In this document: one piece after another, positions 1-60,623 of the stretch | Layout: each line of letters starts with the position of its first letter | How positions within the stretch are numbered: position 1 is the first letter of the stretch | Assembly (NCBI GenBank): GCA_947449495.1 | Contig: CANFSB010000007.1 | Coordinates: 1 to 60,623 of the forward strand | Source of the DNA: Pseudomonadota bacterium | GTDB lineage: Bacteria > Pseudomonadota > Gammaproteobacteria > Steroidobacterales > Steroidobacteraceae | Length of the DNA stretch: 60,623 bases | Direction of reading: 5' to 3' | The notes under the pieces: generated by a model | The model's input: only the letters and a program-made list of their open reading frames with translations | What the model was told of the DNA's origin: nothing | Databases searched by the model: none | Position numbers and translations under genes: made by a program

Positions 1-690
1 CGTAAGGTCGTCGACTTCGCACACTCCATCGGCGTGTCGGTCGAGGCCGAGCTGGGCGTGCTGGGCTCGCTGGAGACCATGAAGGGCGACAAGGAAGACG
101 GTCATGGCGCCGAGGGTCATATGACCCGCGAGCAGCTGCTCACCGACGTAGAGCAGGCCGCCGACTTTGTTCGCCAGACCAACTGCGACGCGCTGGCTAT
201 CGCTATCGGTACCAGCCACGGCGCCTACAAGTTCAGCAAAAAGCCCACCGGCGACATTCTGGCCATCGACCGCATCGCCGAGATTCACGCGCGCATTCCC
301 AACACCCATCTGGTCATGCACGGCTCGAGCAGCGTGCCGCAGGACCTGCTGGCCGAAATACGCGAGTTCGGTGGCGATATGAAAGAAACCTATGGCGTGC
401 CGGTCGAAGAGATCGTGCGCGGCATCAAGCACGGCGTGCGTAAGGTCAACATCGACACCGATATCCGCTTGGCCATGACCGGCGCCATCCGCCGTTATTT
501 TGCCGAGAACCCGGGCAAGTTCGACCCGCGTGATTACCTCAAGCCGGCACGCGAAGCAGCCAAGAAGATCTGCCTGGCGCGCTTTGAGTCCTTTGGCTGC
601 GCCGGTCAGGGCAGCAAGATCAAGCCCATCGCGCTCGACAAGATGGCCGAGCGCTATGCCAAGGGCGAACTCAACCAAGTCGTGCGCTAG
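1..690 (+). CDS. fba: fructose-bisphosphate aldolase class II, C-terminal part (5' end outside window)
   Basis: Catalyses the reversible cleavage of fructose-1,6-bisphosphate to dihydroxyacetone phosphate and glyceraldehyde-3-phosphate in cytosolic glycolysis/gluconeogenesis. The reading frame is open from the first base, so the start lies upstream; about 229 residues are visible, roughly the last two thirds of the family length. Seen in the sequence: the E-x-E-L-G segment followed by a [10 protein letters not shown] insertion typical of the Calvin-cycle subtype, the HGSSSVPQ active-site loop and the [17 protein letters not shown] segment that binds the substrate phosphate. The protein ends LNQVVR. 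The exported decarboxylase-like gene starts 40 bases downstream but is unrelated in function. Identification is secure; whether the cell uses it in a Calvin cycle cannot be judged here. Confidence 0.95.
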
Positions 691-730
691 CACAGCATCG
701 ATCCACACCAGCCGCAGCACCCAAGCAGCC

Positions 731-1534
731 ATGAGCATTACTCGCCGTGAACTGATTCTGGCCAGCGCTGCGGCTGCACTGGGCACCACGACATTGGGCA
801 CCCAGGCACTGGCCGCGCAGCCCAAGGCACCGGTGCTGGGTCTGATCTTCCCGCCGAACCGCACCGCGATCCCCGAAGAGGGTGTGGCGATGTACGGCGA
901 TCGACTGCGCTATGTCACCGTCGGACTGGGCATCGAGCGCATGACACCCGACAGCTTCGATGCAGCGCTGTCGCTCATACCCGCTGCGGCCAAACAGCTG
1001 GCGGCAGCTGGCGCAGAGGCCATCGAACTGACCGGCACCTCGCTCACGTTTTATAAGGGCGAGGCATTCAATCGCCAATTGCGCGAGACGGTGATGCAAG
1101 CCTCGGGTCTGCGCGCCACCACCATGAGCAATGGCGTGATCGACGGCCTCAAGGCCGTCGGCGCCACACGCGTGGCTGTGGCAACGGCATACAACGACGA
1201 GGTCAATGCGCGACTGCGTGCCTTCCTGCTTGAACACGGCATAGAGCCGGTCGTAGTTGAAGGCTTGGGCATCGAAGCGATGACCGACATCGACAAGGTG
1301 ACTCAACAGGACCTGATCAACTTTGGTGTACGCGTGCAGGCCAAGGCACGCGGTACCAATGCGCTGCTGGTGTCCTGCGGCGGCTTTCGCACGCTGGAAC
1401 TGATCGCACCACTAGAGGCGCGCACCGGCGTGCCAGTTATCTCGAGCATGCCGCATGGCCTGTGGGCTGGCGCGAAACTGGCGGGCCTTAAAGGGTCCGC
1501 GCCGGGGTACGGCAAGCTGCTCTCGAAGACCTGA
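731..1534 (+). CDS. Tat-exported arylmalonate decarboxylase / Asp-Glu racemase superfamily protein
   Basis: 267 residues. The N-terminus MSITRRELILASAAAALG is a twin-arginine-type signal ending near A-L-A-A, so the protein probably acts in the periplasm. The mature part follows bacterial arylmalonate decarboxylase (AMDase): GTSLTFYKG at 102-110 matches the dioxyanion-hole loop, TAYNDEVN at 152-159 matches the active-site tyrosine segment, and SCGG at 215-218 carries the catalytic cysteine (Cys216). The position that is cysteine in racemases of this fold is Gly102 here, as in decarboxylating AMDases. The ending APGYGKLL also fits the family. Known AMDases decarboxylate aryl-malonates without cofactor and are cytosolic, so the export signal is unusual. 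Maleate isomerase is a related alternative. A longer frame opens upstream at 500 inside fba, but the signal peptide fixes the start at 731. No strong ribosome binding site is visible. Confidence 0.8.
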   Translation: MSITRRELILASAAAALGTTTLGTQALAAQPKAPVLGLIFPPNRTAIPEEGVAMYGDRLRYVTVGLGIERMTPDSFDAALSLIPAAAKQLAAAGAEAIELTGTSLTFYKGEAFNRQLRETVMQASGLRATTMSNGVIDGLKAVGATRVAVATAYNDEVNARLRAFLLEHGIEPVVVEGLGIEAMTDIDKVTQQDLINFGVRVQAKARGTNALLVSCGGFRTLELIAPLEARTGVPVISSMPHGLWAGAKLAGLKGSAPGYGKLLSKT

Positions 1535-1554
1535 GCCAACAAAGCGGGGGAACG

Positions 1555-2103
1555 ATGATTCTGCGCACTTTCACTAAAGCCGGGTTCGCGAGCGCTGTTG
1601 CAGCGTTGCTGATGACAGTAGCGACTGCCTCTGCACCGGCTGCTGAAGTCACCAGCAAGACGGTCGTCGATCGCTTGCAGATACAAGACCTCATCACCCG
1701 CTACTACAACAACTTCGGGCGCGAGAACGCCGAGAACTTCGCGGACTTCTATGCCGAGGGGGCCGAACTGATCCTGGGCGAGCGCCACTTCAAGGGCAAA
1801 GACGGCATCCTTGAGGCTTACGGCCGCGGCCCAGCAAAGGAAGGCCAGCCACCGCGCCCGCCGCGCCCTGCCCGCTACTCGTTCATCGTCACCATCAGCA
1901 ATCCGCTGATCGTCGTCGACGGCAACAGCGCCAGCGCAGAGCTGGTGTTTACCGAGTTCGAAATCGAAAAGCAGGGCGATGCCCCCAAGGTGATCGTGCA
2001 AGGCAAAGAGTACGCACGGTTCACCAAGGTCAAAGGCATCTGGCGCTATGCGGTGCGCCAGATCAAGAGCGGCACCGAGCCGCCCTTGGGCTGGAAGCCT
2101 TAA
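1555..2103 (+). CDS. exported SnoaL-like / nuclear transport factor 2 fold protein
   Basis: 182 residues. A signal peptide (hydrophobic FASAVAALLMTVATASA, cleavage near residue 30) is followed by one SnoaL-like domain starting with the typical helix L-Q-I-Q-D-L-I-T-R-Y-Y. The segments FADFYAEGAELI and FKGKDGILEAY are the usual hydrophobic-pocket parts of the NTF2 cone fold. Members of this fold include isomerases, hydrolases and dehydratases as well as non-enzymatic binders, so no reaction can be assigned. A G-rich ribosome binding site (gcgggggaacg) sits just before the ATG. It lies 20 bases after the decarboxylase-like gene, probably in the same transcript, and its 3' end overlaps the convergent esterase gene by four bases. 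Confidence 0.7.
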   Translation: MILRTFTKAGFASAVAALLMTVATASAPAAEVTSKTVVDRLQIQDLITRYYNNFGRENAENFADFYAEGAELILGERHFKGKDGILEAYGRGPAKEGQPPRPPRPARYSFIVTISNPLIVVDGNSASAELVFTEFEIEKQGDAPKVIVQGKEYARFTKVKGIWRYAVRQIKSGTEPPLGWKP

Positions 2104-4487
2104 CGCCGCCCTTCAAAGTAAGGGTCAAACAGCTTCACGCGCTGCAGCAGCGGGTAGGTGCGTGAGCTGGGTGCTGCATCAAAAACCATGGCCTGAGGGT
2201 TGGCCTGCGTAAACGCAGACCACGTAGGCAAGCCCGGCCCGTTGGGGTCGCCCTTGGCGGCAAAGTTCACGTATAGCGAACTGATCGTGTCTGCCAACGC
2301 TGCATCCTGCAGGGACGGCGCGCGGCGCGTTGCCAGCGTGCGGAAGGCAAACGGCACATCACTGCCATGCCCTGAACCTTCGGCCGGCGGCACCGGGTTG
2401 TTGAAGTGATACAGGAACACCTTGCCCTTACCGTGTAGCGACTGTTCACGCGCCCAAGCCCACGTGTTCCAGGTAAAGGTGGTCTCGTTGCCCACATGGC
2501 GCAACGCCTTGATCGCCTCGGCCTCGGTCGCATGCGGATAGGCGGCCAGAATCGCATCCGCCTGCGCGGGGTAACGCTCGCGCATCTGTTTCTCAAAGTC
2601 GGCCGGCGTTACGGACTTAGGCCCGCCAAACACCAGCGTTTCATCTGACACATTGCCCAGCAACACGGGCGTGTCATTGAAACGACCCTTGCCATACAGC
2701 GTGCGCAGGTCTGCGTTGATCAGATAGCCATCGGCTGCAGGGCGAAACGCAGTGCCAGCTGTGGCTGCCTGAAGCGTCTGCGCATCTACGCGCCGTGCTG
2801 CAGCAATATCTTTGACGCCAAGCTTGTCTAAGAAAGCCTTGCCATTAGATTCGGCATACGCCAGCGCCGGAATGCCAAGACCCGAACCGTTTTGTGCCGA
2901 TGTCTGCAATGGACCAAACGATGCGCCACTCATCGCGATGACGCGATGGAACAGCCCCTTGGAGCGCGGGCTGGCTGCCAGCAGACTGACCGCAGCGCTG
3001 CCTGCAGAATGGCCGAAGATGGTGACGTTGTCCGGATCGCCACCAAACGCTGCGGCATTGGCCTTCACCCACTGCAGGCCGGCCACCAGGTCCTCAATCC
3101 CATAGGCACCAGAGCCATGGCCACTCTCACGGCTCAACTGCGGATGCGCCATGAAGCCATACACACCGAGGCGATACGCCACACTCACCACGACCGCGCC
3201 CTTGTTGGCCAGCGCAGTGCCGTCATACATCGGGATGCTGGTGGACCCACCCACATAGCCACCGCCGTGAATCCAGACAATCACCGGCAACTTCGCTGTG
3301 GTGGTGCGCGCGGGAGTCCATACGTTGAGGTACAAGCAGTCTTCGCTGACCGGCGCAGTGTTGCCCTGTGTGTTGGGAGCCTGCATACAGGCATTGGCAA
3401 AACTGTCGGCCTTGCGCGTACCAGTCCAAGGCGCAACAGGTGCAGGCGCCTTCCAGCGCAGCGCACCGACCGGCGGCGCAGCGAAGGGAATGCCCTTGAA
3501 GATGGACAGACCACTCTCGTACAGCCCACTGACCTCACCTCCTGTGACCTTGACCGGCGGGATCTGCGCGACGATAGGCGTGGTGGGCCAAGGCGCCGGC
3601 ATGTAGTAAGGCGCTCCCAAGAACACGGCCTGCACCGCAGTAATGCGCCGATCCTCTACTTTGAACATCTCGAGGAAGGCCCAGCTGTGCGGCTCGCGAT
3701 ACACAGACTTGCGCGGCGCGCCATCGGTCAGCACGTAGTCATCGAGCACACCCTTGTGATCGATGAAGCCGCGGGCAATCACCACCTGCCGCTCTTCGTC
3801 GATCAGCACATAGTCGCGATCGCGCACACGCTCATTGAAGCGATAGTTGCCGGTCTTGAAACCCTTCTCAATCTCGGGAAACAGCAGGCCGTTCTCGATA
3901 CGCGTGGCCTCGGGCGAGAAGGCAGTGCCACGGATCGTGCCGTCGTTCTGCTGCAGCGTCGAAAAGTAGCCATCGGCATAGGTCACCAGCTGCTCGCGTG
4001 GCAGGCGGCGGGCTGAATCGACCGACTTCACAAAGTTGCGATCGGGTTTGTACTGCGCGTGCGGGCCGATCGGTGTGGGCGGCGACGACAGGTTGCGCTT
4101 GGTCGAGACGATGTGTTCGATCTCGGTGATTTCGCCGTCGGCGATCTTGAGACGGATGGCCAAGTAGCCTTCGGTGTCATAGCTCTGCACGGTGGCGGTG
4201 TACACGCCCACATTGCCAGTGCGCGGATCCGAGAAGGTCATGGCCGTGCCGACCTCGGCGGTGACGGTGTCCCATGTGCCGTCGGGGAACTTGAGCACCA
4301 CCCCGTTCTCGGTGTAACGCAGCGTGCGGGCCAGTGGCAGTCCTTTGGGATCGTGCTTCACATAGGCCGCCCGGTACTGGTCGGCGATAGCCTCCATGCA
4401 AGCCTTGTCGCAAGGCCCTGCCGCCGCATTCGCCAGCGACGCACCCACAACCAATAGGCCCGTAAACAGGATTTTTGCGTACCGCAT
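2100..4487 (-). CDS. exported type B carboxylesterase with a SnoaL/DUF8021-like N-terminal region
   Basis: 795 residues from the ATG at 4487, which has a GGGGTGG ribosome binding site; a GTG at 4499 in frame would add four residues. Signal peptide to about residue 23, then a roughly 300-residue region beginning C-D-K-A-C-M that resembles the stand-alone protein encoded at 11210-12121 (DUF8021-like, two NTF2-like halves). The C-terminal two thirds (about 315-795) is a carboxylesterase type B domain: SEDCLYLNVWTP at 381-392, the oxyanion HGGGY at 407-411, nucleophile Ser494 in GHSAG, a Glu in NVSDE and a His in GHGSD. It would hydrolyse carboxylic esters in the periplasm; the substrate is unknown. 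It is divergent from the alpha/beta hydrolase gene at 4647, with a 159-base shared upstream region. The domain fusion is unusual for this esterase family. Confidence 0.85.
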   Translation of the reverse strand: MRYAKILFTGLLVVGASLANAAAGPCDKACMEAIADQYRAAYVKHDPKGLPLARTLRYTENGVVLKFPDGTWDTVTAEVGTAMTFSDPRTGNVGVYTATVQSYDTEGYLAIRLKIADGEITEIEHIVSTKRNLSSPPTPIGPHAQYKPDRNFVKSVDSARRLPREQLVTYADGYFSTLQQNDGTIRGTAFSPEATRIENGLLFPEIEKGFKTGNYRFNERVRDRDYVLIDEERQVVIARGFIDHKGVLDDYVLTDGAPRKSVYREPHSWAFLEMFKVEDRRITAVQAVFLGAPYYMPAPWPTTPIVAQIPPVKVTGGEVSGLYESGLSIFKGIPFAAPPVGALRWKAPAPVAPWTGTRKADSFANACMQAPNTQGNTAPVSEDCLYLNVWTPARTTTAKLPVIVWIHGGGYVGGSTSIPMYDGTALANKGAVVVSVAYRLGVYGFMAHPQLSRESGHGSGAYGIEDLVAGLQWVKANAAAFGGDPDNVTIFGHSAGSAAVSLLAASPRSKGLFHRVIAMSGASFGPLQTSAQNGSGLGIPALAYAESNGKAFLDKLGVKDIAAARRVDAQTLQAATAGTAFRPAADGYLINADLRTLYGKGRFNDTPVLLGNVSDETLVFGGPKSVTPADFEKQMRERYPAQADAILAAYPHATEAEAIKALRHVGNETTFTWNTWAWAREQSLHGKGKVFLYHFNNPVPPAEGSGHGSDVPFAFRTLATRRAPSLQDAALADTISSLYVNFAAKGDPNGPGLPTWSAFTQANPQAMVFDAAPSSRTYPLLQRVKLFDPYFEGRR

Positions 4488-4646
4488 GACCCACCCCACC
4501 GCTTGTTATTTGCAGTCAATTTAGCAGGTATTGGCCGGCTATAGACTTGGCCGTCCAAAGGATCGAACATAGCTTGGATCAGCCCAAGCCCGGCAAGAGG
4601 CATTGGCTGACAGCCGCCGGTTTAACGCTCTGAGGGGGACTGCCTG

Positions 4647-5594
4647 ATGCGTTTGAGATTCACAGTTACGGTCGCTGTCATCGCAGCCGGTCTGGCGCTG
4701 CCCAGCCTGGCACAAGTGCCGGCAGAGCTGGCCGCCCAAATCCGCGGTATAGGTCGCACAGTCGACACCCTCAAGACCGGCGCCCTCTATGCGCCATTGC
4801 AAGAGCCCCTGCCCGCCTCGATGCGCGCCACGCGCGATCTGAAGTTCGGTACAGACGCCAAGCAAACCTTGGATGTGGTGGCTCCGGCCACGGCCAGCGG
4901 CAGCCCCCGCCCGGTGTTTTTATTCGTGCACGGCGGCGGCTATGTGCGCGGTGATAAGACGCTGGACGAGACCGGCAAGGCCAGCATCTTCTACGACAAC
5001 ATCATGATCTGGGCCGTCAAGAACGGCATGATCGGCGTCAACATCAACTACCGGCTGGCACCGCAGTTTCAGTATCCGGCGGTGCAACAAGACCTGGGCG
5101 CTGCCGTGAAGTGGGTGCAGGACAACATCGCCCGCTATGGCGGCGACCCAGCCAAGCTCTACATGATGGGTCACTCCGCCGGTGCAGCACATGTGGCTTC
5201 TTATGTTGCCCACCCAGAGCTAGGTCCCAACGGCCAACTGGGTCTGAAGGCGGCCGTGTTCAGTTCGGGCAACTATGAGTTCGCGCCTGCGCCGGGCCAA
5301 AAGGCCAACCATCCTTATTTTGGTCCTCAGGCTGCCGATCACTCATCGTTGCCGGGTTTGGTGGCCACCAAGACACCCTATCTGGTGATCGTCGCCGAGC
5401 TTGATCCAGTTGGCTTCCACGAACAGGCCGGCAAGTTGATGAACGCTGTTTGCGCGGCAGGCAATTGCCCGCCCTATCTGCTGCTGCGTGATCACGGCCA
5501 TATGTCTGGCAACTACGCAGTCAACACGGCCGACACATCGCTGTCGGGCGCAGTGCTTGAGTTCTTGAAAAAATCCGGCGGACTCACGAGGTAA
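4647..5594 (+). CDS. exported alpha/beta hydrolase (BD-FAE / carboxylesterase-like)
   Basis: 315 residues with a signal peptide ending near Ala22 (L-P-S-L-A-Q). The alpha/beta hydrolase fold is shown by the oxyanion motif HGGG at 95-98, the segment NINYRLAP at 132-139 and nucleophile Ser177 in GHSAG. An acidic residue in VAELDP and a terminal H-G-H-M give a plausible Ser-Asp-His triad. This is the esterase/lipase class that acts on acyl or aryl esters. A strong G-rich ribosome binding site (gaggggga) precedes the ATG. It is the first gene of a tight + strand run: the DUF6152 gene starts 5 bases after its stop, then the partner protein and the dienelactone hydrolase follow. Kynurenine formamidase-like activity is another possibility for this subgroup. 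Confidence 0.8.
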   Translation: MRLRFTVTVAVIAAGLALPSLAQVPAELAAQIRGIGRTVDTLKTGALYAPLQEPLPASMRATRDLKFGTDAKQTLDVVAPATASGSPRPVFLFVHGGGYVRGDKTLDETGKASIFYDNIMIWAVKNGMIGVNINYRLAPQFQYPAVQQDLGAAVKWVQDNIARYGGDPAKLYMMGHSAGAAHVASYVAHPELGPNGQLGLKAAVFSSGNYEFAPAPGQKANHPYFGPQAADHSSLPGLVATKTPYLVIVAELDPVGFHEQAGKLMNAVCAAGNCPPYLLLRDHGHMSGNYAVNTADTSLSGAVLEFLKKSGGLTR

Positions 5595-5599
5595 TCGAT

Positions 5600-5995
5600 A
5601 TGAAGACCACACACGTAAAGTCTCTGGCTGCAGGCATCTTGGCGTGCGGCGCACTGCTGATGCTGGGCGCAGGTCCGGTCTATGCACACCACTCCGGTGC
5701 CATGTTTGATCGCAATAAGGCCGTCGTGCTCGACGGGGTTGTGAAGGCTTTCCAGTGGACCAACCCGCACTCGTGGCTGCAGGTTGAAGTGTCAGACGGC
5801 AAAGGTGGCACCAAGGAATGGTCAGTCGAATGCGGCAGCCCCAACACGCTGGCTCGCACCGGCTGGCGCAAGACCACATTCAACGCAGGTGACAAGATCA
5901 AGGTGCGCATCGGTCCCATGATCGACGGCACCTCTGCCGGCATTTTTGTTGGCGCGCAGTTGGCCAACGGCGAAACCCTCGGTGAGATGAAGTAA
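5600..5995 (+). CDS. exported DUF6152 family protein
   Basis: 131 residues: a signal peptide to about residue 30 (GPVYAHHSG), then the mature protein starting with a conserved His-His pair, an F-D segment, and the N-P-H-S-W motif around residue 55. These are the hallmarks of DUF6152, a small periplasmic beta-sandwich-type family with no assigned function; the conserved histidines suggest metal binding (inference). Ribosome binding site gagg, 5 bases after the hydrolase stop. The next gene starts 2 bases after its stop. Two further copies of this domain are in the window (43387-43863 and the N-terminus of 12136-13272), each with the same kind of partner. Confidence 0.8.
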   Translation: MKTTHVKSLAAGILACGALLMLGAGPVYAHHSGAMFDRNKAVVLDGVVKAFQWTNPHSWLQVEVSDGKGGTKEWSVECGSPNTLARTGWRKTTFNAGDKIKVRIGPMIDGTSAGIFVGAQLANGETLGEMK

Positions 5996-5997
5996 CC

Positions 5998-6816
5998 GTG
6001 AAGCTCAAACACTGGATGCTGTTGGCCACCGCCGTAGCCTGCGGCGTGGCGCAGGCCCAAGCACCGGCAGGCGCTGGCTTCAACCCCGGTGACTACACCG
6101 GTGTGTGGCGCATGATGGGCGGCACCATCTTCGACAGATCAACTGCCGAACCGGCCAATGCTGCTGCAGGCCAGCCGGGCGCACGCGAGCGTCCGCCGTA
6201 TAACGCCGAGTGGGAAAAGAAATACCTCGCGCGCATCGAACTGGTTAAGCAGGACAAGCTGCCCGACCCGATCAGCAACTGCGGCACACCGATTGGCTTC
6301 CCGCGCATCTTTAATGCACCGGATGGCTATGAGTTTGTGGTCACGCCCAAGCAGACGTGGATCCTGACCGAGAACGGTCCTAACACGCTGCGCATCTACA
6401 CCGACGGGCGCAAGCACCTGCCGGATGATTTTATCTGGCCCACCTATACCGGTGACAGTGTGGGCAGTTGGCAGGGCGATACGCTGACCTTCACCACCAT
6501 CGGTCTGCGCGGCGAGGACGGCACCATTGTCGATCGCACCGGCATTATTTTGTCGGACGCTGCGCATGCCACCACGCAGATCCGCAAACCCACAGCCGAT
6601 GCCATCGAAGTCAAACTGACGATCGAAGATCCCAAAGCTTTCGCGCGGCCTTGGGTGGTCACCAAGCGTTTTACGCGTATTCCTGGCGGTGACGAAATCC
6701 GCATCATGGATTACGCCTGCGCCGAAAATAACCGCAACCCGGTAGATGCGGACGGCAAGACGCTGACTCTGGATACCAACGGCAAGGTCATCGATGCAGG
6801 GCGCTCGCGGCCCTGA
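5998..6816 (+). CDS. exported hypothetical protein, DUF6152 partner (GxW family)
   Basis: 272 residues from a GTG start 2 bases after the DUF6152 stop, pointing to translational coupling. The signal peptide MKLKHWMLLATAVACGVAQAQ is clear. I do not recognise a named family. The protein contains GDSVGSWQGDTL near residue 157, a motif also present in the proteins at 12136-13272 (GHSIGNWEGNTL) and 42363-43370 (GDTIGFWNGAQL). Further on it has D-P-K-A-F and ends with D-Y-A-C-A-E-N-N, also echoed in the 42363 protein. The three appear homologous, and all are next to or fused with DUF6152. No catalytic motif is recognisable; a periplasmic binding or structural role, or an undescribed enzyme, are equally possible. 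Confidence 0.65.
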   Translation: MKLKHWMLLATAVACGVAQAQAPAGAGFNPGDYTGVWRMMGGTIFDRSTAEPANAAAGQPGARERPPYNAEWEKKYLARIELVKQDKLPDPISNCGTPIGFPRIFNAPDGYEFVVTPKQTWILTENGPNTLRIYTDGRKHLPDDFIWPTYTGDSVGSWQGDTLTFTTIGLRGEDGTIVDRTGIILSDAAHATTQIRKPTADAIEVKLTIEDPKAFARPWVVTKRFTRIPGGDEIRIMDYACAENNRNPVDADGKTLTLDTNGKVIDAGRSRP

Positions 6817-6852
6817 TACCACTGTTTCTTACTCGCTCAGGAGACCTCTGGA

Positions 6853-7767
6853 ATGTCCTCGAAAGAAAAGCGTTCAGTTCCGCCCGAAGCCATAGAACTC
6901 TACAACCAGTTCATCCATGGCGAGATCACCCGCCGCGACTTCATCAGCGGCGCAAACAAGCTGGCCGTCGCAGGTCTGACTGCCGGTGCCATCGTCACCG
7001 CCTTGATGCCCAACTACGCCGATGCACAACAGGTCTCCAAGACCGATGAGCGCATTCGCGCCAGCTACATCACCATCCCCTCACCGCAGGGCAATGGCTA
7101 TGTGAAGGGCTATTTTGTGCGGCCCTTCAGTGCCGACAGCCGCAGCGAAGCACCGGTCAAGCTGCCCGGTATCGTCGTGGTCCACGAAAACCGTGGCCTG
7201 AACCCGCACACCGAAGACGTGGCCCGTCGCTTGGCCTTGGCCAACTTCAACGTTTTTGCACCTGATGTGCTGACCTCAGTGGGCGGTTACCCCGGTGACG
7301 ACTACCAAGGTGGGCAACTGTTCGCCAAGATCGATAACAACAAGAAGTTTGAAGACATCGTGGCCAGTGCGCTGTGGCTCAAGGCACGGCCCGATAGCAC
7401 GGGCAAGATTGGCGCCACGGGCTTTTGCTATGGCGGCGGTGTGTCCAATCAGTTGGCCGTACGCCTGGGTGCAGACTTGGGTGCAGCGGTGCCGTTCTAT
7501 GGCGCAGCGCCAGAGGGCGCCGATGTCGCCAAGATCAAGGCCGCCATTCTGGTGCAGCATGGCGAGCTCGACACTCGCTTAGTGCAAGCTTGGCCTGCGT
7601 ACGAGAAGGCTCTGAAGGCCGCCAATGTTCCGCATCAAGGGAACATCTTCAAGGGCGCTGTACATGGCTTCTTTAATGACGCCACACCCGAGCGCTATGA
7701 CGCGGTAGCAGCAGGCGAAGCTTGGAACAGCATGGTCGGCTGGTTCAACAAGTACCTGCGCGGCTGA
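6853..7767 (+). CDS. Tat-exported dienelactone hydrolase family protein
   Basis: 304 residues. An N-terminal extension of about 25 residues precedes the twin-arginine signal TRRDFISGANKLAVAGLTAG, so export in folded form is likely. The dienelactone hydrolase domain shows VVHENRGLNPH around 109-119, the nucleophile elbow GFCYGG with Cys192, an Asp in HGELDTR and a His in AVHGFF, giving the family Cys-Asp-His triad. Family members hydrolyse dienelactones from chlorocatechol breakdown or other small lactones and esters. AGGAGA ribosome binding site before the ATG. It closes the + strand run begun at 4647 and is followed by a strong hairpin at 7783-7811. Cytosolic dienelactone hydrolases are the classical form, so the exact substrate here is open. 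Confidence 0.85.
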   Translation: MSSKEKRSVPPEAIELYNQFIHGEITRRDFISGANKLAVAGLTAGAIVTALMPNYADAQQVSKTDERIRASYITIPSPQGNGYVKGYFVRPFSADSRSEAPVKLPGIVVVHENRGLNPHTEDVARRLALANFNVFAPDVLTSVGGYPGDDYQGGQLFAKIDNNKKFEDIVASALWLKARPDSTGKIGATGFCYGGGVSNQLAVRLGADLGAAVPFYGAAPEGADVAKIKAAILVQHGELDTRLVQAWPAYEKALKAANVPHQGNIFKGAVHGFFNDATPERYDAVAAGEAWNSMVGWFNKYLRG

Positions 7768-7782
7768 CCTGCTGCGTCGCAA

Positions 7783-7811
7783 TGCCAAGCCACCCGCAAG
7801 GTGGCTTGGCA
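7783..7811. terminator. perfect 12-bp stem-loop between convergent genes
   Basis: The arms TGCCAAGCCACC and GGTGGCTTGGCA are perfectly complementary with a 5-base loop (cgcaa). It lies 16 bases after the dienelactone hydrolase stop and 14 bases from the FKBP stop, so it could end transcription from both sides. No long T tract follows on either strand, so factor-independent termination is not certain. Confidence 0.55.
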
Positions 7812-7824
7812 CGGGCCGGCGCCC

Positions 7825-8181
7825 TTAAACCGCCAACAACTCCACCTCGAATATCAGCGTCGCATTGGGCGGTATCACGCCGCCTGCACCGCGCGCGCCA
7901 TAGCCCAGCTCGGGCGGAATGGTCAGCACGCGAGTGCCGCCAACCTGCATGCCCTGCACGCCCTCGTCCCAGCCACCAATGACCATGCCGCCGCCCAGCG
8001 AGAAATCAAAGGGATCGTTGCGATCTTTGCTGGAATCAAACTTGCGACCACGGTTCTGCGGTGCGGTGGCATCAAACAACCAACCGGTGTAGTGCACGGT
8101 CACGTGCTGACCCGCAGCGGCGGTAGCGCCAGTGCCAGTAACGGTGTCTTCGTACTGCAGGCCAGAGGCAGTGGTAGTCAT
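7825..8181 (-). CDS. FKBP-type peptidyl-prolyl cis-trans isomerase
   Basis: 118 residues, a single FKBP domain. Seen: [12 protein letters not shown], the F-D-S-S segment, G-W-D-E-G-V-Q-G-M, the hallmark [20 protein letters not shown] and a final LIFEVELL. It catalyses cis-trans isomerisation of proline peptide bonds and assists folding. The ATG at 8181 is chosen because it has a GGAG site and gives the usual compact FKBP; the frame extends nine residues further upstream to 8208. There is no signal peptide, so it is cytosolic. It is the last gene of the long - strand series and starts 30 bases after the carotenoid oxygenase stop. Confidence 0.92.
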
Positions 8182-8211
8182 GAGCAAGCTCCAGAGGGTA
8201 AGTAACAAAAA

Positions 8212-9681
8212 TCAGCGGGGTTCAAAGGGCAATAGCGTCCGCGGCGTCCACCAGCCGTGCACCTGCATGTGCAAGCGGAAGGGCAACTTGACGCGTGCTA
8301 CAGCACCGGCAGCCAGGTTCGTGGCATCGACCACCACCAGTTCGGATCGCAGCGCGCGAAAGTCATTGACCACGCCGATGAGGTAGCCATCGGCCTCGCC
8401 AGCAGTGGGCGAGCGCGGCACAAATTGAGGCTCAGAGACGCCATAACTGTCGCCGGCAGAAAACTTATCGATATGACCTGTGTCGTGATCGAGTCGATGC
8501 CACGCGTTGGAAACACGCACCGCCAAAGTGTCGGCAAAGTCGCGATTTACCGGCAGTGAGGCATCGCTGGTCATCATGAAGCTGTAGCGATTTTTGCGCC
8601 CCACATAGCGATCATCGATGCGCGTGAAGCTGGTGACCTTCATGCCGCCGAACAGAATCTCTTCCTGCCAACGGTCACTGCTGGAGTCTAAGTCAAAGGT
8701 CCAGCGACGCATGGTGGGCACATAGCGCGAAGGGTCATTGGGCTTGCCGTCCACGCGGGGAAAATAGGAATGAAAGTTCTCGGCGGCAACCGGTGCTTCG
8801 AGAATCACCTTGTTGCCTTCGCTCCAAGCGTTGGTGGTGTGGATGAGCATGGCCTGATCGGGTGTGCCATGGAACCAGCGCACGTCGGCAGCCGTGCCGT
8901 TGCGCGGTACGATAGCCACATGCGCAGGCACCGCAGGATCGTAAGCCCAATGCAGTTGGCCGCGCTGCAGACGCTCCAGCGAAGTCACCATCCCTGTAGT
9001 GGGCAGGATCACATGACGGTCGGTAATGGCCATGTCGTGCATGGCAGAGACCACAGGGGCCTTGAACCAGATTTCATTGGTGACGGCCCCATTGCGGTCC
9101 ATCACATACACAGCCAGATCGTCACTGCAGTCGCCCTTGGCCTCGTAACAGAACGCAATCAGCTCCCCAGTGTGAGGATCTTGCTTGGGATGGGCGGTAA
9201 ATGAGGTGGCGGTGAGCTTGCCGTTAAAGTCCCACTCGCCCAGTGTGTCCAGTGTGTCGGGGTCCAGCCGCATCGGCAGGCTTTCCTCTTTCATGCTGAA
9301 CAACATGCCGGCATGCACGATGGGTGTGGTGTTGGCCGTGTTGTGGCTGAGGTGCTGCACGCTGGGGTCTGAGGTAGAGCGATTGCGGTAGCGGCCAAAC
9401 AGCGCGCGATGGGCGCTGCGCTCGGCCAGAAAGCGCTCGGTGCGCACGTAGCGCGACCGGTAGTCCACATGCCCGTCGTAAAAGCGGAACTGATCGACCG
9501 CGCCATCGGCGTTGTAGGGGGTGTCGTCCGCGTAGAGCGGCTCAAACCTGCGATCGGCGCAGCTGCGATAGAACGTACCCTGCAGCGCCTCGGGCAACGT
9601 GCCCTCCACCTCGCAATCCAGCACCTCTGCCTCGAAGCGCATGGGTGCGAAGAAGTCGCTACCGCCGGATTTGCTGGTCAT
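8212..9681 (-). CDS. carotenoid oxygenase family protein (lignostilbene-dioxygenase type)
   Basis: 489 residues, the normal length for non-heme iron carotenoid/stilbene cleavage dioxygenases. Four histidines suited to bind the iron are visible: His164 in TAHPKQDP, His215 in AMHDMAIT, His281 in LIHTTNAW and His475 in MQVHGWW. The N-terminal G-T-F-Y-R-S and D-G-A-V-D-Q-F segments also match. The enzyme class splits a carbon-carbon double bond with O2, in carotenoids or in lignin-derived stilbenes; bacterial members near aromatic-degradation genes usually act on stilbenes, but that is inference here. No signal peptide, so it acts in the cytosol. It follows the MFS transporter gene after a 138-base gap containing two hairpins. 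Confidence 0.88.
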   Translation of the reverse strand: MTSKSGGSDFFAPMRFEAEVLDCEVEGTLPEALQGTFYRSCADRRFEPLYADDTPYNADGAVDQFRFYDGHVDYRSRYVRTERFLAERSAHRALFGRYRNRSTSDPSVQHLSHNTANTTPIVHAGMLFSMKEESLPMRLDPDTLDTLGEWDFNGKLTATSFTAHPKQDPHTGELIAFCYEAKGDCSDDLAVYVMDRNGAVTNEIWFKAPVVSAMHDMAITDRHVILPTTGMVTSLERLQRGQLHWAYDPAVPAHVAIVPRNGTAADVRWFHGTPDQAMLIHTTNAWSEGNKVILEAPVAAENFHSYFPRVDGKPNDPSRYVPTMRRWTFDLDSSSDRWQEEILFGGMKVTSFTRIDDRYVGRKNRYSFMMTSDASLPVNRDFADTLAVRVSNAWHRLDHDTGHIDKFSAGDSYGVSEPQFVPRSPTAGEADGYLIGVVNDFRALRSELVVVDATNLAAGAVARVKLPFRLHMQVHGWWTPRTLLPFEPR

Positions 9682-9726
9682 GGGTGGTCACCGGAAGGCC
9701 TGAAGTGGCCGAGCGGCATATTCTGC

Positions 9727-9766
9727 TGCCAATGCCGACCGGTTGCGACACCGGACGACATTGGCA
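9727..9766. repeat. long imperfect inverted repeat in transporter-oxygenase gap
   Basis: Arms 9727-9743 and 9750-9766 pair over 17 positions with two mismatches around a 6-base loop. The outer 8 bases, TGCCAATG and CATTGGCA, are perfect. Together with the hairpin at 9781-9807 it fills most of the gap between two co-directional genes. No T tract follows on the - strand, so mRNA processing or stability, or an attenuator, are as likely as termination. Confidence 0.5.
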
Positions 9767-9780
9767 ACATCAACAGAACA

Positions 9781-9807
9781 GGCGTCAGACCCGAAGTGGC
9801 TGACGCC
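9781..9807. repeat. 8-bp stem-loop just after the MFS transporter gene
   Basis: GGCGTCAG (9781-9788) pairs perfectly with CTGACGCC (9800-9807). It lies 12 bases downstream of the transporter stop on the - strand, where a terminator or attenuator would be expected, but no T-rich run follows. Confidence 0.45.
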
Positions 9808-9819
9808 CTGGGCCTGTGA

Positions 9820-11088
9820 TTACAGGCCGCCGGTCTTGCTGGGCGCGGTTTCCTTGAGGAACAGCGACACGACAAACCCGAGCGCCAATCCGCAGGATGC
9901 GAAATAGAGCGCAGCCTTGAGGCCGTAGATGCCGGCGAGGTGGCTCGCAATGATGGGGCTGATGCCACCACCGACGAACTCACCGGCAAAGATCACAAAG
10001 CCAGCCATCGAGGCCAACATGCCCGGAGGTGCAGCCTCTGCGGCCACCGGACCGGCCAGAATGGCCAGTGCAGCGAAGTTGAACATCGAGGCGAAGAACA
10101 ACAGGATCCACAGCGAGGTGGTGTTCTCAGGCCCGGCCTGGGTGAAGAAGTACAGCGCGATGGAGGCCAGAATGTAGGACCCCAACGTCGAGATCTTGCG
10201 GCCGATGTGATCCGACAGCGCCGGAATGGCGAATTGGCCAATGGCACCGCCCACACCCACTGCAGAGAACACATTGCCTGCCGTGATGGGGTCCAAACCC
10301 AGGCCGGCGCCGATCGGCGCGGTCAGGTAGGCCGTGAGCATCGCGGCAATCACGAAGATGCCACCCATCGCGCAGATGAGCGCCAGCGGGGCGACCTTGG
10401 CATTGCGGTGGCCGAACATGCCCAACAGTGAGCCACTGCCCGGGTTCTGGTCCGTGATCGCAGCCTTTACGGGCTCACGCACCACCAGCCAGGCCATCAC
10501 AGCCATGACTAAACCAGGGATACCCACCAGCATGAAGACGGTATGCCAGCTGTGGCTGTCGAGCAGGCGTGTGGCAATGATCGGGCCCAGCGCCAAGCCG
10601 AACAGCGAGACCATGCACTGGAAGATGCCGTTGTTGAGACCGCGGCGCGAAGGCTTGGAAGCCTCGACTGCCACCGCCACGCCGGTAGAGGCCACCGGGC
10701 CCTCGGCAATACCCATGATGACGCGCACGACGACCAGCGCAAAAACCGAACCGGCCAGACCGCTGAAAACTGACATCAGCGAGAACACCAGGATCGCCGG
10801 GATCAACACCGTGCGGCGGCCCAGCTTGTCGGCCAAGTAGCCCATCACGAACGCTGACACGCCCCAGGCCATGCCCAGATAGCCCGCCATTGCACCGCCA
10901 TCTGCAGGCGTGAGGCCCAGATCTGCCGCCATCGTAGAGTTGGGCGACTGCATGATCACCGGCAGGATGAACCTGTCGAGGCCCACGAGGCCAAAGGTGA
11001 TGGCCAGAAGCGTGATGATCTTCCACTCGTAACTGGAATCCCAGGCTTTGCCGTCCGCCTGCGTTGTGCCACCGGTTGTTGTTTGCAT
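9820..11088 (-). CDS. MFS transporter
   Basis: About 422 residues with a short polar N-terminus and some twelve hydrophobic segments. Family signatures visible: L-D-R-F near the first membrane helix, the loop GYLADKLGRRTVLIP between helices 2 and 3, and D-H-I-G-R-K in the central loop. This is the major facilitator type that moves small organic acids by proton symport; position between a lignostilbene-type oxygenase and exported hydrolases suggests uptake of an aromatic acid or similar product, but that is inference. The ATG at 11088 is preferred because AGGGGAG precedes it; the frame is open to 11118. The C-terminus KETAPSKTGGL is cytosolic. Confidence 0.88.
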   Translation of the reverse strand: MQTTTGGTTQADGKAWDSSYEWKIITLLAITFGLVGLDRFILPVIMQSPNSTMAADLGLTPADGGAMAGYLGMAWGVSAFVMGYLADKLGRRTVLIPAILVFSLMSVFSGLAGSVFALVVVRVIMGIAEGPVASTGVAVAVEASKPSRRGLNNGIFQCMVSLFGLALGPIIATRLLDSHSWHTVFMLVGIPGLVMAVMAWLVVREPVKAAITDQNPGSGSLLGMFGHRNAKVAPLALICAMGGIFVIAAMLTAYLTAPIGAGLGLDPITAGNVFSAVGVGGAIGQFAIPALSDHIGRKISTLGSYILASIALYFFTQAGPENTTSLWILLFFASMFNFAALAILAGPVAAEAAPPGMLASMAGFVIFAGEFVGGGISPIIASHLAGIYGLKAALYFASCGLALGFVVSLFLKETAPSKTGGL

Positions 11089-11209
11089 CGAGCTCCCCTT
11101 TTTTGAATCAAATCTCAACGTGCCGGGCAGCCCTCAGGCAGATCCCCGCGTTGCATTTAGAAGCAACTTGTACCCGCAACCTAGTGGAGCCGAAGCCCCT
11201 TGGCAACCC

Positions 11210-12121
11210 TTACCGTATGACAGGCGCGATACGCACCGGCTCGGTAGTGGGCCACCAGCGCGACGTAGAAAGCGGCAGGCCGGTAAAGAACGCGTTAATG
11301 GTACGGATCTGGCCGCCCCAAACCTTAAAGGCTTCGAAGGTGACCAGCGCGTTGCCCTCGCCATAGGCCGGGCCGGTGTAGCCGAAGTTCATCCACAACA
11401 GCACGACACCCTTGTCTTCATCGACGGCCGCGACACTGGCACTGACCGCCGGATGCAGAATGATGTTCTGATCGTATAGCCCACAGTGTGGCGGACGCAG
11501 ACACCCTGCACCGGCCAGGATCGCGCCGTTCTCAACACGGTAGGCATCGGCCGCAAACGGCGTGCCGGCATCCACAAAACTGCCGATGCGCAAGCCCTCG
11601 CTGTAGCTAAGCGCCGTGCGCACCATCGACTCACGCGACTGACGCTTGCCGCTGGGAACAGGATCTTCCATGCCGCGCACCGGCTTGCCCAGTTCTGTGG
11701 GTTTGAGTCTTGAGTCCGGCGTGACGCGTTGCACCAGCGTTTCGATGCCACCGATGCGACGGTCCTGCACATGCAGCACCACCGAATACAACACCGACGT
11801 AGTGCCCTCCATTAGGTGCACATGCGTGGCGGCCTTTTGCTTGGCTACATCCAGGTAGTCGTGACGAAAGGTGCCCTTGCCAGTCACGCTCTTCCAAAGA
11901 CCCTCACCCAACTTGGCGTCTTTGGAGTCCTCGGTGTAGCGCACCGTAGGCGACAGCAACGACAGTCGCGCCGGGTCATGGGCAACCAGAGCGTCCACAT
12001 ACTGATTCAGCAGACCGCCCAGGCAGGCGCGGTCGCAGGCATGAGCCTGAGCAGCTGCAGCCGTACTGCTGGCAACCCAGGCCCCCACACACAGGAGGGA
12101 CAGCAAGAAACGCTTGGTCAT
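11210..12121 (-). CDS. exported SnoaL/DUF8021-like protein
   Basis: 303 residues from the ATG at 12121, which has an AAAGGGGCAGGG site; an open frame reaches further upstream to 12169. Signal peptide to about Ala25, then C-D-R-A-C-L-G-G, the same start as the N-terminal part of the esterase at 2100-4487. Two NTF2-like halves can be seen: one around L-N-Q-Y-V-D-A-L-V-A-H-D and R-Y-T-E-D, the second from A-L-S-Y-S-E-G-L with V-T-F-E-A-F-K-V. Function unknown. It starts 14 bases after the DUF6152 fusion gene stop, so the two are in one operon. Confidence 0.65.
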   Translation of the reverse strand: MTKRFLLSLLCVGAWVASSTAAAAQAHACDRACLGGLLNQYVDALVAHDPARLSLLSPTVRYTEDSKDAKLGEGLWKSVTGKGTFRHDYLDVAKQKAATHVHLMEGTTSVLYSVVLHVQDRRIGGIETLVQRVTPDSRLKPTELGKPVRGMEDPVPSGKRQSRESMVRTALSYSEGLRIGSFVDAGTPFAADAYRVENGAILAGAGCLRPPHCGLYDQNIILHPAVSASVAAVDEDKGVVLLWMNFGYTGPAYGEGNALVTFEAFKVWGGQIRTINAFFTGLPLSTSRWWPTTEPVRIAPVIR

Positions 12122-12135
12122 GCCCTGCCCCTTTG

Positions 12136-13272
12136 TTACTGCTGGAACTCCGGCGTCATGTCCTTGCACGGCTGCTTCTGGAACGGCACGTCCGAGAGAT
12201 ACATGATGTCGTAGCTCTCATACGCCGCAGCCAGATACACCGGATCGGTTACCGAGTAGTCGCGACGCAGTGAGAACTTCTGCGGATCAAACGTAAAGCG
12301 CTCGACGATGTGCATCTGCTCGCTGCTGCGCGTGGGCGGCGACAACACACCAGCCGCGAAGCCCACGGTGTCGACGACCAGTGTATTGCCTTCCCAGTTG
12401 CCGATGGAGTGACCGGCATAGCTGGGCTTGATGCGCTCCGGATGCTTGCTCATCCCGACATGGATGCGGCGCTCAAAGTTGTACAGGCCATAGGTAATGT
12501 CGATGACCTTCTCGCCCATGGCGGTGGTCTTTTGTACGAAGTGATTGATGGGCCAGTCTGCAGTCCAGTCGCGGATCACGCTGGTGGGCTTGCAGGCAAA
12601 CCACGGATTATCTTTGGGCGAGCGGCCATTGAACGCATCAGCGGCCTTCTGGCCTGCTGCCGTATACACGGCCTTGGCGCGCGGTGGCTGCGTAGCCTGT
12701 ATCTGCTGCAGTGTGATCTTGCCGGCCGCAAAGTCGGGCGACATGCTCTTGGGAATCATCGAACCATTGCCGCCGCTAGGTGGCACGGTGAGCACCAGTT
12801 GCTCCACGGCCCAGTCACCGCTGATGTTGGGCTGGCCATCGGCCAGCTTCAGCGGGCGCTTGGACGTATCAACCGTGGTCTTGGGCGTGAACTGATCGTT
12901 GCGATTGATCGCTGGCGCATCACCGATCTTGAAGGTCTCTATGTAGCAGGCGCCGGGGTCATCGCGATGCGGACGCCCTTCGATCTCGATGTGCGAGCCG
13001 GGCTTAAACATGGACGCCGACCAACCCGAGCGGATCAGCAGCGCAGCGGCGCGCATTTCGCAGCGCATGTGCAGCTTCTTGCCGGTTTCATCAATGGCAT
13101 CGAGTTCCATGTAGGCATGCGGGTTGATGAGGTGCATCGTGGTGATGGTTCCCGACCACTTTTTCATGATGGTCATCTGGAACAAGCCAAAACCATGATG
13201 AGCCATGACCGGTGTGGCAATACCTACCAGCGACGCGGCGACAATGGCCGACGTTACAAATTTGTTCGGCAT
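12136..13272 (-). CDS. exported DUF6152 - GxW fusion protein
   Basis: 378 residues. Signal peptide to about Ala24, then a DUF6152-like domain starting A-H-H-G-F-G-L-F with I-N-P-H-A-Y near residue 53 and the usual strand G-S-H-I-E-I-E-G. A linker of about 30 residues leads to the second part, which carries I-S-G-D-W, then GHSIGNWEGNTLVVDTVGF near residue 290 and an ending with F-T-F-D-P-Q-K-F. The second part resembles the separate partner proteins at 5998-6816 and 42363-43370, so this is a natural fusion of what is elsewhere two adjacent genes. A run of G (aacggggggggaatttac) before the ATG is the ribosome binding site. Function is not known for either half. Confidence 0.7.
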   Translation of the reverse strand: MPNKFVTSAIVAASLVGIATPVMAHHGFGLFQMTIMKKWSGTITTMHLINPHAYMELDAIDETGKKLHMRCEMRAAALLIRSGWSASMFKPGSHIEIEGRPHRDDPGACYIETFKIGDAPAINRNDQFTPKTTVDTSKRPLKLADGQPNISGDWAVEQLVLTVPPSGGNGSMIPKSMSPDFAAGKITLQQIQATQPPRAKAVYTAAGQKAADAFNGRSPKDNPWFACKPTSVIRDWTADWPINHFVQKTTAMGEKVIDITYGLYNFERRIHVGMSKHPERIKPSYAGHSIGNWEGNTLVVDTVGFAAGVLSPPTRSSEQMHIVERFTFDPQKFSLRRDYSVTDPVYLAAAYESYDIMYLSDVPFQKQPCKDMTPEFQQ

Positions 13273-13308
13273 GTAAATTCCCCCCCCGTTATTCTTTGAA
13301 ACTTTTTG

Positions 13309-14334
13309 TCAGAACGGCAGCGTAGCCAGCTGCGTGCTGCGAAATGCAAACTCCAGAAACTGGTTCGGATCACCCAATTGCTGCAGCAGCGGGTTGCCGA
13401 GCAGTGGCCGCTCGGCCACCACGGGCACCACGCCCTTGAACTCTTTGCCTGCGTTGAACTGCGCCACGTCCACCGGACCGAAGCCCTTGTTGAACAGCAC
13501 GAAGAACTGTTTGAACAGTTGCCAATACAGGTCTTTCATCTTGATCAGATCGGCGCCTGTCATCACCGGGCCATTGGCGGGAATGACGCGCGTGCCGGGC
13601 TTTACCAGCTCAGACAGCATGTCGTACGAGCGCACGAAGCCGTGCATGAAGCCACCGTTGAGATAATCCAACACTGGCCAGCGATCGGAAGTCACCGGAC
13701 CACCGGCCACCAGCACGTTGCGCTTGGGGAAGTACACATACAGGTCACCGCCGGTATGTGCGCCGGGCAGGTGACGGTATTGCACTTGTTCGCCTGCGAA
13801 GTCGAACTCACCGGCGTCATAGGTGGTCTTGGTCGGACGCGCAGCCTGCGACAATGGACCGATGGTGCCGTCAAACAGCGGTGAGTGCAGCTTGCGCCCC
13901 AGGGCCAACTTGGTGACCTCGTGGCTGATGATCGTAGCGCCATCCTTACCGGCCGATTCATTAAGGCCTGTCTGGTCCGGATGCCAGTGCGTATTGAGGA
14001 GCGTGCTGATACGCCGTGTGCCCAGCCGTGCGTGCACAGCCTGCAGCAGCAGCGCCGCGTTGACCGATTGACCGCCGTCAATCAGCAGCGCGCCTTGTGG
14101 GCTCTGCAAGCCAACCACATTGCAGCCACTACCGGCGAACAGCGCCAGACCACCAATGTCCTGCTGCGTGATGTCTTTGGCAGACACCTTCTTGCCGACG
14201 AAAGGCTTGGTGATCTGCGAATAGTCGATGCCGGCCGGTGGAGCGTCGAGCAGCGGCGCAGTGGCGGCCAACAATGGCGCAGCGAAGGTCAGCTGCGCAC
14301 TGCCGCTCAAAAAATGTCGACGGGAAAGGGTCAT
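13309..14334 (-). CDS. Tat-exported MBL-fold protein with degenerate metal site
   Basis: 341 residues. The N-terminus MTLSRRHFLSGSAQLTFAAP is a near-perfect Tat signal. The metallo-beta-lactamase fold is recognisable by L-L-I-D-G-G at 83-88, THWHPDQTGLN at 115-125 (HxHxDH changed to HxHxDQ, with Gln121 for the last His) and PGAHTGGD at 190-197. The strand that normally gives the bridging Asp reads L-V-A-G-G-P, and the last ligand loop reads IPANGPVMTG at 251-260 in place of the usual P-G-H-G. So several zinc ligands are missing, in contrast with the intact MBL protein at 19879-20820. It may bind one metal, or have lost hydrolysis and serve another role. It follows the ankyrin gene by 11 bases. 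Confidence 0.78.
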   Translation of the reverse strand: MTLSRRHFLSGSAQLTFAAPLLAATAPLLDAPPAGIDYSQITKPFVGKKVSAKDITQQDIGGLALFAGSGCNVVGLQSPQGALLIDGGQSVNAALLLQAVHARLGTRRISTLLNTHWHPDQTGLNESAGKDGATIISHEVTKLALGRKLHSPLFDGTIGPLSQAARPTKTTYDAGEFDFAGEQVQYRHLPGAHTGGDLYVYFPKRNVLVAGGPVTSDRWPVLDYLNGGFMHGFVRSYDMLSELVKPGTRVIPANGPVMTGADLIKMKDLYWQLFKQFFVLFNKGFGPVDVAQFNAGKEFKGVVPVVAERPLLGNPLLQQLGDPNQFLEFAFRSTQLATLPF

Positions 14335-14345
14335 GGAATTCTCTG

Positions 14346-15914
14346 TTAGCGCGTGACGACCGATTCGACCGGCCAGAGCACGGAGTCGTACACAGCCGTA
14401 GCAATAGGAGGGCCCTGCGGCGGCCAGTCTGGTGTTGCAGTTAATTCGACCTTGGCACCGAGCTTGCGCAGGTTGGCAGCCAGCGGGTTGTTGGGCGGCT
14501 GCGCCATTTGCAAGAACGCCACGTAGCCGCGCCCCATCGCGTAATCGAGAGCAGTAAGCCCGTCGTCGTCCTTGGCGTTGATGTCCAGCTTGAGATCGAG
14601 CAGCGCCTGGATGAGCTGTGGGTTGCCGCCGTTGCGCACCACATAGTGCAGTGCCGAACCACCGCGCGTGCGCGCGAGGAAGTGACGCTTGGACATCAGG
14701 TTGACGTCCGCACCGGCACCTGCCAGCAGCTTGACCAGATCGACCTGCGGATTACTGCGAGCCCCACGCGGTGCATCATCACCTTCGGAAGGTGGCGCCG
14801 CTTCCAGCGGACCCAAGGCCGGTCTGCCGCCGCGACCACCGCGAGAGTTCACGGCCATGATGATCGGGCCGCGACCGTCGGCTGTGGCCAGGTGCACATT
14901 GGCGCCGTGCGCCATCAGCAGCTTGACCACGTCGATGTTGCCACTGCCACAGGCCGCCAGAAAAGGCGTAAGACCGCGATCTGATGCACCGCCAAAACCC
15001 GATGCACCAAAATGCTGTTGCTGATTGGGGTTGGCACCGCGCTCGACCAGCATGTTTACCAGGTCGCGACCAGTAGTCTTGTTGGGTTGGTCGTTGTCGA
15101 GCGGATTTCGGCTGTTGGCCGTCTGCATGTTGCTGATGGCCACATGCAGCGGCGCGCGACCGTACCAGTCCCAGGCGTTTACATCGGCACCGGCCTCGAC
15201 CAAGCGCTTGGCAATGTCCCAATTGGCATTGAGCATGGCAACCGACAGCGGCCCGACCTCGCTGGGGTCGCCCAAATCCACATCAGCCTTATGCTTGAGC
15301 AGGATGTCGATGCACTGGCGGCAATTCTCACGGGCGGCGTATAGCAGCGGCGTGAACCCGCCGCGCTCAAGCGACTTGGCACGGCTTTCGGCAGTCACGA
15401 CACGCTGATAATCGCGAATGGTGCTGCGCGCGTTGACGTTGGCACCCTTGGACGCCAGCAACTCGACCATGGCCAGCTGGCGGCGCGCCACAGCCCACAT
15501 CAGTGGCGTCTGACCACCGAAGTGCTCGCGTGCATCAACCTTGGCACCTGCCTTGAGCAACAACTTGGCTGCCTCGACATTGCCGGCACGCGCCACCAGG
15601 TGCAGTGCGGTTTCGCCATCGGCATTAGGCGACTGCGCATCGGCACCGGCCTTGAGCAGCAGCGCAATCAGCGGCGTATTGGCACTGTCGGCGGCCAACT
15701 GCATGGCGTTGACGCCATACACATTCGTAGCTCGCACATTGGCGCCGGCCTTGATCAGTCGCTGAGCAGCAGCAACGTCGCCTTCAAATGCCGCCACCTG
15801 CAGCGCAGTGCTGCCGTCCGCATTGACCGGCTCATCTACCTTAGCGGCGGTCGCGCTGGCCGTGGCCAGCAGTGCTACAGCGACCGACGCTGCAAGAAGT
15901 CGCCCTCGTGCCAT
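14346..15914 (-). CDS. exported ankyrin-repeat protein (cassette 1)
   Basis: 522 residues. Signal peptide to about Ala23, followed by roughly ten ankyrin repeats with the typical G-x-T-A-L-x-x-A-A and L-L-x-x-G-A-x-x units (for example D-G-E-T-A-L-H-L-V-A, G-L-T-A-L-D-Y-A). Ankyrin repeats bind proteins; a secreted one beside DUF1552 and DUF1592 genes suggests it assembles or protects those partners in the periplasm (inference). A GAGG site lies in the 4-base gap region after the DUF1552 stop, so the genes are translationally linked. A second ankyrin gene in the same relative position is at 20883-22790. Confidence 0.85.
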   Translation of the reverse strand: MARGRLLAASVAVALLATASATAAKVDEPVNADGSTALQVAAFEGDVAAAQRLIKAGANVRATNVYGVNAMQLAADSANTPLIALLLKAGADAQSPNADGETALHLVARAGNVEAAKLLLKAGAKVDAREHFGGQTPLMWAVARRQLAMVELLASKGANVNARSTIRDYQRVVTAESRAKSLERGGFTPLLYAARENCRQCIDILLKHKADVDLGDPSEVGPLSVAMLNANWDIAKRLVEAGADVNAWDWYGRAPLHVAISNMQTANSRNPLDNDQPNKTTGRDLVNMLVERGANPNQQQHFGASGFGGASDRGLTPFLAACGSGNIDVVKLLMAHGANVHLATADGRGPIIMAVNSRGGRGGRPALGPLEAAPPSEGDDAPRGARSNPQVDLVKLLAGAGADVNLMSKRHFLARTRGGSALHYVVRNGGNPQLIQALLDLKLDINAKDDDGLTALDYAMGRGYVAFLQMAQPPNNPLAANLRKLGAKVELTATPDWPPQGPPIATAVYDSVLWPVESVVTR

Positions 15915-15918
15915 GTGC

Positions 15919-17196
15919 TTACGCCTCGCTGAATGTGCCGGTGGCGTCGCCGAAGTGCTCTACCTGCACACCGGCCCGCTGCGACATCGTCAGCAGCACG
16001 TTGGCCAGCGGCGTGTCTTTGGGTGCAGAGATGTGCTGACCACCCTTGAAGCCACCACCCTTACCCAGCACCAGCACTGGCAGCTGGCTGCAGTTGTGCA
16101 GATCTGAATTGCCCAGGTTGGAGCCGTACATGATCATCGAGGTGTCGAGCAGGCTCTGATTGCCTTCCTTGATGCTGTCGAGCTTCTTGGCAAACTTGGC
16201 GAAGCGCTCCATCTGCCAGGTCTGCACGCGGCGCAGCTTTTCTTGCTTGTCCGGGTCTTCGCCGTGATGAGACAGCGGGTGATAGGCCTCATCCACATTG
16301 ATGGATGGGAAGGTGCGCATCGAGGCTTCTTTGATCATGCGCAGCGAGGCCACGCGTGTCTGGCCGGTTTGATAGGCCAGCGCCACCATCTCGAACTGCA
16401 CATCGACCAGCTCGGTGAAGTCATCAGGCGTGCCACGCGGCGCGTCGGGCAGTTGACCTAAGCTGTCGGCCTTGGCCATCAACTTAGCAACGCGACTCTC
16501 GACCTCGCGGATCGACTCCATGTAATCGCTGACCAGCACACGATCGCTGGCACCGAGCTTGCTGCTGAGCATCTTGCTGGATTCCAGAACATAGTCGAGC
16601 AGGCTATCGGTGGCCTTGAGGCGGGCGACACGATCTGTGTTGGAGTCGCCGGGGCCAAACATCGTATAGAACAGCTTGCGCGGATTGCCTTCGAGCGGAA
16701 GGCTGCGGTTGAGGCCGGTGAACGACGTGGCGCCACCCGGCTCTGCGCACAGTTCCAGCGAGGTGAGCGGCGTGTCCTTGCCAATCGCCTTGGCAATCAA
16801 CTGGTCCACCGAGATGCCAGCCTGTGGGCCCCACGTGTTGAGCTGCGGATCCTGCACCGTAAGCCAGGTCTGCTCGGTGATGCCATGCGGCGGATTCTGC
16901 CGCTCACCGGATTTGTTGCGGATGTTGGTGATCACCGTGACGTAGTCACGCACCCCTTCCATCGGCTTGAGGATGGGCGAGAGCTCGAATGCTTTACCGG
17001 TGGTCTTGGGCACCCAGAACTTTTCGACAGCGCCGTGTGGCACATAGACAAAGCCAACGCGGGGTTTGACTGCAGCGGCAGTGGCGGCTAGCGCCGTGCC
17101 GGCCGGGATCATCGCGTCGAGCAGCGGCAATGCGATGGCAGCGCCAGCACCCTTGAGCAGCGTGCGGCGGGGAATGTGCTTCTTAGTAATGAACAT
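15919..17196 (-). CDS. Tat-exported DUF1552 (HxxSHH) family protein, cassette 1
   Basis: 425 residues. The start MFITKKHIPRRTLLKGAG carries a twin-arginine signal. The DUF1552 signature is visible: PLSHHGEDPDK in the last third (the HxxSHH motif as H-P-L-S-H-H), M-Y-G-S-N-L-G-N-S-D-L-H and V-L-G-K-G-G-G-F-K-G-G-Q-H near the C-terminus. The family is thought to be related to the sulfatase/alkaline phosphatase-like group; no activity is established. It lies 23 bases after the DUF1592 gene and 4 bases before the ankyrin gene. The protein at 22810-24162 is its paralogue, with nearly the same first eight residues. Confidence 0.88.
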   Translation of the reverse strand: MFITKKHIPRRTLLKGAGAAIALPLLDAMIPAGTALAATAAAVKPRVGFVYVPHGAVEKFWVPKTTGKAFELSPILKPMEGVRDYVTVITNIRNKSGERQNPPHGITEQTWLTVQDPQLNTWGPQAGISVDQLIAKAIGKDTPLTSLELCAEPGGATSFTGLNRSLPLEGNPRKLFYTMFGPGDSNTDRVARLKATDSLLDYVLESSKMLSSKLGASDRVLVSDYMESIREVESRVAKLMAKADSLGQLPDAPRGTPDDFTELVDVQFEMVALAYQTGQTRVASLRMIKEASMRTFPSINVDEAYHPLSHHGEDPDKQEKLRRVQTWQMERFAKFAKKLDSIKEGNQSLLDTSMIMYGSNLGNSDLHNCSQLPVLVLGKGGGFKGGQHISAPKDTPLANVLLTMSQRAGVQVEHFGDATGTFSEA

Positions 17197-17219
17197 GATG
17201 TTCTATGCCTCCAGCTGGG

Positions 17220-19694
17220 CTACTGAACAGTCGAAACAAGCTGAGCGGTGGTGGTCTTGGGCAGCGGCGCCGCAGGCGCAGCACGGCGACGGAAGGCATC
17301 GCTGTTGACAACGCCCATCATCAACGCCTCGAAACTCAGACCCTCGGCCGTGGCCTTGCGCACGATGGCACGCACTGCCGGCATGTCATCGTGATCAACA
17401 TGGCGGCCTACCGCATAGGTCATCAGCTTCTCGGTAAGAATTTGCGAGAACTGATCGCCGCGTGCGGCCAATGCCTTGTGCAGATCTGCCGGGCCAGACA
17501 GACGCTCACCGCTGGGCATCGTGGCCGCCGAATCTATAGGCAGACGCGACTGCGGGTCGATCTTGCGGTAAGCACCCACCGTATCGAAATTCTCTAGTGC
17601 AAAGCCCAGCGGATCCATTACAGCATGGCAGCTGGCGCAGGACTTGTTGGCGCGGTGGATCTCGGTCTGCTCACGCACCGTGGCAGCTTTGCCCTTCACC
17701 GCATCAGCCAAGTCCGGCACGCTGGCCGGCGGCGCGGCCGGCGGTGTGCCCAAGATGCGCTCGAGAATCCAGGCGCCGCGCAGCACGGGTGCGGTGCGAT
17801 TGGGGTTGGCTGTCAGCATCAACACTGCGCCCTTACCCAACAAGCCGTGGCGGTTGGGATCGGTCAGCGCAACCTTGTGGAAGCCATTGCCGCGGATATC
17901 GGTCATACCGTAGATAAGCGCGACCTGTTCGTTGATGTAGGTGTGATCGGCTGTCAGCAGATCGGTGACAGGACGGTCGGCGCGCAGGATGCTGTCCATG
18001 AACAGCTCCAGCTCTTTCTTGAGTGCCGGGCGCGGGTCATACACACCGCTGGCATGCTGGAACAGCGCAGCCGAAGGGACGATGGAATCCATCTTGGCCA
18101 CGTTGAGCCACTGGAAGGCGAAGTCCCGAGTCAACGAGATGCCACGCGGATCGGCGATCATGCGATGCACCTGCGCACGCAGTACATCGGGCTTGGCCAG
18201 ATCGCCCTTCTCGGCGGTCTTCAGCAGTTCCTCGTCGGGCAGGCTACTCCACAGCACCAGCGCCAAACGCGAGGCCAGCTCCAATTGCGTCAGCTCGCGA
18301 CCGCCTGCCTCTGCGGGACCTTCAACGCGATAGAGAAAGTGCGGGCTCACCAGAATGGCTGCGATGGCTTCGCGCACACCGCCCTCAAAACCGTCGGCCT
18401 TGGAGCCCTTGTCGTAGAAGGCCAGCAGCGGACTCATGTCCTCAGCGGTAACCGGACGGCGGAAGGCCTGGCGTGCAAGTCGGCCCAGGATGCTCTGCGC
18501 ACAGGCGCGCTCATCAGCAGCGCTTGACGGTTTGCAGGTAAAGATTTTTTTGCGGCTGGGCGAGTCGCTCATGCCAGTGATTTTGACAGGGCCTTTGACC
18601 TGGAAGACATGCACAGCAGGTACGCGATGCTGACCGCCTTCCAACGCATTGGCAGGGCGCCGGTCGTCGCCGGGCTGGTACTGCAAGGTGCGCGAATCGC
18701 TTTCGGCATAGCTGCGGCGCAGGAAAGTCACAGCCAGCGTGTGTTGGCCCGCAGTGGCTGTGAAACGGATGTCCTTGAGCCGGCCGTTGATCTGCGCTAC
18801 CGCATCATCCAGACGTTGATCGATTGCTGTGTGATCGTCTTCGCCACCGATTGTGGTGCGCCAGATTTCCTTGCCATCAAGCAATGCAATGACGGTGTTC
18901 TCGAACTCCATGTTGGGCACGGTGCGAGCCAACGCCATATCGCCGATGGTGAGCACGTAGTCACCGTCGGCAGGGAAGTTGTGCAACGCGCTCATGCCAC
19001 CGCGCGTGCCAAAGGGCATGCCGTCCTTATAGCGACGTTGATTGCCAGACCCTACGGCCGGCGCGGCCGCCAGCGACAGGATCATGTTGGGCACCAGACC
19101 ATAAGTGGTCTCAAGCGGCACCGACTTCGGATCGCCTACGGCCAGCAGAGCCAGCGAACGCGACGCAGTGACCGCTTGGTCCATAAACGACGCGTTCATC
19201 TGCAGCAGGTCGGCGTTGGTATCGAAGTCATCTTTGAGAGGGTCTTGCGGCAACCAAGTGGCCGCGTCGATTTGCAGACCCAGCAGGTCGTGCACCGCGT
19301 TGGCGTATTCACGGCGATTGAGACGACGCAGCGGCACATAGCCCACATGCGGAGCCACTTCCTGCGCCTTGTCTAGCGTGGTTTCAAGCCACTTGACCAT
19401 GCTCTGCACTGCGGCGCGATCTGGTTGCTTCTCGGTCGGCGGCGGCATCAGGCCGCTGCGCAACTTCTTGATGGCGGTTTCCCAGATCTTGGCGTTCTGC
19501 GGCACATCATCGGCAGACAGGGTGTCGAGGGCGACGCTACCGGCCCAGTCGGTAGTGTTGTGGCAGCCAAAGCAGTAGGTTTCGACGGTCTTCCAGTTGG
19601 CCGCGTGTGTATCGGCAGCCGCTGCCGGGTTCGCCACGCCCACGATCGCACCCAGACCCGCCACCATTGCCAGCAGTTGCTTCGAACTCAGCAC
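17220..19694 (-). CDS. exported DUF1592-type cytochrome-like protein (DUF1587/1592/1595/1588/1585), cassette 1
   Basis: 824 residues from a GTG at 19694, which has a GGGGG site and starts a good signal peptide (LLAMVAGLGAIVGVANPAAA). The open frame runs on to 20036, but that part is GC-rich noise and overlaps the divergent MBL gene. Two CxxCH heme-type motifs are visible: C-F-G-C-H at 41-45 in an N-terminal cytochrome-c-like segment, and C-A-S-C-H near 686-690, followed by D-P-L-G-F-A-L-E-N-F-D, the DUF1588/DUF1585 signature. The middle holds RRLNRREYANAVHDLLGL (DUF1587) and R-L-A-L-V-L-W-S-S-L-P-D-E (DUF1592/1595). Such proteins are known from Planctomycetes, Acidobacteria and Myxobacteria; function is unknown, and periplasmic electron transfer or oxidation is inferred. 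Confidence 0.85.
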   Translation of the reverse strand: MLSSKQLLAMVAGLGAIVGVANPAAAADTHAANWKTVETYCFGCHNTTDWAGSVALDTLSADDVPQNAKIWETAIKKLRSGLMPPPTEKQPDRAAVQSMVKWLETTLDKAQEVAPHVGYVPLRRLNRREYANAVHDLLGLQIDAATWLPQDPLKDDFDTNADLLQMNASFMDQAVTASRSLALLAVGDPKSVPLETTYGLVPNMILSLAAAPAVGSGNQRRYKDGMPFGTRGGMSALHNFPADGDYVLTIGDMALARTVPNMEFENTVIALLDGKEIWRTTIGGEDDHTAIDQRLDDAVAQINGRLKDIRFTATAGQHTLAVTFLRRSYAESDSRTLQYQPGDDRRPANALEGGQHRVPAVHVFQVKGPVKITGMSDSPSRKKIFTCKPSSAADERACAQSILGRLARQAFRRPVTAEDMSPLLAFYDKGSKADGFEGGVREAIAAILVSPHFLYRVEGPAEAGGRELTQLELASRLALVLWSSLPDEELLKTAEKGDLAKPDVLRAQVHRMIADPRGISLTRDFAFQWLNVAKMDSIVPSAALFQHASGVYDPRPALKKELELFMDSILRADRPVTDLLTADHTYINEQVALIYGMTDIRGNGFHKVALTDPNRHGLLGKGAVLMLTANPNRTAPVLRGAWILERILGTPPAAPPASVPDLADAVKGKAATVREQTEIHRANKSCASCHAVMDPLGFALENFDTVGAYRKIDPQSRLPIDSAATMPSGERLSGPADLHKALAARGDQFSQILTEKLMTYAVGRHVDHDDMPAVRAIVRKATAEGLSFEALMMGVVNSDAFRRRAAPAAPLPKTTTAQLVSTVQ

Positions 19695-19878
19695 AGAACC
19701 CCCGTTGGTCGCCGGCTGGGCCGACGATCCGTCCACTATCTTTGAACACTGAGTATAGGAGCCATTACTGGGGTGGGGGTACTCCTTTATAGGCCGTTGA
19801 CCGCCGCGGCCGCACCTGTAAAGGTACGCAACGTATCTGCACAAAAGCCGTGCCGCCGCTGGCCGAGCCGGGGGAACC
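19695..19878. promoter_or_regulatory. divergent upstream region with inverted repeat
   Basis: The 184 bases between the divergent DUF1592 and MBL genes should hold both promoters. TATAGGAG (19754-19761) and CTCCTTTATA (19782-19791) form an imperfect inverted repeat, and GAGTA (19751-19755) also pairs with TACTC (19780-19784). It could be an operator. I could not fix -35/-10 boxes. Confidence 0.35.
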
Positions 19879-20820
19879 ATGAAGACGCAACATTTCGCAG
19901 CCATCGCCCTGACCACCTCGCTGATGGCAGGCGCCGCCCTAGCCCAAGAAGCGCCTTCGGTCGCACCGGCAGCGCCCGCCCCGCCACCTGCCGCGCCCCG
20001 AGCACCTCCCCCGCCCATGACCATCACCCAGGTCAAGCCCGGCCTTTATTTCATCGTGGGTGGAGGCGGTAACTCCGAACTGCTGACCACCGCCAACGGT
20101 GCCCTGCTCGTCGATACCAAAAACCTCAATGACAAGGACTACGGCGACCTGATGACCCTCATCAGTTCGGTTACCGACAAGCCTGTCAAAGTGGTGATCG
20201 ACACGCACCATCACGCCGACCACACGGGCAACAACGAGAAATTCATTGCTGCCGGAACCAAGGTGATTGGCCAGGAAACGATGCCCAAAATCCTGCAGAA
20301 CTACACCACGCGCCTGGCACCCCACACGCCGGCCGCGCCCACCACCCTGTACTCCAAATTCATGCGTGTGCGTCTGGGCAAGCACACCGATGCACGGCTA
20401 TACCACTTCGGGCCCGGACACACCGGTGCCGATACGCTGGTCTATTTTGGCAACCAGAAGGCCATCGCCTTTGGTGACCTGCTGGTGATGGATCCGACCG
20501 TGCCCAACTACGATGCCGGCAACGGTGGTGGTTCGCTGCTTGGTCTGCAGCACGCTCTGGCGGAGAGTCTGAAGCTGCGTTGGGATGTTGCCTTTCCGGG
20601 CCACGGCGGCAAGACCTTCACGCGCGATGAGGTCAAGGCCTACAAGACCAAAATCGACACGTTGATTACCCGCATCAAGGCGGCCATCGATGCCGGCACT
20701 CCCAAAGAAGAGCTGATCGCATCGCTCAATACCGCGGACTTAGGCTGGAAGATCGGCGGCCAGTTCTGGGCTCCGCCCGAGCGCGTGGATGCGCTGGTGG
20801 CAGAGCTGTCCGGCAAGTAG
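19879..20820 (+). CDS. exported MBL-fold metallo-hydrolase
   Basis: 313 residues. Signal peptide to Ala22, then a Pro/Ala-rich linker (about 24-47) and a complete metallo-beta-lactamase domain: HHHADH at 110-115 (HxHxDH), GPGHTGAD at 178-185, F-G-D at 198-200 for the bridging Asp, and F-P-G-H-G-G for the last ligand. The set suits a dinuclear zinc hydrolase in the periplasm, of the subclass B/quinoprotein-relay-like type; substrate unknown. Ribosome binding site ccgggggaacc. It is the only + strand gene in this stretch and is divergent from DUF1592 cassette 1. The degenerate relative is at 13309-14334. Confidence 0.85.
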   Translation: MKTQHFAAIALTTSLMAGAALAQEAPSVAPAAPAPPPAAPRAPPPPMTITQVKPGLYFIVGGGGNSELLTTANGALLVDTKNLNDKDYGDLMTLISSVTDKPVKVVIDTHHHADHTGNNEKFIAAGTKVIGQETMPKILQNYTTRLAPHTPAAPTTLYSKFMRVRLGKHTDARLYHFGPGHTGADTLVYFGNQKAIAFGDLLVMDPTVPNYDAGNGGGSLLGLQHALAESLKLRWDVAFPGHGGKTFTRDEVKAYKTKIDTLITRIKAAIDAGTPKEELIASLNTADLGWKIGGQFWAPPERVDALVAELSGK

Positions 20821-20835
20821 CGGGGGCCACGTAGC

Positions 20836-20870
20836 GGCCCACCAGTTCCCGTTATAGGGAAAGGTGGGCG
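20836..20870. terminator. imperfect hairpin between convergent genes
   Basis: CCCACC-ag-TTCCC (20838-20850) pairs with GGGAA-a-GGTGGG (20857-20868) around a 6-base loop. It sits between the MBL stop at 20820 and the ankyrin stop at 20883 and may serve both directions. No T tract. Confidence 0.45.
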
Positions 20871-20882
20871 CCACATCGTGCA

Positions 20883-22790
20883 TTAGCGGTTGAGGCTCAT
20901 CGGGTCATAGCCCGGACGGCACACTTCGACGATGCACAACGACTCAAGCGTGCGGCCCTCGGGCGGGGCTTTGACGCCGGCCTTTAGCATGAGGTCACGC
21001 AGCACCTTCGACGTATCCGGATGCGGAATGGCCGACTGCACACCGACACGCACCAAGCCATCGGCATAGTCGATCGGCAACCACGTGTGAGCCGAGAGCT
21101 CGGGGCTGCCGCGATTGTCAGTGTTGCCGAAATCACGCACGTCCATCTTGGCGCCGGCTGCTACCAACACCTTCACCACTTCGGTGGCACCCTTGTGCGC
21201 CGCACCGTGCAGCGCCACGCGACCAGTGTCGGCCTGGAAGTTGGGGTTGATGCCTAGCGACAGCAGATACTTGATGGAATCCACTGTCTCTTGAGTGGAG
21301 CGCTCTTTGGTAACGCCTTCCACCCAGCCAATACCTGCGGCCACCGCCAGCGGTGTCACGCCAAGCTTGGTGTTGATCTTCGGGTCCGCACCGCGAGCGA
21401 CCAGCAGCTTGAGCAGCGCCAGATCACCAGACTGCGCTGCACGCAGGAAGGCCGTCGCACCCTCTTCGTTCAGCCATTGGTTGGTAAACACCGTGCGAGT
21501 CTCAGTGCTCTCGGTGATGCGCGCGTTGACGTTGGCGCCCTTGTCGAGCAGCAGCGTGATGAACGCAAGGCTGTCCAAGTCGGCCTCGCGCGTGGGGTAG
21601 TCGCCGCCTTCAATGTTGCGGTTGTCGGTGGCCAGATACAGCGGTGTCCAGCCACCCTTGTTGGCCAGATTCACATTGGCGCCGCGCTCAATGAGGAACT
21701 TGCCCATCTGATAGTTCTGGTTCTGCGTCGCAGCCAGCAGCGGACTCCAGCCATAGCGAGTGGTCTGGTTCACGTCGGCGCCACCATCGAGCAGCGCGCG
21801 CGCGGCATCAATTTTGCCGGTGCGTGCCGCATAGACCAACGCGGTCAAAGCACCGCCATCGGGTTCACGTGGTGGCGGACGACGGCCACGGCCACTGCTG
21901 ACAGGTACCGGATCGCCATTGGCATCGAGCACAGGATTGCCGTCGGCATCGAGCTCAAACGCCACTTCTCCACCCACACCTGCACCAGCGTTGCCACCCG
22001 CACCGGCCACAGTGACGAAGCCCAACCCACGACGCTCGATGCCTTTGCACAGATCGGCTTCAGGAATGGTGCGTTGGCCAGCGCCCAACAGGATGACGCG
22101 CTGCTCACGCACCTGTGCCAAATCAGGATTCTTGGCTTCGCACAACGCAGCGATGTTCTGCTGACGCACGGCGCGGCGAGGATCTTCGGAATTACCCAAA
22201 GCGGCCGAACGTCCATCGCGCATCACAGGCTTGGCCAGTGCCGCCACATTCGCGCCGTTTTTGATCAATTCACGCAGCACATCGGCGTGGCCCTGATCCG
22301 CAGCCTGCATCAATGCGTTGGTACCGCGCTCGCTCTCGACGGCATTGATCTCAGCGCCGCGCTCAAGCAAAGCACGCACGGCAGTCACACTGCCCGAGCG
22401 TGCCGCCAGCATCAGCGGACGACGCCCCAGCGGCAGCTGTTCGTTGGCGTCAGCACCACCCTTGAGCAGCACCTGAATCACTGCAGCATCGCCATGGGAG
22501 GCAGCCAACCACATCGGCGTGGCACCGTTGTGATTGCCCAAGGCCGGCTTGGCGCCGGCCTTCAACAACCGCTCGGTCAACTTCACATCCCCGCGATAGG
22601 CGGCCCACTGCAGCGCGGTGGCGCCGTCAGCCTGTTGTGCGTTGACATCGGCACCGCTCTTGAGCAGACGCTCAATAGTGGCCGTATCGCCCTTGCTTGC
22701 AGCGGCAGCAATCTCTACTTGCGCCAATGCAGTGCCGGCCATTGCCGATAACACTGCAGCACAGAGCACTTTGGATATGAGGCTACGCAT
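20883..22790 (-). CDS. exported ankyrin-repeat protein with Asp-rich insert (cassette 2)
   Basis: 635 residues from the ATG at 22790, chosen because CGAGGA lies 7 bases before it; another ATG is at 22799. Signal peptide to about Ala23. Ankyrin repeats occupy about 30-185 and again about 312-600. They are separated by an insert of about 125 residues (185-312) that has cysteines at 217 and 248, a Gly-rich stretch and the acidic repeat D-A-D-G-N-P-V-L-D-A-N-G-D at 281-293, which resembles a calcium-binding loop (inference). The C-terminus has two further cysteines (S-L-C-I-V-E-V-C). It follows DUF1552 of cassette 2 by 19 bases. The ankyrin gene of cassette 1 lacks the insert. Confidence 0.83.
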   Translation of the reverse strand: MRSLISKVLCAAVLSAMAGTALAQVEIAAAASKGDTATIERLLKSGADVNAQQADGATALQWAAYRGDVKLTERLLKAGAKPALGNHNGATPMWLAASHGDAAVIQVLLKGGADANEQLPLGRRPLMLAARSGSVTAVRALLERGAEINAVESERGTNALMQAADQGHADVLRELIKNGANVAALAKPVMRDGRSAALGNSEDPRRAVRQQNIAALCEAKNPDLAQVREQRVILLGAGQRTIPEADLCKGIERRGLGFVTVAGAGGNAGAGVGGEVAFELDADGNPVLDANGDPVPVSSGRGRRPPPREPDGGALTALVYAARTGKIDAARALLDGGADVNQTTRYGWSPLLAATQNQNYQMGKFLIERGANVNLANKGGWTPLYLATDNRNIEGGDYPTREADLDSLAFITLLLDKGANVNARITESTETRTVFTNQWLNEEGATAFLRAAQSGDLALLKLLVARGADPKINTKLGVTPLAVAAGIGWVEGVTKERSTQETVDSIKYLLSLGINPNFQADTGRVALHGAAHKGATEVVKVLVAAGAKMDVRDFGNTDNRGSPELSAHTWLPIDYADGLVRVGVQSAIPHPDTSKVLRDLMLKAGVKAPPEGRTLESLCIVEVCRPGYDPMSLNR

Positions 22791-22809
22791 AGTGTTCATC
22801 CTCGAGCCG

Positions 22810-24162
22810 TTACACCAAGCCGGGCAGATGTCCCGTGCTGTCGCCGACACTGTCGCGCTGAATGCCGAACTGATCGAGGACACTGAGCAACAGGTTGCCG
22901 GTCGGCACTTGCTTGGTCGGGAACGCCAGATGGCGGCCGCCCTTGAGCTTGCCGTTGTTGCCGCCGATCAGAATATGCGGCACGTCGTAGTGCGCATGCT
23001 GATTAGGGTTGCCCATGTTGCTGCCGTACATCAACAGCGAGTGATCAAGCAGCGAACCATCGCCATCGTTGGTGTTGGCTAGCCTGTCGACAAAGTAGGC
23101 CATCATCTTGACGTGATACTGGTTGATCTTGGACAGCTGGTTGATCAGGTTCGGATCTTCACCGTGGTGCGAGCCGCCATGGAAGCCCAGTGTCGGAGAA
23201 CCACTCTCCGGATACACACGACCGGTCAGATCGCGCGCGAACAGCATGGTGCTGACACGAGTGATGTCGGCCTGGAAAGCCAGCGTCAGCAAGTCGAACA
23301 TGATCTTGATGTGCTGATCGAAGGACTGCGGAATGCCCGGGGGCACCGCGAAACCATCCGGTGCTGCAGTCGTCGCGCTGGCGGCGATAGTCAGGCGACG
23401 CTCGATTTCGCGCACGTTCTCGGTAAAAGCATCCAGACGGGCGCGATCCGGCGCGCTGACCGCATTGCGCACGCCCTTGATCTTGTCGTTGACCGAATCG
23501 AGGATGCTCTGGTTGCGCTCACGACGCATCACGCGCTGCTCTGCAGTGCTGCCACTACCGAACATGCGCTCGAACACCACCTGCGGGTTCAGCTCCATCG
23601 GCAATGGCGTGTTGGGCGCGGCCCACGAGATCGTATTGGTATAGACGCAGCTGTAGCCTTCGCCGCAGTTGCTGGAACCCGAACCCGGGTCTTCCACAGA
23701 AATCTCTACGGACGGCAGCAAGGTTTCCTGACCGTAGCGGGCAGCGATGATCTGGTCGATGGTCTGGCCGGCGTACACATCGGCGCCGGCGGTCTTGCGA
23801 GGCTTCTGCGCGCACAGGTAGGCCGCAGCGACCCAGTGGTCAGCACCAGTTTCACCCGGAGGCGGCTCAGCAGAACGCGAGTGCAGGCCGCTGAGGATAT
23901 TCAGATGCTGGCGATACGGCTCCATCGGCTTCCAGATGAACGGCAGCTCCGCGGGCAAAGCACCCACTTTTTCAGGAATCCAGTAGCCGGGGGCAGCGCC
24001 GTGTGGCACGAAGCCACCAAAGAACCGCGGCGGTGTATTGGCAGCAGTCTTAGCCTGAGCCGTCATGGCAGGAAGCATTGCATCTAGCAATGGCAGCGCC
24101 AGCGCAGCACCAGCGCCGCGCAACAAGGTACGACGGTCGATGTGCTTCTTGGTAATGAACAT
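22810..24162 (-). CDS. Tat-exported DUF1552 (HxxSHH) family protein, cassette 2
   Basis: 450 residues from the ATG at 24162, with a GGGGGGAG site that overlaps the end of the preceding gene; the frame is open to 24189. MFITKKHIDRRTLLRGAG is a twin-arginine signal. The HxxSHH motif is G-F-H-G-G-S-H-H-G-E-D-P, followed by M-Y-G-S-N-M-G-N and L-I-G-G-N-N-G-K-L-K-G-G-R-H. Compared with the cassette 1 protein it has an extra segment containing G-E-G-Y-S-C-V-Y. It starts 4 bases after the DUF1592 stop, so expression is coupled. Function unknown; exported folded and probably working with the DUF1592 protein. Confidence 0.88.
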   Translation of the reverse strand: MFITKKHIDRRTLLRGAGAALALPLLDAMLPAMTAQAKTAANTPPRFFGGFVPHGAAPGYWIPEKVGALPAELPFIWKPMEPYRQHLNILSGLHSRSAEPPPGETGADHWVAAAYLCAQKPRKTAGADVYAGQTIDQIIAARYGQETLLPSVEISVEDPGSGSSNCGEGYSCVYTNTISWAAPNTPLPMELNPQVVFERMFGSGSTAEQRVMRRERNQSILDSVNDKIKGVRNAVSAPDRARLDAFTENVREIERRLTIAASATTAAPDGFAVPPGIPQSFDQHIKIMFDLLTLAFQADITRVSTMLFARDLTGRVYPESGSPTLGFHGGSHHGEDPNLINQLSKINQYHVKMMAYFVDRLANTNDGDGSLLDHSLLMYGSNMGNPNQHAHYDVPHILIGGNNGKLKGGRHLAFPTKQVPTGNLLLSVLDQFGIQRDSVGDSTGHLPGLV

Positions 24163-24166
24163 GGTG

Positions 24167-26554
24167 TTACTCCCCCCTCGACGCAACAACGGCTGATTTC
24201 ATATTCATGGTGAAAGTCGGACTCTGAACCACGCCCATGATCAGTGAAGAAAACTTGTAGTTGTCCTTCGCGGCGTTGTGCGCCAGCGAACGGACCAGCG
24301 GCATATCCTTGTAATCCAGACCGCGGCCGATGGCGTAGGTCAGCAGGTTCTCGATCACGACTTCCGTGAACACTTCGCGCTTACGTATCGAGAACTCACG
24401 TAGGCCTTTAATGCCGTCAATGCGCGTGCCGTCCGAAATGGACGCGGCCGAGTCGATCGGGATACCGATTTCGGTCGTGCGCCACTGGCCCACCGCGTCG
24501 AAGTTTTCCATGGCCAAGCCCATAGGCTCGAACATCTTGTGGCAACTGGCGCAGGTCGGGTTGGTGGTGTGCAGCACCAAGCGCTCGCGCATGGTCTTGG
24601 GGCTTTCGCCGACCTTCTGATCCAACTTGGTTTCCACGCCGGGCGGCGGGTCCGGTGGGCTCACACCCAGGAAAGTTTGCAGATACCACTTGCCACGCTT
24701 AACCGGTGAAGTACGTGCTGCGTCAGAGGTAATTGTCAGCAACGCGCCCTTGCCCAACAAACCTTTGCGTATGTCCTGATCGGGCCCCAAGGTAACCCGA
24801 CGGAACTGCGCGCCATAGATGCCGGGGATACCGTAGTGCTTGGCAAGTCGCTCGTTGACGAAGGTGTAATCGGCCGTCAACAGCTCGTTCACGCTGCGGT
24901 CTTCTTGGATGATGCTGCCGAAGAACAGCTCGACTTCGCGCTTGAACGCGTCACGCAGTGTGCTGTCAAAATCCGGGAACAGATTGACCACTGGCTCGCT
25001 GGCAGCGATGCCGCGAATGTTGAGCCACTGGCCGGTGAAGTTGCGCACTAACGCCTGTGAACGCGGGTCGGCGATCATGCGATCCACCTGCTTTTTGAGC
25101 ACTTTCGGCTCATGCAGCTTGTTAGCCGCAGCAAGGTTGATCAGCTCTACGTCGGGGATGCTGCTCCACAGGAAGAACGACAGGCGCGATGCCAGTTCAA
25201 TGTCGTTGATGCGATAGCCAGTGCCCGCGGTCAGCTGGGCCGGCTCGATCTCGGAGCGGTAAATAAAATCCGGATCGGTCAGCAATCGCTGGATGACCGC
25301 TTCGATGCCGCTGTCGAACTTGCCGCCTTGGTCACGCGCGCTGCGATAAAACGCAGTCATGACTTTAAGGTCTGCGTCGCTGGCAGGCCGGCGGAAGGCC
25401 TTGGTGGTCAAGGTAGTGATGATCTTGCGCGCGCAGTCGGCTTCCTCGCTGGAGCTGCGCGGGTAGCACTCAAAGATGCTGCGGCGGCTCTGCGTATCGG
25501 TGGCCGGCTTGCCCTTGAACGGTCCTTCGACGAATACCTGACCCACGTGCGGGTAGAAGGTGTAACCAGAGATTGAACCGGGGGAGTTCATGGTGCGCTG
25601 GAAAGACTTGTTGAGGCCGGTGTCGGGCAGATCGCTGGTGGCGAGGAAGGCCACGCCGATGCGATGAAAGCCGGCCTTGATGGGCAGCGCTGGCGTCTTG
25701 CCGCCATCACTGCGCGTAGGCGCAATCTCTTTGTCCCAGTCGTACAAGTAAACCCGCTTGCCATCAACGGTGACTTCGAGCTTTTCGCCCTTCACGTTGC
25801 CAAGCACCGCCGTGAAGTAACCGGTCATGCCCTTGACGGTCAGCGTGTACTCACCGTCAGCAGGGAACTCGTGCTCAATGAGCAGACCGCCACGGGTGCC
25901 AAACGGCAGGCCTTCTACGTAATCGTTTTGGCTGGTGTCGTGCGGTGCGTCGAACACGGCCAGCGTCGGCGCAGTTTCGGTGCCGATGGCCAATCGGCTG
26001 ATGTTGCCAGCCGCTGACAAATAAGCCTCGAGCAAGGCCGGCGACGTGGTCAAAGTGCCCGCCATGTTATCGAAGCCATGGCTGGAGTCGTCGGACGGCA
26101 GAAACTTTGATGCATCGACGTTCAGACCCAGCAGGTCTCTGACCGCGTTGCTGTATTCAGTGCGATTCAAGCGATGCAGCCCTGGCGCGGGCAGGTGAGC
26201 CCCCGTGGTGACAGCCTGCTTATCGATGCTCTGCTCCAGCATTTTTGCCAGTTGCTGCACCATCTCGTAGGAGGGCCGATCTTTGCCAACAGGCGGCATC
26301 ATGTCGGCACGCAGGCGCTTGATCAGCTTCTCGCCGACGTCTGGCTTCTCGACAATGTTCGCAGCAGAGGTACCGATCAGATCGAGGCCGCCAGCGTAGT
26401 CGCTGTCGTTGTGGCATTCGGTGCAGTACTTCTGGATCAGCGCACCGCTATCCACACTGGTGTGCTGCGCAACGGCGGCTTGCGAGAACAAAGTGACGCC
26501 CACGAGCATGAACATGCCACGGCAAGCAAGCTTCAACAAAAACATCGATCGCAT
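24167..26554 (-). CDS. exported DUF1592-type cytochrome-like protein, cassette 2
   Basis: 795 residues. Signal peptide to about Ala29 (F-S-Q-A-A-V-A-Q). Heme-type motifs C-T-E-C-H at 44-48 and C-A-S-C-H at about 668-672, the latter followed by E-P-M-G-L-A-M-E-N-F-D. LHRLNRTEYSNAVRDLLGLN is the DUF1587 signature, and R-L-S-F-F-L-W-S-S-I-P-D the DUF1592/1595 one. Same domain order as the protein at 17220-19694, but overall clearly diverged, so the duplication is not recent or the two were acquired separately. Ribosome binding site ggcgggggtgtt. It heads the cassette and its upstream region is the 554-base gap at 26555-27108. Confidence 0.86.
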   Translation of the reverse strand: MRSMFLLKLACRGMFMLVGVTLFSQAAVAQHTSVDSGALIQKYCTECHNDSDYAGGLDLIGTSAANIVEKPDVGEKLIKRLRADMMPPVGKDRPSYEMVQQLAKMLEQSIDKQAVTTGAHLPAPGLHRLNRTEYSNAVRDLLGLNVDASKFLPSDDSSHGFDNMAGTLTTSPALLEAYLSAAGNISRLAIGTETAPTLAVFDAPHDTSQNDYVEGLPFGTRGGLLIEHEFPADGEYTLTVKGMTGYFTAVLGNVKGEKLEVTVDGKRVYLYDWDKEIAPTRSDGGKTPALPIKAGFHRIGVAFLATSDLPDTGLNKSFQRTMNSPGSISGYTFYPHVGQVFVEGPFKGKPATDTQSRRSIFECYPRSSSEEADCARKIITTLTTKAFRRPASDADLKVMTAFYRSARDQGGKFDSGIEAVIQRLLTDPDFIYRSEIEPAQLTAGTGYRINDIELASRLSFFLWSSIPDVELINLAAANKLHEPKVLKKQVDRMIADPRSQALVRNFTGQWLNIRGIAASEPVVNLFPDFDSTLRDAFKREVELFFGSIIQEDRSVNELLTADYTFVNERLAKHYGIPGIYGAQFRRVTLGPDQDIRKGLLGKGALLTITSDAARTSPVKRGKWYLQTFLGVSPPDPPPGVETKLDQKVGESPKTMRERLVLHTTNPTCASCHKMFEPMGLAMENFDAVGQWRTTEIGIPIDSAASISDGTRIDGIKGLREFSIRKREVFTEVVIENLLTYAIGRGLDYKDMPLVRSLAHNAAKDNYKFSSLIMGVVQSPTFTMNMKSAVVASRGE

Positions 26555-27108
26555 AACACCCCCGCCTTACAACGATGATCGAGTAAGCCTCAACAGGCGC
26601 ACGGTACGGGACTCACAGACGTATGTCCCCACGCGCGTCACCGGCCCGGTTGCGTCTTCCACGATCTGCTCAAAATACGTCGCGGTTGAAGACATCAGGC
26701 CTGCCCCTTCGATAGTACGTCGCTCTCTGGCAAAACGTGCACTGAAAAGCGTTTAAAGCTGAAAAAACAGCGCGTTACCCTAGTAGCGTCACTACCACGT
26801 CAGCGGCTGGCAGCAAGGCAAGGGATGTCCTAGGCCACACCGAAACGTAGCGGTGCTGCCTAACTGCGCGCTCGCAATGCATCGGGGTCGGTCACCGGCC
26901 GAGCCCTGCAGCGGGACACAAACCTGTTGAAATAATGAAACATCCAGAATTATTCATAATTCTTCTGAAGTGGAACGGTCTGAGGGATTTTTTGAATATC
27001 TGGCCTCAGTCTGGTCTTTAGATTTGGCGACAAGAATGTGGCGACCAAGCCACGCCAAAAGGCCTTGAGGGCGCAGAGGCATGACGGCCACCAAAGCAGT
27101 CTTAACAA
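26555..27108. other. 554-base intergenic region between divergent genes
   Basis: No convincing gene. It separates the cassette 2 operon (-) from the DUF1800/DUF1501 pair (+) and must contain their promoters. The part from about 26930 to 27000 is AT-rich and holds a palindrome (listed separately). No clear -35/-10 pair could be assigned. Confidence 0.5.
26946..26963. promoter_or_regulatory. AT-rich palindrome, possible operator
   Basis: AGAATTAT-tc-ATAATTCT is a perfect inverted repeat with 8-base arms and a 2-base centre. It is embedded in GC-rich DNA, about 145 bases before the DUF1800 start. It looks like a binding site for a dimeric regulator. Confidence 0.45.
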
Positions 27109-28950
27109 ATGACTGACGACAAACACGCCCAGTCGCCAGATTATGTCGAATCGCCCCAGGCCGAACCGGCGCTGCGTAACGCAGCGCCAATGGCTGCCGC
27201 GGCTGCACTGTTACAAGCCTGCGGTGGCGGGAGTACTGGTAACAGCTCTTCGAACACGCCCACCTCCAGCACAACACCCGAACCATTTGTCCCAGCGACG
27301 TGGTCGCCGCCAGCGGACGCGCCCTACGCGCGCTTTCTGCAGCAAGCACAGTTCGATTCGTCAGAGTCCGACATCGCAGCGGTGAAAGCCAAGGGCTACT
27401 CGGCTTGGCTCGACGAGCAGATAGCCATGACGCCAAGCCAAGGTGGTTGGGACTGGCTCAACTCCCGAGGCTATGGAGTCGTCGACAAACGAGAGTTCTA
27501 TTTTGCGGAGTGGTATCTGTCTGATTACATGATTTGGAATCAAATCGTGCGATCGCCGGACGCAGTGCGCAAACGCGTTGCACTGGCCATGACCGAATAC
27601 TTCGTGGTGGGCATCGACGGCATCACTCAACCGTGGTTTAAAGCATTCCAGCTCGCACACTACTACGACATTCTTTGTAACAACGCTTTCGGCAAATTTA
27701 GAAAGCTGCTCGAAGAGATCACGCTGTGTGTTGCGATGGGCAGCTTCCTGAACACCCTGAACAACGAGAAAGAAGACCCCAACACCGGCCGCCAGCCGGA
27801 CGAAAATTATGCTCGTGAAGTGATGCAGCTGTTCACGTTGGGCGTGAGCCAACTGAACCTTGATGGAACGCCCAAAACGGACTCGAACGGCAGTCCTCTA
27901 GACAGTTACACCCAAGCAGATGTGAGCAATCTGGCTCGGGTATTCACCGGCTATGTAACAGACGAGAGCGACGGCTACACCCAGTCGCCGGTCGCTCCTA
28001 TGTATTTTAATGTGGCGAATGTGGGCTACACCCGAAAGCCCATGAAACTATTGCCTTCACGGCATTCAATGCTGGAAAAAAGGTTCCTTGGTACTGTCAT
28101 TCCTGCCAACACCGACGGTGCTACGTCCTTAAAAATGGCGCTGGATACGCTGTTCAACCATCCAAACGTCGGCCCATTCTTTTCGCGGCAGATGATTCAG
28201 CGATTGGTCACAAGCAACCCTAGTGCCGCCTATGTGAGGCGAGTGGCGACAATCTTTAATGACAACGGCAGTGGCGTACGCGGCGACCTGAAAGCCGTTT
28301 TTAAAGCCATCCTGTTAGATGAAGATGCGCGCAGCGCCGCAACTCTGTCATCGACTACATCCGGCAAATTGCGCGAGCCGATGTTGCGCTTTGCCCAATG
28401 GGCCCGCACCTTCAAGCTAAGCTCCACAAGCGGTACCTGGAAGATCAGGCCGGCCAACAATGGCGCCGTGTCGTTGGGACAATATCCGCTGCGTTCACCA
28501 TCGGTGTTCAATTTTTTCAGGCCTGGATACGTGCCGCCAAACACGCAGCTAGCCACCCTCAAGGCCACATCACCCGAGTACCAGATCGTCAACGAATCCA
28601 GCGTCAGTCAGTACATCAACTTCATGCAAGACGTACTGCCTAGAGGCGTGTACGTGAGCGCCCCAGAGTTGCTGGAGGAGCCCAAGATGAACATGCCCAC
28701 TGATGGACATGATCTTGTACCTGACTACGCGACGGAACTCAGACTAACCACCAACCCTGTGGCACTTGTGCGTCGGCTCAATCTGATTCTGGCTGCAGGC
28801 CGTCTTTCACAGGCAACCGAGAACCTGATCATCGATGCACTGCAGTCGGACTACATCACCATCAATAGTTCGGCTACTGCAAAGCTTAACAACGTCTGTC
28901 GAGCGATTCTGTTCGTGATGTGCGCACCGGAATACTTGGTACAAAAGTGA
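27109..28950 (+). CDS. DUF1800 family lipoprotein
   Basis: 613 residues. The N-terminus has a hydrophobic stretch MAAAAALLQACGGG with a lipobox-like L-Q-A-C (Cys38), preceded by 27 polar residues, so a lipoprotein signal with an odd extension, or a start downstream at Met28. The DUF1800 domain shows F-L-Q-Q-A-Q-F, R-K-R-V-A-L-A-M-T-E-Y, N-Y-A-R-E-V-M-Q-L-F-T-L-G-V and a late H-P-N-V-G-P-F-F-S-R-Q-M-I-Q-R-L-V. Function of the family is unknown; it is nearly always encoded next to DUF1501. No good ribosome binding site at 27109. G+C is visibly lower than in the genes to the left, suggesting a different origin. Confidence 0.85.
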   Translation: MTDDKHAQSPDYVESPQAEPALRNAAPMAAAAALLQACGGGSTGNSSSNTPTSSTTPEPFVPATWSPPADAPYARFLQQAQFDSSESDIAAVKAKGYSAWLDEQIAMTPSQGGWDWLNSRGYGVVDKREFYFAEWYLSDYMIWNQIVRSPDAVRKRVALAMTEYFVVGIDGITQPWFKAFQLAHYYDILCNNAFGKFRKLLEEITLCVAMGSFLNTLNNEKEDPNTGRQPDENYAREVMQLFTLGVSQLNLDGTPKTDSNGSPLDSYTQADVSNLARVFTGYVTDESDGYTQSPVAPMYFNVANVGYTRKPMKLLPSRHSMLEKRFLGTVIPANTDGATSLKMALDTLFNHPNVGPFFSRQMIQRLVTSNPSAAYVRRVATIFNDNGSGVRGDLKAVFKAILLDEDARSAATLSSTTSGKLREPMLRFAQWARTFKLSSTSGTWKIRPANNGAVSLGQYPLRSPSVFNFFRPGYVPPNTQLATLKATSPEYQIVNESSVSQYINFMQDVLPRGVYVSAPELLEEPKMNMPTDGHDLVPDYATELRLTTNPVALVRRLNLILAAGRLSQATENLIIDALQSDYITINSSATAKLNNVCRAILFVMCAPEYLVQK

Positions 28951-28957
28951 TCTGCAC

Positions 28958-30406
28958 ATGAATATCCTGGACCCGCAAAAACACACGCGCCGGATGTTCC
29001 TGCAACGTAGTTCGTCTGTTGCATTGGCGGGCGTCGCCGCGCCTTTCGCGCTCAACTTGGCGGCCATAGGCGAAGCTGCGGCATTTAATGCGGCTGACTA
29101 CAAAGCGCTGGTGTGCGTGTTCCTGTTCGGGGGTAGTGACCAGACGCATACGGTTGTTAATTTCGACGAGCTGTCCCATGCCAAATACGCAAAGATTCGC
29201 GGCATCGATAGCGGACAGAACAATCTCGTGCTCTCGCGCGCTGACCTCGCCGGTACGTTGTTAAAACCAACAAGTCCGCTTGCCGACGGTCGGCAGTACG
29301 CGCTGAATCCCAACATGCCTGGCCTGGCAAGCCTGTTCAATCGCGGCAAAGCAGCGGTGCAGCTCAACGTGGGGCCTCTGGTCGCTCCCATCACGCGCGC
29401 GCAATATCAAAGTGGCAACACTGCCCAGTACCCAGTGCCACCAAAGCTTTTCTCGCACAACGATCAACAGTCAGTTTGGCAGTCCTACGCTGCCGAAGGC
29501 ACCACCGAGGGATGGGGCGGTCGGATCGGCGATCTGGCGCTAGCGAGCAACGCCAATAGTGTATTCACCTGCATTTCGGTCGCGGGGAACAGTGTGTTTT
29601 TGGCAGGACGCTCCGCACTGCAATATCAATGCTCGACCGGCGGTGCTATCGCTATCGGATCTCTTAAAGATAATTTCTTTAATTCCACTGCGCGTGACTT
29701 GTTCTCGACCCTGATTCAACAGTCGAGAACGGACGTCTTGGAAAACGAGTACTCGAAGGTGGTCAAACGCTCGATTGCCGCCGAGTCTCAGGTGGCCAAT
29801 GGTTTGGTCAAAGTTAGTTTGACGACCTCTTTCCCTGCGAATAATGAGCTGGCCGATCAACTTAAAGCTGTAGCGAGACTCATCGGCGCGCGTGACTCAC
29901 TCGGCGTCAAACGCCAAGTGTTCATGGTGTCGATGGGCGGCTTTGACCTGCATGACAACCTGATTTCCAAACAACCAGAGTTGCTCAAGCAGGTCAGCGA
30001 GGCGCTGAGCGCTTTTTATGATGCGACGGTGGAACTGGGCGTGGCGAACAACGTCACTGCGTTCACCGCCAGCGACTTCGGACGCACACTGACACCCAAC
30101 GGCGACGGCTCAGATCATGGCTGGGGCTCGCACCACTTTGTGGTTGGCGGCGCGGTACGTGGAGCTGGTTTCTATGGCACACCACCGCCGGTAAGCGTCG
30201 GCGACACCGCCTCAGCTGACGATCAGTGGCACGTAGGTCAGGGGCGGCTGTTGCCTTCGACGTCCGTTGAGCAATACACAGCCACGCTCGCCACTTGGTT
30301 CGGGGTCGCAGAGTCGGAACTCAATGCCTTGCTGCCGTATCTGAAGAATTTTGGCGCGGGCGCAGGATTCCCCAATTACCCAACCAATCTGGGCTTTTTG
30401 GGCTGA
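28958..30406 (+). CDS. Tat-exported DUF1501 family protein
   Basis: 482 residues, 7 bases after the DUF1800 gene. A twin-arginine signal is visible (TRRMFLQRSSSVALAGVAAP, about 10-30). The family signature includes L-V-C-V-F-L-F-G-G-S-D, M-G-G-F-D-L-H-D-N, F-T-A-S-D-F-G-R-T and SDHGWGSHHFVVGG in the last third, where H-G-W-G-S-H-H recalls the HxxSHH motif of DUF1552. DUF1501 is related to sulfatase/phosphatase-fold proteins, with no established reaction. Paired with DUF1800 it forms the third exported pair of this general type in the window. Base composition is low in places (25 of 60 bases G or C in 29641-29700). Confidence 0.88.
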   Translation: MNILDPQKHTRRMFLQRSSSVALAGVAAPFALNLAAIGEAAAFNAADYKALVCVFLFGGSDQTHTVVNFDELSHAKYAKIRGIDSGQNNLVLSRADLAGTLLKPTSPLADGRQYALNPNMPGLASLFNRGKAAVQLNVGPLVAPITRAQYQSGNTAQYPVPPKLFSHNDQQSVWQSYAAEGTTEGWGGRIGDLALASNANSVFTCISVAGNSVFLAGRSALQYQCSTGGAIAIGSLKDNFFNSTARDLFSTLIQQSRTDVLENEYSKVVKRSIAAESQVANGLVKVSLTTSFPANNELADQLKAVARLIGARDSLGVKRQVFMVSMGGFDLHDNLISKQPELLKQVSEALSAFYDATVELGVANNVTAFTASDFGRTLTPNGDGSDHGWGSHHFVVGGAVRGAGFYGTPPPVSVGDTASADDQWHVGQGRLLPSTSVEQYTATLATWFGVAESELNALLPYLKNFGAGAGFPNYPTNLGFLG

Positions 30407-30467
30407 TGATATTGTTAGGTGATTAGCTTCATCGCATCGAAGTCATAAGAATCGCGGGGGCGACAAC

Positions 30468-33044
30468 ATGATTAAGCCAGTTCGTTCATGGGTTTTGGCA
30501 GTGTCAGCTGCATCCGTTTATCTCGCGTTTTTGCCCAGCGCCGGTGCGGCGGCGGAGGTCAAGGCGACGCGCTGGTCTGATCCGGCCAGCTGGCCAGACA
30601 ACAAGGTCCCTGCCGCCGGCGACAAGGTAGAGATTGCCAGCGGCAAGCAAGTGATTCTGGACGTCAGCCCTCCAGCGCTCAACGGCATCACGATCAACGG
30701 CACGCTCAGCTTCGCCAACACGGCCGACCTGGAACTCACCACCGAATGGATCATGGTTCACGGCGAGCTGCAGATCGGCACCCAAGCCAAGCCCCACACG
30801 CGCAAGGCCACCATCACTCTGACCGACAACGTTAAGGGTGAGAACCTCATGGGTGGCATGGGTGACCGCGGCATCCTGCTGTCGGGCGGCACCTTAAACC
30901 TGCACGGCAACCAGAAGAACACGTGGACCAAGCTGACCAGCACGGCAGCGGCCGGCAGCATGTCGATCCAGGTCAGCAATGCCTCGGGCTGGCGGGTTGG
31001 CAATGAGATCGTGCTGGCTTCAACCGATTACGATCCGCGGCAGGCCGAGCAGCGCAGCATCACTGCCATCAAGGGCAACACGATCACGCTGGATCGCAAG
31101 CTCGACTACATGCACTTCGGCAAGATCACCTTCGGAGTGGATGAACGCGGTGAAGTGGGCCTGCTGACGCGCAACATCAAAGTGCAGGCATCGGAAGACG
31201 CCGCGCAGTCCTTCTTTGGCGGCCACATCATGGCGATGCCCACCAGCAAAATGTATGTAGAGGGCGTCGAACTGACGCGCATGGGCCAGAACTTGACGCT
31301 AGCGCGGTATCCGATCCACTGGCATCTGGTGGGCGATGCGCTGGGTCAGTACATCAAGAACGCTGCAATCCACCACACTTATAACCGCTGTGTAACCGTG
31401 CACGGCACGCATAACCTGCGTGTGGAGAACAACGTCACCTACAACACTGTGGGTCACTGTTTCTTCATGGAAGACGGGATAGAGCACGGCAACGAGTTCA
31501 TCCGCAACCTGGCAATGCAGACCAAGTGCCACACGTCCCAGCCCTGCGTTCCGACCAACCTTGCCGCAGCGGGTGAAAGCGCAGGGTTTGACGATCGTCA
31601 GGGCGTACGCGCCAGCGGCCAGACTTCCAAAGAAGTGCTGCTGCCTTCAGACAACACCGTGTCATCTTTCTGGATCACCAACCCGGACAACACCTACCGC
31701 GACAACGTGGCAGCAGGCTCCGATGCAAACGGTTTCTGGATGTCGTTGCCCGAGCACCCCAACGGTGCCTTCCTAGGCACCGATGCCAGCAAGGCAACCT
31801 GGCCGCGTCGCACAGCTTTTCGCCAGTTCAAGGGCAACGTCGCGCACTCCAACTACGACGGCTTCATGTTCGACCGCAACATTGCGGCCAACAATACCTT
31901 TGGCGTCACCGGCAGCTCGCATCAGCCCAAATTGGATCCGGCAGACGCCACGGCCAAGACCGTGGAATCCGTGTTCAGTCAGCTCACCGCCTACAAGAAC
32001 CGCAACGGCGGTATCTGGGGCCGGGGTGAGATGCACACCTTTACCGACCTGAAGCTGGCTGACAACGCCATGGGCTATACGCACGCCTCGGGCAACTTCG
32101 GCCGGGATCCGTATACATCACGGGTGTTGAACTCGCTGTTTGTGGGTGAATCCGAGAACGTTGGCAACCCGAAGACACCAGCAGAAGTGGCTTACGGCCG
32201 CAGCCTTCCCAAGCCACAGTTGCCGGACTTCCCGATCCGCGGTTATGAGTACTACGACTACCGGCACGATGTGCAGAACAGCACCTTCGTCAATTACCAA
32301 GACAACGCGACGCGCAAGACCGGCGCGATCTCGTATCTGCTGTTCACCAGCTTTGGCGTCAGCACAGAGAACGCTGTTGAGGGCGCGAAGTTCATCAATG
32401 CCAAGCCAGTGTATTTTCCAACCCTAGAACGCAAGTGGGGCAACGACAACGGCAGCAGCGCTGCGTGGAAGGTCGCAGCCATACACGATAAGGACGGCTC
32501 GGTCAGCGGTGTGCCCAACTCATACATCCTGATTAACGATGGCGCTTACGACAGCATCGCTGCGGACGCGCAGGCCTGTGAAGTCAAAGTCAGCTGGAAT
32601 GCGGCAGTGTGTAAGGGTGATGTGGGACGGATGAACTTTGCGCGCGCCGCGGGCGGACCCATCGCCGGAATCGGTGCAGGTGCAGCCGGTACGCCTCCGG
32701 CGCCACCGCCGCAGATCATGCTCAGCCGCAACGGCAAGACCTATGCCGTGACCCAGAGCAGCAACGTGCGATCTGGTACCGAGATCAAGTTGGCCACCGA
32801 AGAGCCTTCGCTTAACGTGAGCCTGACGGAGCTGGACAAAGGCTCGTGGGTGATTCTGGAACTACCGGGATATGCCAGCGCAACCTCGGGTACGGCACTG
32901 GGCAGCCTTGATGCACTGCGCAGCGCCAGCGCTACGGCGTACTTCAAAGACAAAGATGCGCTGTGGGTCAAGGTAGTGTCTGACGGTAGCGGTGCCAGCG
33001 TAGCCATTCCGGGCAGCGGCACCAGCATTCAGGTCAGTAGGTAA
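30468..33044 (+). CDS. exported G8-domain, right-handed beta-helix protein
   Basis: 858 residues. Signal peptide to about Ala28. Residues about 33-130 form a G8 domain (R-W-S-D-P-A-S-W-P, P-A-A-G-D-K-V-E-I, repeated glycines, I-N-G-T-L-S-F). This is followed by a long parallel beta-helix region with P-I-H-W-H-L-V-G-D, H-H-T-Y-N-R-C-V-T-V-H-G-T-H-N-L-R and many N-x-V-x-x-N turns. The architecture is that of the hyaluronan-related CEMIP/TMEM2 group and of bacterial polysaccharide-active beta-helix proteins. Carbohydrate binding or cleavage outside the inner membrane is therefore likely but not shown. The last 150 residues (after a Pro-rich linker) form a separate small beta domain. A G-rich ribosome binding site precedes the ATG. 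Confidence 0.82.
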   Translation: MIKPVRSWVLAVSAASVYLAFLPSAGAAAEVKATRWSDPASWPDNKVPAAGDKVEIASGKQVILDVSPPALNGITINGTLSFANTADLELTTEWIMVHGELQIGTQAKPHTRKATITLTDNVKGENLMGGMGDRGILLSGGTLNLHGNQKNTWTKLTSTAAAGSMSIQVSNASGWRVGNEIVLASTDYDPRQAEQRSITAIKGNTITLDRKLDYMHFGKITFGVDERGEVGLLTRNIKVQASEDAAQSFFGGHIMAMPTSKMYVEGVELTRMGQNLTLARYPIHWHLVGDALGQYIKNAAIHHTYNRCVTVHGTHNLRVENNVTYNTVGHCFFMEDGIEHGNEFIRNLAMQTKCHTSQPCVPTNLAAAGESAGFDDRQGVRASGQTSKEVLLPSDNTVSSFWITNPDNTYRDNVAAGSDANGFWMSLPEHPNGAFLGTDASKATWPRRTAFRQFKGNVAHSNYDGFMFDRNIAANNTFGVTGSSHQPKLDPADATAKTVESVFSQLTAYKNRNGGIWGRGEMHTFTDLKLADNAMGYTHASGNFGRDPYTSRVLNSLFVGESENVGNPKTPAEVAYGRSLPKPQLPDFPIRGYEYYDYRHDVQNSTFVNYQDNATRKTGAISYLLFTSFGVSTENAVEGAKFINAKPVYFPTLERKWGNDNGSSAAWKVAAIHDKDGSVSGVPNSYILINDGAYDSIAADAQACEVKVSWNAAVCKGDVGRMNFARAAGGPIAGIGAGAAGTPPAPPPQIMLSRNGKTYAVTQSSNVRSGTEIKLATEEPSLNVSLTELDKGSWVILELPGYASATSGTALGSLDALRSASATAYFKDKDALWVKVVSDGSGASVAIPGSGTSIQVSR

Positions 33045-33142
33045 GTGGCTGGCTGTTGGTGGCGGGGATAATTGACATGCCCTCCATCCGATAGCAGTCT
33101 GAAGATCGTGTCCGATTCAATCGTCACTTGGAGTCACGCTAT

Positions 33143-33664
33143 ATGAAACGCTCTCTCGCGCTGTTGATCGCTGCCAGCCTTGCCAGTGCAGCGGCCTTTG
33201 CCCAAGCACCGATGCGTTCACTGGCCGACCCGGTGGTGGCCCACGCAGATCCGGAGTCGCTGTTCACCAGCAAGAACGCGGCAATTCACCGCAACAAGCA
33301 AGCAGCCCTGCACATCATGCGTGAACTGCTGCAGTGCAATCAGTGGGCACGTTCGGACCAGTGGCTAAGCAACAAGTACATTCAGCACAACCCGATGGCT
33401 GCCTCGGGCCTGGATGGCGTGAAGAAGTACTTCATCGAGGTCGCCAAGCGCGTGCCAACGCCCACCTGCACCAAGCTCACCAGCCCGGTGGTCGCGGTGC
33501 AAGCTGAAGGCGATTATGTGACCGTGCTGACCGTGCGCGAGATCAAGTACACCGACGATCCGAGCAAGTCCTATACGACTACTTGGTTTGATACTTGGCG
33601 CTTTGTCGACGGTAAGGCCGACGAGCATTGGGATCCGGCCACGCTGCCGCTGCCGGTCAAGTAA
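33143..33664 (+). CDS. exported SnoaL-like / NTF2-fold protein
   Basis: 173 residues from the ATG at 33143 (an in-frame TTG lies at 33128; TTGGAG acts as the ribosome binding site). Signal peptide to about Ala21, then a SnoaL-like domain with N-K-Q-A-A-L-H-I-M-R-E-L, K-Y-I-Q-H-N-P and a tail with T-W-F-D-T-W-R-F-V-D-G-K-A-D-E-H-W-D. This ending and the Y-I-Q-H-N-P core match polyketide-cyclase-like SnoaL proteins of the predicted ester-cyclase type. Substrate unknown. A strong terminator follows. Confidence 0.75.
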   Translation: MKRSLALLIAASLASAAAFAQAPMRSLADPVVAHADPESLFTSKNAAIHRNKQAALHIMRELLQCNQWARSDQWLSNKYIQHNPMAASGLDGVKKYFIEVAKRVPTPTCTKLTSPVVAVQAEGDYVTVLTVREIKYTDDPSKSYTTTWFDTWRFVDGKADEHWDPATLPLPVK

Positions 33665-33689
33665 CCGACCTACTAACGGCGCTTGGAAC

Positions 33690-33726
33690 ATGGCTGATGC
33701 CTGCGGGCATCAGCCATTAATCCTTT
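33690..33726 (+). terminator. intrinsic terminator after the SnoaL-like gene
   Basis: ATGGCTGATGCC and GGCATCAGCCAT form a perfect 12-base stem with a tgcg loop (33690-33717), followed by taatccttt. The T-rich tail is weak, but the stem is strong and sits 25 bases after the stop codon. Confidence 0.6.
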
Positions 33727-33738
33727 ATCATCCCGCCC

Positions 33739-35568
33739 GTGACCTCTGAAGCAACAGCCAGCTCTTCGCTGCCCATCGTCAACATCGCGGCCTACCGCTT
33801 CGCCACGCTGCACGACCTGCAGGCGCTGCGCACCGAGCTGCTCACGCTCTGCCACATAGGCCAGTTGCGCGGCACCATCCTGCTGAGCACCGAGGGCATC
33901 AACCTGTTCATGGCAGGCGCAGCCGGGGCAATAGAGTCGCTGCTGGCACGTCTGCGCGCGATTCCAGGCCTGGAATCGCTGCAAGCCAAATACAGCTACA
34001 CAGCAGATCAACCGTTCCGGCGCATGCTGGTGCGCATCAAGCGCGAGATCATCGCCTTTGGCGTACCGGGCATCGTTCCGGCACAACGCACCTCGCCCAA
34101 GCTAGCCCCACAGCAACTCAAAGCGTGGCTGGATGAAGGCAAGCAGATCACTCTGCTCGACACGCGCAACGACTATGAAGTTAAGCTCGGCACGTTCGAG
34201 AACGCGCTGCCTGCTGGCGTGGATCATTTTCGGGACTTCCCCGCTGCTGTCGCCAATCTGCCCGAAGCGCTTAAAGAGCAGACCATCGTGATGTTCTGCA
34301 CCGGCGGCATACGCTGCGAAAAAGCCGGCCCGTACATGGAATCGCAGGGCTTCAAAAATGTGCTGCAGCTAGATGGCGGCATCCTCAAGTACTTCGAGGA
34401 GTGCGGCGGCGCGCATTACAACGGCGAGTGCTTTGTCTTTGACCAGAGAGTGGGCGTAGACCCTGCGCTGCAGGAGTCCGACGCTGCGCAGTGTTTCAAG
34501 TGCCTCTCGCCGCTGACTGTGGACGAGCAGCAAGACGCGCGCTATGTCCCGGGGCAGTCGTGCCCGTGGTGTTATCGCAGTGATGCCGAACAGGCCGCAG
34601 CACACGTGCAAAGCCGCAACCTTGCAATGCGCGCAGCCATGCATCCGCTTCCCGGCAGCACACCCGCCGACGTGTTTCGCCCACTGCGTGTGCCACAAGA
34701 GTGCGATGGCCTGTCGGTGCTGGAGACCTTCTGTCGCGTGCTGAGCCATCTGTCTGCGATCTATTGGGATGAAGAATGTCGTGCCGGCAACCTGCTTGAT
34801 TCAAGACATCAGGTGCTGGCCGCAACGCACGTCGTGCACGCAGGCGATCGATTGCTGCATCGGCATCCACAGATCATCGAGCCCGATGTAAACGGCGACA
34901 TCACTGTGCTCTATGAAGATGAGGCGCTGCTGGTGCTGAACAAGCCCGCACCCTTGCCCATGCATGCCGGTGGCCGGTTTACGCGCAACACCTTGCAGCA
35001 AGCGCTGAACACGGTGTACCGGCCGCAGAAGCCCAAGCCCGCACACCGTCTCGATGCCAACACCACCGGTCTGGTGATTGCCGCCCGTAATCGTCACTTT
35101 GCCGGGCGGCTGCAGAGCCAGTTTGCCGAGGGTCGCGTCAGCAAGACCTATCTGGTGCGCGTGCAGGGACATCCATCGCAAGATGCCTTTCGCTGCGACG
35201 CACCGATCGGCAGAGAAGCCTGTGCCTCTGGCACGCGCGAGGTCGACGAGCAGGACGGCGACGATGCGACCACGCTGTTCACCGTGTTGCAGCGCTTGCC
35301 AGACGGCACCAGCCTGCTCGAAGCACGACCGCTGACCGGGCGCACTAACCAGATTCGGATCCATTGCGCCCATCTTGGCTTTGCAGTGGTGGGCGACGCG
35401 GCCTATCGCAATGACGACACTATGCCGCGACTGACCAAAGAGATGGGTGAACGCCCGCTATGCCTCCATGCCTGGCAAATCAGCTTTGCCCATCCGGCAA
35501 GTGGTACAGCCGTGACCTTTACTGCCCCTCCGCCCGAGTGGGCTGGCCAGCACCAAATTACTCCTTGA
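33739..35568 (+). CDS. fusion of tRNA uridine(34) hydroxylase (TrhO/YceA, rhodanese) and RluA-family pseudouridine synthase
   Basis: 609 residues from a GTG. Residues 1-290 match TrhO: L-S-T-E-G-I-N at 49-55, V-R-I-K-R-E-I at 98-104, a rhodanese loop MFCTGGIRCEKA with Cys187 as nucleophile, and a cysteine cluster C252-x2-C255 / C275-x2-C278 likely to bind zinc. TrhO makes 5-hydroxyuridine at position 34 of tRNAs. Residues 325-600 form an RluA/TruC-type pseudouridine synthase, with an S4-like start, HRLDANTTG at 436-444 (catalytic Asp439), and L-T-G-R-T-N-Q-I-R-I-H. Both parts keep their key residues, so a bifunctional RNA-modifying enzyme is predicted. No signal peptide; cytosolic. The target of the second domain cannot be read from sequence. 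Confidence 0.88.
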   Translation: MTSEATASSSLPIVNIAAYRFATLHDLQALRTELLTLCHIGQLRGTILLSTEGINLFMAGAAGAIESLLARLRAIPGLESLQAKYSYTADQPFRRMLVRIKREIIAFGVPGIVPAQRTSPKLAPQQLKAWLDEGKQITLLDTRNDYEVKLGTFENALPAGVDHFRDFPAAVANLPEALKEQTIVMFCTGGIRCEKAGPYMESQGFKNVLQLDGGILKYFEECGGAHYNGECFVFDQRVGVDPALQESDAAQCFKCLSPLTVDEQQDARYVPGQSCPWCYRSDAEQAAAHVQSRNLAMRAAMHPLPGSTPADVFRPLRVPQECDGLSVLETFCRVLSHLSAIYWDEECRAGNLLDSRHQVLAATHVVHAGDRLLHRHPQIIEPDVNGDITVLYEDEALLVLNKPAPLPMHAGGRFTRNTLQQALNTVYRPQKPKPAHRLDANTTGLVIAARNRHFAGRLQSQFAEGRVSKTYLVRVQGHPSQDAFRCDAPIGREACASGTREVDEQDGDDATTLFTVLQRLPDGTSLLEARPLTGRTNQIRIHCAHLGFAVVGDAAYRNDDTMPRLTKEMGERPLCLHAWQISFAHPASGTAVTFTAPPPEWAGQHQITP

Positions 35569-35620
35569 GCGTCCCGCGCACCTATCGCACCGCACCCCAA
35601 AACTGTTAAAACTGGCGATA

Positions 35621-35661
35621 CGGTCCGGACCGCCTAGAAACAAAATTGATGACAAATCAAT
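35621..35661. promoter_or_regulatory. two palindromes upstream of TonB receptor
   Basis: CGGTCCGGACCG (35621-35632) is a perfect 12-base palindrome, and ATTGAT-gacaa-ATCAAT (35645-35661) is a second inverted repeat. Both lie 80-120 bases before the receptor start and are candidate operators. No promoter boxes could be fixed. Confidence 0.4.
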
Positions 35662-35739
35662 AGGGCGGATTGCGAACGGCGAACCGATTACCTGGCCACT
35701 CAGATTGTTCACAACTAGAAAAAGAACTCGGGGGATCAA

Positions 35740-38700
35740 GTGAAAAAAACAAACGTCCATGTGGCGTCGGCTATTGCTCTGGCGCTGGCCAGCGCACAGG
35801 TGGGTTTTGCTGCAGACAGCGAACCGCTCGTTGAAGTACAGATCACCGGCTCCCGCATCGTGCTGGCGCCCGGCATGAACACACCAACGCCGGTCACGTC
35901 GGTGACAGCAGAGGACATGAAGATCCTCGGCCCTAACCAGATCATCGACAGCCTGTCGGCGCTGCCGGTGTTCCGCAACAACTCCACCGCCAACGGCGTT
36001 CTAGGCGGTCAAAATTCCGGCGGTTCCAACGCCAATCTGCACGGCATCGGTGCCAACCGCACGCTGACCTTGCTAGATGGTCGCCGTGTAGTGTCCAGCA
36101 ATCGCTTCGGCAGCGTAGACGTCAACATCCTGCCCAGCATGCTGATGAAGAACGTAGAGACGATAACCGGCGGTGCGTCGGCCAGCTACGGCACAGATGC
36201 CGTCGCCGGCGTCACCAACTTCCTGCTCGACACCAAGTTCGAAGGTGTGTTGCTAAAGGCCCAGACCGGCGAAACCTTTCTGAACGATGGCGCAAACAAA
36301 GAGTTTGGCATCGCGTTTGGTCGCAGCTTTATGGAAGGGCGACTGCATGTCGTCGGCTCTTTAGGTCGCAACACGCTTGCCCCCATCAACACCAAGGACT
36401 CGCTGGACAAGCGCCCCTTCCTAAAACACTGGGGCTTCGTCACCAACCCCAACACGGCCGGCCCGACCTACATCACCGCGCCCAATGTGGTTCCGACTGA
36501 CTTTGGCAACACCATCGTGTTCACGGCCGCCGCGACCAGTCCGCTGGACCGCATAGTGTTCGATGGATCGGGATTGGTTGCCAACAAGATGGCCTTCTCA
36601 GGCATTGGCAAGCTTAACGGCGGCTGCAGTTGCCAATCACTGGCCGACGCCAATATGTCGACCATGTATCAGGACAATACGCTGCAGGCCGGATACACGG
36701 GCAACACCGGCTTCGGCCGCGTGGGCTTCGACCTTAGCGACGACACCGAAGTCTATGTGCAGGGCATGTGGGCCGAGAACCATCAGCGCGTGCGCTTCCA
36801 AAACGTGGCGTTGGTGTCCACCTGGGCATCGCGCATTTATGCCGACAACGCCTTTCTGCCGAGCAGCATCTCCAGCCTGATCACCCAATACGGATCAGGT
36901 GGTACTGCCGTGGCAGACGGTGGCTCGAAGTGGGTCACTGCCACCGTGTTCCTGCCGGCACTGGAAAGTGATTTCGGCGGTGATCACATCCTGGATACCG
37001 GTAACAAGCTGACTAGCTATACCGCGGGTCTGAATTCCAAGATCGGCAAGTGGTCGATCAATGGATACGTGCAACACGGCCAGAACTACCAAGTGTACGA
37101 CGCCTACAACCTGCCGCGTGTCGATCGCCTGCAGGTCGCGATGGATGCGGTGAAGGATGCCAGCGGCAAGATCGTCTGCCGCGCTTCGCTACCGCAGTTC
37201 GACCCGAACGGCTACTGGAAGGACTGCGTTCCGGCCAACCTTCTGGGTGGATCGGCCACGCTGTCGCAGCAGGCAGCCGCCTATATCTCGCAGCCCTTCA
37301 AACATGCCTATGCACTGGTTGATCAGGACTTGGCCGAATTGTCTGCGTCGGGCAGCCTGGGCTTCGGCTTGCCGGCAGGCGAAATCTTCGCTGCAGTGGG
37401 TGCGAACTGGCGGCGTGAAAAGTTCGAACAGGGCACACCGAATCCAGCCGATGAATATCCGGCACTACCCGATGGCCGTCTGCTGAAGGACCTGGGTATT
37501 GGCGATGGCAGCCGCGGCATCGTGCCGCAATACGGCTGTACAGCAGGTGCGATACCCGTAGTCGGTGGTGTACCGGGTCTGCGTTACGCAGCCAGCGGCT
37601 TCTGCGGTGCCAGCAACTCCAGCGTTATCCAGTTCTCCAGCCAGCGTGCCATTGAAGGCAGTGAATCGGTCAAGGAAGGCTTTGCCGAATTCCAGGTTCC
37701 CGTGCTGAGCGATCTGCCGGTTGTACGGCGTTTGGATACCAACTGGGCAGTGCGCTTTGCCGATTACGCGGGCGCAGGTCAGGTATGGGCCTGGAAGGCT
37801 GGCTTGAGCTGGGAGCTCAACGACCAGATTCGCGTGCGTGCCACGCGCTCACGCGACGTGCGCGCACCCAACCTGCGCGATCGCTTCGATCAGACTCTGG
37901 GCGGCGTCAACGCGACGGACCGCAACTCCAAGCTCACTGCACCCATCCCGTACTCAGTCATCGGTTTTTCGGGCGGCAACCCCGACCTGAAACCCGAAAA
38001 GGCTGACACCACCACCGCGGGTATCGTGATCCAGCCCAGCTTCATCGAGGGCTTCCAAGCGTCGGTGGACTGGTACAAGGTCTCGATCAGCGGCGCAATC
38101 GCGCAATTGGGCGCGCAGACCATCGTGGATCAGTGCAATGCGGGCGATGCGTCGCTTTGCCAGTTTGTCCATCGCGACACCAACACCGTAAAGAACCCAC
38201 TGGGCGACATCACCCAGATCGATAATTATTTCCTTAACCTGAACAAGGAAATCTATCAGGGCATCGACGCTGAGCTGGGCTGGCGTAAGGCGTTGACGTT
38301 GTTCGGCGGCGGCCCTGAGGCAGTCACCGCGCGACTGTTTGCCACCCACTACCTGACCGTGCAGCAGCTGCCACCGGAGCTGCTCGGCACTGGCGGCGTG
38401 GTCACTCGCGGCCCGACCATCGACAACATCACGACGACTCCGGATGCGGCCACTGCCATCCTGGGTTATCGCAATGGGGACTTCTCGGTGTCGTTGCTGG
38501 AGCGCTATACCGGCAGCAGAAAGATCAACCGCCTGTATGAGGAGAGCACAGTCAGCACGCCAAGCGTGACGGGTCTGACAACCGTGGATGACAACTCCTT
38601 GAGTGCGACGTTCACCACCGACCTGAGCTTGGGATGGTCGCCTTCTAAGTTTGAAGGTCTGCGTCTGTACTCGACCATCACCAACCTGTTCGACAAAGAG

Positions 38701-38805
38701 CCGCAGATACTTCCGAGCACCGGTGGCCGTACCGGCTTCGGCAGTGGCGTAGCCGGCGACCTGATTGGTCGTCGCTATGTGGCGGGAGTGCAGTACAAGT
38801 TCTAA
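35740..38805 (+). CDS. TonB-dependent receptor
   Basis: 1021 residues from a GTG preceded by ctcgggggatcaa. Signal peptide to about Ala25, then E-V-Q-I-T-G-S-R-I, typical for the start of a plug domain, with S-V-T-A-E-D-M and a plug end G-A-S-A-S-Y-G-T-D-A-V-A-G-V. The large remainder is the 22-strand barrel; R-A-T-R-S-R-D-V-R-A-P-N-L-R-D-R is the conserved strand motif of this class, and the final residues V-A-G-V-Q-Y-K-F end in the aromatic needed for outer-membrane insertion. It imports a large or scarce substrate using TonB energy. Paired cysteines in N-G-G-C-S-C-Q suggest a disulfide loop. Stand-alone unit with its own terminator. The ligand is unknown. Confidence 0.93.
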   Translation: MKKTNVHVASAIALALASAQVGFAADSEPLVEVQITGSRIVLAPGMNTPTPVTSVTAEDMKILGPNQIIDSLSALPVFRNNSTANGVLGGQNSGGSNANLHGIGANRTLTLLDGRRVVSSNRFGSVDVNILPSMLMKNVETITGGASASYGTDAVAGVTNFLLDTKFEGVLLKAQTGETFLNDGANKEFGIAFGRSFMEGRLHVVGSLGRNTLAPINTKDSLDKRPFLKHWGFVTNPNTAGPTYITAPNVVPTDFGNTIVFTAAATSPLDRIVFDGSGLVANKMAFSGIGKLNGGCSCQSLADANMSTMYQDNTLQAGYTGNTGFGRVGFDLSDDTEVYVQGMWAENHQRVRFQNVALVSTWASRIYADNAFLPSSISSLITQYGSGGTAVADGGSKWVTATVFLPALESDFGGDHILDTGNKLTSYTAGLNSKIGKWSINGYVQHGQNYQVYDAYNLPRVDRLQVAMDAVKDASGKIVCRASLPQFDPNGYWKDCVPANLLGGSATLSQQAAAYISQPFKHAYALVDQDLAELSASGSLGFGLPAGEIFAAVGANWRREKFEQGTPNPADEYPALPDGRLLKDLGIGDGSRGIVPQYGCTAGAIPVVGGVPGLRYAASGFCGASNSSVIQFSSQRAIEGSESVKEGFAEFQVPVLSDLPVVRRLDTNWAVRFADYAGAGQVWAWKAGLSWELNDQIRVRATRSRDVRAPNLRDRFDQTLGGVNATDRNSKLTAPIPYSVIGFSGGNPDLKPEKADTTTAGIVIQPSFIEGFQASVDWYKVSISGAIAQLGAQTIVDQCNAGDASLCQFVHRDTNTVKNPLGDITQIDNYFLNLNKEIYQGIDAELGWRKALTLFGGGPEAVTARLFATHYLTVQQLPPELLGTGGVVTRGPTIDNITTTPDAATAILGYRNGDFSVSLLERYTGSRKINRLYEESTVSTPSVTGLTTVDDNSLSATFTTDLSLGWSPSKFEGLRLYSTITNLFDKEPQILPSTGGRTGFGSGVAGDLIGRRYVAGVQYKF

Positions 38806-38834
38806 TCCCGGCGGGATTCGAACTTTAGAAATGG

Positions 38835-38870
38835 GGCGGGTCGCAGTGATGCGGCCCGCCTTTTTTATTT
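38835..38870 (+). terminator. intrinsic terminator of the TonB receptor gene
   Basis: GGCGGGTCGCA (38835-38845) pairs with TGCGGCCCGCC (38850-38860), with a gtga loop and one G-U pair, followed directly by TTTTTTATTTTA. A textbook rho-independent terminator 30 bases after the stop. Confidence 0.9.
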
Positions 38871-39011
38871 TACGTCACACGATTTCGTCTGGGTGTTGCG
38901 TTGCCAATCTGATTGTCGAGCAGGTTGCCCTCGAGATCCTGCGTTAGAATTTGCGTGGACTGCGACGTCGCTGCAGCGCTCACTTCAATGCAACTCCGAG
39001 CGGTAGCCTGA

Positions 39012-40337
39012 ATGAACACATACTTCGCGGGACGCCCCGCCGCTTTCATGGTGATGGCGGGCGTGCTGACAATCGGCGGCTGCGGAGAGGTCGCCACGCT
39101 GACCGTCGCACAGGGCACTGGCGCATCTCCAGTGCTGCCGGCGCCCAACAAAACATTACTGCCGACGGTGAACGTTGCGCGGGCAACAGGCTGGCCTGCC
39201 GGTGCGACGCCGCAGGCCGCCACGGGCACCCTCGTCGCGGCCTTCGCGACGGGTCTGGATCATCCGCGCTGGATGCTGGTGCTGCCCAACGGCGATGTGC
39301 TGGTGGCCGAGACCAACGCGCCTGCCAATCGAGGTAGTGCGAACAGCATCCGGGGCTGGGTGGCGGGCTTGGTGATGAAGCGCGCAGGCGCCGGCGTGCC
39401 TAGCGCAGACCGCATCACGCTGTTGCGCGACGCCGATGCAGACGGCGTGGCAGAAGTGCGGTCTGTGTTGCTGGCAGGGCTGCATTCACCGTTCGGCATG
39501 GCCCTGATAGGCGACCGGCTGTTTGTGGCCAATGCCGACGCGGTGCTGAGTTTTCCGTACCGGACGGGCGACACATCCATCACAGCAGCAGGAACGAAGT
39601 TGCTGGACTTGCCCGGCGGCCCGATCAATCACCACTGGACGAAGAATCTGCTGGCCAGTGCGGATGGCAGCACGCTGTATGTCAGCGTGGGATCCAACAG
39701 CAACGTGGCCGAAAGCGGGATGGAAGTAGAGAGTGGCCGGGCAGCGATCTGGGAAGTGAACGTGCAAACCGGCGCCCATCGCATCTATGCATCCGGGTTG
39801 CGCAACCCCGTGGGTATGGCTTGGGGCGCGGCCGGCACCCTTTGGACAGTGGTGAATGAGCGCGACGAACTCGGCAGCGACTTGGTGCCCGATTATTTGA
39901 CGTCGGTGCGCGACGGCGCTTTCTATGGCTGGCCGTACAGCTATTACGGCCAGCACGTGGACACTCGGGTGCAACCCGCACAACCTGCTCTGGTGGCCAC
40001 AGCGGTGGCACCCGACTATGCGCTGGGGCCGCACACCGCGTCTCTGGGCTTGGCCTCATCGTCGGGCAACCGGCTGCCAGCCAACTTCTCTGAAGGTATG
40101 TTCATCGGGCAGCATGGGTCCTGGAACCGCAAGCCGCGCAGCGGCTACAAGGTGGTGTTCGTTCCCTTCCGCGACGGGAAGCCGTCAGGGTTGCCGGTGG
40201 ATGTGCTCACTGGCTTTTTGAGCCCCGCCGGTGACGCCCAAGGTCGGCCCGTGGGTGTGGCCGTCGACAAGCAAGGTGCTCTACTGGTGGCCGACGACGT
40301 CGGTAACGTAATCTGGCGCGTCAGCGCGCAGCCTTGA
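39012..40337 (+). CDS. PQQ-type sugar (sorbosone) dehydrogenase-like lipoprotein
   Basis: 441 residues. Lipoprotein signal with lipobox I-G-G-C (Cys24). The beta-propeller domain shows [18 protein letters not shown] near residue 80, [48 protein letters not shown] and G-Q-H-G-S-W-N-R. These are the signatures of the soluble aldose / L-sorbosone dehydrogenase family, which oxidises sugars with pyrroloquinoline quinone and calcium. Here it would be tethered to a membrane facing the periplasm. PQQ dependence is inferred from family. It is convergent with the SDR gene, 29 bases apart. Confidence 0.87.
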
Positions 40338-40366
40338 ATTCACACAGTGCGCCTCACAACCTAACT

Positions 40367-41062
40367 TCAAAGCGGCAAAGACTTACCGTCGTAGTTCAGG
40401 AATGCGCCGGACTGTTTGAGCGTCAAGCTGCGAAATCGCGTCAGCAATGCGGCCGCACTTTCTTGGGGACTGATGTCTGCGCCGTCACCGCCCATATCGG
40501 TGCGCACCCAACCGGGGTGAAACGACGTCACGACGATGCCCACTGACTTGAGTTCGTTAGCCAGCGTGACCATAAGATTATTGGCACCGGCCTTGGAGGC
40601 GCGATAGAAGTGCGTAGCTGCACCTTGGTGCTGCTGACTGCCCATATACGAAGAAATAATGGCGATGCGCGGGCGCTTGCTGATTTTCAGCTGCGACAAA
40701 AAAGCCCGCGCTGCAAAAAACGGCCCCGCCATATTGGTCATCAACACCTGTGATATGGCATCTGCGGTGTTATCGGCATCTTCAATTCCACCGCGTGCGC
40801 TCATGACTCCGGCGTTGCACACCAGCACATTAATGCTGCCCTGTAGTTGCTCAGCAATACATTCAAGCGCTGCCGCATCGCAGACGTCTGCGCCGTACAT
40901 CAGCCCAGCACCGTTAGAACTTTCGATCAATGCACCCAGCTCCATAGCTGCTGCCGGCTGGCGACACACGGCAATCAAGCGATCCCCCGCAGCCAACACG
41001 CCGCGCGCCATTTCAAGGCCGATGCCGCGATTGGCGCCGGTGATGAGGTAGGTATCTGGCAT
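40367..41062 (-). CDS. short-chain dehydrogenase/reductase
   Basis: 231 residues from the ATG at 41062; the frame is open to 41104 but those residues do not fit the family. The Rossmann start T-G-A-N-R-G-I-G, C-N-A-G-V-M and the catalytic S-S-Y ... YRASK are all present, giving a classical NAD(P)-dependent SDR of cytosolic type. The proline-glycine segment F-H-P-G-W-V-R-T-D-M-G-G is typical of the C-factor/sniffer subgroup, whose substrates are not well defined. Confidence 0.88.
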   Translation of the reverse strand: MPDTYLITGANRGIGLEMARGVLAAGDRLIAVCRQPAAAMELGALIESSNGAGLMYGADVCDAAALECIAEQLQGSINVLVCNAGVMSARGGIEDADNTADAISQVLMTNMAGPFFAARAFLSQLKISKRPRIAIISSYMGSQQHQGAATHFYRASKAGANNLMVTLANELKSVGIVVTSFHPGWVRTDMGGDGADISPQESAAALLTRFRSLTLKQSGAFLNYDGKSLPL

Positions 41063-41231
41063 GTTTGTTTTTACTCTATGGTCGTTGGCAGACGGATTTA
41101 GCAACGCGATGATGCGGCGAACCGGACAACAGTATCCGGCGTGTTAATAGGTGTCGAAAATTTTTACAGATTAATCCGGCAGTAGGCAGCAGCAAAAACC
41201 AACTGGTTGTTCGGCTTATGGTTTTTGCAGC

Positions 41232-41245
41232 GGCATTGTTCTTGC
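41232..41245 (+). promoter_or_regulatory. sigma-54-type (-24/-12) promoter for the PEP-CTERM gene
   Basis: The sequence cGGCAT-tgttc-TTGCtt has the invariant GG (41232-41233) and GC (41244-41245) separated by exactly ten bases, as in the GG-N10-GC sigma-54 consensus. It lies about 67 bases before the GTG of the PEP-CTERM gene. PEP-CTERM regulons are often linked to sigma-54 activators (PrsR family), which supports the call. Confidence 0.6.
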
Positions 41246-41258
41246 TTCCCTAAAGGGG

Positions 41259-41290
41259 TTGTGGGCGCTGATGACTGAAGACGCCCACAA
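41259..41290 (+). promoter_or_regulatory. 5'-leader hairpin of the PEP-CTERM transcript
   Basis: TTGTGGGCG (41259-41267) and CGCCCACAA (41282-41290) are perfectly complementary with a 14-base loop. If transcription starts about 12 bases after the -12 GC, the message would begin almost exactly with this stem, and the ribosome binding site (cgggag) would follow it. It could stabilise the 5' end or control translation. Confidence 0.5.
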
Positions 41291-41311
41291 ATAACCGCCG
41301 GGAGCATCCGT

Positions 41312-42208
41312 GTGACTGCAAAATTCTGGGCCGCGCTGGTTAGCTTCATGGCGCTACTGACGGGAGTGCCTGCCCATGCCGAGACGATTTCCATTGGTGC
41401 CGTGAGGCTAGTCTTTGAGGAGCAGTACGCTGGGGCCTCAAGCTTCGACCAAACGGCAGCGACCGGCAATCCGAACCAGTCGCGGCCATTGCAGCTGCCC
41501 ATGACGGGCAGTGGCACCACAGGGGTTCGCAACTTTGTCTTCAACACTCTGCAGACTCGCGATGTGGCTGGCCCCAGTCTTACCTCCCCTGTATGGACCC
41601 CCATCGGGCAGTACGGCCCCGCGAACGATCCATCTGGCGTCCCGCAGCAGTCTGCCCTTCTTGGGGCGGGCCAGCAGCGCTTCGATTACTCCTTCGATGC
41701 GGCGGATGACCTCAGCGCGGCGCCCGACGTTGTGCGCTGGGCGGACACCTTCCGTCTGGTCAGCTTCGGGGCGTTTTATCTGCAAGGAGACTGCGCATTC
41801 TGCGGAGCCGACAAACCGGTACAGCTCGTCCAGTCACTGTCGGCCTTAAACGGCTCGGCACGCTACGAGAAGAATGGCGTTATAGATGCAGTGCCGGGAA
41901 ACAATGGGATCCCCTTCTTCGAGGCGGGCAACTTCTATGACAGCGATGTGTTCGACGTCACCTTCGGGACGTCGGGCATCACCGGCACCCTGCAGTTCTC
42001 CGCGACAACGGCGACAGTGTTCACCACCGCCGGCGGTCAACGGAGCTCCTGGGGACGGATCATCCTAGGCGTCAATGAGTCACCGGCCAGCACGGTGCCG
42101 GAACCTGCATCCGCGCTCCTGCTCCTGGTGGGATTCGCGGGCCTGTGGTTGACGTCGAGTTGCCGGCTACAGCGGATCAACCCTCGATCGCGATCCAAAG
42201 CGGCGTGA
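41312..42208 (+). CDS. PEP-CTERM sorting domain protein
   Basis: 298 residues from a GTG with cgggag upstream. Signal peptide to about Ala22 (V-P-A-H-A-E), a mature part rich in beta-type segments with a single Cys pair (G-D-C-A-F-C-G), and a C-terminal VPEPASALLLLVGFAGLWL followed by a basic tail. This is the PEP-CTERM signal recognised by an exosortase, which is not in the window. The protein should end up at the cell surface or in the exopolysaccharide matrix; the mature domain itself is not recognised. Standing alone between an SDR and the DUF6152 pair, it appears to be its own transcription unit. Confidence 0.85.
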   Translation: MTAKFWAALVSFMALLTGVPAHAETISIGAVRLVFEEQYAGASSFDQTAATGNPNQSRPLQLPMTGSGTTGVRNFVFNTLQTRDVAGPSLTSPVWTPIGQYGPANDPSGVPQQSALLGAGQQRFDYSFDAADDLSAAPDVVRWADTFRLVSFGAFYLQGDCAFCGADKPVQLVQSLSALNGSARYEKNGVIDAVPGNNGIPFFEAGNFYDSDVFDVTFGTSGITGTLQFSATTATVFTTAGGQRSSWGRIILGVNESPASTVPEPASALLLLVGFAGLWLTSSCRLQRINPRSRSKAA

Positions 42209-42362
42209 GCACGCGTCCAGCAGCTCAAAAGGCAGATACGTCTTCGAAGAACGTCCTGCGGTGATTGATTGACCGGTTGGCAGGTGCGACCCTAGTATCG
42301 AGGCAACAATAAAGAGGCACGGCGTCAAAAACGTCAGTCGTTCGCCTCGCCCGGGGGAGTCG

Positions 42363-43370
42363 ATGAAATTGGCAAAGCACCCGATCTGGATCGGCGTCGG
42401 CCTCCTCGCACTCGGTCTCGGATCTACGGGAGCAGTGGCGCAGCAAGGCGCATTTGGCGGTGGCTATGGCCCTCCGCTGAAGGTACTGGCAGCGCCGCAA
42501 ACGTTTGCTACCTCCGACGAGCACTACGCGTACCTGCTCAAGCGAGCCAACGGCGGCACCAAGCACACGCTGGCCTCGGTGCCCCGCTGGGACGGGCTAT
42601 GGGTTGCGGCCGGCAACACGCATATGGCTGCGTTCATCGACACCGGCAACTTGGGCGGCAAGGTGATCGAAGGTGTGCTGACACCAGCCTATGAGGCGGC
42701 CTACAAAGAGCGTTGGCGCCAGCAGACCGAACAAGGCCAAGTGGACTATGACCGCTTGGGCGAGTGCCAGCCTCCGGGCATGCCACGCTTCCTGCTCGAA
42801 CCGTACTCGCACGAGTTCATTAACCTGCCCGACCAGTCGTACCTGATCAACGACTTTGGTCCTTCGATCCGTCGGGTCCTGATCGGCAAGCAGCACAACA
42901 ACCTGTACGGCACACATTCCTGGTACGGCGACACCATCGGCTTCTGGAACGGCGCCCAGCTGGTGATGAGCACCAAGTATCTGTACCCCGCCGACTTCAC
43001 GCGTTGGTCACCGATGACCAGCAACCAGTTTGAAAGCATCGAGACCTGGGAACTCAAGAAGTACCCCGGCGGCATCGAGAGACTGGAGGTGCAAGCGACC
43101 TTCTACGACACACATGCCTTCGTGAAGCCGATCCATGTTGTTTATGCATTCCGGCACGCCACCGACCTGAAAAAAGCCGACTATCGCGTCGCGCATTGGG
43201 AATGCGAGCAGACCAACAACACGTTTCTTGATGACCAGGGCAAATCCAATTTTCATCTGCCCGGCGAAGCAGGCTTTAACGACGGGCGTGGGCAGACGCA
43301 TTTTCCGCAGCTGCCAGGCCAATCGCGGGATCCGATCTACAACACGACGTTAACCCCCGGCGCGAAATAG
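42363..43370 (+). CDS. exported hypothetical protein, DUF6152 partner (GxW family)
   Basis: 335 residues with a signal peptide ending near A-V-A-Q (about 26) and a strong site (cgggggagtcg). Not a named family to me. It contains P-P-G-M-P-R-F-L-L-E-P-Y, GDTIGFWNGAQL near residue 190 and an ending D-T-H-A-F ... H-W-E-C-E-Q-T-N-N that matches the layout D-P-K-A-F ... D-Y-A-C-A-E-N-N of the protein at 5998-6816. A DUF6152 gene follows directly (16 bases). This is the second separate occurrence of the pair, and the third counting the fusion at 12136-13272. Confidence 0.65.
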   Translation: MKLAKHPIWIGVGLLALGLGSTGAVAQQGAFGGGYGPPLKVLAAPQTFATSDEHYAYLLKRANGGTKHTLASVPRWDGLWVAAGNTHMAAFIDTGNLGGKVIEGVLTPAYEAAYKERWRQQTEQGQVDYDRLGECQPPGMPRFLLEPYSHEFINLPDQSYLINDFGPSIRRVLIGKQHNNLYGTHSWYGDTIGFWNGAQLVMSTKYLYPADFTRWSPMTSNQFESIETWELKKYPGGIERLEVQATFYDTHAFVKPIHVVYAFRHATDLKKADYRVAHWECEQTNNTFLDDQGKSNFHLPGEAGFNDGRGQTHFPQLPGQSRDPIYNTTLTPGAK

Positions 43371-43386
43371 CAACCAGGTGCACCAC

Positions 43387-43863
43387 ATGAAGACCGCTTA
43401 CAAGGCGCTGCTGCTCGCATTGGTGACCAGCCTTGGCGCCATGACGGCCCATGCACATCATTCCTTCGCGATGTTCGATCGCAGCACCGAAGTGGTAAAG
43501 ACGGGCACTGTGCAGCGCTGGGCTTTCAACAACCCGCACTCATGGCTCTACATCAACGTGGCAAACGACGATGGCACGCAGACACTGTGGAGCTTCGAGA
43601 GCGCGTCTCCCACACAGCTGATCGGGCGCGGCATTACCGGCAAGTCATTCGAGCCTGGCACCACCGTGACGGTCATGTACTGTCCGCTGCGCGATGGGCG
43701 CCCGGGTGGTGGCATCGGCTGGGTGATGGTTGCCGATGGCAAGTACTACGCCACTGCCGACGGCGGCTGCAACGGCACTGAAGAGAACATCGCACGCTGG
43801 AAGGGCTGGATGAAACTGGGCTACACGTCGAACAAGGACGCGCAAGCTGCGGGCGCAAAATAG
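43387..43863 (+). CDS. exported DUF6152 family protein
   Basis: 158 residues from the ATG at 43387 (AGG upstream; an in-frame GTG at 43378 is less likely). Signal peptide to about Ala23, then A-H-H-S-F-A-M-F-D, and N-N-P-H-S-W-L-Y near residue 55, as in the copy at 5600-5995 (A-H-H-S-G-A-M-F-D, T-N-P-H-S-W-L-Q). The conserved His pair and N-P-H motif suggest a metal or ligand site; function unknown. Slightly longer than the first copy, with a C-terminal extension containing one cysteine and a basic tail. Convergent with the double SnoaL gene. Confidence 0.8.
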   Translation: MKTAYKALLLALVTSLGAMTAHAHHSFAMFDRSTEVVKTGTVQRWAFNNPHSWLYINVANDDGTQTLWSFESASPTQLIGRGITGKSFEPGTTVTVMYCPLRDGRPGGGIGWVMVADGKYYATADGGCNGTEENIARWKGWMKLGYTSNKDAQAAGAK

Positions 43864-43877
43864 ACGTGCAGCATTGC

Positions 43878-44774
43878 TCAGCGCGTCGGCGTGCCCGAAC
43901 GCGCCACACGGATCTGTGAGATCAACCCGTCCTTGAGCGTGTAGTACACAAACACCGGCACGCGGATCGACTCGCCCTTCTTGAGCGGCGCGACCACAAA
44001 ATCGGGCGCGTCTTCACTGGCGGTGAATACGCTGACGAAATCGCCGACGATGGCGTTGTCGTCGAACACGATCTGGTTGATCTCCAGGTTCTCGCGCACG
44101 GTGCGGAACATCTTGGTGTAGTAATCCACGATGGCTTTCTTGCCATCAAGATTGCCCACTGAGCTCAGCTGCAGTTTCACATCGTCGGTATAAAAGCTCG
44201 AATACTGATCGGGCAGCGCGCCAGAGAACGCACGGGTATAGGCGAGGAAAGCCGCACGCTGTCCGGCATGGCTGCCGAGCTTGGGCGCTTTGGTCACACC
44301 GGTCTCGGGCTTCCAGGTCATGGTCTTGAGGGTCTTGATCTTGCCGTTGATCACCGTGTATTCGGCAAAGAACTTCACCGTCATGATGTCGCCCGGCTGC
44401 AGGGCGCCGAAGGTGAAATCGGGCCGCGGCTTCGAGGCCACGAAGTCCATGTCGATCTCGGCAAAGATGTGGTCCTTGTCCCACATCACCACCTGAGGGC
44501 GGGCAATCTCGCGCACACCATTGTGCGCCCAGGCCAGAAACTCGTTCATGCCCTTGTGCCCTTCACGCACACCGCTGCCGCTGATCATCTGCGTGTCGGT
44601 CGTAAAGTACTTCTCGACCAGTCCGCGGTCATCACCACCGTTGAAGTCGCGCACATAGGCGCGGTAGTCCAAGGGCATCTCGCCCACGCCCTGCCAGCTT
44701 TCTGCAAGGGCGGGCACGCTACTGACGGTCAGGGTGAGCAGGGCAAGCAAGCGGATGAAGCGGATGGATGACAT
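43878..44774 (-). CDS. exported protein with two SnoaL-like (NTF2-fold) domains
   Basis: 298 residues from the ATG at 44774 (GAGG site); the frame is open to 44921 without coding character. Signal peptide to about Ala22. Two SnoaL-like units follow: one starting D-Y-R-A-Y-V-R-D-F-N-G-G-D with Y-F-T-T-D-T-Q-M, the second starting F-L-A-Y-T-R-A-F-S-G-A-L with F-Y-T-D-D-V-K-L. The repeat suggests an internal duplication that would mimic the dimer of single-domain family members. No catalytic residues can be assigned. Confidence 0.75.
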   Translation of the reverse strand: MSSIRFIRLLALLTLTVSSVPALAESWQGVGEMPLDYRAYVRDFNGGDDRGLVEKYFTTDTQMISGSGVREGHKGMNEFLAWAHNGVREIARPQVVMWDKDHIFAEIDMDFVASKPRPDFTFGALQPGDIMTVKFFAEYTVINGKIKTLKTMTWKPETGVTKAPKLGSHAGQRAAFLAYTRAFSGALPDQYSSFYTDDVKLQLSSVGNLDGKKAIVDYYTKMFRTVRENLEINQIVFDDNAIVGDFVSVFTASEDAPDFVVAPLKKGESIRVPVFVYYTLKDGLISQIRVARSGTPTR

Positions 44775-44820
44775 GGTGGCCTCGACTATCACGAATCGTT
44801 TGTTGTTCTTCAGTGCAGGG

Positions 44821-45384
44821 TCAGCGCCAGTTCGCGTTAGCGTTCCAGAAGGCGACGCTGCGACGGTAGGCCGCGGTGTCCAGCGGGACGCCCGATCCAC
44901 CCTCTTGCACACCCAGAGCATTGCGCATCATGGTGATCGGCGCCATAGGGATCTCGGCCGGCTCGCTGGTATACAAGCAGCCGACTATGCCCCAGTCGCC
45001 GTCTATCGGCGTGCCCTCTGCCAGCAGCTGCTCGCGGCTATACAGAATCGGGATGAGGTAGTTGGCCACGGGCGGCTCCACACCCTCGAACCAGCGCACC
45101 AGCACAGGCAGTTCGCTGCGCTGCCGCGCCTCATAGCCCGAACGCAGCAGGTGCTGATTAACAGCAGTGATGGGCACAGTAAGGCAGCGGGTAGAGGTCC
45201 AGTTGCGATGCACATGCAGCCTGCAGAACGGCGCGTAGCCGGGTAGATACTGGAACGGCGGATGCTCATTCAAGTGGTGCTCGAAGGCTTCAGCCGTAAT
45301 GTCTTGGATGGTGTTGGACCGCAGCTGCTTGGGGAACAGCCGAGCACGGGCAAAGTCGGTCAGGATGATGCGCAGGGGCGCCAT
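44821..45384 (-). CDS. DUF3228-like protein
   Basis: 187 residues, no signal peptide. The sequence L-T-D-F-A-R-A-R-L-F-P, H-V-H-R-N-W-T-S, V-P-I-T and R-S-G-Y-E-A-R-Q-R-S-E-L-P-V-L-V-R-W-F resembles the DUF3228 family as I recall it, a cytosolic group of unknown role of about this length. The end G-V-P-L-D-T-A-A-Y-R-R-S-V-A-F-W-N-A-N-A-N-W also fits. It begins 15 bases after the desaturase stop, so both are probably in one operon. Confidence 0.6.
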   Translation of the reverse strand: MAPLRIILTDFARARLFPKQLRSNTIQDITAEAFEHHLNEHPPFQYLPGYAPFCRLHVHRNWTSTRCLTVPITAVNQHLLRSGYEARQRSELPVLVRWFEGVEPPVANYLIPILYSREQLLAEGTPIDGDWGIVGCLYTSEPAEIPMAPITMMRNALGVQEGGSGVPLDTAAYRRSVAFWNANANWR

Positions 45385-45399
45385 CGTACGTCAGCGGGC

Positions 45400-46491
45400 C
45401 TATTGCCCGAACGCAGCACTCTGCCGCCCGCGCTGCTGATCATTGGTCGCGATGATCTGCTGCCGGTCGATATCCCACTGCAAACACTTTAAGTGTGCCG
45501 GTATCTCGTGCAGTCGTATGCGTCGCACCGTCGTGAACAAGTGCTGGTACTGCTCATGGCAGCGTGCCAGCGCGTAACCGGGTATGGCAGCGCTGAGATG
45601 ATGTACATGGTGATAGCCGATGTTGGCCGTCAACCAATTGAGCCAGCCCGGCAGCACCAGATAGCTGGTGCCTGACAGCGCACTGCGGTCGCTGTCCCAG
45701 CGGTCTTTACTGTTGGCTTCGGCTTGCTCGAAGTTGTGCTGAACAGTAAACAGCGCAATGGCAAAGCCGCCAGATAGCGACACACCAGTGAGGTAAATCG
45801 CAAACAAAGTCCACGGGTTCGTCGCTTGCGTAGCAACCAACACCCATAGCGACAACAGCACCACATTGTTTGCAGTCATGTGCCGGTACTCGCGCCAAGT
45901 ACGCCAATAGCGCGGCTTATAGCTGTGCAAGCCCTGCCCCCGCAGCAGATGCAAGACGCAGGCGAAGGTGCCTTTGAGCCAAGTAAAGCGCGGGTTGAAC
46001 AGCAGGTAGACAAAGCCACCCAAGGGCGCCAGCGCAATATGCCGGGCGCGCAAATAGCTGCGCTGAGCCGATGGCGATAGCGCTTCGAACTCGGCCACCG
46101 AAAGGGTCGATAAAGGTCCGCGGTAACTGTCCCAATCGCCGTTGGTGCGATGGTGATAGTCATGGTGCTGCGCCCAGACGTACTGCGGCATGCCCGACAA
46201 CACACCAAATACGAAGCCAAAAACAGAGTTGAACGACTTGGTGCGAAACACGCTGCCATGACCACATTCGTGCAGCAGCGCGAACACGCGCACCATCATC
46301 AAGGCCAGCGCCAACGTGAGCGCCACAGCGGCAAACACAGACTGTGCGGCATAGCGATTGGCCAGCCACGCGATCGCTGCCAGCGGCAACAAGGTGACGG
46401 CCACATGCCATGCACCTTGTGCGTCAGTAGCACCGGCAAACTGCCGGATCAGCTCGCGTTTGTGCAGTTTGAGCGCCGACACATCGGACAT
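45400..46491 (-). CDS. fatty acid desaturase
   Basis: 363 residues. Three histidine boxes of membrane di-iron desaturases: H-E-C-G-H at about 114-118, HHDYHH at about 149-154, and Y-H-H-V-H-H at about 293-298, with several hydrophobic segments between (for example L-A-L-A-L-M-M-V-R-V-F-A-L-L). The protein introduces double bonds into acyl chains at the inner membrane, using O2 and an electron donor. Some homologues act on carotenoids or sphingolipids, so acyl chain is the default inference. Starts MSDVSALKLHKREL without signal peptide. Confidence 0.9.
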   Translation of the reverse strand: MSDVSALKLHKRELIRQFAGATDAQGAWHVAVTLLPLAAIAWLANRYAAQSVFAAVALTLALALMMVRVFALLHECGHGSVFRTKSFNSVFGFVFGVLSGMPQYVWAQHHDYHHRTNGDWDSYRGPLSTLSVAEFEALSPSAQRSYLRARHIALAPLGGFVYLLFNPRFTWLKGTFACVLHLLRGQGLHSYKPRYWRTWREYRHMTANNVVLLSLWVLVATQATNPWTLFAIYLTGVSLSGGFAIALFTVQHNFEQAEANSKDRWDSDRSALSGTSYLVLPGWLNWLTANIGYHHVHHLSAAIPGYALARCHEQYQHLFTTVRRIRLHEIPAHLKCLQWDIDRQQIIATNDQQRGRQSAAFGQ

Positions 46492-46595
46492 AGCGTAGAT
46501 CTCTTGCTGGCACGTCTTGGGTGCGCGCCTTGGTCATTGGAGAGACGAAGCCCCAGTGTGCCATGCCGCGGGCACAGCTGCACCGCACATGGGGG

Positions 46596-46868
46596 CTAGG
46601 CGCGATCAGCCGTTAACTCAGACAGCGCTCCGTCGTCATCGACCTCACCCACGAGCTCGATGGGCTGGCAGCACACCTGGCAGTCTTCAATGTAACGGAA
46701 TGCGCCCGCCGACAAATCGACCAGAGTATCGATGGACTCGCCGCAATAAGGGCACTGCACGCTGACCAGCTGCGTGGGCTCACCCCGCTGCGCAGCCGGC
46801 TCAAACACCGGCTCCAATCCGTACAGCGCGTCGATCGCTTGGGCGTCGGAGGGGTCGGGCGGCGACAT
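46596..46868 (-). CDS. CPXCG motif-containing cysteine-rich protein
   Basis: 90 residues from the ATG at 46868; a GTG at 46883 overlapping the upstream stop as TAGTG is an alternative start. The C-terminal 60 residues match the CPXCG family: V-Q-C-P-Y-C-G-E-S-I and I-E-D-C-Q-V-C-C-Q-P-I, which form a zinc-knuckle-like site. The 30-35 residues before are extra relative to the usual 60-70 residue members. Role unknown. Overlaps or abuts the S41-type peptidase gene, so likely co-transcribed. Confidence 0.82.
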   Translation of the reverse strand: MSPPDPSDAQAIDALYGLEPVFEPAAQRGEPTQLVSVQCPYCGESIDTLVDLSAGAFRYIEDCQVCCQPIELVGEVDDDGALSELTADRA

Positions 46869-46882
46869 TCGCGTATTGCCCA

Positions 46883-48016
46883 CTAGCGATGCTCGAGGAG
46901 TGCGTGCACCGTCTCGACCTCTGCCCTGCGGGCGGCATCATCCACAGGCGGAGGCAGCAACACATCCGGCAGAATGCCCACCGCGTCAACAGGCAGGTAC
47001 GGCAAACGCTTGGACCGCGAGGTCGCATACAGCACCATGCGCTTGCCCGACGGCAGCTTGTGGGGCCGGAGATTGGAGTAGTCGAGCGCCCCCCTCGTGC
47101 GACGTCCAAAGAGCTTGACGTTCCACGCCTGTCGAAGTGCCAGAAGGAACTGCTCGCAGGAACTGCCGCACCCGCTGTCGACCAGCACGGCAACGCGCTG
47201 CGGCCGCTTGCGGTCGGTGTCATCGGGTTCGATCCGTTTAGCAGTAGCTCCGAGGGTCGGGTGCAGCACATAGGTACCAGGCTTCGCGGCGCGCATAGCT
47301 GCGACAAGGGGCTCAATCGCTACGACGCAGCTCTTGTCGCCAGGTGCGTAGAAATCGCAGATGCCGGCGGTGCCCTCGATATTGAAGGGCGTCGAGAGGA
47401 ACTCTACGCCTGCGATGAAGATGGGATCTCCGATCACCGCGCTAGTAATGGGTGCATAGGTGTTGTCGTCGCCGCCCTCGTTGTCGCGGACATCGATGAT
47501 CCAGTTCGGCGTGCGCTCGAGACGGTCGCGGTTGTCCGCCATCAGCTTTGCGATGCTCTCGGCCGCCGTCGCGAAAAACGTGGGAAAGACGAGCAGCGCC
47601 GCGCGGTCTGACAGCCATTCGATCCGCGCCTTAGGTGGGCCCGCCGTCACCGCGCCGTCACCAGACGTCCCTACGGCCTCGCGGGCGGGCGACCAGTCCG
47701 CCGGGACGATCTCAAGATGCCCCCCGCGCCAGGCTCTCAAGTAGGTTTGGATAATACCGCCGCACTCATCTGCACTCTTCGCGGATGCCGCCTCGCGCAG
47801 CGCCTTGTCGTGCGCCGCCGAGATCACCGCCTCCCCGCGGAACCTGCGGTTGTCGGCCGCACCGGTGTCGTTGGCGATCAGAAAGTCGGGAAGATAGGCG
47901 ATGTCGCGCTGGCAGCCGTCGACGATGCCGCTCTCATCCGCCCACGCCGCTGATGACGCAAGCCCCATCGCCACGCCGACCGAAAGCAGGAGCGAGAAGG
48001 CAGAAAACGGACGCAT
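46883..48016 (-). CDS. exported S41-family (C-terminal-processing-like) peptidase
   Basis: 377 residues from the ATG at 48016 (GGGGGTG site; the open frame extends to 48055). Signal peptide to about Ala25. The S41 catalytic core is visible: W-I-I-D-V-R-D-N-E-G-G-D, the serine segment V-D-S-G-C-G-S-S-C-E-Q-F, and F-G-R-R-T-R-G-A-L-D-Y-S-N with P-S-G-K-R, where tail-specific proteases have G-x-x-T-x-G and the lysine. The serine is flanked by two cysteines, which is not usual. No PDZ domain is apparent. It would be periplasmic. The left boundary of the guaA-derived island remnants lies about 60 bases upstream. Confidence 0.75.
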   Translation of the reverse strand: MRPFSAFSLLLSVGVAMGLASSAAWADESGIVDGCQRDIAYLPDFLIANDTGAADNRRFRGEAVISAAHDKALREAASAKSADECGGIIQTYLRAWRGGHLEIVPADWSPAREAVGTSGDGAVTAGPPKARIEWLSDRAALLVFPTFFATAAESIAKLMADNRDRLERTPNWIIDVRDNEGGDDNTYAPITSAVIGDPIFIAGVEFLSTPFNIEGTAGICDFYAPGDKSCVVAIEPLVAAMRAAKPGTYVLHPTLGATAKRIEPDDTDRKRPQRVAVLVDSGCGSSCEQFLLALRQAWNVKLFGRRTRGALDYSNLRPHKLPSGKRMVLYATSRSKRLPYLPVDAVGILPDVLLPPPVDDAARRAEVETVHALLEHR

Positions 48017-48078
48017 GGGCACCCCCGGATGTCGGTTCAAAGAGCGGGTCACCAAAGTAGCAGCATCATAGCCCGTCT

Positions 48079-48138
48079 ACTCCCACTCAATCGTCGCCGG
48101 CGGCTTGCCGCTGATGTCATAAACAACAGGCGACACAC
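48079..48138 (-). repeat. displaced copy C of the guaA 3' end (island attachment-site remnant)
   Basis: Reads on the - strand as [16 protein letters not shown]-stop, the exact C-terminus of GMP synthase, using TAG as stop. The first 42 bases from 48080 differ from copy B at one position and from the functional guaA at two, then similarity fades by about 48138. No guaA body is attached, so it is a leftover of an earlier junction. Confidence 0.85.
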
Positions 48139-48300
48139 CCTTTATTAAGCAGCGTGGCTGTGCCGGCCAGTAAGGAATGGGCACATGAACTTGCAGGCTT
48201 TATGCAAACGTAGACACATTTTGACGGCACTGCGGCGCAACCCAAGCTGCCCTTCCGATCTACAGTGCAGGCTGCGGCGCTGGGCGCGCAAGGAGGCTCC

Positions 48301-49713
48301 GTGAATCACAATCTGTATGCAGTGCTATCAGCGGGGTTCCCCGAAGATCTCACTCGGCCCTGCCTGCTCTTGCCTGATGGCGGTCAGGTTTCTTACGGGC
48401 AGATTGAGCAGGCCGTGTCGCAGGTTGCCGGTTATCTAGGTGCACTGGGCGTAGAGCCCGGAGCTCGTGTTGCTCTGCAGGCTGAAAAAAGCGTTCAGGG
48501 TTTGGTGGTGTATCTGGGCGTGCTTAAGGCAGGCGCCGTGTTTCTGCCCCTGAATCCGGCTTACACCCCTGCCGAACTGGAGTACTTCCTCGATGATGCG
48601 CAGCCAGCGGTGTTCATTACCGATCCGCAGCGTTTCGTAACAGAGGCAGGCGGTGCGCAGCCGATGCTGCAGGCTGTCGCCCGCGAAGCCGATGACTTGG
48701 CGGCGCTGATCTATACCAGCGGAACAACCGGACGCTCTAAGGGCGCGATGCTCAGTCATGGCGGTCTGGCGGCCAACGCACACTCACTGCAACAGCTGTG
48801 GGGTTTTGGCGCCGACGACGTGTTGCTGCATGCGCTACCGATCTTCCATGTCCACGGTTTGTTCATCTCTTTGCACTGTGCGCTGCTGACGGGTTCGGCG
48901 ATGTTCTGGCTGAACCGGTTTTCAGAAGTAGAGGTCATCGCGGCATTGCCACGCTGCACACTCATGATGGGCGTGCCGACGTTCTATACGCGCTTGCTAG
49001 CCCACCAGGCATTCACCCGCGAAGTCGCAGGCGGTTTGCGCGTATTTATCAGCGGATCGGCGCCGTTACTGGACTCGACCTTCCGTGAGTTTCAGGAACG
49101 CATAGGTCAACGTATTTTAGAGCGCTATGGCATGAGCGAGTCCGTAGTGATCAGTTCCAACCCCTTGCAGGGCGAGCGTCTGGCAGGCTCTGTGGGTTAT
49201 CCCTTGCCCGGTGTCGAATTGCGCATTGCCGATGACGCAGAGGTCGGTGTGATCGAAATTCGCGGCCCCAGCGTGTTCAAGGGCTATTGGCGAAATCCGG
49301 CGAAAACCGCAGAAGACTTCACCGCTGATGGGTACTTCCGCACAGGTGATGTCGGGCGCTGCGATGCGGATGGCCGTGTGTGGATATCGGGACGCGCCAA
49401 AGACCTGATCATCTCCGGTGGATTTAATGTTTACCCCCGGGAAGTGGAGATGGTGCTCGATGAACTGCCGGGCGTGATTGAGAGCGCGGTCATCGGCGTG
49501 CCGCACCCGGACTTTGGCGAGGGTGTGGTTGCGATTGTGGAAGGGCACGGCGATGAAGCGGCCTTGATCGCCGAATGCCGCCGTCAGCTGGCTTCGTTCA
49601 AGACGCCCAAGCGAGTGGTGTTCGTCACTGCGCTGCCGCGCAACACGCTGGGTAAGGTTCAGAAGAACCATTTGCGGCACAGCTATCAAGGTCTGTTCTC
49701 CGACGTACCGTGA
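48301..49713 (+). CDS. AMP-dependent acyl-CoA synthetase, malonyl-CoA synthetase (MatB)-like
   Basis: 470 residues from a GTG preceded by a perfect AGGAGG. The adenylate-forming motifs are complete: Y-T-S-G-T-T-G-R-S-K-G-A (P-loop), Y-G-M-S-E, G-Y-F-R-T-G-D-V and the C-terminal lysine in T-L-G-K-V-Q-K. The compact size and the early V-A-L-Q-A-E-K-S-V-Q-G-L-V-V-Y-L-G segment resemble MatB, which makes malonyl-CoA from malonate. Other short acids are possible. The gene lies alone between two displaced copies of the guaA end, so it is the cargo of an inserted segment. No signal peptide; cytosolic. Confidence 0.85.
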   Translation: MNHNLYAVLSAGFPEDLTRPCLLLPDGGQVSYGQIEQAVSQVAGYLGALGVEPGARVALQAEKSVQGLVVYLGVLKAGAVFLPLNPAYTPAELEYFLDDAQPAVFITDPQRFVTEAGGAQPMLQAVAREADDLAALIYTSGTTGRSKGAMLSHGGLAANAHSLQQLWGFGADDVLLHALPIFHVHGLFISLHCALLTGSAMFWLNRFSEVEVIAALPRCTLMMGVPTFYTRLLAHQAFTREVAGGLRVFISGSAPLLDSTFREFQERIGQRILERYGMSESVVISSNPLQGERLAGSVGYPLPGVELRIADDAEVGVIEIRGPSVFKGYWRNPAKTAEDFTADGYFRTGDVGRCDADGRVWISGRAKDLIISGGFNVYPREVEMVLDELPGVIESAVIGVPHPDFGEGVVAIVEGHGDEAALIAECRRQLASFKTPKRVVFVTALPRNTLGKVQKNHLRHSYQGLFSDVP

Positions 49714-49745
49714 TCGCGTTGGGCGGCACAAGAGGAAGCGCGACT

Positions 49746-49896
49746 CCCTCACTCCCACTCAATCGTCGCGGGCGGCTTGCCGCTGATGTCATAGACCACG
49801 CGACTCACACCTTTGACCTCATTGACGATGCGGCGCGAGCACACGTCCAACAGGTCATAGGGCAAGTGCGCCCAGTGCGCGGTCATGAAGTCGATG
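49746..49896 (-). repeat. displaced copy B of the guaA 3' end (151 bp)
   Basis: Matches 51157-51307, the functional guaA end, in 144 of 151 positions without gaps and keeps the reading frame through [11 protein letters not shown] to the TGA. The differences are mostly synonymous. Similarity stops abruptly at 49896. It is the former 3' end of guaA, pushed away when a later segment entered. Confidence 0.92.
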
Positions 49897-49936
49897 CGAC
49901 CTCCCCCCACTTCTGAGTAGCAGTCCGGTTTAGAGC

Positions 49937-50011
49937 CTAGCCCCGGGTGAGGTTGTCCCGCAGCGCCTCACAGACCTTGAGCATCGCCCGGAACTCCTCG
50001 CGTACTAAGCC
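49937..50011 (-). pseudogene. possible short C-terminal gene remnant
   Basis: The - strand between these points reads about 24 codons, including [16 protein letters not shown], and ends in TAG. It has coding-like composition but no start and is cut by AT-rich DNA. I cannot name it. It may be a fragment of the lost mobility gene or chance. Confidence 0.2.
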
Positions 50012-50128
50012 AGCCTACATGCCAAAAAAATACGATAAGCTATAACTTTTCTGTTGCAGTCTATGTTGTTTGGCTTTAGCCTATCAATCCTGTTTTTTTA
50101 AATAGGTTAAAACCACTCAAGGATTAGC

Positions 50129-50575
50129 ATGCTGCGCGCTCTGGCCCTCAAGCAACTAGATAGTGCGCTAGGCACTTCCGCCAATGCTCCCGCCCGGCCC
50201 AAGGTGGGTTGGTTGCGGGCCATCCGTAACGGCCTGGGCATGACTACCCGACAGTTGGCGGCAAGGGTGGGCGTAACCCAAGCTGCCGTGATGGATGCGG
50301 AATCCGCCGAGGCGAGGAATGACATCACCCTGGCGACGCTGCAGCGTTACGCAACTGCGCTTGGCTGCGATGTCGTGTACGTGCTTCGCCCGCGGCGCCC
50401 TCTCCTCGAGGCCGTCGAGGCACAAGCCGACCTCATCGCACGCACAGAGCTGGCGAGGGTCCGCCATTCGATGGCATTGGAGGCCCAAGCCACCGACCCA
50501 ACGTCGATCGAATCTCAGGTTGAGGGTCTACGCCGACAACTCCTGGCGGGAAAGCCTTCGCGGCTGTGGAAATGA
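50129..50575 (+). CDS. mobile mystery protein A (HTH-type)
   Basis: 148 residues. A central helix-turn-helix of the XRE type (R-N-G-L-G-M-T-T-R-Q-L-A-A-R-V-G-V-T-Q) with L-A-T-L-Q-R-Y-A-T-A-L-G-C-D-V-V-Y after it. N- and C-terminal parts match the family called mobile mystery protein A, found on mobile elements next to a Fic protein. It probably represses the pair and may act as the antitoxin (inference). The stop overlaps the next start as ATGA. The upstream 100 bases are AT-rich, fitting a promoter, but no boxes are certain. Confidence 0.87.
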   Translation: MLRALALKQLDSALGTSANAPARPKVGWLRAIRNGLGMTTRQLAARVGVTQAAVMDAESAEARNDITLATLQRYATALGCDVVYVLRPRRPLLEAVEAQADLIARTELARVRHSMALEAQATDPTSIESQVEGLRRQLLAGKPSRLWK

Positions 50576-51150
50576 AGTTCGATTCCCTGCCAGGTGCAAC
50601 GCCGATTGATCCTGATGAAGCCGCTGGCCTCATTCCGTCCCACCTGACACTGCAAAAAGAACTCAATGAGTTTGAGGAAGCAAACATCCTGGAGGGCGTG
50701 CAGTGGCTCAACAAACAGCGGCGTGGCGACCCGCTGGACGTTGATTTCATCCTTCGTGTACATCACCGCATGTTTGGCCAGACATGGCGCTGGGCGGGTA
50801 AACTCCGGTTAACCGACAAAAACATCGGCGTACCGCATTACGAAATCCGCCCGCGGTTACGGCTAATGCTGGACGACGTCACCGCGCAGATCAGACATCA
50901 AAGCTATGGTCCAACAGAGTTGGCAGCCCGTTACCACCACCGCTTGGTCTCCATTCACGTGTTCCCCAACGGCAACGGCAGACATGCCCGATTGATGGCC
51001 GACCTGTTGTTGATCAAGCTTGCAGGCAGGCGATTTGACTGGGGACGGGATTCGCTCCTTACGCCGACAGAAACGCGGGCTCACTATATCGCCTCACTGA
51101 GATCTGCCGACGCCGGTGACTATGCACCTCTGCTGGCGTTCCTTAAGTAA
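50572..51150 (+). CDS. mobile mystery protein B (Fic family)
   Basis: 192 residues, starting inside the stop of the previous gene (ATGA overlap), so translationally coupled. The Fic core is H-V-F-P-N-G-N-G-R-H at 129-138. Compared with the canonical HPFxxGNGR motif, the second residue is Val and the usual acidic residue before GNGR is Asn133. Fic proteins transfer AMP or related groups to targets, and the acidic residue helps bind the metal, so activity may be altered. With the HTH partner it resembles a toxin-antitoxin or regulatory pair of mobile elements. It ends 10 bases before the stop of the guaA gene on the other strand. Confidence 0.88.
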   Translation: MKFDSLPGATPIDPDEAAGLIPSHLTLQKELNEFEEANILEGVQWLNKQRRGDPLDVDFILRVHHRMFGQTWRWAGKLRLTDKNIGVPHYEIRPRLRLMLDDVTAQIRHQSYGPTELAARYHHRLVSIHVFPNGNGRHARLMADLLLIKLAGRRFDWGRDSLLTPTETRAHYIASLRSADAGDYAPLLAFLK

Positions 51151-51156
51151 CGCAGC

Positions 51157-51307
51157 CCCTCACTCCCACTCTATCGTCGCGGGCGGCTTGCCGCTGATGT
51201 CATACACCACGCGGCTCACACCTTTGACCTCGTTGACGATGCGGCGCGAGCACACGTCCAGCAGCTCATAGGGCAAGTGCGCCCAATGCGCGGTCATGAA
51301 GTCGATG
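51157..51307 (-). repeat. guaA: functional copy A of the guaA 3' repeat
   Basis: The in-gene member of the three-copy repeat; 7 mismatches to copy B. It marks the current right-hand junction of the inserted segments. The true crossover point lies somewhere inside this stretch, probably near the 42-base core shared by all copies (the last codons and stop). Confidence 0.85.
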
Positions 51308-52740
51308 GTCTCTACTGCCCGCAGCGCGATCACCGGGTCATAGCGGCGGCCATCGCCTGTCACGCCGACTGACTTCACGGGCAGGAACACAGCAAACGCT
51401 TGGCTGGTCTTGGCGTACCACCCTGCACGGCGCAGCTCTTCGATGAAGATGTGATCGGCCAAGCGCAGTGTGTCTGCAGCGGCCTGCGTGACCTCGCCCA
51501 GGATGCGCACGCCCAAGCCCGGCCCCGGGAAGGGATGACGTTGCACCATCTCGGCAGGCAAGCCCAGCTCTAAGCCTATGCGCCGCACTTCGTCCTTAAA
51601 CAACTCACGCAGCGGTTCCACAAGCTTCATGCGCATGTGCGCCGGCAAGCCACCGACGTTGTGATGGCTCTTAATCACATGCGCTTTGCCGGTCTTGCTA
51701 CCGGCGGACTCTATGACATCGGGGTAGATAGTGCCCTGTGCCAGAAAGTCCACGTCCTTGAGCTTGGCGGCCTCTTCATCAAACAGCTCTATGAACAAGC
51801 GGCCGATGATCTTGCGCTTGGCCTCGGGGTCAGCCACACCGGCAAGCTCTGCAAAATAGCGATCGGCCGCATTCACGCGGATCACGCGCACGCCCAGGTT
51901 CTGCGCAAAGATGCGCATGACGTCATCGCCTTCGTTGTGACGCAACAGGCCGTGATCGACAAACACGCAGGTCAGTTGATCGCCAATGGCGCGGTGCAGC
52001 AAAGCTGCGACCACCGATGAATCGACACCACCCGACAGACCCAGCAGCACCTTGCTGCTACCCACCTGCGCACGCACACGCGCGATGGCATCTTCGATGA
52101 TGTTGCCCGCAGTCCATGTGCCCGCGCAGCCGCAGATCTCGTGCAAAAAGCGCGCATACAAGCGCGTGCCCTGCGTGGTGTGCGTCACCTCCGGGTGAAA
52201 CTGCAGCGCGTAGTAGCGGCGCGCTTCGTCGGCCATGCCGGCGATGGGCAGGTCGGGTGTGGAGGCAATGACTTTGAAGCCCGGCGGCAACTCAACCACG
52301 CGATCGCCGTGACTCATCCACACATCAAGCAGACCATGGCCTTGCTCGTTGACGCGATCCTGTATGTCACGCAGCAGCACGCTGTGGCCGCGTGCGCGTA
52401 CCTCTGCATAGCCAAACTCATGCACTGCACCGGGCTCCACGCGGCCACCCAGCTGCGCGGCGAGTGTTTGCATGCCATAGCAGATGCCCAGCACCGGTAC
52501 GCCCAGCTCGAACACCGCAGCAGGTGCTGCGGGTGCATCGGCCTGTGTGACCGACTCGGGCCCGCCCGACAAAATGATGCCGGTAGGCGCAAAGGCACGC
52601 ACGTCGTCACTGCCCGCATCCCAAGGGTGGATCTCGCAATACACGCCCAGCTCGCGCACGCGGCGGGCGATCAGCTGCGTGTACTGCGAACCGAAGTCGA
52701 GGATCAGGACGCGCTGTGCGTGGATGTCGTTTGCGGTCAT
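51160..52740 (-). CDS. guaA: GMP synthase (glutamine-hydrolysing)
   Basis: 526 residues from the ATG at 52740; a GTG at 52749 would add three. Converts XMP to GMP in purine synthesis. The class I glutamine amidotransferase domain has [10 protein letters not shown] with the nucleophile Cys, and L-Q-F-H-P-E. The ATP pyrophosphatase domain has [10 protein letters not shown], and the C-terminal dimerisation domain ends [16 protein letters not shown]. The last 151 bases are repeated downstream, showing that this 3' end was probably supplied by an inserted element while the reading frame was preserved. Confidence 0.97.
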
Positions 52741-52818
52741 TGTGGGCACTTAGTGGACTCGATTGAGGGTGCGGGACGCAGGACACTGGCGGCTGTTGCC
52801 ACCACCGGAGCGCCTTTG

Positions 52819-53100
52819 ATGGAACATCTGTATTCGCTGTATGATGCGTTGGTCAGCATCAATATCCCGCCAGACAGGGCTAGGGCCGTAGCCCACGCCA
52901 TGGAGCGTGACATGACCAACCAACTGGCCACCAAGTCCGAATTGCGCAGCGAGCTGCAACTCGTCCGGCAGGAAATAACTGCAACACGCGAGCTGCTTTC
53001 GAAAGACATCCAGAACCAAACCACCGTCATGACGGTGCGCTTGGGCTCGATGATCGGCGCAGGCTTTGTGTTGCTGTATGCCCTGCAAAGGCTTGGCTGA
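52819..53100 (+). CDS. small coiled-coil protein with C-terminal membrane helix (DUF1640/CCDC90-like)
   Basis: 93 residues. The region L-A-T-K-S-E-L-R-S-E-L-Q-L is a charged coiled coil, followed by M-T-V-R-L-G-S-M-I-G-A-G-F-V-L-L-Y-A as a single tail-anchor helix. Small proteins of this layout are grouped as DUF1640/CCDC90 and are common near mobile or stress genes, with no defined role. It lies on the opposite strand between guaA and guaB, and is convergent with guaB. CCGGAG precedes the ATG. The longer open frame from 52141 runs antisense to guaA and is not coding. Confidence 0.72.
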   Translation: MEHLYSLYDALVSINIPPDRARAVAHAMERDMTNQLATKSELRSELQLVRQEITATRELLSKDIQNQTTVMTVRLGSMIGAGFVLLYALQRLG

Positions 53101-53118
53101 CACCACCACGCCTGCGCC

Positions 53119-54660
<1,542 letters not shown>

Positions 54661-56913
54661 TCAAAAGCGCCAGGTGTAGCCGGCGCGCAGGCTGATCTCG
54701 GTCGAAACGGTCGTAAAGCGCCCGTCCTTGTCCACGTCCTGCAGCCCCTGATTGGCCACCAGGAAGTACTTTTGCCCTGCCCGCGGCACCCACACCAAGC
54801 GGGTCTGCAGGCCCATCACCTCGGAGACGTTGTCGTATTGCACCAGCGTGATCCAGCTGAGGAAGGAATTGAAGGCCACCTCGGCCGTACCACTGACAAT
54901 ACGGGTAGTGAAGTCCCCTGCCGGCAGCGAGATGTCATTGAAGCTATACCCGGCCTTGAGACCAAGGTTGCGCGACGGCCGCCAAGTGATCGTGCCGCCT
55001 GCCCCAGTGCGGTTGCCATCGTAAAAGCTGCCGCTGCGGACCGATGCGCTTGCGGCCCACTCCCGCTGCGACCCGGTCTCCAGGTCGAACCCATAGTCCG
55101 CAAAGCTGTAGCTGCCGACGGGCACAACAACCCTGCGCTTAGGTTCCTGGTAGATGGTGAACGGCGCGGTCAGCTGTTCTTGGCTGGACTGATATACCGC
55201 ACGCACGATGTCGCGACCGCGTGTTTCCAGTTCCAGTGGTCGCACCGAGAGCACCTGCGTCTGCAGACGGCCATCAGTACCTTCGACGCGCTCGGCATCG
55301 ACGCCTGCGAACCAACTCTGCACCACGTCGCCATGCACGACGCGCGTGTAGCCCACATCGACCATGCTGTCGCGCACACCGCGACGACTGACAAAGCCCA
55401 GCCCCGGACGGAACTGACTACCAATCTCTTTGGTCGAGGCGCCCATGCGCAGACCTTCGCTGCCCGGCAAACGGACACCGGCACCCCAAGCGCGCGTACT
55501 GCCCGCCACGCTGCCGCTGGCCTGCGAATCCTGGAACCAAGCCTCCGCTTCGACACTGCGCCCGCCAGGCAGGTGGCTATCAAGGTACAGAAAGTCGACG
55601 CCATATAACGATGCAGAGCTATTGCTGCCCGGATCACCCGAGGTCGCGATAAAACCGACGCTGGACTCAGCCAGCACATCGGCCGACACACGCACCACAC
55701 CCAACGTGGCGCGATCGATGTTGCCGGCTGACGTGGCATAGCCATCCTGACGCACGGCCAGCGCACCGATGCGATAGCGCCCTGCGCGACCGCTGAGCTT
55801 TGCACCGGCCTCCAGGTCTACCGGCATACCAGCGGATGAGAGACCCAAGCGACGTGAGAAGAACGGCCGACCGCTCTCTTGGTTGGCACGCGTGGTCGAA
55901 CGGTTGTTGCCCAGATAGCCGCCGCTGCCCAAGCGGCCGAACTCAAACAGATCCGCATCGTTAAGGAAAAAATCGCGTTTCTCGGGGAAGAACAAGCCAA
56001 AGCGCGACAGGTTCACCTGACGGTCGTCGAGCTCGGTCGCCGAAAAATCGGTATTGAGCGTCAGTGATGCATTGAGAGAAGGCGTGAGCCGGTAATAGGC
56101 ATCGAGCGAGGGCTCCAGTACCGTGGCCTGAGTTGACTGCACCTCGTCGCGCTTGTGCCGCACGCCAGCGGACATCACCACATCGAGGCCCTTGCCTTGA
56201 TCCACGTCTTTGATGCCGCGCAACTCACCCAGCACTGCGGGTCCCCAGCTGCGATTGCGTGAGGTCCACAGCACTTCTTCACCCTTACGGCGAATGGCGC
56301 GCGACACATTAAAACCCCATGCCTCGCGACTGGCATCGAAGGGCAGCGTCTTAAAGGGGATGGCGATCTCAAGGCTCCAGCCATAGTCGGTCAGCTGTGC
56401 GCGCGCGTCCCATATCACGGTCCAATCGGCAGTGAACGATGTCGCGCCGGTATAGAGCATGTCGTTGCGCACGCTGTTGAGGTTGACCTCGAAGCGATAG
56501 CCGGTGCGCGAGGAATCAAACGGATCGAGGATGATGGCGATGCGGTCGTCTTCTGACAGCCGTGACCCTTGGCGCATGATGTTGGCGCTGATGCCCTTGG
56601 GGCCGGCGCTGTCCCAGAAGCGCGCCGCGATATACAGCGCATCGGCGTCGTAGGTCACCAGAATCTGACTGCGCTCGGTTGCTGCGTCGCCATCGTGGGG
56701 GCGGATCTGGCGCAGATCATCAATGAGCGCGGCCTGCTCCCATAACGGCTCGTCAACCCGACCATCGATGATCGGGGCGACGCTGGTACGGGTGATCTGC
56801 AACTGAGGCCGCTCGGCAGTGGCCGCGGCTGCGCAGACCGGCACTAAGGCCGCCAGCAGCAACGCACAGACCGCAAGACCACCACCACGAGTTGCACTAA
56901 CAACGCTCAGCAT
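54661..56913 (-). CDS. DUF5916 family outer-membrane-type protein with CBM9-like domain
   Basis: 750 residues. Signal peptide to about Ala31. An N-terminal carbohydrate-binding family 9-like domain (A-P-I-I-D-G-R-V-D-E-P-L-W, V-T-Y-D-A-D-A-L-Y-I-A-A-R-F-W-D, G-Y-R-F-E-V-N) covers about 40-240. The rest is the DUF5916 part: S-R-F-G-L-F-F-P-E-K-R-D-F-F, followed by many amphipathic strands ending in an aromatic residue (Y-T-W-R-F), typical of an outer-membrane barrel. Role unknown; sugar or polymer binding at the outer membrane is inferred. Divergent from xseA. Confidence 0.85.
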   Translation of the reverse strand: MLSVVSATRGGGLAVCALLLAALVPVCAAAATAERPQLQITRTSVAPIIDGRVDEPLWEQAALIDDLRQIRPHDGDAATERSQILVTYDADALYIAARFWDSAGPKGISANIMRQGSRLSEDDRIAIILDPFDSSRTGYRFEVNLNSVRNDMLYTGATSFTADWTVIWDARAQLTDYGWSLEIAIPFKTLPFDASREAWGFNVSRAIRRKGEEVLWTSRNRSWGPAVLGELRGIKDVDQGKGLDVVMSAGVRHKRDEVQSTQATVLEPSLDAYYRLTPSLNASLTLNTDFSATELDDRQVNLSRFGLFFPEKRDFFLNDADLFEFGRLGSGGYLGNNRSTTRANQESGRPFFSRRLGLSSAGMPVDLEAGAKLSGRAGRYRIGALAVRQDGYATSAGNIDRATLGVVRVSADVLAESSVGFIATSGDPGSNSSASLYGVDFLYLDSHLPGGRSVEAEAWFQDSQASGSVAGSTRAWGAGVRLPGSEGLRMGASTKEIGSQFRPGLGFVSRRGVRDSMVDVGYTRVVHGDVVQSWFAGVDAERVEGTDGRLQTQVLSVRPLELETRGRDIVRAVYQSSQEQLTAPFTIYQEPKRRVVVPVGSYSFADYGFDLETGSQREWAASASVRSGSFYDGNRTGAGGTITWRPSRNLGLKAGYSFNDISLPAGDFTTRIVSGTAEVAFNSFLSWITLVQYDNVSEVMGLQTRLVWVPRAGQKYFLVANQGLQDVDKDGRFTTVSTEISLRAGYTWRF

Positions 56914-56965
56914 GCCTAAAGCTCCAGATCCAAGATTTGCCTGCGGAGTGTACTAACATCGACAC

Positions 56966-58315
56966 ATGAACGACCCGGCAACCAGCAAGCGCATCTACAC
57001 CGTTAGCGGCCTCAACCGCGAGGTGGGACAACTGCTGGCGCACGGCTTGCCACTGCTGTGGGTCGAGGGCGAGATTTCCAATTTCACGGCGCCCGCCTCG
57101 GGGCACTGGTACTTCACCCTCAAAGACCGTGACGCCCAGCTGCGCTGTGCAATGTTCCGGGGTCGCCAGAACGGCACTCGCTTTAAGCCGGCCAACGGGC
57201 AGCATGTGGCCGTGCGCGGTCGGGTCGGACTGTACGAGCCACGTGGCGAATACCAGATGACGGTCGAGCTGATGGAAGAGGCCGGCCAAGGCGCCTTGCA
57301 ACGGGCCTTTGAGCAACTCAAACAGCGCCTGGCTGCCGAAGGGCTGTTTGATATTGGGCGCAAGCGCGCTCTGCCCACACTGCCACGCCGCATCGCGGTC
57401 ATCACCTCGGGAACGGGCGCTGCGCTGCGCGACATCCTGCATGTGCTGCAACGGCGTTTCCCGCTAGCGCAGGTGCTGCTATTGCCAGTGCCTGTTCAAG
57501 GCACCGCGGCAGCACCGGCGATCTGCGCGGCACTCGATAGCCTCAGCACTCGCACCGATTGCCAAGTGGTCATCCTGGCGCGCGGCGGCGGTTCAATCGA
57601 AGACCTGTGGGCGTTCAACGAAGAGACGGTGGCACGTGCCATCCATCGCTGCGCGCTGCCGGTGGTCAGCGGCATCGGCCACGAAACCGATTTCACCATT
57701 GCCGACTTTGTGGCCGATGTGCGTGCGCCCACGCCCTCGGCTGCAGCACAACTGGTCAGCCCAGATCAGCAATCGCTGCTGCAGCAATTGGGCGCGCAAT
57801 TGGCACGACTACGACTGGGCATGCAACGCCAGCTATCGCATGCCAAACAGCACCATGCGGCTGCTGCGCGGCGCTTACAGCAGACTCATCCTGGCACGCG
57901 ATTGCATCAGCAGGCGCAGCGCTTGGATGAACTTGAGCAGCGCATGCGTTTGGCATTGGGGCATAGCGTGCGCGATAGCCAGCAACAGCTGGCTGCTGTC
58001 ACCGCGCGACTGCAGCGTGTGAACGCCGGCCAAGTGGTTGCGCAGCTGACCCAGCGCTGCACACAACTGGCACAGCACCTGCGGCGCGGCATGATCGATA
58101 CGCTCAATCACTGCAACCAACGCCTGGCGCTGGCGCAACGTGCACTGGATGCTGTCAGTCCGTTGGCCGTTTTAGGTCGCGGTTATGCACTGGTTGTCAC
58201 GCCAGAGGGCCAGCTGATCAGACAGGCTGCCAGTCTGCACGTTGGTGATGCACTGGACATCCGCTTGGCCGATGGCCGAGTGCAGGCCATCGTGCACAGC
58301 ATCAAGGACGCTTAA
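56966..58315 (+). CDS. xseA: exodeoxyribonuclease VII large subunit
   Basis: 449 residues. Large subunit of the single-strand-specific exonuclease VII, a cytosolic DNA repair enzyme. Seen: an N-terminal OB fold (W-V-E-G-E-I-S-N-F, S-G-H-W-Y-F-T-L-K-D), the catalytic core with V-I-T-S-G-T-G-A-A-L-R-D-I-L, A-R-G-G-G-S-I-E-D-L-W and GHETDFTIADFVADVRAPTP, then a long coiled-coil region and the C-terminal V-L-G-R-G-Y-A-L-V. The stop TAA is followed at once by the ATG of the next gene. Confidence 0.97.
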   Translation: MNDPATSKRIYTVSGLNREVGQLLAHGLPLLWVEGEISNFTAPASGHWYFTLKDRDAQLRCAMFRGRQNGTRFKPANGQHVAVRGRVGLYEPRGEYQMTVELMEEAGQGALQRAFEQLKQRLAAEGLFDIGRKRALPTLPRRIAVITSGTGAALRDILHVLQRRFPLAQVLLLPVPVQGTAAAPAICAALDSLSTRTDCQVVILARGGGSIEDLWAFNEETVARAIHRCALPVVSGIGHETDFTIADFVADVRAPTPSAAAQLVSPDQQSLLQQLGAQLARLRLGMQRQLSHAKQHHAAAARRLQQTHPGTRLHQQAQRLDELEQRMRLALGHSVRDSQQQLAAVTARLQRVNAGQVVAQLTQRCTQLAQHLRRGMIDTLNHCNQRLALAQRALDAVSPLAVLGRGYALVVTPEGQLIRQAASLHVGDALDIRLADGRVQAIVHSIKDA

Positions 58316-59140
58316 ATGCACCTCAAAACACTATGGGCAGCCCTGGTCCTTGCCCTGCCTACCAGCGCTGCGCTGGCGGCTCTGCCGCAGCAAAGTCTGG
58401 TGCCCGGCGGCGTTGCCGTAGTGGATGTGGGTGATGCCCAAGCACCAGCACCGGCTGTCACCTTCAACGGCCGGCGTGTGCTCACCGTGCGCGATGGCGC
58501 GCGCTGGATGGCAGTTGTGGGTATGGCACTGTCGACCAAGCCCGGCACCGTGCACTTGGATGTGCGCCCGTTGCAGGGTGCACCTCGCAAACTACCGCTG
58601 ACCATTGCCGACAAGCGCTATGTGGAACAGCGCCTCAAAGTGGCGCCGGGTCAGGTGGATTTGGCGCCGGCTGATCTGGCGCGTGTCGAAGTGGAACAAA
58701 AACGCATTCGCAGTTCACTCGACAGCTTCACCGATACCAAGCCTGCAACCCTGACACTGCGTTCACCGGTCACAGGTCCGCGATCAAGCAGCTATGGCCT
58801 GCGCCGGGTGTTCAATGGACAGCCCCGTGCACCGCACTCGGGCATGGACATCGCAGCACCCACGGGCACGCCCATCATCGCGCCTGCAGATGGCGTGGTG
58901 CTTGATGGTGGTGAGTTCTTCTTCAACGGCGGCACGGTGTTCATCGACCATGGTGGCGGCTTTGTGACGATGTATTGCCACTTGAGCGCCTGGGATGTGA
59001 AGCCCGGTGATGTGGTCAAAGCCGGTGAGGTGATCGCCAAAGTAGGCGCGACCGGTCGCGTGACCGGTCCTCATCTGCACTTTGGCGTGACGCTCAACGG
59101 CACCATGGTTGATCCGGCGCTGTTTTTACCAGCGCCGTAA
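58316..59140 (+). CDS. M23 family metallopeptidase (LytM-like)
   Basis: 274 residues directly after the xseA stop, so co-transcribed. Signal peptide to about Ala21. The C-terminal M23 domain shows G-L-R-R-V-F-N, H-S-G-M-D-I-A-A-P (zinc ligands His and Asp) and P-H-L-H-F-G-V (the last His pair). It would cut peptidoglycan cross-links in the periplasm or regulate amidases. All metal-binding residues are present, so an active enzyme is predicted. Confidence 0.93.
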   Translation: MHLKTLWAALVLALPTSAALAALPQQSLVPGGVAVVDVGDAQAPAPAVTFNGRRVLTVRDGARWMAVVGMALSTKPGTVHLDVRPLQGAPRKLPLTIADKRYVEQRLKVAPGQVDLAPADLARVEVEQKRIRSSLDSFTDTKPATLTLRSPVTGPRSSSYGLRRVFNGQPRAPHSGMDIAAPTGTPIIAPADGVVLDGGEFFFNGGTVFIDHGGGFVTMYCHLSAWDVKPGDVVKAGEVIAKVGATGRVTGPHLHFGVTLNGTMVDPALFLPAP

Positions 59141-59144
59141 GCCG

Positions 59145-60623
59145 TCAACGCGGGCGCTTACGCGCCGAAGCCTTGCCCGTTGCTGCACTGACGCGAGGTC
59201 CGCGCGTGTTGGCCTTACCACTGCGACTGCTGCCAGGCTTTGCCACCCGCGTGGCATCTGTGGTGCTGCGATTTTTGGGACCGGGCTTGTTGGGCCGCCC
59301 AGTCTCAGCAGGCTTGGCGCCCTTCGCGCCCTTAGCACCCTTGACTGTCTTGGCCTTAGCCTTGGCACGCCCGCCGGTCACACCGCGCGTGGTGGGACGA
59401 TCCACCACCTCGGGTCGCGACGTAGTCTTGCGCAAGGCGCGGCGCCGGTCGTAGGGGTTCTCGTCGGTACGAAACTCCAGCGCGACAGGGTTGGCAAACA
59501 GGTCAAAGGCCTCGCGAAACACGTTCGACAGATAACGCTTGTAGGCATCGGGCACTGCGAAGGTCTGATTGCCATGAATGATGATGCGTGGCGGGTTCTT
59601 ACCACCCTGATGCGCATAACGCAGCTTGATACGACGCCCCTGCACCAGCGGCGGCTGATGCGCTTCGATGGCCTTTTCCATGACGCGGGACAGCTGCGGC
59701 GTGGCCATCTGGCGCATCGAGGCGTCATAGGCGTGCACTGCAGCGCGTGCCAGCTCACCCACACCGGTGCCATGACGGGCAGAGATGAAATGCACCGGCG
59801 CAAACGGCACGAAGTTGAGCCGCAACTTAAGGTCGTTGTGAATAGACTCGCGCTGCGACAACGGAATGCCGTCCCACTTGTTGACGGCAACCAGCAGCGC
59901 ACGACCGCGTTCCAGTGCAATGCCCAGCACGCTGGCATCTTGCTCAGCGACCTCGCCGTGCGCATCGAGCACCATCACCACGATATGCGCTGCGGCAATG
60001 GCCTGCAGCGTCTTGGCGACACTGGCACGCTCAATGGCGTCTTCGACGCGCGCGCGGCGCCGCACGCCTGCGGTATCGATAAGCGTGAACTTGCGACCAT
60101 CGCGCTCGAAGGGCACAAAGATGCTGTCGCGCGTTGTGCCGGGCATATCGTTGGCAATCACGCGCTCTTCGCCGATGAGACGATTGACCAACGTGGACTT
60201 GCCGACATTGGGACGACCGATGATGGCGATGCGGATCGAATCATCATCGGGAACTGCGGCATCGGCATCAGGCTCAAGCCCGTCCAACACCAAGTCCATG
60301 AGTTCTTTGCAACCGATGCCATGCGCAGCAGCAATGGCAAACGGGTCACCACAGCCCAAGCGATGAAACTCTGCGGCGATCACGCCAGGGTCACGACCCT
60401 CGGCTTTGTTGACGGCCAGAAACACCGGCTTGCCGGCGCGGCGCAACAAGCGCGCCAGAGCCATGTCATCCGTGGTGAGGCCTGATTGCCCATCTACCAC
60501 CAGCAACAGATGATCGGCCTCGGCAATAGCGCGCTCGGTCTGCTCGCGCATCAACGCTTCGATGCCAGTGACCGGGCTTTCAACTATACCGCCGGTATCC
60601 ACCACGATGCAGGGCACGGGACC
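59145..60623 (-). CDS. der: ribosome biogenesis GTPase Der (EngA), 5' end outside window
   Basis: The frame is open to the window edge; about 492 residues are visible and the first G-domain start is missing. Seen: V-V-D-T-G-G-I and N-K-A-E-G of the first GTPase domain, then the complete second one: I-G-R-P-N-V-G-K-S-T, D-M-P-G-T-T-R-D, D-T-A-G and V-N-K-W-D, followed by the KH-like domain. Der acts in 50S ribosome assembly. The C-terminus carries about 90 extra residues rich in Lys, Arg, Gly and Ala, including G-A-K repeats, not present in the compact family members. Its stop is 5 bases from the M23 stop. Confidence 0.97.
   Translation of the reverse strand, partial: GPVPCIVVDTGGIVESPVTGIEALMREQTERAIAEADHLLLVVDGQSGLTTDDMALARLLRRAGKPVFLAVNKAEGRDPGVIAAEFHRLGCGDPFAIAAAHGIGCKELMDLVLDGLEPDADAAVPDDDSIRIAIIGRPNVGKSTLVNRLIGEERVIANDMPGTTRDSIFVPFERDGRKFTLIDTAGVRRRARVEDAIERASVAKTLQAIAAAHIVVMVLDAHGEVAEQDASVLGIALERGRALLVAVNKWDGIPLSQRESIHNDLKLRLNFVPFAPVHFISARHGTGVGELARAAVHAYDASMRQMATPQLSRVMEKAIEAHQPPLVQGRRIKLRYAHQGGKNPPRIIIHGNQTFAVPDAYKRYLSNVFREAFDLFANPVALEFRTDENPYDRRRALRKTTSRPEVVDRPTTRGVTGGRAKAKAKTVKGAKGAKGAKPAETGRPNKPGPKNRSTTDATRVAKPGSSRSGKANTRGPRVSAATGKASARKRPR
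59317..59343. repeat. three tandem 9-bp units in the der tail
   Basis: ggcgccctt / cgcgccctt / agcaccctt encode G-A-K three times in the basic tail of Der. Short in-frame repeat expansion that fits a flexible RNA-binding tail. Confidence 0.6.

Follow-up and report, generated by a model that had tools for sequence, protein, structure and literature searches.

The question that this locus raises is why a gene for a putatively secreted ankyrin-repeat protein should lie beside each of two DUF1592-DUF1552 gene pairs. To our knowledge, it is unusual outside host-interacting bacteria for a secreted ankyrin-repeat protein to have a near-obligate partner. The two sets lie on the minus strand at positions 14346-26554 of the window, by which we mean the whole stretch of 60,623 nucleotides that was analysed; all six ORFs given in the preliminary description are present, and their families are borne out by Pfam. 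Set A consists of a DUF1592 protein (17220-19694; the longest ORF extends to 20036, and the start at 19694 proposed earlier is plausible), a DUF1552/HXXSHH protein (15919-17196; PF07586, 247 bits; HPLSHH) and a 522-aa ankyrin-repeat protein (14346-15914; Ank_2, 191 bits). Set B has the same composition, with its DUF1592 protein at 24167-26554, its DUF1552/HXXSHH protein at 22810-24162 (start corrected within a PF07586 ORF of 22810-24189; 259 bits against a Pfam gathering cut-off of 30 bits; HGGSHH) and its ankyrin-repeat protein at 20883-22799 (Ank_2, 197 bits), where the Met at 22799 opens into a signal peptide, the longest ORF reaching 22883. The intergenic gaps within both sets are 4, 23, 10 and 4 bases. 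The two CxxCH motifs described for each DUF1592 protein, the Tat-type (twin-arginine) start and HxxSHH motif of each DUF1552 protein and the signal-peptide-like start of each ankyrin protein are all seen in both copies. The Pfam composition proposed for DUF1592 stands in part: PSD3, PSD5, PSD4, PSCyt3 and PSD2 pass their cut-offs in both proteins, but PSCyt1 does so only in copy A (26.9 bits versus a cut-off of 22) and is not listed for copy B, though the latter has CxxCH and MPP.

The host genome (2.58 Mb) contains not two but eight DUF1592-DUF1552 pairs, each with an ankyrin gene beside it. In seven cases the ankyrin gene is directly adjacent and in one a metallo-beta-lactamase (MBL)-fold gene lies in between; two of the eight linkages run across contig ends with an exact overlap of 149 bases. 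For one given pair, the chance of a flanking ankyrin gene is about 0.0075, from nine ankyrin genes among an assumed figure of about 2400 genes. The two window sets had also been described as duplicated copies. The DUF1552 proteins of A and B are only 37% identical, the lowest value among the seven host comparisons that involve copy B, and they occupy separate positions in the tree, which rules out a tandem duplication; the window sets are therefore old paralogues rather than sister duplicates.

An MBL-fold gene, passed over in the preliminary description, is found near seven of the eight host pairs. In the window, one such gene (13309-14334, minus strand) begins with a twin-arginine motif, lies 11 bases past ankyrin A and has a degenerate metal motif (HWHPDQ), while the other (19879-20820, plus strand), with an intact HHHADH motif, is divergent from DUF1592 A and sits between both sets. 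The best or near-best NCBIfam models for both proteins are the quinoprotein relay zinc metallohydrolases TIGR04558 and TIGR04559, with scores of 49-69 bits against cut-offs of 280-300; for TIGR04559, the two score 55.9 and 69.1 bits, below its cut-off of 280.

Across relatives, the ankyrin linkage is a property of one large clade. The loci examined comprise the best 80 of 587 candidates, picked for closeness to ankyrin-linked proteins, together with independent draws from Planctomycetota, Acidobacteria and Pseudomonadota, and their genes were called with in-house HMMs built from the host genome's own proteins. DUF1592 adjoins 180 of 190 DUF1552 rows by our adjacency rule. On a tree of 188 DUF1552 proteins, which was obtained from a short search with SH-aLRT support only, carries a long-branch warning and omits two fragment rows, the ankyrin state changes 3 times versus 31-43 times in 200 shuffles. 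A clade of 140 rows (SH-aLRT 99), mainly from Acidobacteria and Proteobacteria, includes 129 linked, 2 unlinked and 9 cut loci. The ankyrin gene is nearly obligatory within this clade (129 of 131 scorable members), and outside it none of 41 DUF1552 genes is linked. Its position relative to the pair varies, with 105 genes downstream, 12 upstream on the same strand and 14 divergent.

The independent draws show where the linkage ends. DUF1552 is widespread: the samples show it in 33 of 99 for Planctomycetota and in 9 of 60 for Acidobacteria. A random Acidobacteria draw of 17 loci gave 8 with ankyrin, 4 without (full flanks) and 5 cut, and the Pseudomonadota draw gave ankyrin at one of six loci (seven genomes had a match besides the host; G581, a weak partial match, was left out). 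The earlier working model was made to depend on conservation of the ankyrin gene beside the pair in other genomes; this holds for most of the pairs examined from Acidobacteria and for many from Proteobacteria, but not for 29 of the 30 scorable Planctomycetota pairs (the remaining one, apparently transferred, has an ankyrin gene within 2 kb), nor for lone pairs in three further genomes (G004, G010 and G018). The ankyrin gene is therefore a later addition to an older core of two genes. It seems to have joined this core a single time, before the set spread across Acidobacteria and Proteobacteria, and to have stayed since. Core pairs lacking ankyrin also occur in five Pseudomonadota genomes. Copy number can be high: G042 has 43 DUF1552 matches, the most in any one genome, with ankyrin at 7 of the 8 loci read. 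Such expansion, together with the eight host pairs, suggests a division of substrates among the copies.

Within the 97 complete sets, the three proteins co-diverge (r 0.86-0.89), and they do so within five genomes (r 0.77-0.88), with 0 of 999 permutations as high. Within genomes, ankyrin distances correlate at 0.88 with DUF1552 and 0.77 with DUF1592, and the overall partial correlations of ankyrin are 0.59 with DUF1552 versus 0.42 with DUF1592. Sets in which the ankyrin gene lies next to DUF1592 give no clear preference: for the 24 with an upstream ankyrin gene, this difference has a bootstrap range of -0.21 to 0.56, and the 12 that are divergent reverse the trend (0.09 for DUF1552 versus 0.79 for DUF1592).

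The sequence of DUF1592 shows an exported protein that carries two putative c-heme attachment motifs. Two CxxCH motifs occur in 113 of 114 ankyrin-linked and 33 of 34 unlinked proteins (the exceptions carry 1 and 3), and C44, C47, H48, M86, C668, C671 and H672 are invariant in 41 sequences. The model of DUF1592 B includes a CBM35/36-like domain at residues ~193-349, with a match (Z 8.9, rmsd 2.6, 103 aligned) near the level of common arrangements. No fold match is listed for the helical part, which is not evidence for a new fold, and a PDB sequence search gave no match. In DUF1552, the H..[ST]HH motif falls at one alignment column in 167 of 188 rows, and H109, D136, H328, H332 and H389 (copy B numbering) form a near-invariant His/Asp set. 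A PDB sequence search returned a single match (E 0.12). The model of DUF1552 B (mean pLDDT 82.9) matches 4upk in Foldseek (E 8e-5) and resembles sulfatases and nucleotide phosphodiesterases (VIA Z up to 16.5, rmsd 4.0, 264 aligned), from which an alkaline-phosphatase/sulfatase fold is predicted. The usual superfamily motifs are not conserved: the sulfatase C/S-x-P/A-x-R pattern occurs in 63 of 188 proteins but shares no common column (best column, 18), and an SDHG-like pattern is found in 2 of 188 rows. The "hydrolase" reading of the preliminary description thus retains a predicted hydrolase-superfamily fold but is weakened by the lack of conserved motifs of sulfatases and phosphatases.

The neighbouring genes offer a possible electron route. 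Pairs on widely separated branches have cytochrome c' and/or b561 genes next to them (contig C15, locus L048; its orthologue L192; L202, L201 and L279, c' only), as do pairs on Sphingobium plasmids (L302 and L305), although, plasmids aside, this amounts to only 5 loci, including the two orthologues, among those of 190 DUF1552 rows. Most neighbour families are singletons (117 families for 120 ORFs; 104 for 115). PQQ matches account for 5 of 120 neighbour ORFs and, depending on the model, for 5 or 7 of 115; a PQQ-dehydrogenase partnership was dropped as a main argument because such matches are common in the genomes concerned, with 23 to 72 in each (two genomes scored in part). A role in lignin or aromatic catabolism, raised by a lignostilbene-dioxygenase-like gene at 8212-9681, was likewise rejected, as this gene scores 490 bits against an NCBIfam cut-off of 800 and RPE65 occurs in 1 of 120 neighbour ORFs.

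We tentatively favor, at somewhat less than even probability, a reading in which every cassette specifies a single redox unit of the periplasm (or cell surface), with the ankyrin protein assembling, stabilising or targeting the DUF1592-DUF1552 pair. DUF1552 would hold or activate the substrate at its His-rich, perhaps metal, site, and DUF1592 would take up electrons via its hemes and pass them to cytochrome c', membrane cytochrome b561 or other carriers. The ankyrin protein, with its Sec-type start, would bind the pair, perhaps through DUF1552, and its gene would have been recruited once by the older core and then kept. Against this reading stand the ankyrin-less core pairs described above, the few loci with cytochrome c'/b561, the mostly singleton neighbours, the general abundance of PQQ matches, the mixed correlations where ankyrin lies next to DUF1592, the modest CBM match and the lack of profile links to PDB sequences or, in comparisons with a single sequence on one side, to DUF1501 and DUF1800. 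A more elaborate version, which we consider doubtful, is a paralogue-rich periplasmic oxidative machine in which a partner with an alkaline-phosphatase fold and a His site, a two-heme glycan-binding cytochrome and an ankyrin adaptor recruited once would have multiplied together into dozens of versions in a genome, each for its own substrate, like Sus-type uptake sets. About equally doubtful, if not slightly more so, is a hydrolytic unit in which DUF1552 would be a variant-site esterase, phosphodiesterase or sulfatase, the CBM of DUF1592 would bind glycans and the hemes would be sensory or structural. The predicted fold and CBM-like domain are consistent with this, as is the report in PMC5615132 (section 13) that Verrucomicrobia have PSCyt genes close to sulfatases and combined with CBM domains, whereas the scattered sulfatase pattern and the rarity of the SDHG-like pattern speak against it and the cytochrome b561/c' neighbours favor electron transfer.

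The ankyrin protein could instead serve to mature or stabilise the exported heme protein without belonging to a working complex, and the two CxxCH motifs in nearly all DUF1592 proteins would fit such a role. We regard this as doubtful to the same degree as the hydrolytic unit: catalases, the partners in known cases, carry b-type heme, whereas covalent c-heme attachment is the job of general machinery; the same two-CxxCH architecture occurs without ankyrin in Planctomycetota; and the within-genome correlation of ankyrin with DUF1552 at least equals that with DUF1592. The precedents, as given in reviews, are periplasmic AnkB, which serves catalase KatB in Pseudomonas aeruginosa, an ankyrin and catalase operon in Leptospira (PMC10294975), and Cj1386 of Campylobacter jejuni, which binds and delivers heme, with KatA as its target (PMC11442138). 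The cassette ankyrin would likewise serve a putative heme protein, but its partners would be DUF1592 and DUF1552, and no catalase family is found among the 16 window proteins scanned. It is improbable that the linkage reflects only a co-inherited transferred block with no joint function. Transfer is indicated by Isosphaeraceae loci (L159/L177) nested among Acidobacteria and by a megaplasmid copy in Novosphingobium, yet the ankyrin gene shifts place and strand while remaining adjacent, at DUF1552 identities down to ~37%, with two losses of linkage among the 131 scorable members of the clade. Least probable is a system of the defence or contact-dependent type, whose ankyrin protein would neutralise an exported enzyme. 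Both window ankyrins match PDC-M72A in PADLOC (140 and 235 bits), but these matches cover ankyrin repeats, the other six proteins scanned have none, and the core pair occurs without ankyrin.

We did not find the linkage of a secreted ankyrin gene to the DUF1592-DUF1552 pair in the literature searched. The cassette has its domains and two-gene pair in common with planctomycete-type PSCyt3/PSD genes (DUF1587-1588-1585-1592-1595), to which it adds the secreted ankyrin gene and, in the host lineage, an MBL-fold gene. PMC5615132 states that PSCyt3 genes usually adjoin an unknown gene family and that nothing is known of the function of these; we infer that this family is DUF1552. A DUF1800-DUF1501 pair, reported as an operon in PMC5122149, is likewise a DUF pair with a Tat-exported second member, and one lies beside the cassettes at 27109-30406. 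Profile comparisons of DUF1592 with DUF1800 and of DUF1552 with DUF1501 gave no signal, a weak test with a single sequence on one side.

That the ankyrin gene seems to have been kept after joining points to an uncharacterised periplasmic machine. The linkage provides a third handle on the DUF1592-DUF1552 pair, one that is open to deletion or pull-down. In Sphingobium relatives, genes for cytochrome c' and b561 accompany the pair, and the plasmid-borne three-gene set of a culture-collection strain, Novosphingobium sp. KACC 22771, makes the long-standing PSCyt question accessible at the bench.

The preliminary description placed six genes in two minus-strand cassettes (A, 14346-19694; B, 20883-26554), and ORF translation of the window and Pfam confirmed both their positions and their families. 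The starts of the ankyrin and DUF1552 genes of copy B were refined to 22799 and 24162, respectively, and the gaps between cassette genes are 4, 23, 10, and 4 bases. That description had overlooked two MBL-fold genes, one with a twin-arginine start (13309-14334, minus strand) and one at 19879-20820 (plus strand). In the stretch from cassette A to the MFS and RPE65-family genes, the minus strand encodes a DUF6152 protein (12136-13272) and a protein without a Pfam match (11210-12169). The RPE65-family gene (8212-9681, minus strand) is closest to lignostilbene dioxygenase, scoring 490 bits against a cut-off of 800; the neighbor ORFs include one further RPE65 match, by eye L049:3363-4796, which lies beside the C21 cassette. 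DUF1800, DUF1501, and G8/CEMIP beta-helix genes follow in a row at 27109-33044 (plus strand), DUF1800-DUF1501 being a second kind of DUF pair beside the two-cassette region.

Within the 2.58-Mb genome of the window, PF07631 (DUF1592) and PF07586 (DUF1552) each match eight times, forming eight adjacent pairs, all of which have an ankyrin gene. Six of these sets each lie inside a single contig, and the others run across contig ends C112/C71, which overlap by exactly 149 bases, and C37/C117, which likewise overlap by 149. The first overlap unites two of the ten ankyrin ORF pieces, giving nine ankyrin genes in total, and the second joins the C37 pair to the ankyrin gene on C117, which then follows the pair with an MBL gene in between. 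No pair was found inside contig C62, which carries the ninth ankyrin gene. This cassette-type gene (L053:7543-9117) adjoins, by eye, an NAD-binding, NmrA-like gene, and the congeneric genome G002 also has one without a nearby pair (L199:5728-7302). Ankyrin genes accompany seven of the eight pairs in G002, the eighth being cut by a contig end, and 8/9 pairs read in G012; G004, G010, and G018 each have one lone pair, which lacks ankyrin. PF07586 occurs in 15 of 40 relatives (own genome included), the same 15 carrying PF07631, with 7-10 DUF1552 matches per genome in most of the genus and one in G004. PQQ dehydrogenases are also matched 23 times in the window's genome (E up to 1e-10), which points to a periplasmic-oxidation lifestyle.

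The history of this linkage was examined in a tree of 188 DUF1552 proteins, of which 129 are ankyrin-linked, 43 are not (no ankyrin, flanks of 2.5 kb or more on each side), and 16 are cut by contig ends. The ankyrin state changes three times on the tree, versus 31-43 times in 200 label shuffles, and the count is still three when four plasmid proteins are added (FastTree). One 140-row clade (SH-aLRT 99) holds all linked rows; its only unlinked scorable members are L207 and L300, nine more being cut. Adjacent branches hold four ankyrin-free Acidobacteria rows, of which three are scorable and one is cut. The simplest history is that ankyrin was recruited once and lost twice. The direction does not follow from the tree by itself; a gain is suggested by the wide distribution of ankyrin-free pairs. 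Copies A and B are placed apart within the clade, next to their respective G002 orthologues.

Beyond the family, the best 80 of 587 candidate loci, chosen for closeness to ankyrin-linked proteins in a scan of named genomes, come mostly from MAGs whose titles name Gammaproteobacteria or Acidobacteria (Bryobacterales, Vicinamibacteria, Terriglobia); a single one is from Isosphaeraceae. Among the 82 DUF1552 rows in these best 80 loci, 74 have an ankyrin gene within 2 kb, and all eight without one are cut. In Planctomycetota, 19 of 20 sampled pairs have full flanks without ankyrin, and the remaining one is cut. Of 12 pairs in the Isosphaeraceae genome (G040), 10 lack ankyrin, one is cut, and one is linked (L159/L177); further ankyrin genes there are distant from pairs. 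Unlike the other 11, the linked copy is nested among Acidobacteria, making horizontal transfer likely. A MAG titled Terriglobia has ankyrin near 17/17 DUF1552 genes, 15 of which have an adjacent DUF1592 by our adjacency rule, and a 6.6-Mb Vicinamibacteria MAG (genome of L128) has 43 PF07586 matches, including a few partial ones. In our draws, each count including the centre genome, PF07586 occurs in 33/99 Planctomycetota, 9/60 Acidobacteria, and 8/398 Pseudomonadota. A cultured carrier is Novosphingobium sp. KACC 22771, whose 1.3-Mb plasmid encodes, at locus L301, DUF1592 (6305-8881), DUF1552 (8878-10212), and an ankyrin protein (10169-11503) whose start looks signal-peptide-like by eye. Cassettes L085 and L115, from MAG records titled Klebsiella pneumoniae (CAMDML01), group with environmental Gammaproteobacteria, and this label is probably wrong.

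Of 131 linked rows, 105 have the ankyrin gene downstream and 12 upstream, in both cases on the strand of the pair; in the other 14 it is divergent. Protein distances across 97 complete sets correlate for DUF1592-DUF1552 (r = 0.86), DUF1592-ankyrin (0.86), and DUF1552-ankyrin (0.89). Within genomes, a comparison that cancels species history (190 pairs from five genomes, of which two are closely related), the values are 0.81, 0.77, and 0.88; 0 of 999 permutations reached the observed correlations. The sets thus evolve as units, which says nothing on physical contact.

Two CxxCH motifs occur in DUF1592 in 113 of 114 linked sets. Its AlphaFold model (mean pLDDT 87.9) shows a resemblance to CBM36/35 at residues 193-349 (Z 8.9, rmsd 2.6 over 103 residues), and structure comparison listed no fold match for the remainder. 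DUF1552 is predicted to adopt an alkaline-phosphatase/sulfatase fold (mean pLDDT 82.9); H109, D136, H328, H332, and H389 (copy B numbering) are among the residues kept in at least 98% of the 188 rows, in which the usual sulfatase/phosphatase motifs show no conservation. Twin arginines occur within its first 30 residues in 97/97 complete sets, and the ankyrin protein has a signal-peptide-like start in 88 of the 97 by a home-made rule.

MBL-fold genes lie near seven of eight pairs in the window's genome, the exception being cut upstream by a contig end, and near 8/8 in G002; elsewhere they are less regular. For cassette B, the nearest is the plus-strand gene, common to cassette A. In five of six twin-arginine MBL proteins of the window's genome, the final His of HxHxDH is missing (HWHPDQ in two, HWHADQ, HWHGDR, and HYHADQ; HCHADH is intact), so they are perhaps not ordinary hydrolases. 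Judging from these motifs, the cassette-side members (window 13309-14334, L047, L050, and those on the joined contigs C112/C71 and C37/C117), mostly without this His, are possible pseudo-enzymes.

We found no literature naming DUF1592 together with DUF1552, nor the ankyrin linkage in publications on these families, among which few subscription papers were covered. The sole paper matching the combined family names has no ankyrin among the names it matched, and the linkage is absent from the passages covered of PMC5615132, PMC5122149, PMC10294975, PMC11442138, PMC3932732, PMC6004670, and PMC2754498.

On contig C15, cytochrome b561 and cytochrome c' genes follow the cassette, as in its orthologue L192, and on Sphingobium plasmids L302 and L305, cytochrome c' and b561 genes come after an ankyrin-free pair. 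This neighborhood is partially repeated at L202 (c' and b561), L201 (c'), and L279 (c'); neither gene is listed beside the L304 pair. Such neighbors on distant branches, in few cases, suggest electron exchange with the membrane. We infer that the cassette proteins may form a complex with an electron path, in which the ankyrin protein would have a role, and that substrates may differ among cassettes.
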